From a virus, in IMG/VR virus record IMGVR_UViG_3300037842_000430, positions 1 to 30,988 of that record: 30,988 nt of DNA. One strand, given 5' to 3'. Position numbers and translations under genes: made by a program. The notes under the pieces are model-generated. The model did not search any database. It was not told the origin of the DNA and saw only the letters and a program-made list of their open reading frames with translations. The stretch's first letter is position 1. Each line of letters starts with the position of its first letter. Shown here piece by piece: positions 1 to 30,988 of this stretch.

Positions 1-2
1 TG

Positions 3-1061
3 ATCACTCCGGGGCGTGTCACCTTAGACCGCATCGCCTCATCTGTTTCTAACGTAGTAGGCATGGTCGATCTGATGGCCAAGTTCATGGCGTTGGAACT
101 CGTCGCTCAGGAGAAAGCCATCTTCCCTGACCGCTACATTATTGGCCGATCCGGGCAAGTCCCTATGATAGTTGGGGGCGAATGGAAAGATGGCCGGGAA
201 GGTGAAGTAAATGTCTTATTGGACGCGGAACAAATCGGAGAGTTGCGATCAGCCCCCGACGCATCGACCCGTACAGCGATCGACCGCCTCGAACGCAATG
301 CCCGAATTTCGACAGGCACCGTTCCCCAGATTGGTGGAGAATCCTACGGTGCTTTGCGTACTGGCCGTGGTATCGATGCCCTTATGGGGGCTTCTATGGA
401 TCCTCGCATCCAAGAGATGCAAGAAATCATGGAAGCGTACCTTCCGCATCTAAACGAATCTATTTTCGCTACCTATAAGGCGCATTGGGGTTCTAAACAA
501 TTCTCAATGTTTACTGGGTACAGCGGCGACTTCGGTCAAGTCAAGTTCACTCCGAACGAGCATTTCGAAACCTTCGACAACGTGGTATCGCATTCGATAC
601 CCGGTGCCGATATTCAAGGAACGACGATCCAGTTGGGTCAGTTGCTGGGTATGAAAGGCATTTCGTTGGCTACGTTCCGTACCCGCCACCCGTACATCGA
701 TGACCCGGAGGCTGAAGGCCGCCGTGTAGATGAGGAACAGTTGGAGGAAGCAGTCATGGCTGCCATCCAACAGCAGTCAGCGTCTGGCCAGTTGCCTGTC
801 GTGTATGTGGCGAAGATCGAAAAGTTCCGCAAGAAGGGGTTCGATATTTTCGAATCGATTCAAAACGCCGACGAAGAGATCAAAAAGGAACAAGCAGAGA
901 TCGCACCTCCTACCCCTGAAGGAATGGGGATGCCTCCACAAATGGCTCCCGGTTTAGCGGGCGGCCCGGAGATGATGGGTCCCCAAGGTCAAGCACCACC
1001 ATCGGGGGAGTTTTCTCCTGAGGCGGCGCAACAACTTATCGGTGCTTTGAGGTCACAATAA
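3..1061 (+). CDS. Portal protein, C-terminal part (5' end outside window)
   Basis: The reading frame is open from the first full codon of the window, so the Met at 63 is internal and the gene is truncated by the window edge. The visible 352 codons resemble the C-terminal half of a phage portal protein, the dodecameric ring through which DNA is packaged and ejected. Supporting features are a helix-rich segment, then a stretch around nt 645-720 of the form ISLATFRTRHPYIDDPEAEG, which matches the usual portal pattern in which helices are followed by 'P-x-I-x-D-P-x-x-E'. A long acidic helix and a Pro/Met/Gly-rich tail follow, common in portals. The stop overlaps the next start as TAATG. The neighbouring virion genes and capsid module fit. 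The large terminase gene is expected just outside the left edge (inference). Confidence 0.75.
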   Translation: MTPGRVTLDRIASSVSNVVGMVDLMAKFMALELVAQEKAIFPDRYIIGRSGQVPMIVGGEWKDGREGEVNVLLDAEQIGELRSAPDASTRTAIDRLERNARISTGTVPQIGGESYGALRTGRGIDALMGASMDPRIQEMQEIMEAYLPHLNESIFATYKAHWGSKQFSMFTGYSGDFGQVKFTPNEHFETFDNVVSHSIPGADIQGTTIQLGQLLGMKGISLATFRTRHPYIDDPEAEGRRVDEEQLEEAVMAAIQQQSASGQLPVVYVAKIEKFRKKGFDIFESIQNADEEIKKEQAEIAPPTPEGMGMPPQMAPGLAGGPEMMGPQGQAPPSGEFSPEAAQQLIGALRSQ

Positions 1062-1483
1062 TGCCACGCAAACGACAAACTCAGAAACCCGTTACGGCGG
1101 GTTTAGAAGCCGGTGCCTCTTACGGGCAGGTCGGCGAAAACCTTACCGTTCAAGACCCTGCCCAAGGCGGGGTTCCTCTTCCGCAGTCTCGGGGTCCTTC
1201 CCCCACTCCCCCCGGTGCTGCGCCTGCCCCTTCGGGCGCGGGGCCAGTTCCTCCTCCGGGTGGGGCTGGCGAACTCCCTTTAGAAGCAGCGCAAGGATTC
1301 AACCCCGGGTTGACTCCCTTGACTGCTCCCGGGTCAGGGTTGCAGCAACAACGCGGCGGCCCTCCCCCCATCGCAGACAATAAAGAACGAGCGGCTCGCT
1401 TGCTTGAAAGTTGGGCTGCGGCGACTCAAGACCCATCAATGGCTAAGGCCGCAGCACAGTTAAGGATGCGTAGAAATGCCTGA
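1061..1483 (+). CDS. Pro/Gly/Ala-rich hypothetical protein (140 aa)
   Basis: Not recognised. The first 10 residues are basic (PRKRQTQK), residues about 30-100 are low-complexity Pro/Gly/Ala, and residues about 105-140 form a short predicted helix rich in Ala, Arg and Met. It begins at the ATG of the TAATG overlap with the portal gene and ends 8 nt inside the giant gene that follows, so all three are probably translationally coupled. The disordered middle and helical tail suit a small virion or assembly protein associated with the portal or with the giant protein, but no function can be read from the sequence. Confidence 0.75.
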   Translation: MPRKRQTQKPVTAGLEAGASYGQVGENLTVQDPAQGGVPLPQSRGPSPTPPGAAPAPSGAGPVPPPGGAGELPLEAAQGFNPGLTPLTAPGSGLQQQRGGPPPIADNKERAARLLESWAAATQDPSMAKAAAQLRMRRNA

Positions 1484-4400
1484 ACTCGTTCCGGTAGGGG
1501 ACTGGCAAACAAACCCATACACGACGGCTTCTTACGATTCGGAGGAGTACGCTCGCCGCCTCCAGTTGCTTATTTCTGCTACAGGCGGAGGCCGCTGGTT
1601 GGAAACAGATCCCGTGTCTCTTGTCGATTTAGCACAGGGCGGACTTGACGACGACGACATGATGGATGTTTTTCTTACAGCATCAGGGCAGGCTGCCCTT
1701 AATGACATGAAAACCAATTTCGAAGTTATCCCAGCGCAGTTTCAAGAAGCCCAGTTTGGGTTACTTCCCCCGCAAGCGCAGCAAGCATTATTAGATCAGG
1801 GGTATCAGCCTCCTTGGATAGATACCGAACAAGAAAAGTTTGACGCGTTACCTTTATGGAAACGGGCATTGACCCAAAATCTAGGCATGCTCGTACCGGA
1901 CAAATGGGCGGAAAGAACTTTCGGGACGGCAGCGACTGTTGCCTTGGCTCCAGTGCGCGTAGTTGGTTTCGGTATTGGTAAATCTGTTAGCGGGTTATGG
2001 CATGGAGGGACCGCAGGAATGCGGTGGGCGGAACACGTTTTTCGAACTTTTAACTATGTCGGGCAGACGCTCGATACTCCGGGAGTTTTGTCATCTCAGA
2101 TGCTTCTGGGAGATTCCGATTCAGATAACAATTTGGAGGCCCGCATAAACAGGGGAGACATGGGGAACCCGATGGGGGCGCTATCCCCCTCCTTGTGGTC
2201 AGAGGCATGGAACGAAACAGAACTAAATGAAGATTCATATACGAAGGAATCGTTAGATCAGGCCAAAGCATTGGTGGGCGGCGACGAAGTAGATAGGATA
2301 CGAAAGTTCCTTCACGAGGGTTTAACAGGGGTCGTAGCAGACTACTTAGAAGCAGGAATGAGCGAAGCAGAGGCTCGTGAATCCTATATGGGGTGGTACG
2401 AGAGCCTTGGGGCTGACCCCGAAATGAACCAAGCATTGACCCTTTTGAACGGCAACAGAAATACTGGAGGCATGGGGTTTCTTCACTCTTGGAATCGGAT
2501 GTCTGGTCAAACGGTTGAACCTGACACGGTAAGAGGCCAAGTGTTGATGACCTCAGGATCCATTGGGGCGACAATATTATTGGATCCGGTGACCTATACC
2601 CCCGGTGGGTTAAAAAATCTCCGCACCGTGATGCGCGGTGTTTACAAAGGGAAGAACCTTGCGGACGTTATGAACCATGCGCGCAGGGGGCAAGCCGCTC
2701 TGCGGGCCGCTGAAAAGTACGGTATAAGATTACAGGATGTAACTACCGCCGAGTTATCGGTAGCCGAAAATGCCCGCCTTGGCTTGGCTGGACGCATATC
2801 CGAGCCTTTGATGGGAGCAGAATACCTAGCAACGTGGGCAGAGAAAAGCGGCGGCGGATGGTTGGCAAGGATTCCGATGATTCAAAAGGTCGCATTAAAA
2901 AATCAGCAACGGTATATAAATAAGGTTACTACTGCTTTTAGGATCCAAGACGAAATTGATGCAGCGACCTCCGCTATCCGCTCTCAACGAGTATTGGATG
3001 GATTGCCGGGTTTGTCCGAAGCAGAAATGATGGCCGCCGTAGCCGAGAGAACGGGAGGCGAAGTTTCCGGAGGGGCGTTCCAACTATTGATTGGGGCTCA
3101 TCCAGAAACTGCTAAAGTTTTAGATTTGATGAGAGACTGGCATCAAGCGCGTAAAAGCATGTTGATGGGGATAACGGAAGAGGGTGCTGCGATCCGCGCT
3201 AGAACAGGAGGGGTCACAGAGGGGTTGTTAGAAACCCGCCAAGTCTCAGACATGTCTACGATGGAAGGATTCTTTGATTTTCTAGTTGCCGATCAGGGGC
3301 AAGCAGCATTTGCCACTAAATGGGGGGGCATCAGTCCCCAAGGGATGCTTCTTCCACAAATGACGCGAGGCAATCTGTTCAAAGGGAAACTCGTTAATCA
3401 AATAGATGACCTTGTTCTCAATCCGTATGATGCTTCTGGTTGGGATCTGGGAAGGATGGCAGACGAAACAGCGGACGCTGTTGCAGGGAACCGTAACTTC
3501 ATTATCAATAGCATCAAAACCGCTATCACAGATGGCGGTATCAAACTGTCTAAAAAATACCAATCTAGTGATATTGCTCAGGTGCTAAATGATTTCTCCT
3601 TAAGCAGGGAGGCGGGGTTGGCTCGCGCTGAAGCGGTCGGGATGATCAATTCTGACCGTATGGTTTTATACAAAGCGTTCGTCAAGTTCGGAGAGACTGC
3701 CCCAGCGATCATCAAAAAAGATGGACAGATGTCCGCTTTGGGCAACTGGTATCAGACGTTCGGTTACAGCGTCACCTCGGATGGAATGAAATGGATCAAG
3801 GGTATCAGCCCCCTAAAGGGGCCGCTTCGTGCGCGCCAAAACTTTTTAAGACGACAGTTACACAATTCGGGGAGCGTCAATAGTGAGGCCGCATTGCTTG
3901 AACGTTTGTGGGGGCAACTAGGAGGAGCGGCGGTAGGGGTAATGTATTACCCTGCGGCGTTCGCCAAAAGCCTCCTAACCTACGTCCCGAAAACTAACCA
4001 TTTGGATGTTGTCACCAAAGAAACAGCGATCGTCGATTTCAATGCTTACGTTGAAATGGGGGCGCTGGCAGATATGCCGCGCGAAGTAATGAACTATTAT
4101 AAGCGTGCATTCATTATGGGGAACGAGGCGCAACGCATCCAAGCCTCAATGGGTTTACTTATGGACATGGCGGGCCGTACAGGGATGCTACTCCACGGCG
4201 GCGATGACGTTACTCAATTCCTAGACAAGTTTGTTCGCAACGCAGAAGCCAAATATTCGTTACTACAAAGCGATTTTCTCGGGTTACAAGGAATGAACAC
4301 AAAGCGAGGGATTTTCCCTAGCGCATTCCAAGAGGGACACATGTCGGCGTTAAACGTTATGCCGAATTATCGTGAACTTGCAGCATTAACCCGTCGAATC

Positions 4401-7400
4401 TCCTACGCCCGGACGATGGGTCACGGCATTCAACTTCCCTTGATCGATAAGTTTTTTGCGATGTGGTGGAGGCCAATGGTGCTTCTCCGTTTGGGTTACG
4501 TTGCCCGCAACGGCGGCGAAGAACTATTTACTTGGATACTACGCGAAGGTCCGCTACCTCATCTGAAGTCCCGTTTAGGTAAGGGTGCCATTGGGATCGA
4601 ACCAGTCTTTGACGAGTTCGGAATAAAATCTGTACGAAAGATAGGGCAGGGTGATGATGTTATTCGCCACGCCACCTTCATGCGCCCCGTCATCGGGCTT
4701 CAACGAGCGTTTAATGAAGTCATTGGTGCGGGAGATAATGCTCTAGCAGTTAAAGCCATCCGCAAAACATACGAAAACAACATGTCTCGTTGGGGGTTCT
4801 TAACAGACGCTGAACGTGTCGATTTATTCGAGTCGACACTTTTCGAACTACAGCAGGTTAAACGAAACATCTTTACCCGATCCTCGGTTGGATTATTCAA
4901 CATGGCGGAACGGCTCAGCATAAGTTCCGCAAGCCTGATGCACAAGGCGGCGACCACGGCTCGCATTCCAAGTAAACAAATAATTTCTCGGAGATTATTG
5001 AAAAGCATAGACAGAGATTATGTGTCTCGTATCGAAGCGATCGAAGATGCGTTGACGATCCCAACGATCATGGATTCGCACATGAAAAACGTGTTATCGA
5101 CTTTTGATAATTATATGGATTTCGGAGGTAACGGGGTACGCGACCTGATCGGGGCATCGGGAGGTGCGGGTATTAACAAGTTGCCGTTGAATTATCGACG
5201 AGCAGGATTCGTGCATGTATCGATGGACGACCTAGATACGTTCGATAAAACACGAGCAGCGACACAGCACCTCGATAAAATCGCTGAGAATAGAGCATTT
5301 TTGTTGGGGCCGGTCGACGAGATAGGGCAGTTCGTTCCTCAACATTTCGAGGATGCGCTACGTCCTTTCGCCGGCGAACTCATCGGGCTTCTGCCTGATG
5401 CTAAAAAAGCCAAATACGCTGATCAAGGGGCTGCGGCTTCCATCATAGGCATCCTAAGGGACCAATATCCCGATACTTACAGAATGATCCAAGAAGGATT
5501 TTTCCTCAATGCCCGACAGGAAATTGACACAATCATCGAAGGAGCAATACAATTTCTTTCCCCAAAGAAAGAAGACTTGTTGCGTCGATTGCTTTTGGGA
5601 ACGGATGTCTCTACGCAAAACTACAACATGGTAGCAATGCTATTTACAGACATAGATGTAAATAAAATCACCCATACTTTCGATGATGTCGCTCAGGCGG
5701 CGCAACAGATAACCGCACGATCATTGCGTACCGCTGAAGGCCAAGACGCATCGAAGTCGATGATTAGTGCTAACACGGGGATGATGGGCGGGGAGATAAG
5801 TCATCCCTTGCCTCCGGGACAAATGAGAACCTTCTATCCGTTGATTCCCAACGAGTACGCTCCCGAGTTTATTCGGATGCTTTCCCTCGCTGGAGCCCCC
5901 GCTGGGCAGAGTCGAGTGTTTTTTGAACAGTTTGTAGAACGACTTAACATTGGTTTAGTGGATCGCGGCTACCCGGAGATCGGCGAGAAGATAGCACGGT
6001 TGATGCGCCCCTCTGGCATAGATGACACCGCAACAAACTATATGAGGGTTGCCGCAGAGTGGCAAGATACCGGGATGGGTTACATGCCGTTAACTGTGGG
6101 ATCGTCGGATCCTGTGATCGCTGAAATAATCGCTAAAACGTTCGACGATATGGATATTTTTCGCCCCACTTCGTTGGATGAGATCCGTACTGTATTGCCC
6201 AATAGAGGGCGAATAGGTAGCCGTGTTACAAGCGATCAAGAGTTTCGCAATAACCCACTTTCAGGGATAGCGCATCGGGCAAGCAGGGGAAACCCGGCTT
6301 ACACAACTAAACGCGGTGGGATTACAGAGATCGCTTCCGACGCAGAACACGGTTCCGTTCCGTTACCTACAACAAATCATATGTTTTACGGTCTTGATTC
6401 CCGAGGGCTAGTGCCTGCCGTTGACTTTGGTCCAGGCGGTTTGAAAAACGAATTGGTTTATGGAACGAACTCTTATTCCCTTGGGAGGGACGCTGGGTTG
6501 GCTCCCATCGAAGTGGTTGACGGTGTTCCACAGGTTCACGCTATCGACATTTATCATAATAAGGACTCCGGCTGGCCTCTTGTGCTTCGGAGGGGAAGAG
6601 AAGAAGAGTACCCGGGTTTTGTTGCTGAAGAATGGAACCTAGTTTCGAGTACACATACTACCGGAAACGACTTATATAATTTCTCTGAAGAGACAGCAGC
6701 AATTTTGTCACAAGAGATGCTTCACCTTTTTTCTTCTGCATCACGGAGTCTTGACAACGTTGAAGTCTTTTACCCGTGGATCCAAGAGGTTCGGCGGGCT
6801 TCTCAAGCGGGTGGGATAGTCGATGAGGCAAAAATCGCTTGGCATACTACAGATTCTGGATGGTGGTCGAAGTCCCCCGAAACTCTTATCGGAGCAAAAC
6901 CTCTTGTCCCTCAGGGTGGACGCATCGAAGAGTTCAGGCAAGCATTGCTTGGCTACTGGTTTGATGGGGTCGTGAATCCAATGATTGGGGCAATGGTTCG
7001 TGAGCCACTATTCCACCATTACTTATTTCTAGCGAAGCAACAAACAGAAGGGATGAGAACCCTTTACAACCACAAGGTTGGAAGGTTCGATGACCTTGTT
7101 GTCAGGTTCGAACGCTTCGCAGAGTTCGGAGAGGACGGGCAGGTCGTTATCCCTGTTATGAGAAACGTCATTCGACTTGACTGGCCGCTGGCTCAAGCCA
7201 ATGCTGATTCGTTAATGTCGAACTTCATTTTTGCGTTAAATACTGCTGAGCCGTCTCGCATCAAGGGGGCTGTTAACAAGTTCCTAAAGGGTAAAGCATC
7301 TGAGATCACGACGGCGAGCGGAGGAGGGATGAATTTGGTTCTAGCAGAGGCAGATCAAACCTTCACTAACTTTTTGAGAGTCTTAAAAAAGCAGGATGAT

Positions 7401-9245
7401 GAAACGTTGTCGGCGTTCGCCAAGTGGGCGAAAGGGCGGAACGTTCAAAATGTACGCCATAACGAGGTCGCTACCCAACGGGCCATGACCTTAACCGGCG
7501 CATTCATTGATGATCATCGGATTCGTTCCCAGTTCCAAGAAATGGTCGGGACTCTAATGCCGTTTTGGTTTGCCGAGGATCAGTTCTTGCGACGCATGGG
7601 ACGTTCGTTGTCGTACAACCCGCGGATGTTCCGCGATCTGAGTTTAGGGATGCAGGCGGGTACCTATGGGGGCGTGGTTGCCGAGGATCGAAACGGAAAT
7701 AATGTTTTGGTGTACCCGGGGAGTGAGATTGTAACGAACGCTATTTTGGGGGTGGGGAACATCCCTGTTGTTGGACGAGTCTTCCGAACGGTGTTCGGCG
7801 GCGACTTGGGATCCGTTGTTAAAGACGGGACGCTCTCGTCTTCTATCAATGTTATCCCGGGTTACGATAAGGAATCGGCAGGCTCTATGGGGTTTGGTCC
7901 GTTGCTTGCCATACCCCTTTTGTGGGCAGCGCAGCGCGACCCTTCGATCCGTACAACATTTGAACACAACCTTATTGGGGGAAGGTTTGGGAGCAGGGCG
8001 GGATACGATTCGGATTCTTTGCAGGAAATTGTTTGGTCGAGTGTCGCCCCCGCTTTGGTGATTAAGAGTCTGAACACGTTGGGGATTACGGGAACTGGAA
8101 CAAGCGATAGAAGTGAAACTCCTCGCTCTAAAGCGATGATGGATGTTATTATGCTGCGCTTTATGAACGATGAGTTGATCACCGAAGAAGAGTTGGCGGC
8201 GCATCCTGATCCTGAAATGTTGTTGGAAGAGTTCTTAATGAAGGTCGACGAGGAAGCGAAACAGTTACAGTTGCTGCAATCGTTGACTTGGTTCGTTGGA
8301 CCAGCGACCGCTAACATCGCCGAGTTGACTGTGAAGAACAAGGCGTGGGAATGGAACCAAGAGTTCTATGATCTTGTCGATGAAGGCATCCCTTGGGAGG
8401 AAGCGTACAGGATGTGGCGAAACCGGATTATCGCCGTTGAAGGTGAGTTCGATCCATTCGAGTATTCTCCGTTCAGGGTCGGAAAATCCACGAAGGTTCC
8501 GTTTGCTGTATTGGAAACGACAAAGGCCGCGAACGAATGGTTGGCCACGAATGAAGAGTTCATCATGGATCATCGCTACTCGGGTGGATTTTTCATGCCT
8601 CGTGGTTTCGGCGACAACGACGATGAGTTCATAGCGGAGGCGAGGGGTCGACAGTTGGCTTACGGTTTGCGTGTTTCTAAAACCCCATCAGAGTTCCTTC
8701 AGGGGATCTTTTTCAACAACGGGTACTCTCAATGGGCACGCACCCGCTCTACGTTTTTGTCTACGAAATACCAGATGAAAGCAAGGGGTGAGAGTACTGC
8801 ACGGCTTGACAACATTTGGGCAGAATGGGATAGGTCTTTTAGTAATACTCATCCGGTTTATGCTGGACATCTATCTTCTGGAGGTTCGGGGAACAGGCGT
8901 GACAAAACGTTAGAGGAGATGCGGTTGTTGTTGCAAACCCCTGACATTATCCCCGAGGGGGAACACAGGAGCGACATTCTTTCTATGATGACTACGATTG
9001 TTGCGATGAGCGATGAGTTGGAAGCCTTAACTATTCTTGGCCGTGCTTCACGGTCGACCTCAGATCAACGCAACGAAGTAAAGGTACGCTACTACGAGAG
9101 GGTCAGGGCGTTCGTCAATGGTAAGCCTTGGCTAAATGAGTTATATTATAGTATGTTTATGCCGTTACTTAACGACACTTGGATCGCTAAGTATGATGCT
9201 GGTTTGATCGAGTTGAACCAGAGTATTGGAGAGAACCGTGGCTGA
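1476..9245 (+). CDS. Giant virion protein, putative internal/ejection protein (2589 aa)
   Basis: A single intact frame of 7.8 kb, the largest gene in the window. The ATG at 1476 has AAGGA about 9 nt upstream and lies within the end of the preceding gene. I do not recognise a catalytic domain: no HExxH, no Walker A and no convincing single-subunit RNA polymerase motifs. The protein is mostly helical with scattered Gly-rich amphipathic or hydrophobic patches, for example residues about 150-175, about 988-1020 (Trp- and Arg-rich, including FFAMWWRPMVLLRLGY) and about 2025-2060 (PFWFAEDQFLRR). The last pattern resembles segments of giant phage internal or polyvalent virion proteins (recollection, not a search). 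Its place after the portal, with no tape measure elsewhere, suggests a packaged protein ejected with DNA, comparable in role to T7 gp15/gp16. A tape-measure role is a less likely alternative. Confidence 0.7.
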   Translation: MPELVPVGDWQTNPYTTASYDSEEYARRLQLLISATGGGRWLETDPVSLVDLAQGGLDDDDMMDVFLTASGQAALNDMKTNFEVIPAQFQEAQFGLLPPQAQQALLDQGYQPPWIDTEQEKFDALPLWKRALTQNLGMLVPDKWAERTFGTAATVALAPVRVVGFGIGKSVSGLWHGGTAGMRWAEHVFRTFNYVGQTLDTPGVLSSQMLLGDSDSDNNLEARINRGDMGNPMGALSPSLWSEAWNETELNEDSYTKESLDQAKALVGGDEVDRIRKFLHEGLTGVVADYLEAGMSEAEARESYMGWYESLGADPEMNQALTLLNGNRNTGGMGFLHSWNRMSGQTVEPDTVRGQVLMTSGSIGATILLDPVTYTPGGLKNLRTVMRGVYKGKNLADVMNHARRGQAALRAAEKYGIRLQDVTTAELSVAENARLGLAGRISEPLMGAEYLATWAEKSGGGWLARIPMIQKVALKNQQRYINKVTTAFRIQDEIDAATSAIRSQRVLDGLPGLSEAEMMAAVAERTGGEVSGGAFQLLIGAHPETAKVLDLMRDWHQARKSMLMGITEEGAAIRARTGGVTEGLLETRQVSDMSTMEGFFDFLVADQGQAAFATKWGGISPQGMLLPQMTRGNLFKGKLVNQIDDLVLNPYDASGWDLGRMADETADAVAGNRNFIINSIKTAITDGGIKLSKKYQSSDIAQVLNDFSLSREAGLARAEAVGMINSDRMVLYKAFVKFGETAPAIIKKDGQMSALGNWYQTFGYSVTSDGMKWIKGISPLKGPLRARQNFLRRQLHNSGSVNSEAALLERLWGQLGGAAVGVMYYPAAFAKSLLTYVPKTNHLDVVTKETAIVDFNAYVEMGALADMPREVMNYYKRAFIMGNEAQRIQASMGLLMDMAGRTGMLLHGGDDVTQFLDKFVRNAEAKYSLLQSDFLGLQGMNTKRGIFPSAFQEGHMSALNVMPNYRELAALTRRISYARTMGHGIQLPLIDKFFAMWWRPMVLLRLGYVARNGGEELFTWILREGPLPHLKSRLGKGAIGIEPVFDEFGIKSVRKIGQGDDVIRHATFMRPVIGLQRAFNEVIGAGDNALAVKAIRKTYENNMSRWGFLTDAERVDLFESTLFELQQVKRNIFTRSSVGLFNMAERLSISSASLMHKAATTARIPSKQIISRRLLKSIDRDYVSRIEAIEDALTIPTIMDSHMKNVLSTFDNYMDFGGNGVRDLIGASGGAGINKLPLNYRRAGFVHVSMDDLDTFDKTRAATQHLDKIAENRAFLLGPVDEIGQFVPQHFEDALRPFAGELIGLLPDAKKAKYADQGAAASIIGILRDQYPDTYRMIQEGFFLNARQEIDTIIEGAIQFLSPKKEDLLRRLLLGTDVSTQNYNMVAMLFTDIDVNKITHTFDDVAQAAQQITARSLRTAEGQDASKSMISANTGMMGGEISHPLPPGQMRTFYPLIPNEYAPEFIRMLSLAGAPAGQSRVFFEQFVERLNIGLVDRGYPEIGEKIARLMRPSGIDDTATNYMRVAAEWQDTGMGYMPLTVGSSDPVIAEIIAKTFDDMDIFRPTSLDEIRTVLPNRGRIGSRVTSDQEFRNNPLSGIAHRASRGNPAYTTKRGGITEIASDAEHGSVPLPTTNHMFYGLDSRGLVPAVDFGPGGLKNELVYGTNSYSLGRDAGLAPIEVVDGVPQVHAIDIYHNKDSGWPLVLRRGREEEYPGFVAEEWNLVSSTHTTGNDLYNFSEETAAILSQEMLHLFSSASRSLDNVEVFYPWIQEVRRASQAGGIVDEAKIAWHTTDSGWWSKSPETLIGAKPLVPQGGRIEEFRQALLGYWFDGVVNPMIGAMVREPLFHHYLFLAKQQTEGMRTLYNHKVGRFDDLVVRFERFAEFGEDGQVVIPVMRNVIRLDWPLAQANADSLMSNFIFALNTAEPSRIKGAVNKFLKGKASEITTASGGGMNLVLAEADQTFTNFLRVLKKQDDETLSAFAKWAKGRNVQNVRHNEVATQRAMTLTGAFIDDHRIRSQFQEMVGTLMPFWFAEDQFLRRMGRSLSYNPRMFRDLSLGMQAGTYGGVVAEDRNGNNVLVYPGSEIVTNAILGVGNIPVVGRVFRTVFGGDLGSVVKDGTLSSSINVIPGYDKESAGSMGFGPLLAIPLLWAAQRDPSIRTTFEHNLIGGRFGSRAGYDSDSLQEIVWSSVAPALVIKSLNTLGITGTGTSDRSETPRSKAMMDVIMLRFMNDELITEEELAAHPDPEMLLEEFLMKVDEEAKQLQLLQSLTWFVGPATANIAELTVKNKAWEWNQEFYDLVDEGIPWEEAYRMWRNRIIAVEGEFDPFEYSPFRVGKSTKVPFAVLETTKAANEWLATNEEFIMDHRYSGGFFMPRGFGDNDDEFIAEARGRQLAYGLRVSKTPSEFLQGIFFNNGYSQWARTRSTFLSTKYQMKARGESTARLDNIWAEWDRSFSNTHPVYAGHLSSGGSGNRRDKTLEEMRLLLQTPDIIPEGEHRSDILSMMTTIVAMSDELEALTILGRASRSTSDQRNEVKVRYYERVRAFVNGKPWLNELYYSMFMPLLNDTWIAKYDAGLIELNQSIGENRG

Positions 9246-11067
9246 CGAAGAAGTAGAAGTGCCAACAACAACTGAAGTCGTTGTCAACATTGGGGATGAG
9301 ACTATCCCCGCTGATGACGATTTGTGGGCTAGCGAAATAGAAACGCTGATAGCGGAAATAGATCAGCGTTCGCGTTCTGCACGATTGCAGGAAGTCGCGA
9401 TCCGTAACTTGGGTTCCGATTCCGAAGCCTTCGCTCGCGAGTATTATTTTTCAAACAGAGATCAAGATGAGTCGTTAAGTATGCTTATCAATTATTTTTT
9501 AGGGTACGGGATTACACGCTTGCCAACTGGTTCGATTGAGGCTCCCCTTACCCCAATCGAATCTATCCGTTACGGGGAAAGAGATGCCCGAGAAGTTGTA
9601 GGGCAACGAGCCGACGGAGCGCAACCAAACTTAGATTTCTTAAACATTCGTGGCAACGACGAAGACCGAGCAGCGTTGTCGAATTGGTTCGAAGCGAACT
9701 GGTTTCAGGTCCCAGAGTTGGTCGAATATGTTAACGCCAGGTTGGATAAACAAACAACTGATCCGAGGGCCCCTTACGCGTTGCGTAACCCTGCGGTTAG
9801 TGATCCCTTCGAAGACATGCTATCCGGGGTAGATGAGGACAAGTCGCTACTCCCGGCGATTATTGATGAATGGGTTGAGGAACAGGCATCGAACTCGAAG
9901 GTTATAAGAACCACAACCGAATTGGGGGAAGAAGCATTATTATCGTTTGCTTACGATGATGGCCCGTACCAGTATGGTTCGGTGTGGGACATGATGGCAG
10001 GGAACGGATTGGGTTTGATGCCTGCGGCTTTCCTTCAAACTCTTAACGATACTGATCCTCAGACTTACATGAGTTTCCAAAACGAATTGTGGGCTCTCGG
10101 CTACTTAGAGCAACCCCCTAACTGGGGACTCGTGGATCAGGCTACCCGTAACGCTGCATCGCTCATGTACTTGACGACAGTCAACCAAGGGTTTATCCAG
10201 TTGGAAAACGGTGGAGAGTTTAATTTAGAAGAAATCCGCCGATACGCGACAGCGGAACGCCTTAACGAAGTAGCGAATCGGCGACCAGATGCCGCTGGTC
10301 GCATTTCTGATGATTTTATTTCGCAAATAAATGATCGTGTTGCTGAGTTGCTTGCTCAAGCGGGAGTCTCCACAATGTCGAACGAGGGTCAAAGGAAGAT
10401 CGCTGACAGTATTAGGGCCGTGGTTATGGCGGAAGGAGCGAACCGCCAAGGGGGGACTGCATCTGAGACGGCGTTGGCCGATTCAGTTTTTAAACAGTTT
10501 TATTCAGATGCCGAGTTGTCTGACTCGGAAGCGGATCGGGAATCGTGGGCGGATTATATTCGTATTGGTGACGAGGGGACAGATGACGCGTATCTTGGGA
10601 TTGCCCAACGTTCGGATGTTTTGTCGCAGGAACGCCGTGATGCCATAAGCATAGATGGGGCATTGACGGTGAGGAACCAGATGACCCCAGAAGAGGTGAT
10701 AGGGACCGCTCGTGCTAATTTCGTGAACTGGTTGCCGACGGATCAAAACGGAGCCGCTGTGGCAGTTAATGATTTATCCGTTGATCAGATCGCTAATGCT
10801 TTATCTAAGTATGCGGCGACGCTGGGTTTGGCTCACGCTAAGTCTCAGGGTTACACGCATGCCCAGTATCTAGATATGGCCGAGGTGGCTCGCCGTGGTC
10901 TTGCCGATAACCCGTTGTACTCTGATGTTGAGCATTTGGCTGAAAACGTTTTCTCTGGGTTGGATGTAGAGAAGAAACCCGACCCGTTTATTTCGGATGT
11001 CATGGGGGCCTTGGCGGGGGTCGGCGATCCAGCCGTAGCAAGACGTTCGCGGGTACGCAATGTCTGA
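9238..11067 (+). CDS. Hypothetical virion-associated protein with PG-binding-like segment (609 aa)
   Basis: I choose the GTG at 9238 rather than the in-frame TTG at 9226, because GGAGAG (9228-9233) lies 4 nt before the GTG and would be part of the coding region for the TTG. The start overlaps the giant gene by 8 nt. The N-terminus is acidic and Val/Thr-rich. Residues about 276-320 (including FQNELWALGYLEQPPNWG, followed by a D-x-x-T-x-x-A pattern) look like a degenerate peptidoglycan-binding helix bundle (PF01471 style). The C-terminal third is helical and ends in a short basic tail (RRSRVRNV). No enzyme motif is visible. Its position within the run of large proteins suggests a virion or ejection role (inference). 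Confidence 0.7.
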   Translation: MADEEVEVPTTTEVVVNIGDETIPADDDLWASEIETLIAEIDQRSRSARLQEVAIRNLGSDSEAFAREYYFSNRDQDESLSMLINYFLGYGITRLPTGSIEAPLTPIESIRYGERDAREVVGQRADGAQPNLDFLNIRGNDEDRAALSNWFEANWFQVPELVEYVNARLDKQTTDPRAPYALRNPAVSDPFEDMLSGVDEDKSLLPAIIDEWVEEQASNSKVIRTTTELGEEALLSFAYDDGPYQYGSVWDMMAGNGLGLMPAAFLQTLNDTDPQTYMSFQNELWALGYLEQPPNWGLVDQATRNAASLMYLTTVNQGFIQLENGGEFNLEEIRRYATAERLNEVANRRPDAAGRISDDFISQINDRVAELLAQAGVSTMSNEGQRKIADSIRAVVMAEGANRQGGTASETALADSVFKQFYSDAELSDSEADRESWADYIRIGDEGTDDAYLGIAQRSDVLSQERRDAISIDGALTVRNQMTPEEVIGTARANFVNWLPTDQNGAAVAVNDLSVDQIANALSKYAATLGLAHAKSQGYTHAQYLDMAEVARRGLADNPLYSDVEHLAENVFSGLDVEKKPDPFISDVMGALAGVGDPAVARRSRVRNV

Positions 11068-13858
11068 GGAGGAAGGAGACTCTGGCTCAATTTGGGATAT
11101 TCTCCCGGGAGTCAACGAGAGAGAAGATCAGCCCGGATACGAGGATCCCGATTCGTTGACTCAGGGCGAGAGGGATCGTGAAGAGTTTCTTGATGAAACG
11201 GTTGAGGCTACCCGTGATTACTACACGGGGAAGACTGCCAATGAGATAGATCCTAATGATCCGGTGATTGGTGAGCGTTATAGGTCTACTGGGGATATTG
11301 TTCGAGAAGACGCAGTTGACCGCAACGACTTTCGACGCAACGAAGAAGCAATAATGCTATCGGACCTTGGGAAAGAAGCATTGATGTGGGCCAGCACTTA
11401 CCCCGAATACACTTTAGGAATTAGGGGGGACCGGGAGTATTATGCAAACGAATACCTTGCTCAATTGGTTGACTTCAGGATTGAAGATATTGTCAGGGCG
11501 CTAGAAGACGATTACGGGGTAGACCAAGAGGTACTTGATTGGATGTTGGCGGAATCGGGAGAAGATGTTCGCCAGAATTGGGTCGCGCGTAACCTTGCCC
11601 CGTTCCTTTCGGATGGTATAGCGATGATAAAATCGAGTCAAAGTATGCACGGAGTTGGGGCGGGTTACAGAACCTTCGAAGAGTCGGGGGCAGAAAAACA
11701 AATAGGGTGGGAGAGTTCTGCGAATCCCTTAGTTGTATCTACCCCTGACTGGGGAGATCTCCGATCCTACACGGGTGCCGATGACAGTTTCATCAATAGG
11801 TTCATTCCTCAAACCCCAGAAGCAATTGCGTTAGAACTTGGGATAGATCTAACGGCAGGAGTTTTGATGAGGGGGTTGGTTAGGGGTTCCCGCTGGTTGA
11901 GGGCCGCCTACCTGCGTAGGGTCGCTGGTGAGTCGGTTGCGGAAATAGTTAACCCTGTACTGCGCGAGATTTTCACCCCTTCACTCTCTAACCAACTTAG
12001 GGGCATCGGTGACGGTTGGGGCCCACGCCTTGATTGGAAAGATGATTCGGTTGATTGGTTGAACCCCTATGTGGCGAACAAGGATGCCACTCTCGATGAG
12101 TTGATACAGTTTTTAGATGAGTTGGAATCAACCGACCCCAATATGGGTGCCCGATTGAGGGGGGAACTGAATAATGGGCCGGAGGGGCTTCATCCATCGC
12201 GGAGGGAAATGACGCAGCAAGAAATCGACCTCATCGCTGGGGTTCGAAACACTATGGATAGGATAAACCTAGAACTGGAGTTTGTGGAAAAGGTCATCGA
12301 TGCCCCTGTTCCCCCGAATAGAATAACTGAAGTTGATCCACTTATCGTTCAACCAACTCCGGCAGTTTCAGATATAAACGCATCTCACCTTTTCAAAAGA
12401 AGGTTGCCAGAACTTAGAGCGCAATGGGACGAGTTGATTGCTGCAGAAGGCCCATACGCTATCGGCGGGGACGAGGTGTACGGCGAGTACATCCAGATGC
12501 AGTACGATTTTGCGCGGATACTCGGCTATGAAATCGAGCCGTTTCCTCCTCTTTGGGAGGTGATAGGGGTGTCTGAAGAGGTGTACCTCTATAGGCAATT
12601 GAAGTACACTCTTGAAGAAATCAAAAAGATTCCTCCTGACATTATCGATGATTTGGCGGGCGAAGGTCAACGGATTAACCCGGGAGAACTCCAAGGTGGC
12701 ACAACGATCGATCATCGAGATGGTCCCGTCGGGGGGGCTTTTGAGGACATATATGAAGAGGGTCGTTACACCTATGAAGAGTTGGTGGAGGTTCGCGAAG
12801 AACTCATAGACCGGATAACAAGGGTAGTGGATGACGCTGATCCCATCGAAGCCCACATCGGTGCGGCCGGCGGGGAGTCCGCAGAAGGACTCATCGTCTG
12901 GGATCCCGACGAGTTACATGCGTGGTCCCGCAAATTTTTTGATGAGTTGGAAGGATCCCCCGCTAATCTACGTGATCGTGTTTTGTCGTCGTTCCGCCAT
13001 GACCACCCTCTCGGCGGACCCGCCCTGTCTGACGCTGCGCTTGAGAGAGCCTACGAACCGTTGCGACGCGACGAGTCAGAAGATTTTGTCCGATGGCTGA
13101 TGGACGGAGGCGGATCTACAGATGCGCGAACATGGGATGGGATGATGAGCGAGATGCTCGAAAGTCCCTACATAAATGGTCTGTTTGGTTCAATGAGGGT
13201 TAAGTGGTCACCAAGACTCACACCAGACGACCTTGGCCCCCTTCCTGGCCCCCCGCAACCAAACCCGTGGGCCCCCTCAGAGGGGGTTGCTCGCATTACT
13301 TCTGTAGACGAATTGATGAAAAAGATCTTTCCTGACCGGCCCTCCGGCATTGGCGGGCCGCCTTCACCCGATAGTGTCCCCCTGTTTAGAACAGAGGCAA
13401 GCGGAGTGAATCTTCTCGAATCGATGGAACCCGGAGTTGGCCCTCGGGGATCAAACTATTACCAAAGGGCTGATGGTTCTATCGCCCGTTACAAGACACA
13501 AGAAGCGGCATCCCAAACAGTTTCGCCAAACGAATGGGGCTGGATGAGTCCCAAGGGGGGAGATACGGGGGCGGCCCCTTACTATTTTATTACCCAAGAA
13601 GCGTCAGAACTTTGGGCCGGAACGCTAGCAGCGATACGCCGAAACGAGATAACTGCTGATGGTATCGTTGTTAAATGGGTTGTCGAAGGTACCAGTAAAC
13701 GAATGGAAATGACAGGATTCGCTAATGGAGAATGGGTAACCCTCCCAAACGTTGCCGACCAGTTACCACGCGAGGGCCTCTACCCTTGGGCATCGGATGG
13801 TTCCCATCTTGGGGATCGCATCGCTGAGACTTTTGATTCTCCGACTATTTTAGATTAG
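11060..13858 (+). CDS. Hypothetical large virion-associated protein (932 aa)
   Basis: Not recognised. It overlaps the preceding gene by 8 nt (ATGTCTGA) and uses the GGAGG-like sequence upstream. The N-terminal 100 residues are very acidic. A moderately hydrophobic helix-rich patch lies near residues 255-310 (AIALELGIDLTAGVLMRGLV and following). The middle is acidic and helical, with several Pro-rich linkers around residues 725-790. The last about 130 residues look like a small alpha/beta domain rich in Gly, Trp and Tyr (YYQRADGSIARYKT, APYYFITQEASELWAG). No catalytic motif is obvious. Being located between the giant protein and a wall-degrading enzyme, it is plausibly part of the same internal or ejection assembly. 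Confidence 0.7.
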   Translation: MSEEEGDSGSIWDILPGVNEREDQPGYEDPDSLTQGERDREEFLDETVEATRDYYTGKTANEIDPNDPVIGERYRSTGDIVREDAVDRNDFRRNEEAIMLSDLGKEALMWASTYPEYTLGIRGDREYYANEYLAQLVDFRIEDIVRALEDDYGVDQEVLDWMLAESGEDVRQNWVARNLAPFLSDGIAMIKSSQSMHGVGAGYRTFEESGAEKQIGWESSANPLVVSTPDWGDLRSYTGADDSFINRFIPQTPEAIALELGIDLTAGVLMRGLVRGSRWLRAAYLRRVAGESVAEIVNPVLREIFTPSLSNQLRGIGDGWGPRLDWKDDSVDWLNPYVANKDATLDELIQFLDELESTDPNMGARLRGELNNGPEGLHPSRREMTQQEIDLIAGVRNTMDRINLELEFVEKVIDAPVPPNRITEVDPLIVQPTPAVSDINASHLFKRRLPELRAQWDELIAAEGPYAIGGDEVYGEYIQMQYDFARILGYEIEPFPPLWEVIGVSEEVYLYRQLKYTLEEIKKIPPDIIDDLAGEGQRINPGELQGGTTIDHRDGPVGGAFEDIYEEGRYTYEELVEVREELIDRITRVVDDADPIEAHIGAAGGESAEGLIVWDPDELHAWSRKFFDELEGSPANLRDRVLSSFRHDHPLGGPALSDAALERAYEPLRRDESEDFVRWLMDGGGSTDARTWDGMMSEMLESPYINGLFGSMRVKWSPRLTPDDLGPLPGPPQPNPWAPSEGVARITSVDELMKKIFPDRPSGIGGPPSPDSVPLFRTEASGVNLLESMEPGVGPRGSNYYQRADGSIARYKTQEAASQTVSPNEWGWMSPKGGDTGAAPYYFITQEASELWAGTLAAIRRNEITADGIVVKWVVEGTSKRMEMTGFANGEWVTLPNVADQLPREGLYPWASDGSHLGDRIAETFDSPTILD

Positions 13859-13867
13859 GATAACTAC

Positions 13868-14878
13868 ATGGAACACGTTTTTCATAAACCATTCGCTCAA
13901 CGGCTACAAAGTTTTTTTGATGCAGCCCCTGATTCTCTGTCTGTCGCCGCAGGCTTTATGAGCGATCAGGAAATCGATACCTTTTATTCGGAAGTTAAAA
14001 AAACAAATCCGGGGGCTTTGGACGCTATGGGGCCAAGAAAGGCTTCACCTTTTTCTAAAGGTAGAGCAGCGATCTTAAAGTACCCGACTTCTCAAGCGGA
14101 GAAATGGGCAGTCCAAAATGGAGGCAGGTACGGATTGAAGGTTGATCCGAAAAACCCTTGGTTGGTGCGTCCACTAGGAGAGGGGCCAAGAAGCAAGAAG
14201 GATAAGTTCACAGCGGACGACCTTCTAGAAGCAGCGTTGGGAGACTTGTTTTACGGTGGAGATCCGTTCGAACGCTCTGGTACTGGCAGGCAAACACCCG
14301 GAAAGCCGGGAGGGGGCGGCACTACCCGAGTCAACTCATCGGAGATAAGGACTAAGGATTACAGTCCCGAAGATTGGCCTCCCGAGAGTGACCCTGCTGC
14401 CGTTGCCGACCGTGTGTTTGCTCTCGCCATGCAGGTTTGGCAGGATGTAGGTATTGCTACTACGATGACAGCCATTTCGTTATCGGAGTCGGGGGGTAGA
14501 AGTATTTTCTCTGGTACGGATGTGGATTCGCGTGGCTTGTGGCAGATTAATCTTGAAGTCCATGAACAGCCTCTGATCGATGCTGGCATTATTGAAACAC
14601 CAGCAGACTTGTGGGATCCGGAAACGAATGCGATAGCCGCCGAATATGTTGGCCGTGGCTCATCGTATCGCAGTCATACGGCCCCCGGTTCTGTTGATTT
14701 GTCTCGCTGGTCGGTGACGCATGGAGGTTTGGGCGCTCCCTACTTGGAAAATAGGGGGAAGGCCGAAGCGGCTCGCGATAGGGCAAACATTTCGGGGGTA
14801 TTCGGGTCGGGTTTCGAAGGGGACTGGAACGGACGGGTCGATATTCGTGATACAACAGATTTTAGAGGGGGACTATAA
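13868..14878 (+). CDS. Virion lysozyme/transglycosylase with degenerate M15-like N-terminal domain
   Basis: Two domains can be seen. Residues about 175-310 form a lysozyme-like lytic transglycosylase. ISLSESGG carries the probable catalytic Glu207, and RGLWQIN (222-228) matches the conserved G-L-W/M-Q-I/V-N motif, followed by a D-P-x-x-N-A motif (250-255). It should cleave the glycan strand of peptidoglycan. Residues about 22-101 align with M15/VanY-type D-Ala-D-Ala peptidases in layout, but the S-x-H-x-x-G-x-A-x-D motif reads SPFSKGRAAI (60-69), with His replaced by Phe62 and Asp by Ile69. The late PWH motif reads PWLV (97-100). All three zinc ligands are therefore absent. A Gly/Pro linker (about 138-155) separates the domains. 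Start ATG has AGGA 8 nt upstream. It could be a virion-borne wall drill or the endolysin; placement among virion genes favours the first. Confidence 0.8.
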   Translation: MEHVFHKPFAQRLQSFFDAAPDSLSVAAGFMSDQEIDTFYSEVKKTNPGALDAMGPRKASPFSKGRAAILKYPTSQAEKWAVQNGGRYGLKVDPKNPWLVRPLGEGPRSKKDKFTADDLLEAALGDLFYGGDPFERSGTGRQTPGKPGGGGTTRVNSSEIRTKDYSPEDWPPESDPAAVADRVFALAMQVWQDVGIATTMTAISLSESGGRSIFSGTDVDSRGLWQINLEVHEQPLIDAGIIETPADLWDPETNAIAAEYVGRGSSYRSHTAPGSVDLSRWSVTHGGLGAPYLENRGKAEAARDRANISGVFGSGFEGDWNGRVDIRDTTDFRGGL

Positions 14879-15849
14879 TGGTTTACGATCCACGAGGGTT
14901 CAATGACGCAATCAATGCGATTTCGGCTCCACCTGCTCCGCAGTCTCGGGGAGATATTATAGGCGAAACTGTAAACTGGGGCCAGTATTGGTGGCTCGAT
15001 CTCATCCCGGAACTCGATGCTTTTGTTGCATCCTGGGAAGCAAAGTTGGGATCCGATTATCAGGGGAACCTGAGCGGTGTTATTGATGATTTTCTTAAGG
15101 ATCTAAAAGGCCAATCATGGTGGGCGGACCATAATGATACTTGGCGGGCTGGAGAAAAAAGGAGAATCACAGATCCGGGGTCTTGGGCGGAAGACCTTCG
15201 AGTCAATTCTTTTGACGTTAAAACGTTCGCTTCTGGTTTAGGGTACGAATTAACGGACGATCAGATCTCATCGTTAGCCACAAACATGGCTTACTATGAT
15301 TGGACTGACTCTGAAATCGAACGCAAAATCCTTGACATATCATATTACAACAATGAGTCCGCAGGGATGCCTGCCACGGGTTCAGTAAAAACTACTTACG
15401 ACGCTATCATAAACATGGCTAGTAACAATTTGATTACCGTTTCTGATGAGTGGGCTTGGAGGCAGGCCCACAACATTAGATCTGAGGCGACTACTTCTGA
15501 AGCGGTTGGCCAATTCATTATTGGTTTGGCCAAAGAGGAGCATTCGTTTATGGAGGGCAGCAAGTTCGATGCATTGACTGCTGCTGATTCGTCGCTAGTG
15601 GATAGTTTGAACCCCGTGTTGCAGGCGGTGAAGTCTTCTTGGGAGGTAGAAGACTTATCGTTGAATGATGATTGGTTCGCTGATAAGTTGACGACAATCG
15701 ATGAGACAACGGGTGACCGTCGTTGGGTTACTTCTCGGGAGGCCACCAAGTTGGCTCATCAGGATGAACGTTATAAGGGTACGGCGCAGCATCAAGGTGA
15801 TATGAAACAGTTTACTAATGGTATCTTTCAAATGTTTGGAGTTCGATAA
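14878..15849 (+). CDS. Putative virion protein, actinophage-type helical protein (323 aa)
   Basis: It starts at the ATG of a TAATG overlap with the transglycosylase gene. The protein is helical and Trp-rich. In order it has an aromatic N-terminal region (WGQYWWLDLIPELDAF), a 'K-G-Q-S-W-W-A-D-H-N-D-T-W' segment, a repeated pattern of about 35-residue helices (LTDDQISSLATNMAYYDWTD), and a C-terminus ending DMKQFTNGIFQMFGVR. This layout of successive helical segments followed by a short 'WVTSREATKLAHQDERY' motif resembles, from memory, a protein family common in actinobacterial phages next to lysozyme-type virion genes. Function is unknown. I infer a structural or ejection role from its location. 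Confidence 0.65.
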   Translation: MVYDPRGFNDAINAISAPPAPQSRGDIIGETVNWGQYWWLDLIPELDAFVASWEAKLGSDYQGNLSGVIDDFLKDLKGQSWWADHNDTWRAGEKRRITDPGSWAEDLRVNSFDVKTFASGLGYELTDDQISSLATNMAYYDWTDSEIERKILDISYYNNESAGMPATGSVKTTYDAIINMASNNLITVSDEWAWRQAHNIRSEATTSEAVGQFIIGLAKEEHSFMEGSKFDALTAADSSLVDSLNPVLQAVKSSWEVEDLSLNDDWFADKLTTIDETTGDRRWVTSREATKLAHQDERYKGTAQHQGDMKQFTNGIFQMFGVR

Positions 15850-17090
15850 TGCTTAGTTACGGTTTGGGTAGTAGGACGAATCCCGATGCGGGTGTTCGCC
15901 GTTTGCAACAGCAGTTAAAAACAATCTACCCTGACATTGTTGTTGATGGTATTTTTCGTGGGGAAACAAAAAAGTATGTGATCAAATATCAGAAATCCAA
16001 GGGGCTGGCTCCTGATGGTGTGGTCGGCCCGTTAACCAATGGGGCACTTTCGGCTGATAGGGCCTCTGCGGTTGACCCTGCTGCGGCTGACCCTACCGTG
16101 CCTGATCCCGCCGTGGTTGATGAAACGGGTACTGACGAAACAGGTACTGACGAAGTTGAGACTGGTGCTGGTAGTACCCAGACGGGTGACGCTACCGTAA
16201 TCGACCCCGACGCGTTAAGGGGTGCGTTCTTGACAGGGTTGGCGGAGGTCGGGATCACCGGAGTTGACGCTACCGCTCTATGGGATGCGGCATCCACCTT
16301 GATTACGGATCCCGATTACGACGTTACTCAAATAGGGTACGACATGTATAACAGGGAAGACGAACGCTTCACGGCTTTGTCGACTGTTTTCTATACCCGT
16401 TTCCCTGCCATAGGAAATCTAATGGATGCACGAAGCGGACCGGATGGTGATGCGGAATTGTTTATTCCTGACCCTGCGTTTTATTTAGATTACGAAAAGA
16501 AAATAGCCGACCAGTTGGATTACTTCGGTAGTGCCGCCGACACTATGGATTTCACAGCGTTAGTAACATCCATGCTGACTAACGGTGTGGGAGAAACAGA
16601 AGCAACCTCTCGTATCAGCGCAGCCAAACGTGTCCTCGCTGAGAGTACCCCCCAAGAAGTAAAAGATGTTTTTGAAAAATGGTACGGGACTCAGGGGGAA
16701 GGCAACTTGTTGAAAACATTCCTCGACCCGTCGGACGAATGGGGTGGAACGTGGCAGGATGTTGAGAACCAAGCCAATGTCGCATTCATCGCAGGCAAGG
16801 GCGACCAGTTGGGTGACTTGGACTTTACAAAGGCGCGGGCTGAACAAATATATGCTTTGGGTAAACAGGAGTCAGCGTTGTGGACTTCGTTTGCTACGTT
16901 GAAGGCTGACGAAGAGTTGTTCTCTGAGAAATTGGGGGAAAAAGATTTTACCGCTGAAGAAGAAGGCGTAGAAGGCGCACTCTTTGGTGGAACTGAAGTC
17001 GAGAAACGACGGCAAAGCCGAGTCGCTGAGTTCAGCGGTGGTGGTGGAGCATTTATCTCCGGTGAAGGTACCGGATTAGGGAGCGCGTAA
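15849..17090 (+). CDS. PG-binding-domain virion protein (413 aa)
   Basis: Residues about 12-68 are a clear peptidoglycan-binding 1 domain (PF01471): VRRLQQQLKTIYP followed by VDGIFRGETKKYVIKYQ and GLAPDGVVGPLTNGAL. Residues about 70-118 are a low-complexity Pro/Asp/Glu/Thr linker with ETGTDETGTDE repeats. The remainder (about 120-413) is helical and contains an E-K-W-Y-G motif, ending in EVEKRRQSRVAEFSGGGGAF; this C-terminal type recurs from memory in virion proteins of actinobacterial phages. It starts in a TAATG overlap. The domain layout suggests it anchors a virion complex, or the neighbouring lysozyme, to the cell wall. It could alternatively supply the binding half of a split endolysin. 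Confidence 0.75.
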   Translation: MLSYGLGSRTNPDAGVRRLQQQLKTIYPDIVVDGIFRGETKKYVIKYQKSKGLAPDGVVGPLTNGALSADRASAVDPAAADPTVPDPAVVDETGTDETGTDEVETGAGSTQTGDATVIDPDALRGAFLTGLAEVGITGVDATALWDAASTLITDPDYDVTQIGYDMYNREDERFTALSTVFYTRFPAIGNLMDARSGPDGDAELFIPDPAFYLDYEKKIADQLDYFGSAADTMDFTALVTSMLTNGVGETEATSRISAAKRVLAESTPQEVKDVFEKWYGTQGEGNLLKTFLDPSDEWGGTWQDVENQANVAFIAGKGDQLGDLDFTKARAEQIYALGKQESALWTSFATLKADEELFSEKLGEKDFTAEEEGVEGALFGGTEVEKRRQSRVAEFSGGGGAFISGEGTGLGSA

Positions 17091-17179
17091 TGCCGAAAGT
17101 ACAAACCGCCAAGTCAAAAGGCAAGGCTAAGAAGATGCCGTACAAGAAAGTTAAAGGCAAGAAGGGGAAGAAATACTAA
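17090..17179 (+). CDS. Lys-rich 29-aa basic peptide
   Basis: A small frame between two TAATG junctions: its ATG overlaps the stop of the PG-binding protein and its stop overlaps the ATG of the holin. It encodes MPKVQTAKSKG followed by repeated KK pairs and ends GKKGKKY, with 13 Lys in 29 residues and no acidic residue. The exact fit between two coupled neighbours argues that it is real. Small Lys-rich proteins of this kind are encoded in late regions of many marine phages. A DNA-binding or condensing role, or a packaged basic peptide, would be plausible but is unproven. Confidence 0.7.
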   Translation: MPKVQTAKSKGKAKKMPYKKVKGKKGKKY

Positions 17180-17385
17180 TGCCCGTATCATCTAAATACT
17201 TTTACCGAGACATGCTCGAACGAGTGGCAGCAACGTTTATCGAAACGTTCCTAGCCATATTCGTAATAGGAGATATGACCACAGTAGAAACAGCCAGCAT
17301 CGCTGGTGCCGCTGCTGCTTTAGCAGTAATCAAATCCTCTGTAGCGTCCCGCTTCGGAGACAAGTCAGCGTCAGCGATTGACTAA
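17179..17385 (+). CDS. Holin, r1t-like (68 aa)
   Basis: A small membrane protein beginning with a TAATG overlap. The N-terminus SKYFYRDMLERVAATFIETF leads into a first membrane segment (about residues 15-33), a short acidic turn (GDMTTVETAS), and a second Ala-rich hydrophobic segment (about 39-58), ending with a polar charged tail. This layout (F/Y-x-R/K-D at the N-terminus, T-x-E-R-A-like helix, Ala-rich second helix) matches the r1t-type holins common in actinobacterial phages. Holins form the membrane lesion that times lysis. It lies directly upstream of a second small membrane protein. Confidence 0.75.
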   Translation: MPVSSKYFYRDMLERVAATFIETFLAIFVIGDMTTVETASIAGAAAALAVIKSSVASRFGDKSASAID

Positions 17386-17609
17386 TGGTTTCCATACTTG
17401 ATGCTCTTGGAGTCGTGATGGCTGCCCTCATCACAGGAGTATTCGGGATCTTTGCTGCCCGGTTTCGTAAAGAGAACACAGCACAACATTTTGCTAACCA
17501 AGTTCACTTAACACACATAGGTCGTGAGATTGGCGAGATCAAAGACGACGTATCCGAGGTGCGTGGTTCACAGCAACGACACCTCGAATGGCACGCAGAA
17601 ACTAAATGA
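17385..17609 (+). CDS. Small one-TM membrane protein, probable lysis accessory (74 aa)
   Basis: It starts in a TAATG overlap with the holin gene. One N-terminal membrane segment (about residues 5-26, LGVVMAALITGVFGIFAARF) is followed by a long polar amphipathic helix with regular I/V/L spacing (THIGREIGEIKDDVSEVRG), likely a coiled coil. This layout is seen in holin partners, antiholins and XhlA-like proteins. Its pairing with the holin supports a role in lysis timing. No signal peptidase II site is visible, so a lipoprotein spanin is not supported. Confidence 0.6.
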   Translation: MVSILDALGVVMAALITGVFGIFAARFRKENTAQHFANQVHLTHIGREIGEIKDDVSEVRGSQQRHLEWHAETK

Positions 17610-17610
17610 C

Positions 17611-17638
17611 TTGCAAAGATAGGTTTATCTGTTATAGT
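17611..17638 (+). promoter_or_regulatory. Sigma70-like promoter for scaffold/capsid genes
   Basis: TTGCAA at 17611-17616 and TATAGT at 17633-17638 are separated by 16 bp, immediately after the stop of the membrane-protein gene and at the start of the longest non-coding stretch in the late arm. It would give an extra promoter for scaffold and major capsid protein. Seen in sequence; activity is inference. Confidence 0.55.
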
Positions 17639-17826
17639 GATAGTAGGCCGCCGCGAGCCCCTTCGGGCCGGTGAGAGCCTCACCTATTCGGATCGCCCAC
17701 GCTTCGAATATGTAAAACATAGTGGTAGACGAACCAGATTGTGACGGTCTGGGTTTATTCGTTTAGTCATCCATCCGTGAAGCCACCTCCGGCAACACGC
17801 GTAACGGCATACAGGAGAGACATAGC
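17639..17826 (+). promoter_or_regulatory. Structured leader upstream of scaffold/capsid operon
   Basis: No coding frame is visible in this 188-nt stretch. It contains three hairpins. GCCC-CTTC-GGGC lies at 17657-17668. GGTGAG-AGC-CTCACC, a perfect 6-bp stem, lies at 17670-17684. A longer imperfect stem spans about 17726-17765 (TAGACGAACCAGA against TCTGGGTT and CGTTTA, with a 4-nt bulge). The scaffold SD AGGAGAG follows at about 17812-17818. No U-tract follows the hairpins, so a simple terminator is unlikely. An mRNA-stabilising or translation-controlling leader for the most highly expressed genes is the best inference. Confidence 0.45.
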
Positions 17827-18294
17827 ATGGAAACCCAACAAGATGAACAAGGCAGCATCAAAGAACTGCGAGACGCAGCCGAACGTGGCCGCAAAGCCTC
17901 GCAGGAATTAGATGCGATGAAACGTGAAATGGCGTTTCTGAAAGCCGGAGTTAATCTGGACTGTAAAGCAGGGCAACTATTGTTGAAAGCATACGACGGA
18001 GATTTAGAAGTAGATCTCATTCGTGCCGAAGCGGAGGAACTAAACGCTATCACTAGCGCACCGTTCACTCCAGAAGCAGAAGAAGGTATTGATACCTCGA
18101 CTGCGGAACGTCAGGCTCTTGCTCAAGACAGTACACCGCCCGAAGCGACTACAGCATCACCTTACGAAACTGGTCACCAGCAATACAAAGACATGATCGA
18201 AGCGGGTCGTCCTTCAGAGGACGCAGCCGCAGCGTTTGTTTCTACTATTCTGGAAGCAGCAGGCAAGGGTGACGACAGGGTTACCACAGGGTAA
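17827..18294 (+). CDS. Capsid scaffolding protein (155 aa)
   Basis: A short acidic, helical protein directly before the capsid gene. Residues about 8-45 (IKELRDAAERGRKASQELDA and following) form a strong heptad-like coiled coil ending in a basic-hydrophobic MKREMAFLKAGV. The middle is acidic and disordered with Thr/Pro/Glu, and the C-terminal 40 residues form another helix. Small coiled-coil proteins with this layout in this position guide procapsid assembly and are lost before DNA packaging. The ATG has AGGAGAG about 8 nt upstream. The stop overlaps the next gene as TAATG. Confidence 0.75.
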   Translation: METQQDEQGSIKELRDAAERGRKASQELDAMKREMAFLKAGVNLDCKAGQLLLKAYDGDLEVDLIRAEAEELNAITSAPFTPEAEEGIDTSTAERQALAQDSTPPEATTASPYETGHQQYKDMIEAGRPSEDAAAAFVSTILEAAGKGDDRVTTG

Positions 18295-18641
18295 TGACTT
18301 TATACGAGTACCGGTGTGCTGATTGTTCTCATGAATTTGAGACTGTTCAGTCCATGAGGGATGAGTCTTTAACGGACTGTCCGGAATGTGATGCGGCTTC
18401 TTTGAAGCGTATTCTTTTCGGCAACGTGACTCCTTCTTCTACCCCAACTCGTATGAATAATGTACCGCCTAAGAAGGTTGAACCTACTTGGGAGAAAGGG
18501 CTTGCTGGTGAGCGTCGTAAAGACGGGAGTTTCGCTCCGTACCTCACCAAGGATTTTGCCCCCATGCATGTCAAAGAGTTTGCCGATAATCGTGTGAAGT
18601 TTGAGAAGAAATTGCGGAAGGTTCGGACTGCTTCCGAGTAG
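18294..18641 (+). CDS. FmdB-like zinc-ribbon protein (115 aa)
   Basis: The N-terminal 40 residues read MTLYEYRCADCSHEFETVQS, followed by CPEC at about 33-36 and an LKRILFG motif. This is the FmdB/CxxC_CxxC_SSSS zinc-ribbon pattern, with two CxxC knuckles (C8/C11 and C33/C36). The remaining about 70 residues are basic and unrelated to the family core, containing FAPYLTKDFAPMHVKEFADN. It overlaps the scaffold gene (TAATG) and precedes the capsid gene. Role unknown. Zinc ribbons of this type are often put down as regulatory, but a nucleic-acid or assembly role cannot be separated by sequence. Confidence 0.75.
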   Translation: MTLYEYRCADCSHEFETVQSMRDESLTDCPECDAASLKRILFGNVTPSSTPTRMNNVPPKKVEPTWEKGLAGERRKDGSFAPYLTKDFAPMHVKEFADNRVKFEKKLRKVRTASE

Positions 18642-18688
18642 TCCTTATCCCTATCCATTAGTTTTACTCTTACAGGAGCGATAATCAT

Positions 18689-19858
18689 ATGTCTTATTCA
18701 GGCAAGGTGACGACCTACGACCTTACGGTAGGCGAAAAGATTGACATTGATGAACTCATTTACATGATTTCACCTGTCGATTCCCCATTAATCAACGGTC
18801 TGGCAGCCGATGGTAAATCAGTTTTAGCATCTTCGGGTGTTACTGAAACCACGTTTAAGTGGATGGACGAGGAGATTCTTCTCCCTCGTGCAGCCGCCGA
18901 TGCGGCCAACTCCAACACCGGTACCGCCGTAGTTGTAGTATCTGTATCTGCTGCTGACTCGTACAAATTCCAAGTCGGTGACCTTGTTACCGTCATGGAT
19001 GAAGGCGCAGCACAGCACAACGCAGTACTACGGATTACCGCTGTCAACACCACCACCGGTGATTTAACCGTTGAGGGTTGGGCAAACCACGCAGACCAAA
19101 CCATTATCGCAGTAGGTGACATCGTTACCTGCCTCGGTACCGCGTTGGCTGAAGGTTCAGACCCAGGAACTAGCCGTTCCATTGATCGCGTAATGCGTTC
19201 AAACTACACCCAAATCTTCGGTCCGACTCCGATGTTCATGTCTCGTACTGAACAACAGATCAGCCGTTATGGTGTAGCCGACGAGTTCAGCAAACAGGTA
19301 TTCAATCGTTCGATCGAGAACGTGATTACCCGTGAGCAGGCTTACCTTTATGGTCAAGCCGTGAACGATACCACCAACAAGATGCGTTCAACTGGTGGCC
19401 TTTCGTACTTCTTGAGCAGCAACGTGGATAGTTCTTCCACTACGTTGACTCGGGCAGCGATCGAAACCCAGTTGCAAACTTGCTACAACAACGGCGGGGT
19501 ACCTGATCTTCTGATCGCTAACCCAGCCTCGCTAGCAACGTTGAACGACACCGATAACACCGCTACCGTGCGTCATACTTTTGACGATCCACGCCGTGGC
19601 CGGGTATCTACGATGTCGATCTTCACCGAATTCGGTGACGTAACGGTAACTCGTAACCGTTGGTGCAACGCTGAGACTGCTTTCCTTGTTAAAAAGGAAG
19701 GCATCCAACGTCGTGTCATGCAACCATTGGTTGTTGAGGCACTCGCCAAGACCGGCGACTCTGACAAAGTTCAGATCGTTTGTGAAGAAGGATTGCAGTT
19801 GAAGGGCCAAACACATATGGCTCGTTTCTCCGGCTTGACTTCTTACACCGGTTCCTAG
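18689..19858 (+). CDS. Major capsid protein, SU10/DUF5309 HK97-fold family (389 aa)
   Basis: The N-terminus (TYDLTVGEKIDIDELIYMIS, then P-x-D-S-P-L-I-N) and the downstream segment with N-Y-T-Q-I-F, the 'R-T-E-Q-Q-I-S-R-Y-G' motif and M-R-S-T-G-G-L match the SU10-like (DUF5309) branch of HK97-fold capsid proteins. Residues about 70-150 are a Val/Thr-rich beta insertion (VVVVSVSAADSYKFQVGDLV). Assembly gives the icosahedral head shell. The ATG has AGGAG 9 nt upstream. The gene sits after scaffold and before a strong terminator, the usual set-up for very high expression. Length is in the normal range for the family. Confidence 0.88.
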   Translation: MSYSGKVTTYDLTVGEKIDIDELIYMISPVDSPLINGLAADGKSVLASSGVTETTFKWMDEEILLPRAAADAANSNTGTAVVVVSVSAADSYKFQVGDLVTVMDEGAAQHNAVLRITAVNTTTGDLTVEGWANHADQTIIAVGDIVTCLGTALAEGSDPGTSRSIDRVMRSNYTQIFGPTPMFMSRTEQQISRYGVADEFSKQVFNRSIENVITREQAYLYGQAVNDTTNKMRSTGGLSYFLSSNVDSSSTTLTRAAIETQLQTCYNNGGVPDLLIANPASLATLNDTDNTATVRHTFDDPRRGRVSTMSIFTEFGDVTVTRNRWCNAETAFLVKKEGIQRRVMQPLVVEALAKTGDSDKVQIVCEEGLQLKGQTHMARFSGLTSYTGS

Positions 19859-19869
19859 TAACGCCTAGA

Positions 19870-19911
19870 AAAGGGGAGGTCCATGCGGGCCTCCCCTTTC
19901 AGGGTTTTCCA
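19870..19911 (+). terminator. Intrinsic terminator after major capsid gene
   Basis: AAAGGGGAGGTCC pairs with GGGCCTCCCCTTT to make a 13-bp stem (19870-19899, one G-T wobble) with an ATGC tetraloop, followed by CAGGGTTTT. It lies 11 nt beyond the capsid stop. It should terminate or reduce read-through into the tail genes and protect the 3' end of capsid mRNA. It is the only clear intrinsic terminator in the window. Confidence 0.85.
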
Positions 19912-19936
19912 TGTTACTATTTGACCGGAGGTTACT

Positions 19937-20866
19937 ATGCCAACGATTGGCGATTCAGTTACAAGAGCGAAACGATTGTTGCATAGCAACACCCGTACAG
20001 AGTTCGACGCGTTAGACGCAGCGGTACTTGTCGGTGCTACTACGATTAATCTTAAGTACCAGACTGACGGTATACGCGCTGGTTCCTACATATCTGTAGG
20101 TGACACCACCCAAGGGTATGAAACAATGTATGTTCATTCCCGCAACGGTGAGTACGCTACTGTTATGCGTGCCGTCGATGGTTCAGCAGCGGTAGCGTTT
20201 ACCACAGGCACCCTCATAGAGGTTGAGCCGCGGTTCACAGGCCACCAAATACTTGAAGCGGTACGCGACGCTGTGCGTTCCCTTCCCCCTAACCTGTATG
20301 GTATTTCCACTTTGGAAACAACTGTTACTACGACAGGTAGCGCAGTAAACTTCGACTTGTCAAGCACCGGGTACCTGCATGTTCTTCAAGCGTTGCGTAG
20401 CCCCCGGTCACAACGCGACCGTTGGATCAAAGCCAACGTAAAAATCTATTCAGACAGCAACACTACAGATTTTGCGTCCGGTTATTCCCTTGTCGTTCAA
20501 GAAGGATTAGAGAAAGACGTTACCATTCGAGTGACATATGCTCATCCGTTTGTAGATGGAACTCTGGATCTGGACACAGACCTAGTGACCACGGTAAAGA
20601 TGCAATCTCAGATGCAAGACATTCCTGCACTAGGAGCGGCAGCATCTCTAATGCTCGCAGACGAATCCACTCGTCTAGATTTGCACGCAAAGGGTGATTC
20701 GAGGGGTGATGCAGCATTGAATGCAGGAGATCGAACCCAGTACTCTCGGAATCTTCAGTTTCAATTTGATCGTCGGGTGAGTCAAGAGGCTCGGAGGCTA
20801 ATGGCCCTGTACGGAGTGCGCGCTGACGGCGCAACTTCCTCTGTGTTTCCAACGACGATACGTTAG
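19937..20866 (+). CDS. Head-tail connector/adaptor-like protein (309 aa)
   Basis: The gene follows the capsid terminator and has GGAGG 5 nt before its ATG. An N-terminal helix (residues about 6-25) is followed by a beta-rich region (LVGATTINLKYQTDGIRAGS, YATVMRAVDGSAAVAF), a helix (ILEAVRDAVRSLPP), further beta strands, and a helical C-terminus with basic residues. Position and length suit the adaptor ring between portal and tail, comparable in place to T7 gp11 (inference). No family is recognised with certainty. It may form one unit with the following beta-propeller-like gene. Confidence 0.55.
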   Translation: MPTIGDSVTRAKRLLHSNTRTEFDALDAAVLVGATTINLKYQTDGIRAGSYISVGDTTQGYETMYVHSRNGEYATVMRAVDGSAAVAFTTGTLIEVEPRFTGHQILEAVRDAVRSLPPNLYGISTLETTVTTTGSAVNFDLSSTGYLHVLQALRSPRSQRDRWIKANVKIYSDSNTTDFASGYSLVVQEGLEKDVTIRVTYAHPFVDGTLDLDTDLVTTVKMQSQMQDIPALGAAASLMLADESTRLDLHAKGDSRGDAALNAGDRTQYSRNLQFQFDRRVSQEARRLMALYGVRADGATSSVFPTTIR

Positions 20867-20868
20867 TC

Positions 20869-22698
20869 ATGGGACTTAATCTACACCAATCCGTACGCGA
20901 TGCGCTGCCAGTAAGACTTGGGGATCGTAAATACAATATTGATCCTGCTCGTTTGGAGCGTTCTACGATAGATCCGATTCGTCAGGGCTTCGATACTCAG
21001 GGTTCTCCGGGTGAGCAGTCGTTGAATCAGGCTGGTGTGTGGAAACGTACTCGTGATGATTGGTCGTTGGGTGCAGGTCAGTTGAATGCTGACACCCAGG
21101 ATTCTTCTCCTCGTAGGTTTAATGCGTCTACTGGTGTTGATGTGTGGACAGAGAATGAAGTGTCGTTGCTGCCTACGGTGACTCTAAAGAAACCCCTTAC
21201 TGCAACTAACCAGTACATGGCGACCGCTAACGACGGTAGCAACGATTACATTTATGTGTGTGATGGTTCCAACGTCCAGTATTCAACCAATATCGGTGCG
21301 ACATGGGCGACTCCGATTTCCGCTCCTGCGGGAGGTGCGATCGTTAGTGCTGCTTCTGATGGGGCCAACCTGTATGTTGCTTCTACTGCTGGAGGGAAGA
21401 TACAGGAAGTATCTGGTGCTGCTGCGACTGGTAATGCTTGGACATTGGCGAGCGTCGATGGGGTGTGGGTAGCGAACGGTTACCTGTTTGGGTCTGTTGG
21501 TTCCCGCCTATACGAGGGCAGCGACTTCACATCTACCGATGTAACAGATTCGTCGTTTACTCAAGTCACGGCATGGAAAGATGTTATCGGTACACCCGTA
21601 GGTGTCTTCGCTACTGGCACAAAGGGCGACAAGTCCCGCGTCTACTACATAGGTATCAATGATTCGAATACAAGCCTGCTGCCTCCGGTTATCTCAGCGG
21701 AACTACCCGATGGGGAACTTGTTAACACTCTCGCCTACTACGGTGGCATGGTTATCATCGGTACTACCCGCGGGGTTAGGCTCGCTACCATCAACGGGTC
21801 AGGTTACCTATCGTATGGACCCGTCATTGAAATCACCGGCGGGGTATCTTACTTGGAACCTCAAGGCGAGTTCGTGTGGTTTAACTGGGATAACTACGAT
21901 TCGCCATTCGATGCTACTGCCCGTACAGGGTTGGGTCGCCTCGGATTGAAAGAGTTTACTGGCACGATTGTTCCTGCTTATGCTTCTGACTTGATGGCTG
22001 AGACTACTGGCCTCATCCAAGGGATCATCACCACTACCGATGGGCGGCGAATGTTTACCGTCAGCGGCGACGGTGCGTACCTAGAAACAACCGCCACCAA
22101 AGAACTCAATGGATACATAGACGAGGGCCGATTCCGGTGGGGGATAACAGAACTCAAAGCCCTCGTATCTTCCGACATACGACACACCGAATTAAACACA
22201 AGTCAATCAGTTGTCTTGTCTGTCACAACAGATGATTACATCAACGGTATAGAACCAGACGCAACCATTGTGTCCACATCTGATACTAAGACTGCGGTCG
22301 CTGAGACTGTTGGTGTCACGGGGTTGACAGGTGAATGGTTTACTCCTGAATTGAAACTATCTCACAGCGGCGGGCCGGGGCCTGCGTTGAAACGTTGGAC
22401 GTTGCGTGCCATCCCTATGCCGTATGTATCTGAAGTTGTTTCGCTCCCTATTATTCTTGCGACTCAAACACGGCACGACAACCGCGACGTATACATAGAT
22501 ACGTTCGACGATTACACTTACCTTAAAACCCTCATGGAGAACCGTACCCTCGTTACGTTCGAGATGGGTAGCGAGTCAACTACTGTGTATGTGGCAGGCG
22601 TATCGTATGCTGCGGGTAGTATCGCTAAGTGGTCTGATGATGGTAACTGGTTCGAGGGGACAATCACCGTTCAGGTGGTGACTGTTCAGGGGCTATGA
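20869..22698 (+). CDS. Beta-propeller-like tail protein, possible nozzle/hub (609 aa)
   Basis: Almost entirely beta-strand. Residues about 95-420 contain recurring blade-like patterns (YIYVCDGSNVQYSTN, GANLYVASTAGGKIQEVSG, GYLFGSVGSRLYEG, GMVIIGTTRGVRLATING), which suggests a beta-propeller. The C-terminal 200 residues look like a jelly-roll or sandwich region ending WFEGTITVQVVTVQGL, a type of ending seen in tail proteins. Start is 2 nt after the preceding stop. By position (capsid - connector - this - fibre) it is comparable with the T7 nozzle gp12, but a siphophage-type minor tail protein is possible. Confidence 0.6.
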   Translation: MGLNLHQSVRDALPVRLGDRKYNIDPARLERSTIDPIRQGFDTQGSPGEQSLNQAGVWKRTRDDWSLGAGQLNADTQDSSPRRFNASTGVDVWTENEVSLLPTVTLKKPLTATNQYMATANDGSNDYIYVCDGSNVQYSTNIGATWATPISAPAGGAIVSAASDGANLYVASTAGGKIQEVSGAAATGNAWTLASVDGVWVANGYLFGSVGSRLYEGSDFTSTDVTDSSFTQVTAWKDVIGTPVGVFATGTKGDKSRVYYIGINDSNTSLLPPVISAELPDGELVNTLAYYGGMVIIGTTRGVRLATINGSGYLSYGPVIEITGGVSYLEPQGEFVWFNWDNYDSPFDATARTGLGRLGLKEFTGTIVPAYASDLMAETTGLIQGIITTTDGRRMFTVSGDGAYLETTATKELNGYIDEGRFRWGITELKALVSSDIRHTELNTSQSVVLSVTTDDYINGIEPDATIVSTSDTKTAVAETVGVTGLTGEWFTPELKLSHSGGPGPALKRWTLRAIPMPYVSEVVSLPIILATQTRHDNRDVYIDTFDDYTYLKTLMENRTLVTFEMGSESTTVYVAGVSYAAGSIAKWSDDGNWFEGTITVQVVTVQGL

Positions 22699-24041
22699 TT
22701 TTCGAGCCGCCTTTCTCGTTGCCTGCTATTCCTCGTGAACACTCGATGGTGGGGGTCGGCGGGTTTATGGAGTCGCAAAACTTTGTGTCGGGTGCGTCGG
22801 GTTGGCGGTTGACTGGTGAAGGCAACTTCGAAGGTAACGATGGCACGTTTAGGGGTAGCATAACGGGGGCTACTGGTACGTTTAGTGGCGCGCTGTCTGC
22901 CGCTACTGGAACGTTTGCTGGTTCCTTATCCGCTGCTACTGGAACGTTTACTGGGGACCTTACGGCAGCGGGTGGTACGTTTACAGGAGCATTGTCTGCC
23001 GCTACCGGGACGTTTGCTGGTGCGCTGTCTGCTGCCACCGGGACGTTCTCTGGTTCTTTATCCGCAGCATCAGGCACGTTTACAGGGGACCTTACGGCAG
23101 CGGGCGGTACATTTTCCGGAGATATCAGCGGTGCGTCAGGCACTTTTACAGGACCAATAACAGCCACCTCGGGGACAATCGGTGGCTGGGCAATCAGTTC
23201 GACAGCATTAACTAGAAGCGGAACAAGTGGTACCGCTTCTCTGAAAAGTTCTGGGGCTTCCGCTGGCTTATGGGTATCCACAACTGACTCAACAACCGAT
23301 GGTTACATAATCATCAATCAAGGCACCGACGCGACTTACGGCAACCACTCTAATTTGCAGATGCTTGCGCCAGCGATGACCGGTAGCAACAGGCCCGGTA
23401 TAACTATCAAACATTATGTTGATGGAGATTCTTTTATCGACATAGGCACAGATGATTCAGATCCCCAAATCAGGCTGACTGATAGGGCTAGCGGCGTAGA
23501 CGAAATGTTTCTCAATGCTACAAAAATTGTGATCAATAGTTCCGATGCTGATGCCAACCTTTACTTCAGCACCGATTCAAACACAAACATTAATTGGAGT
23601 GACGCTAACACCGCTTGGACTTTCAACAATCTAGGTACCGCCCGGATGTCTATATGGGCAGCAGGGGTAGTACTCAACACCTGCGCTGTCGGGACAGGCG
23701 ACAACCTAGAGATCAACGGATTCGGTGTGGTCGTTAAAGATACTTCATCGGAACGATACAAAAACATAGACACAACCATCGACATGACCCAACACCTCAG
23801 CCCAGAGATGGTCGACAACCTCCACCCAAAAATGTGGGCATTCAAAAACGATGCCGACCAGCACCCCCACATCAGTCTCATATCAGAAGAAGCCAACGAG
23901 GTAAGCCCCTTCTTCGTTACCAAAAGTTTCGACGACAACGGGGACGTAGCCTTATCAGGGTTAAAAGACAGGGCAATTATGTCGCTACTGGTCGTAGCCC
24001 TACAAGACGCAAGAGCAAGGATCGCAACCCTAGAGGCTTGA
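22695..24041 (+). CDS. Tail fibre with 11-residue repeats and S74 chaperone (448 aa)
   Basis: Residues 1-49 are a short N-terminal attachment region. Residues 50-159 consist of ten 11-residue repeats of the type GTFxGxLSAAT, likely a trimeric beta-helix shaft. A receptor-facing region follows (about 170-345). The C-terminal about 98 residues look like a peptidase S74 intramolecular chaperone: SSERYKNI, with Ser351 (or 352) and Lys356 as candidate auto-cleavage dyad, then MWAFK, ISLISEEANEVSPFF and a coiled-coil LKDRAIMSLLVVALQDARAR. S74 domains drive trimerisation of fibres and then cut themselves off. The start overlaps the preceding gene by 4 nt. Confidence 0.85.
   Translation: MIFEPPFSLPAIPREHSMVGVGGFMESQNFVSGASGWRLTGEGNFEGNDGTFRGSITGATGTFSGALSAATGTFAGSLSAATGTFTGDLTAAGGTFTGALSAATGTFAGALSAATGTFSGSLSAASGTFTGDLTAAGGTFSGDISGASGTFTGPITATSGTIGGWAISSTALTRSGTSGTASLKSSGASAGLWVSTTDSTTDGYIIINQGTDATYGNHSNLQMLAPAMTGSNRPGITIKHYVDGDSFIDIGTDDSDPQIRLTDRASGVDEMFLNATKIVINSSDADANLYFSTDSNTNINWSDANTAWTFNNLGTARMSIWAAGVVLNTCAVGTGDNLEINGFGVVVKDTSSERYKNIDTTIDMTQHLSPEMVDNLHPKMWAFKNDADQHPHISLISEEANEVSPFFVTKSFDDNGDVALSGLKDRAIMSLLVVALQDARARIATLEA
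22842..23171 (+). repeat. Tandem 33-bp repeats in tail fibre (10 units)
   Basis: Ten consecutive 33-bp units encode GTFxGxLSAAT-type repeats. Units 4 and 8 encode the identical GTFTGDLTAAG, and the shared GGGGACCTTACGGCAGCGGG lies at 22953 and 23085, exactly 132 bp apart. This indicates a past duplication of a four-unit block. Confidence 0.9.
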
Positions 24042-24087
24042 CCCTTGCTATGCTAGATAAGAATGACACCAACAGGTAGGAAGGCAC

Positions 24088-24870
24088 ATGCCCAGTACAA
24101 ATGTTGACAACTCCGTAAAGGTTCTTTTCTACGACCTTGAAACAGCCCCCAACCTAGCGTACGTCTGGGGGCATTACGAACAAAACGTGATCGCCCACGA
24201 CCGCGAATGGTACATCCTGTGCGTGTCATACCGGTGGGAACACGAAAAGAAAACAAAGGTATGCGCGATGACAGACTACCCCGCAGCGTACAAGAAGGAC
24301 CCCGAAAACGATTACCACGTTGTCAAAGAACTATGGGAACTACTCAACGAAGCCGACATTGTGGTAGCCCACAACGGTGACAAGTTCGACATGCGTAAAG
24401 CCAACGCTCGTTTCATCAAGCACGGGTTGGGGCCAATAGCAGTACCCAAATCTGTAGACACATTGAAGGTTGCCCGCCGCTACTTCATGTTCAACTCCAA
24501 CAAGTTAGGCGACCTCGGTAAACACCTTGACCTGGGGGTGAAGGAAGAAACCGGTGGGTTCAAAACGTGGGCTGGTTGTATGCGTGGCGACGAGAAGGCG
24601 TGGCGAACGATGATCAAGTATGCGCGTCAAGACGTTGACTTGTTGATGAAAGTTTATTACAAGATACGTCCTTGGATGCCGAACCATCCGAACCGTAACG
24701 TGTACACAGGGTCAGGTGACTGCCCTACTTGCGGGGCAGGGAAACTACGTCGCAAAGGTACACGCAGTAGTCAGGTAACAACTTGGCAGCGTTGGGTGTG
24801 CCTGTCGTGTGGGGCGTGGTCGCGTTCCCGTATGGCTGAGCCAGTAGAACGCCCAACTATCGTCCCGTAA
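24088..24870 (+). CDS. DEDDy 3'-5' exonuclease with C-terminal zinc ribbon (260 aa)
   Basis: DnaQ/RNase H-like exonuclease. ExoI is YDLETAP (Asp16, Glu18), ExoII is VVAHNGDKFD (Asp101) and ExoIII is YARQD (Tyr178, Asp182), giving the DEDDy set of metal-binding residues. It should remove nucleotides from 3' ends of DNA (or RNA). Residues 212-241 form a four-Cys zinc ribbon (CPTC ... CLSC) followed by an Arg-rich patch, likely for nucleic-acid binding. The ATG has AGGAAGG 4 nt upstream after a 46-nt gap. It is the last + strand gene, at the end of the structural module and one base from the convergent operon. It could act in replication, recombination or host DNA breakdown. Confidence 0.85.
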   Translation: MPSTNVDNSVKVLFYDLETAPNLAYVWGHYEQNVIAHDREWYILCVSYRWEHEKKTKVCAMTDYPAAYKKDPENDYHVVKELWELLNEADIVVAHNGDKFDMRKANARFIKHGLGPIAVPKSVDTLKVARRYFMFNSNKLGDLGKHLDLGVKEETGGFKTWAGCMRGDEKAWRTMIKYARQDVDLLMKVYYKIRPWMPNHPNRNVYTGSGDCPTCGAGKLRRKGTRSSQVTTWQRWVCLSCGAWSRSRMAEPVERPTIVP

Positions 24871-24871
24871 T

Positions 24872-25060
24872 TTAAGGTAGCGGGTCGGGGGTTAGTTTAC
24901 TGACAACCTCTTGTTTGCATTGGCGTAGGACTTCTTTGGAGTCTGTCGCTATGCCGCATCGTATACATTTGGGGCGTTCTTTTTCTGATGGGTGAACGTG
25001 TTCGTCCCATGTGTGGCCAGCGGATGTAACGTGCGGCTCAGTCTTCTTCTTCTTCTTCAT
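24872..25060 (-). CDS. Small zinc-ribbon-like protein (62 aa)
   Basis: The last gene of the leftward operon. I choose the ATG at 25060 because AGGAG lies 8 nt upstream; an in-frame ATG at 25087 would add nine residues without a good ribosome site. The N-terminus is a run of five Lys, followed by HTWDEHVHPS, CIRCG and a further Cys (RQCKQ). The spaced His and Cys residues could bind one zinc. No family recognised. Its start overlaps the end of the preceding gene by 23 nt. Confidence 0.65.
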   Translation of the reverse strand: MKKKKKTEPHVTSAGHTWDEHVHPSEKERPKCIRCGIATDSKEVLRQCKQEVVSKLTPDPLP

Positions 25061-25202
25061 TGAAGTACTCCTGTAATGTTTGTCCATCTAAAGATTCCAA
25101 TGGTGTATTAGATAACTCTATCAATGCGTCAAGGGGCAGCATGATCCAATCGTTATCATCCTCGCGAGGAGGTGTCCATTGGTAGTGGGTTCGGTCAGGC
25201 AT
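25038..25202 (-). CDS. Small acidic hypothetical protein (54 aa)
   Basis: Found by reading the gap between two annotated frames. It encodes MPDRTHYQWTPPREDDNDW, a short helix (PLDALIEL) and an acidic tail of Glu and Asp. Its ATG overlaps the preceding gene's stop by 8 nt and its end overlaps the following gene by 23 nt, which matches the tight spacing of the operon. The Leu/Ile helix with acidic tail could be a small interacting or DNA-mimic protein, but nothing identifies it. Confidence 0.6.
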   Translation of the reverse strand: MPDRTHYQWTPPREDDNDWIMLPLDALIELSNTPLESLDGQTLQEYFNEEEEED

Positions 25203-25374
25203 TAGCCTCTACGATGTCGTCGAACTCTGATTCCATTTGGAGTTTAGCAACCACATTGTTCTCTATCTCTGTTAAATATTCGACAAGCATATGGGCTGGC
25301 CCTTTCCCAGTTAACGTCCATATCCTCTCTTCATTATCCAACACAAGTTTCACGCCCCAATCATCCACGTTCAT
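25195..25374 (-). CDS. Small hypothetical protein (59 aa)
   Basis: It starts at an ATG that overlaps the HNH gene's stop by 4 nt (ATGA), with AGAGG upstream. It encodes MNVDDWGVKLVLDNEERIW, then a helix (PAHMLVEYLTEIENNVVAKL) and an acidic end. It looks like a small alpha/beta fold with two strands followed by a helix. Function unknown; conserved spacing in the operon is the reason to call it. Confidence 0.6.
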   Translation of the reverse strand: MNVDDWGVKLVLDNEERIWTLTGKGPAHMLVEYLTEIENNVVAKLQMESEFDDIVEANA

Positions 25375-25730
25375 ATCAGCCCTCTTTCTTTAGCAATACC
25401 ATGTAGCCTTGCTGCTTCTTCTTCCCAATCCATTTTCACGATACTGTTCCTTTCATGTACCAATTCATAGTACTTATCTTCGCCTATCATTTCAATAGTA
25501 AACTCACCGAACTCAACAGGGTTATCGGTGAACCTCATATGGCACGACGCACACAAACAAAACGCATTCTCCAAATGGGTACGGGTACGCCCATATTTGC
25601 GAGAAATAATGTGAGCGCATTGCAACGCATGAGTCGAACCGCACTTCTCGCACTCACCCTTAGACCTAGTGATTAAAGCATGCAACTTGGTTGCCTTGCC
25701 TTTCGCACCCTTGCCATAAATGTTAGCCAT
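25371..25730 (-). CDS. HNH endonuclease (119 aa)
   Basis: The protein has the full Cys-rich HNH layout: C27-x2-C30, the first motif C38-A-H40, Asn55 (HLENAF), and C60-x2-C63-H64. The four Cys at 27, 30, 60 and 63 should hold a structural zinc, with His40, Asn55 and His64 as the catalytic motif. The N-terminus is basic. Possible roles are Holliday-junction or branched DNA cutting, host DNA breakdown, or homing; its location inside an operon of DNA genes argues against a free-standing homing insertion. Start overlaps the methyltransferase stop by 8 nt with AAGGA about 5 nt upstream. Confidence 0.8.
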   Translation of the reverse strand: MANIYGKGAKGKATKLHALITRSKGECEKCGSTHALQCAHIISRKYGRTRTHLENAFCLCASCHMRFTDNPVEFGEFTIEMIGEDKYYELVHERNSIVKMDWEEEAARLHGIAKERGLI

Positions 25731-26283
25731 TGTTTCCTTTAAGTTGTATAGAACTCTTTATTTCATTACCCCACGAGTCCCACCCTTCGCAAGGCAATCG
25801 TGCAAAAAGTTCTATTTTCCGTTGGGTAGGGAACATTTCTGTTATCCGATCCCTAACTTCAGAAGGCTTAACACTATGCTTGCCACGGGGACTACTGATA
25901 AACTGGCGAATGTTTCTAGCACCTCGTGGTTTAGGTATCGCTCCTCTCTTCCCCACAAGACAGAGTTCTACTTGACTCATTGTGTAGTAGCCAGGATTTA
26001 CTTTTTGTTTATCCCACACAAAGGCGACTGTTGCCCATTGGAACTCCCATGCTTTCATAAGGTCAAGGGCTTGCGGTAGGTGGGGGCTACTTGTCCACAT
26101 GAATAGCAACGAAGCAGTCTCTTCTGAGATGCTTGGTATATCTAGGGCCGCTAACTCTTCTGCGTTCATCGCAGGGTAATGGGCTGTTGCCCCGCCAGTA
26201 GTTTCTTTACCAGAACCATTATGTTGGAGTTGCCCCTTGTAGTCCCAAGGGGGATCAGCGTAAATAATTTGGTATTTAGCCAT
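25723..26283 (-). CDS. MT-A70 family N6-adenine DNA methyltransferase (186 aa)
   Basis: The N-terminal IIYADPPWDYKG holds the DPPW catalytic motif (residues 10-13). It is followed by a HYPAMNAEELAAL segment typical of MT-A70 enzymes, LLFMWTSSPHLPQALDLM, and the later GYYTMSQVELCLVGKRG and RGKHSVKP elements. The enzyme should transfer methyl from S-adenosylmethionine to adenine N6 in DNA. No restriction partner is adjacent, so it is probably an orphan enzyme that protects phage DNA or marks it. It overlaps the winged-helix gene by 8 nt and the HNH gene by 8 nt. Confidence 0.88.
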   Translation of the reverse strand: MAKYQIIYADPPWDYKGQLQHNGSGKETTGGATAHYPAMNAEELAALDIPSISEETASLLFMWTSSPHLPQALDLMKAWEFQWATVAFVWDKQKVNPGYYTMSQVELCLVGKRGAIPKPRGARNIRQFISSPRGKHSVKPSEVRDRITEMFPTQRKIELFARLPCEGWDSWGNEIKSSIQLKGNNG

Positions 26284-26734
26284 TGATGATGCCTAGTATC
26301 AGCAGGTAGGTTCGCTCGTCACGAGCAACCGTCATCTCTTCTTCGGCACGCGTAAGCAGATCGTCATACAATTTTTTATAGTTTTTACGACGAGGATTCG
26401 GTGGCAACAAAAAGTCTTTCATCATTAACTTCGACATGCCCGTAGTGATGTAAGCGTGTTGGTTGTTGCGTACCATTGTAGTCTTAACAACCTTGCCACC
26501 TAACTCCATGTTGCGGATAGCGGCAGACGCTGACTGATGTTTCAACCCGGCAATATCCTCAACCTCTTCAGATGTAGCACCCATCAAGGTCTGGTTCTTA
26601 ATCACCTCAAACACTTTCGACTGGACAGTACCGGCTCGTTTCTTCTCGGACTCAGCGTGCTGTTCACTCGTATCCGAACCTTTCACATACCCCGTAGTAC
26701 CTGCGTACTCCAACGACGGCTCAATCTTCTTCAT
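26276..26734 (-). CDS. Winged-helix-like DNA-binding protein (152 aa)
   Basis: Residues about 35-95 fit a winged helix: a helix (VQSKVFEVIKNQ), then a SEEVEDIAGLKHQSASAAIR helix-turn-helix and a V-V-K-T-T-M strand pair ending in AYITT. The N-terminal 35 residues are charged and flexible, and the C-terminal 45 form a basic-then-acidic helix. Two possible starts exist: ATG at 26734 lies 10 nt after AAGGAG, and ATG at 26743 directly touches it; the first is preferred. It could be a transcription regulator or replication-linked DNA-binding protein. Placed directly before the methyltransferase. Confidence 0.65.
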   Translation of the reverse strand: MKKIEPSLEYAGTTGYVKGSDTSEQHAESEKKRAGTVQSKVFEVIKNQTLMGATSEEVEDIAGLKHQSASAAIRNMELGGKVVKTTMVRNNQHAYITTGMSKLMMKDFLLPPNPRRKNYKKLYDDLLTRAEEEMTVARDERTYLLILGIING

Positions 26735-26879
26735 AATATTCATGCTCCTTATCTTTCCAAAAAGCGAAGTTACCTCCGCACTCTCGACACGACCCGGTTG
26801 GCCGCACCGCTATAGTTTTCCACTCATGGCCGCACGACGCAGCCATGCATACACATAACCAAGTCGGCTCGACCAACAT
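26721..26879 (-). CDS. Small zinc-ribbon protein (52 aa)
   Basis: I choose the ATG at 26879, which has AAGGAGG at a 5-nt spacing and lies 28 nt after the RDF-like gene's stop; the longer alternative from 26939 has no ribosome site and would overlap that gene by 32 nt. Cys9, Cys11, Cys16, His18 and the CREC knuckle (31/34) make a likely zinc ribbon. The C-terminus is acidic and aromatic (EHEYYEED). No family recognised. Confidence 0.65.
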   Translation of the reverse strand: MLVEPTWLCVCMAASCGHEWKTIAVRPTGSCRECGGNFAFWKDKEHEYYEED

Positions 26880-26884
26880 GCCTG

Positions 26885-26891
26885 CCTCCTT
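26885..26891 (-). promoter_or_regulatory. Shine-Dalgarno site deciding start of 52-aa zinc-ribbon gene
   Basis: AAGGAGG on the minus strand, 5 nt before ATG 26879. It is the strongest such site in the leftward operon and shifts the start 60 nt downstream of the longest frame. Confidence 0.75.
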
Positions 26892-26907
26892 AAAGACATC
26901 AACCAGT

Positions 26908-27756
26908 TTACGCGGGTAAGTATTTGGGTCCCGGTCCATGATTAATCTTAACAGGTGTGTTAGCCGGTGGCGAATCCCAACCCTCTACCTCTTCAACAAG
27001 TACAGCCTCCACTATGTCAGGGTCATCCAACATCATTGGTTCCTTAGGGGCAGCAGCCAACACACCAATGTTCGCTTCACCTGCGAGTATCTCTAACGGA
27101 GATGACCCAACAACCAACCTCGGTACAACAAAGTTGCGTGTCTGCCCACCCGAAACCTTCTTACGTTTCTCCAACAATAGCCGGCCCTCAATAACCTTGT
27201 CGGCCTGCAACCCCTCCAACATTTCAGCCATACCCGGCAACTCATGAAAAGCATTCCAACCCTTAGACTCCAACCTCCACACACCACCGAAAGGAATCTC
27301 GGGGAGAATAACTTTCAACCTCGTATACGGTTGACACGACATCGCTTTACCCGATGCCTCGTTCAACGCTACACACTTGCACGGTTCAGACACAATGTCA
27401 GCACCATCAGGAGTATTAACAGGAACCTCCATGTTGACACCATCGCAGCGACGCAACAAACCACCGCCGCCCCATTCCTCATACGAAACAGACACACTAT
27501 CAGGTGGTAGAAACACACGAACATCGTCGGCTTTAGTTAGTACCTGCCATTGGCTTATCTTAGAACGCTGAGGTGTCCACGCTTCAACATCGCCACCATA
27601 CACAGCAGCGATCGCTTCGATACCAACTCTGTCGACAGATGTAAACCTGAATGTATCTATACTCTTCATTGCTTTCGCAGTCTTGATACCTAACCTGATA
27701 CGACCATGCTCAGGTATCCTGCGTGTCCCACTAATAGGCACGATTGCTCTACTCAT
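26908..27756 (-). CDS. Gp3-like recombination directionality factor homologue (282 aa)
   Basis: It closely follows the pattern of the phiC31 Gp3 family: R-L-G-x-K near residue 21, FRFTS (36-40), AVYGGDVEAW (51-60), VLTKADDVRVFLPP, SYEEWGGGGLLRRCDG (91-106), the C-K-C and later Cys pair (126, 128, 141), YTRLKVILPEIPFGGVWRLE (144-163) and HELPG (171-175). Cys104, 126, 128 and 141 may bind zinc. In phiC31, Gp3 binds the serine integrase and switches it to excision. Homologues also occur in phages without such an integrase, where a replication role has been proposed. No integrase is visible in this window. The ATG overlaps the preceding stop by 4 nt. Confidence 0.85.
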   Translation of the reverse strand: MSRAIVPISGTRRIPEHGRIRLGIKTAKAMKSIDTFRFTSVDRVGIEAIAAVYGGDVEAWTPQRSKISQWQVLTKADDVRVFLPPDSVSVSYEEWGGGGLLRRCDGVNMEVPVNTPDGADIVSEPCKCVALNEASGKAMSCQPYTRLKVILPEIPFGGVWRLESKGWNAFHELPGMAEMLEGLQADKVIEGRLLLEKRKKVSGGQTRNFVVPRLVVGSSPLEILAGEANIGVLAAAPKEPMMLDDPDIVEAVLVEEVEGWDSPPANTPVKINHGPGPKYLPA

Positions 27757-27965
27757 TGGTTCTTCTTTCTTTTACGGCGAGGCTTCCACCCACGCTCCAA
27801 CACTTCCTTAGGCTTAGCCCACGTTGCATGACCCATATCATCAAAGCCACACCGATTCAACCTAGTTTCCTCATGCTCCCAACAAGTACCCAACACACCA
27901 GTCGGGACGATACGTTCACCACACTCACAAATAGCAAGCCTCACACCACCAATACCTTTACTCAT
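27753..27965 (-). CDS. Small Cys-rich basic protein (70 aa)
   Basis: The ATG at 27965 is preferred over that at 27989, since GGAGG sits 5 nt upstream and the start then overlaps the preceding 47-aa gene by 8 nt. The N-terminus has C-E-C-G-E, followed by TCWEHEE and a further Cys, which could bind zinc. The C-terminus is strongly basic (RKRKKNQ), suggesting nucleic-acid contact. No family recognised. It directly precedes the Gp3-like gene with a 4-nt overlap. Confidence 0.6.
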   Translation of the reverse strand: MSKGIGGVRLAICECGERIVPTGVLGTCWEHEETRLNRCGFDDMGHATWAKPKEVLERGWKPRRKRKKNQ

Positions 27966-28101
27966 CATCGCCTCCGAAACACTCGACACACATGTATCCT
28001 TCTTCAGTTTCAGTCCAAGCAGGGATACGATTCACCCAACGGCCTGACCCCGGAGCGGTACTCTCTCTACAATCAACACACTTATTACCTATATCTATCA
28101 T
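27958..28101 (-). CDS. Tiny zinc-knuckle protein (47 aa)
   Basis: Found by reading the gap between two larger frames. It has two knuckles, CVDCR (8-11) and MCVECFGG (38-41), separated by a 26-residue stretch with W-x-x-x-I-P-A-W, giving a complete four-Cys zinc ribbon in 47 residues. The ATG overlaps the preceding gene's stop by 4 nt and the stop overlaps the next start by 8 nt. The intact CxxC pairs and exact operon fit support it being a real gene. Role unknown. Confidence 0.65.
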   Translation of the reverse strand: MIDIGNKCVDCRESTAPGSGRWVNRIPAWTETEEGYMCVECFGGDDE

Positions 28102-28367
28102 TCCCTACCATCCTTATGTTTTTCCAACATGTAAGCCAACACCCATTTTAAGCGAGGCAACAACTTGCGTTGAGTATCCAACCGATACTGCGGTACCTTC
28201 GTACCCGCATTACTTTTCCTCTCAACTTCTTGTTCCAATCTTTCGCCAAAAAAATCTACCGCATACCGAATCAAATGCCAATCCCAATACGACAGTTTCA
28301 ACAAGACCTCAGGGAACTCCTCATCCTCATCCTCTATGAGTGCTACCTCTAAGTAATGCTCATACAC
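28098..28367 (-). CDS. Hypothetical helical protein (89 aa)
   Basis: It starts at a GTG that overlaps the Cas4-like gene's stop by 8 nt. It has an acidic N-terminus (LIEDEDEEFPEVLLKLSYWD), then helices with Trp/Tyr (WHLIRYAVDFFGERLEQEVE) and a basic C-terminus (LPRLKWVLAYMLEKHKDGRE). No motif is recognised. It could be an accessory of the nuclease before it. Confidence 0.6.
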   Translation of the reverse strand: MYEHYLEVALIEDEDEEFPEVLLKLSYWDWHLIRYAVDFFGERLEQEVERKSNAGTKVPQYRLDTQRKLLPRLKWVLAYMLEKHKDGRE

Positions 28368-29256
28368 GGTTATCGTCTACGCATTTTCCTTGGAAGCGAC
28401 AGTAGTTGCATTGCCATGCAGTACCAGCACCCAACGTCGCACCATCCTCATTCAACAACAACCATTTACCAGACGACGGAGCAGTCACCTCACCACCAAA
28501 CGGAATATCAGGATCGAAGTGAGAAAACCTACGAGGTATCAACTCAGGTGGCGTACCACCATGCACGCTCGCCGTGATACCCTCCAACCTTTCACGCTCA
28601 GCCTCAGCCCACGGCAGAAACTCTTCCTTCGAGTAATGCCACTCAGCAGCAAACCTACCGATATCATCGATACCCAGCGACGCAGCACGCCCCTTAGATA
28701 TCAACTCCTTAGCCAGATAACCAATGACCAGCATGTCAGCATCAGCAGCCTCCGCATACAACGAACCCTGTAACACATGGGACCAACGCGGCCCCTGATT
28801 TTTCTCGACGCATTGCTTGAACCCGAAACCGTTAATCGATTTCAACTCCAACAAATACTTAGCACCAGCAGACTCAACCACCATGTCAGCATGACCGAAA
28901 CCATACTCACCTAACGGTGTCTCCCATTCTTCGGTAATCTTTAACCCGGTACCCTTCTTGTCTTCCAACCAGCGGGCAATAGCAGGCTCCATGATCCCAT
29001 GAATCATCGTACCCAACCCCATGTTCCAGTTGTCCGATAAGGCAGGCGGGTTAGTTTCCTTTGTACCGGACGTAGCGTACGCTACCTGCCTCGCACAGTT
29101 ACCTGCTTGACTTCCACGCCATCGTGTGCCTTCAGGGTTAGAGGGGGCTTGTGAGCCTTCAGCCCAATAGCCTACTAACCCCGGTAAAGCAACCATCGAG
29201 GCTGTCTCTACTGGTGGATACTCTTGCCCCGCCATGTAACTTAAATCTTTCATCAT
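28360..29256 (-). CDS. Cas4/RecB-like PD-(D/E)XK exonuclease, Fe-S type (298 aa)
   Basis: It has the Cas4/AddB/RecB nuclease core: a His motif (MIHGIMEP, His86), GHAD (Asp124), ELKS (Glu137, Lys139) and a QxxxY-like motif (HVLQGSLYA, Gln163 to Tyr167). Four Cys are arranged as one early Cys (Cys54, in GNCARQ) and a late cluster C283-x2-C286-x5-C292, the usual arrangement for a 4Fe-4S cluster. This suggests an active single-strand exonuclease rather than a degenerate one. No Cas1 or Cas2 gene is nearby, so it is a free-standing phage nuclease, probably for recombination or end processing. Start ATGATG has AAGGAG 4-7 nt upstream and overlaps the preceding stop (ATGA). Confidence 0.85.
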   Translation of the reverse strand: MMKDLSYMAGQEYPPVETASMVALPGLVGYWAEGSQAPSNPEGTRWRGSQAGNCARQVAYATSGTKETNPPALSDNWNMGLGTMIHGIMEPAIARWLEDKKGTGLKITEEWETPLGEYGFGHADMVVESAGAKYLLELKSINGFGFKQCVEKNQGPRWSHVLQGSLYAEAADADMLVIGYLAKELISKGRAASLGIDDIGRFAAEWHYSKEEFLPWAEAERERLEGITASVHGGTPPELIPRRFSHFDPDIPFGGEVTAPSSGKWLLLNEDGATLGAGTAWQCNYCRFQGKCVDDNRV

Positions 29257-29390
29257 ACTTCTCCTTCTGAATAGACTTCACGTTCCATCTCATCCAACTC
29301 ACCAACAAGACCCCATGCTATCTCCTTAGCCTTAGCCTCAGACTCAGCGGTTATCTCAGCCATGTGAGTATAAGTATCTCTTACTTCCAT
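29253..29390 (-). CDS. Small acidic hypothetical protein (45 aa)
   Basis: Found between the 63-aa and nuclease genes. It encodes MEVRDTYTHMAEITAESEAK and continues as one long acidic amphipathic helix to its end (EVYSEGEV). It starts 1 nt after the preceding stop and overlaps the next ATG by 4 nt (ATGA). No family recognised; likely a small coiled-coil protein. Confidence 0.6.
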   Translation of the reverse strand: MEVRDTYTHMAEITAESEAKAKEIAWGLVGELDEMEREVYSEGEV

Positions 29391-29391
29391 T

Positions 29392-29583
29392 CTATATGTC
29401 TTCATCATCCTCTTTCACGACAACTAAATCGTCGTAGCCCATTGCATTAATGTTTACATCATCCCAGTTCACATCGGGTGAAAAGGATTCAACCAACTCG
29501 CAAGCCTCTTCGTGGCTCTCTGCCTCTACCCTCACCCAAAACTCTGTGTTGGTAGAGAACTCAACTTCAAACATTTCTTTCAT
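29392..29583 (-). CDS. Small acidic hypothetical protein (63 aa)
   Basis: It starts within the ATGA overlap at the end of the ArdC-like gene. A beta strand (MFEVEFSTNTEFWVRVEAES) precedes a helix (HEEACELVESF), then an acidic tail rich in Asp and Glu. The beta-alpha pattern 'V-E-A-x-S-x-E-E-A' is widespread in small phage proteins. Net charge is strongly negative, which would fit a DNA mimic or an inhibitor, but there is no direct evidence for this. Confidence 0.65.
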   Translation of the reverse strand: MKEMFEVEFSTNTEFWVRVEAESHEEACELVESFSPDVNWDDVNINAMGYDDLVVVKEDDEDI

Positions 29584-30392
29584 TGCATTGCTCCTTCTAA
29601 TATAGGTTTCACTCTTTTATAACTACGATCTATCCTAACAGCCAACTCATACAATTCCGACGATGACTTATTGCCCCAAGTAGCCAAATAATATTCAACC
29701 TCATCCTGACAATCGATCCCCACCTCCGTCGCAACCAACCAAGCCACCGACTCAGCAACCAACTCACAATCAGCACGATGCTCACGATAATCCTCCGGCT
29801 TAGCCACCAACATCGGATCAAAGTAATGACCCAACTCATGCAACAACACCGTCACCTGAGCAGGCTCACCCAACTCAGGCGACACCCATATCATGTTGTC
29901 CTTACGCTTCAGATACCCGCGAGCAGAACCCAACGAATCCTCCTCGCTAGAAGAAATCGTTAACCCCGTGCTAGTGATAGTTGACGCAGCCAACCTCGAC
30001 CACAACCCCTCAGGGCAAACAGTAGGCTCAGGCCACTCCAACTCAGGGACAGGCTCACCCTCCGTCTGAGACACATCGAACACACTCGTCCAACGAAACC
30101 CAACAAGTTTCTTCTCACCCTCATCATCAACAATAATCGGAGCAAGAATCTTCAACCCCTTCTCACCCTTCTGCACCTGCCTATCAACAGACAACCACCC
30201 AGTTGACCTATCCTTCGCACCATACGGCATCACATAAGTAGCCTCCGGGCATTGAGCAGCAATCAACATACAATTACCAAACGAATAGTTATGCAACTTG
30301 GCAGAAAACTTCAACCAATCTTTCCACCCATCCGTCTTCGTTAACTTCTCAACCGACAAACTAAGTTCATCAAGTTTCTCTTTCACCTTCAT
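29580..30392 (-). CDS. ArdC-like antirestriction protein with zincin metallopeptidase domain (270 aa)
   Basis: The N-terminal half (about 20-115) matches the ArdC ssDNA-binding domain: NYSFGNCMLIAAQCPEATYV, then G-W, VQKGEKGLKILAP (74-85), GFR and VFDVSQTEGEPVPEL (104-118). The C-terminal half carries LLHELGHYF (zinc ligands His185 and His189, catalytic Glu186) and HRADCELVAESVAWLV (205-220), with Glu214 a possible third ligand as in ArdC/IrrE-like zincins. ArdC proteins protect incoming DNA from host restriction. An early position in the leftward operon fits a role soon after entry. AAGGAG lies 8 nt before the ATG. Confidence 0.87.
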   Translation of the reverse strand: MKVKEKLDELSLSVEKLTKTDGWKDWLKFSAKLHNYSFGNCMLIAAQCPEATYVMPYGAKDRSTGWLSVDRQVQKGEKGLKILAPIIVDDEGEKKLVGFRWTSVFDVSQTEGEPVPELEWPEPTVCPEGLWSRLAASTITSTGLTISSSEEDSLGSARGYLKRKDNMIWVSPELGEPAQVTVLLHELGHYFDPMLVAKPEDYREHRADCELVAESVAWLVATEVGIDCQDEVEYYLATWGNKSSSELYELAVRIDRSYKRVKPILEGAMQ

Positions 30393-30672
30393 TGCGTATT
30401 CTCCTTATCGCTTCAATATTATTTTTATTACGGTCGGCTACCACCTCAGGATCTTCCTTCGGGTCAGCCTTAAACAACTCCTTAGTAGCAAACTGATTAG
30501 CATCACCCAACTTGCGTGTGTTCCCATCCCGCACCAACAACGTCGTGTTGATTTCATTCAACAATGCCGTAGTACGAGCCTGATCAACAGGGCTATCGAA
30601 CGGACGGAACCGCAGCGATCCCCTAAACTGATCAACTAATTTCTTTATCCGGCTCAACTTCTGTACTGTCAT
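30370..30672 (-). CDS. Hypothetical protein (100 aa)
   Basis: Not recognised. It is helical and very charged, with a basic N-terminus (KLSRIKKLVDQFRGSLRFRP), a helix (ARTTALLNEINTTLLVRDG) and a basic-acidic C-terminus. Its start, with GGAGG 3 nt upstream, overlaps the preceding gene by 41 nt, and its end overlaps the ArdC-like gene by 23 nt. Being next to ArdC it may act with it, but this is only positional. Confidence 0.65.
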   Translation of the reverse strand: MTVQKLSRIKKLVDQFRGSLRFRPFDSPVDQARTTALLNEINTTLLVRDGNTRKLGDANQFATKELFKADPKEDPEVVADRNKNNIEAIRRIRNEGERET

Positions 30673-30922
30673 TGCCCTCCCTGTATGCTTGTAGCAAAAA
30701 GATTGTTGGATTCTGGCTTATGATTCTATTGCGTGTCTTTAATCCTCTATACCTAGCAGCCTGCCTCGCCGTAGAATAAAAAGAATTCAGATTACAAGCC
30801 CTAGTATCTCCCTCAAGACTCAACTCCCAAGTCGTACCATCAAGCAACCGATCCCAATCATAAAACGGGGGTCGCCCTAGTTTGGGTGGGTTTTTACCCC
30901 AATCAAAATCTATTTCCTTCAT
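30632..30922 (-). CDS. Hypothetical protein, basic HTH-like (96 aa)
   Basis: I choose the ATG at 30922, which overlaps the preceding gene's stop by 4 nt (ATGA) and has GGAGGAG about 5-6 nt upstream; the GTG at 30937 would contain that site. The protein has an acidic-aromatic N-terminus (MKEIDFDWGKNPPKLGRPPF), then a Trp-rich stretch, and SFYSTARQAARYRGLKTRNR, which resembles a short DNA-binding helix-turn-helix. It ends in an acidic tail. A small regulator or DNA-binding protein is plausible. Confidence 0.6.
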   Translation of the reverse strand: MKEIDFDWGKNPPKLGRPPFYDWDRLLDGTTWELSLEGDTRACNLNSFYSTARQAARYRGLKTRNRIISQNPTIFLLQAYREGNDSTEVEPDKEIS

Positions 30923-30988
30923 CGATTCTCCTCCCACATATGAAACAAACGATCATCCAACTCATCAGACTCACCATGAAGATCATAG
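30919..30988 (-). CDS. Partial leftward gene at right edge (last 22 aa)
   Basis: An open frame enters from the right edge and ends in TGA at 30919, inside the next gene's ATG (ATGA). The visible residues are acidic and helical (DELDDRLFHMWEENR). Too short to identify. Confidence 0.6.
   Translation of the reverse strand, partial: YDLHGESDELDDRLFHMWEENR

Follow-up and report, generated by a model that had tools for sequence, protein, structure and literature searches.

Gene content of the locus

The window, i.e. the whole stretch of DNA analyzed, is a 30,988-bp linear fragment from IMG/VR whose start falls inside a portal gene. The features considered here are listed below, BF being the actinobacteriophage cluster that corresponds to Beephvirinae (members Stella, Kumquat, Abafar and Destructrice).

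3..1061, +, C-terminal part (352 aa) of the portal protein, whose gene is truncated at the window start (SPP1_portal, phrog_104)
1061..1483, +, 140-aa proline-rich ORF in the portal/giant interval; no cysteine; place kept in relatives
1476..9245, +, giant protein of 2589 aa, candidate ejection protein; no cysteine
9226..11067, +, 613-aa protein (start TTG 9226), or 609 aa (start GTG 9238); no cysteine
11060..13858, +, 932-aa protein occupying the cargo slot of relatives; no cysteine
13868..14878, +, 336-aa protein with a lysozyme-like SLT_3 domain; no cysteine
14878..15849, +, 323-aa protein (phrog_6654); no cysteine
15849..17090, +, 413-aa protein, peptidoglycan-binding and phrog_8424; no cysteine
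17827..18294, +, scaffold candidate of 155 aa, by position only, just ahead of a Zn-ribbon ORF and the capsid gene
18689..19858, +, major capsid protein, SU10 type (PF17236)
19937..20866, +, 309-aa protein (phrog_7578, BF gp45 family), adaptor/connector candidate
20869..22698, +, 609-aa propeller-like protein (phrog_11667, BF gp47 family), nozzle candidate with a putative propeller fold
22695..24041, +, fibre-like protein of 448 aa with repeats

The portal C-terminus matches SPP1_portal (E 0.005) and phrog_104 (E 0.001), and the entire gene encodes 604 aa in a near-identical contig (L002). This contig adds 7.5 kb upstream, encoding fibre-like proteins, an amidase endolysin, the terminase and the portal, with no tape measure in these 7.5 kb. 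The capsid gene matches PF17236 with an E-value of 2e-53. The counterpart of the 140-aa ORF in relatives lies at the same position and has about 120-135 aa.

The initial annotation had described six ORFs (2589, 609, 932, 336, 323 and 413 aa) lying between portal and scaffold and all coupled by overlaps. In this block (1476-17090), all ORFs are on the + strand and intact, with no internal stops, but the coupling fails between the 932-aa and 336-aa genes, which are separated by a 9-nt gap. The block does lie between portal and scaffold candidate, but the 140-aa ORF and, after position 17090, about 0.7 kb without long ORF also intervene. The resemblance to T7 that had been noticed holds for the order capsid, 309-aa protein, propeller-like protein and fibre, but not for the ejection block: T7 ejection genes sit after the tail genes, whereas the block of the window sits between portal and capsid, as in BF phages.

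Proteins related to the cell wall

Both wall-related domains of the initial annotation were recovered. The 336-aa protein harbors the SLT_3 domain at residues 196-263 (E 5e-6) and the 413-aa protein an N-terminal peptidoglycan-binding domain (PF01471, E 1.6e-11). The N-terminal domain of the former (about 125 aa) is akin to the C-termini of cargo proteins of relatives (hhalign 87%, E 4e-6). It had also been considered as a degenerate M15 peptidase, which was dropped since catalytic residues are missing and the cargo C-termini match better. The C-terminal domain of the 413-aa protein belongs to phrog_8424 (BF gp14, E 2.5e-11); tblastn of this protein in phage records retrieved only peptidoglycan-binding domains of endolysins. 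The 323-aa protein is related to the C-terminal domain of two BF proteins annotated as 'minor tail' (phrog_6654, E 7e-14); its match to RNase_H_2 (E 0.02) is below the cut-off and was rejected. Some relatives have no recognizable lysozyme within the block.

Cysteine content

The six proteins of the block do not contain a single cysteine in about 5,202-5,206 aa. The other proteins of this phage have 53 in 5,995 aa (Fisher p 8e-15) and its other virion proteins 13 in 3,162 aa (p 3e-6). The same holds for relatives: three cysteines in 52,978 aa of giants, one in 13,847 aa of 613-like proteins, and none in cargo (16,409 aa), 323-like (7,159 aa) or 413-like proteins (6,000 aa), whereas their terminase and portal have about six each.

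Cysteine depletion as a criterion of ejection is not textbook knowledge; we derived it from seven reference phages (T7, N4, P22, SU10, P-SSP7, epsilon15 and Sf6). Their ejected proteins have 7 cysteines in 16,822 aa, versus 294 in 34,207 aa for other proteins, and the depletion, which the block shares, is strong in 7 out of 7 ejectosomes. For instance, N4 gp50 has none in 3,500 aa and the cysteine-free run of SU10 coincides exactly with gp20-24, the proteins that are gone from particles after genome release (PMC9509320). In the BF block, the only cysteine (1 in 3,167 aa) falls where the motif of an NlpC/P60 domain has its catalytic cysteine. Since tape measures are likewise cysteine-free (lambda H, 0/853; phiC31, 0/729), cysteine exclusion means passage through the tail channel. 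The N4-type virion RNA polymerase is described as lacking cysteine in PMC3915230 (citing Kazmierczak et al.), the reason given being that it must pass the tail. In the literature searched, we encountered no extension of this rule to whole ejectosomes or to effector domains inserted in them.

Some scaffolds and capsid proteins are also cysteine-free (T7 and P22 scaffolds, N4 capsid protein) and the block adjoins scaffold and capsid, as would be expected if its products were structural proteins retained inside the head (inner body or scaffold-like) instead of being ejected. This is highly improbable: lysozyme, NlpC/P60, peptidoglycan-binding and NAD/ADP-ribose effector domains make sense only outside the head, and in none of the seven reference phages was a non-ejected cysteine-free set of several thousand residues seen.

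Relationship with Beephvirinae and other phages

The window carries a Beephvirinae-type structural module around the capsid gene. The 323-aa, 413-aa, 309-aa and 609-aa propeller-like proteins belong, in the same order, to the BF families phrog_6654, phrog_8424, phrog_7578 (E 5e-32) and phrog_11667 (E 2e-37), all of which include proteins of Stella. In BF phages too, terminase and portal are followed by small ORFs, the cysteine-free giant, a small protein, wall-domain proteins, phrog_8424, scaffold, capsid, phrog_7578 and phrog_11667. However, their giant has about 1,640 aa, versus 2,589 aa in the window, and is not alignable along its length; their NlpC/P60 and lysozyme-like domains are fused to the phrog_6654 domain, whereas in the window SLT_3 is on a protein of its own; no cargo slot was seen in them; their capsid is of another family and they have a tRNA cluster.

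Another related phage, the uncultured ct2KA10 (OX376640), encodes a cysteine-free giant of 1,764 aa in which homology covers the last ~540 aa (hhalign 98%, E 5e-13). In ct2KA10 and its IMG/VR relatives, phrog_6654 and phrog_8424 proteins follow the giant and a propeller-like protein is present, but the giant is shorter and there is neither a 613-like protein nor a cargo gene. They carry WhiB genes. The actinobacterial host implied by the initial annotation is made probable by kinship and by WhiB genes of relatives, but the window itself gives it no support. A host search for relatives in GTDB genomes retrieved none.

SU10 (Kuravirus) also has a cysteine-free run of five proteins, including a giant of 1,473 aa and a transglycosylase, an SU10-type capsid, and an adaptor and a nozzle with beta-propeller (PMC9509320). 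It differs by its Gram-negative host and by ejection genes located after the tail genes, and no sequence match to it was found. T7 gp14-gp16, N4 gp50-52 and P22 gp7/gp20/gp16 likewise lack cysteine and include one very long protein, T7 gp16 having a wall-degrading domain; their hosts are Gram-negative. These ejection proteins have no sequence or profile match to the block (PHROGs and PDB profile searches), and it is solely in this sense that the block is 'independently built', as had been suggested.

Tape measure or ejection proteins

Some features would fit a long-tailed phage in which the giant is the tape measure and the following genes encode tail-tip proteins. The giant is very long, mostly helical in the models and cysteine-free like the lambda and phiC31 tape measures; lysozyme, NlpC/P60 and peptidoglycan-binding domains are also known in tape-measure and tail-tip proteins; BF gp12 and gp13 are annotated 'minor tail protein'; and the weak Foldseek matches include tape measures, at chance level. 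We nevertheless consider this very unlikely. No match to TMP (PF10145) was found in seven records, nor to a T4-gp19-type tail tube (PF06841) in six records, and reading a 44-kb relative gene by gene revealed neither gene. Moreover, the gene order is wrong, the giant preceding scaffold and capsid, and five more cysteine-free proteins would be left to explain. BF phages, which have the same module, are podoviruses by TEM, have tails of 16 nm and lack an identifiable tape measure (PMC11536984, PMC13097060), whereas the length rule quoted by PMC11536984 (1.5 A per residue) would predict about 245 nm for a 1,637-aa ruler. Assignment to the short-tailed class, without tape measure or tail tube, thus comes from BF kinship and from the 44-kb relative, the window itself being a fragment.

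The giant protein

The giant is a real gene since it is conserved in more than 20 other contigs, at 34-36% identity along its length. About 25 uncultured relatives have a homologous giant, of 2.5-4.2 kaa, the largest ejection-protein candidate of this family having 4,151 aa. Similarity with the BF giant is weak and only at the level of motifs, which are in the same order (hhalign probability 1%).

AlphaFold models were built from 25 sequences for residues 1390-2589 and from 20 for residues 1-1200; they had pLDDT of 56 and 52, respectively, and pTM of 0.29. In these low-confidence models, only the helical character is usable, and the giant is predicted to be mostly helical; as a trait shared with ejectosomes that combine large helical proteins and a peptidoglycan-degrading domain (here SLT_3), this is only indicative. 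The structural comparison advised in the initial annotation gave no Foldseek match to the PDB below E 0.38, hence none to a solved structure. In BFVD, two uninformative viral proteins had E <= 1e-3 with a TM-score of about <=0.2, the rest being chance-level tape measures.

N4 gp50 is matched in size, lack of cysteine and place among ejection genes, so the giant could be viewed as an RNA polymerase carried in the virion, like those of N4-like or crAss-like phages, with its neighbors as its ejectosome. We judge this extremely unlikely: unlike N4 gp50, the giant has no RNA polymerase family match (Pfam, PHROGs, NCBIfam), nor do 18 members of its family in PHROGs, and neither half matches any PDB sequence profile. 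We rather propose that it is a gp16/gp50-like ejection protein.

Proposed function of the block

Four independent lines support the DNA-ejection function proposed in the initial annotation: zero cysteine, the match with BF phages in domains and order, the absence of tape-measure and tail-tube genes from the 44-kb relative, and the wall-related domains. Therefore, the block 1476-17090 is very likely the ejectosome of a short-tailed phage akin to Streptomyces Beephvirinae and probably infecting an actinobacterium. Its proteins would be stored next to the portal inside the head. At adsorption, they would precede the DNA in threading, at least partly unfolded, through the portal and the nozzle. 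The lysozyme-like 336-aa and peptidoglycan-binding 413-aa proteins would then work on the wall, the giant, 613-aa and 323-aa proteins may build or line a path to and across the membrane, and the 932-aa protein would travel as a passenger into the cytoplasm. These steps and single-protein roles are our inference. The block and its unannotated BF counterpart would constitute an ejectosome for the actinobacterial envelope, and BF Streptomyces phages are readily grown.

Cargo genes and effector domains

Cysteine exclusion, the named relatives and effector cargo are additions to the initial annotation. The 613-aa protein belongs to a family of 600-810-aa proteins that are invariably encoded directly after the giant. 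In relatives, the slot of the 932-aa gene holds a cargo gene encoding mosaic, multidomain proteins, whose content is swapped between relatives and lies between conserved ends. In the ~25 uncultured relatives, effector domains (NADAR, cpYpsA SLOG, ADP-ribosyltransferase and AlkB-type oxygenase), also cysteine-free, are exchangeable, either in this separate gene or at one insertion site of the giant. This arrangement is new. Several of these domains can be found in one long protein (L013, L020 and L082). Since one relative (L021) has no gene there, the cargo slot is dispensable. These swappable enzymes of the ejection set probably disarm the host. In the giant of the window, the insertion site corresponds to residues ~1270-1390 (about 5283-5645), and no recognized effector domain was found in this protein.

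Large virion-cluster proteins of the relatives share ART-PolyVal, NADAR and cpYpsA SLOG domains with polyvalent proteins and virion-packaged NAD-ADPr effectors (PMC9503650). They differ from them in that the domains are cysteine-free and form part of the ejection block, where they are either flanked by conserved ends or inserted in the giant; furthermore, the 932-aa protein lacks a recognized one. For cpYpsA and ART domains, further relatives in viral contigs were only the same or sister contigs.

The 932-aa protein most likely reaches the cytoplasm as a passenger: multidomain NAD/ADP-ribose effectors occupy its slot in relatives, and its size and the absence of cysteine point the same way. 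A structural role, as a gp15-like ejection protein forming a tunnel, is possible although somewhat doubtful. It would be consistent with the lack of effector domain (Pfam, NCBIfam, PADLOC) or of homologue in phage records (tblastn), and with the fact that this protein does not match the ends that are conserved among cargo proteins. However, the slot is shared with mosaic genes of exchanged content and is dispensable, which argues for a passenger.

We give about even chances to a broader view, in which a conserved cysteine-free giant with one insertion site and a dispensable cargo gene form a modular injection chassis, in which actinobacterial podoviruses swap anti-defence enzymes (the four domain types above), each kept cysteine-free for threading through the tail. 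If so, a cysteine-free run of thousands of residues would be a sequence-only marker of injected proteins. Such a test is simple, singled out gp20-24 in SU10, and would allow injected proteins, including unknown anti-defence effectors, to be listed directly from sequence.

Organization of the block and its conservation

The six genes between portal and capsid of this linear IMG/VR virus fragment (30,988 bp), initially annotated as a possible DNA-ejection machine, are real, intact and all on the same strand (2589, 613/609, 932, 336, 323 and 413 aa). They are flanked by a portal gene truncated by the window start on one side and by an SU10-type capsid gene on the other. The proposed coupling by overlaps holds except for the 932/336 pair, whose genes are 9 nt apart, and the interval between portal and giant (2589 aa) contains a 140-aa proline-rich ORF, which corrects the earlier description. 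The lysozyme and peptidoglycan-binding domains were both recovered, as SLT_3 in the 336-aa protein and PG_binding_1 in the 413-aa protein. A near-identical contig (L002) prolongs the genome upstream with genes encoding fibre-like proteins, an amidase endolysin, terminase and portal; this extension carries no tape measure.

The giant is found with 34-36% identity across more than 20 uncultured contigs. The order is constant in these relatives: terminase (~575 aa), portal (~604 aa), a protein of ~122 aa, giant, a 600-810-aa protein, the other block genes and the scaffold region. Gene-by-gene inspection of one of them (L003, 44,224 bp) revealed neither tape measure nor tail tube. WhiB is an actinobacterial family. 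Since relatives carry whiB genes (5 of the 11 records tested above the Pfam cut-off, weak matches in two more, none in the window fragment; only Corynebacterium in the control set), the host is likely an actinobacterium.

Relationship with Streptomyces phages

Four window proteins belong to PHROG families of Streptomyces Beephvirinae (cluster BF), in identical order: 323 aa (phrog_6654), 413 aa (phrog_8424), 309 aa (phrog_7578) and the 609-aa protein downstream of the capsid (phrog_11667). At the position of the window giant, BF phages such as Stella and Kumquat encode a 1,640-aa protein that has no annotation. The next two proteins are paralogues; both carry a phrog_6654 domain and one has an NlpC/P60 domain (E 9.5e-30). 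Full-length profile comparison of the window and BF giants gives no alignment. Weakly similar motifs nevertheless occur in equal order (LDP..GGK near the start, RLGY mid-protein), a hint that the two might be homologous. The uncultured phage ct2KA10, which matches the last ~540 residues of the window giant (hhalign probability 98%), is also tied to BF proteins phrog_6654 and phrog_8424. For the BF phage Destructrice, no tape measure protein could be identified (PMC13097060). In cultured BF phages, the corresponding genes resemble an ejectosome:

L006:683-10166, gp10-gp14 of Streptomyces phage Stella, without annotation or labelled 'minor tail'

Cysteine depletion of the block proteins

The block contains no cysteine in 5,206 residues versus 53 in 5,995 for the remaining proteins of the same phage (p 8e-15) and 13 in 3,162 for its other virion proteins (p 3e-6). 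In relatives, 20 giants contain 3 cysteines in 52,978 residues and the remaining block members 1/13,847, 0/16,409, 0/7,159 and 0/6,000, while terminases and portals have ~6 each; as these are kin sequences, the totals indicate persistence rather than separate tests. As an outside test, cysteines were counted in ejected proteins of seven podophages (T7, N4, P22, SU10, P-SSP7, epsilon15 and Sf6). Pooled, these have 7 cysteines in 16,822 residues (0.04%) versus 294 in 34,207 (0.86%) for the other proteins of those phages, the P-SSP7 proteins being classed as ejection proteins through synteny only. The ejected proteins of epsilon15 are depleted rather than devoid of cysteine (4/2,394). SU10 is the clearest case: the cysteine-free run coincides exactly with gp20-24, which are present in virions and gone once the genome is released (PMC9509320), and gp19 just before has six. 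The BF block (Stella gp10-gp14) has one cysteine in 3,167 aa, within DCSG, where the NlpC/P60 motif has its catalytic residue. Since cysteine is also missing from tape measures (lambda H, phiC31) and from some scaffolds, its absence means that a protein passes through the tail or resides in the head and is not by itself the mark of a podovirus ejectosome. For the N4-type RNA polymerase, the absence of cysteine and its explanation were already published (PMC3915230).

Exchangeable effector domains in relatives

One block gene is mosaic in relatives, at the position of the window's 932-aa gene: an N-terminal region of ~240 residues is common to most copies and a C-terminal region of ~160 to many, whereas the middles are exchanged. 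Effector domains occur in this cargo gene and, in two relatives (L031 and L082), inserted at the same site of the giant (~1270-1390 in window residues):

L013 cargo, cpYpsA SLOG (E 1.6e-21) and weak NADAR
L020 cargo, ART-PolyVal (E 8e-8)
L025 cargo, ART-PolyVal, weak
L081 cargo, NADAR, below curated cut-off
L031 giant insertion, cpYpsA (E 6e-26)
L082 giant insertions, NADAR (2e-10), AlkB-type 2OG-Fe(II) oxygenase (5e-13) and cpYpsA (2.5e-18)

The L082 giant is a single open frame of 4,151 aa (L082:4736-17191) with one cysteine near its C-terminus, and L082 has no cargo gene. In L021, the slot is empty and the lysozyme gene directly adjoins the phrog_6654-type gene (L021:12086-14112). The block cpYpsA copies examined have zero cysteine versus 1-4 in four stand-alone homologues elsewhere, a small sample. 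Domains of this kind are probably packaged in virions and would target NAD/ADP-ribose-based defence early in infection (PMC9503650). That effector domains move between cargo gene and giant suggests a cytoplasmic destination for both proteins. In the window, the 932-aa protein lies in the cargo slot and is cysteine-free; as searches return no match for it, we only infer a cargo role.

Profile comparison relates the N-terminal ~125 residues of the 336-aa lysozyme protein to the C-ends of cargo proteins (hhalign 87%, E 4e-6; <= 3% for control profiles):

13868-14245, small common domain; also at the cargo C-ends of L003, L014-L018, L024, L029 and L030

In several relatives the succession of parts stays the same, with the cargo followed by the shared domain, the lysozyme and then the phrog_6654 and phrog_8424 domains, while the gene boundaries shift. 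The common domain is possibly a docking domain that would gather these proteins at one place in the head.

Proposed mechanism

The DNA-ejection reading is supported in substance. The likeness to T7 initially proposed applies to function and to the capsid-adaptor-nozzle order, but does not extend to homology or the location of the ejection genes; structure prediction was not decisive. Block proteins would be packaged at the portal and would thread via portal, adaptor and nozzle. The 413- and 336-aa proteins would bind the wall and digest it locally, the giant and its partners may provide a route up to and through the membrane, and passenger domains and DNA would be delivered last. The block would be an ejectosome of actinobacterial-type podoviruses that combines unusually long proteins with an exchangeable effector load; a review of ejection proteins covers podophages of Gram-negatives and reports that phi29-like phages lack them (PMC8954989).

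Other genes of the window

Outside the block, the following genes were annotated:

18294-18641, zinc-ribbon protein of the FmdB type (PF09723, E 3e-15), flanked by scaffold candidate and capsid gene
24088-24870, stand-alone RNase H-like exonuclease (phrog_403, DNA polymerase exonuclease subunit, E 4e-79), immediately 3' of the fibre gene
26908-27756, minus strand, Gp3-like recombination-directionality-factor family protein (PF18897, E 2e-28)
29580-30392, minus strand, phrog_7245 (anti-restriction) protein with ArdC N-terminal-like (PF08401, E 3e-5) and metallopeptidase-like domains

The Gp3-like protein recurs in the 44-kb relative, in which no integrase was seen. The FmdB-type protein is also conserved in the 44-kb relative.
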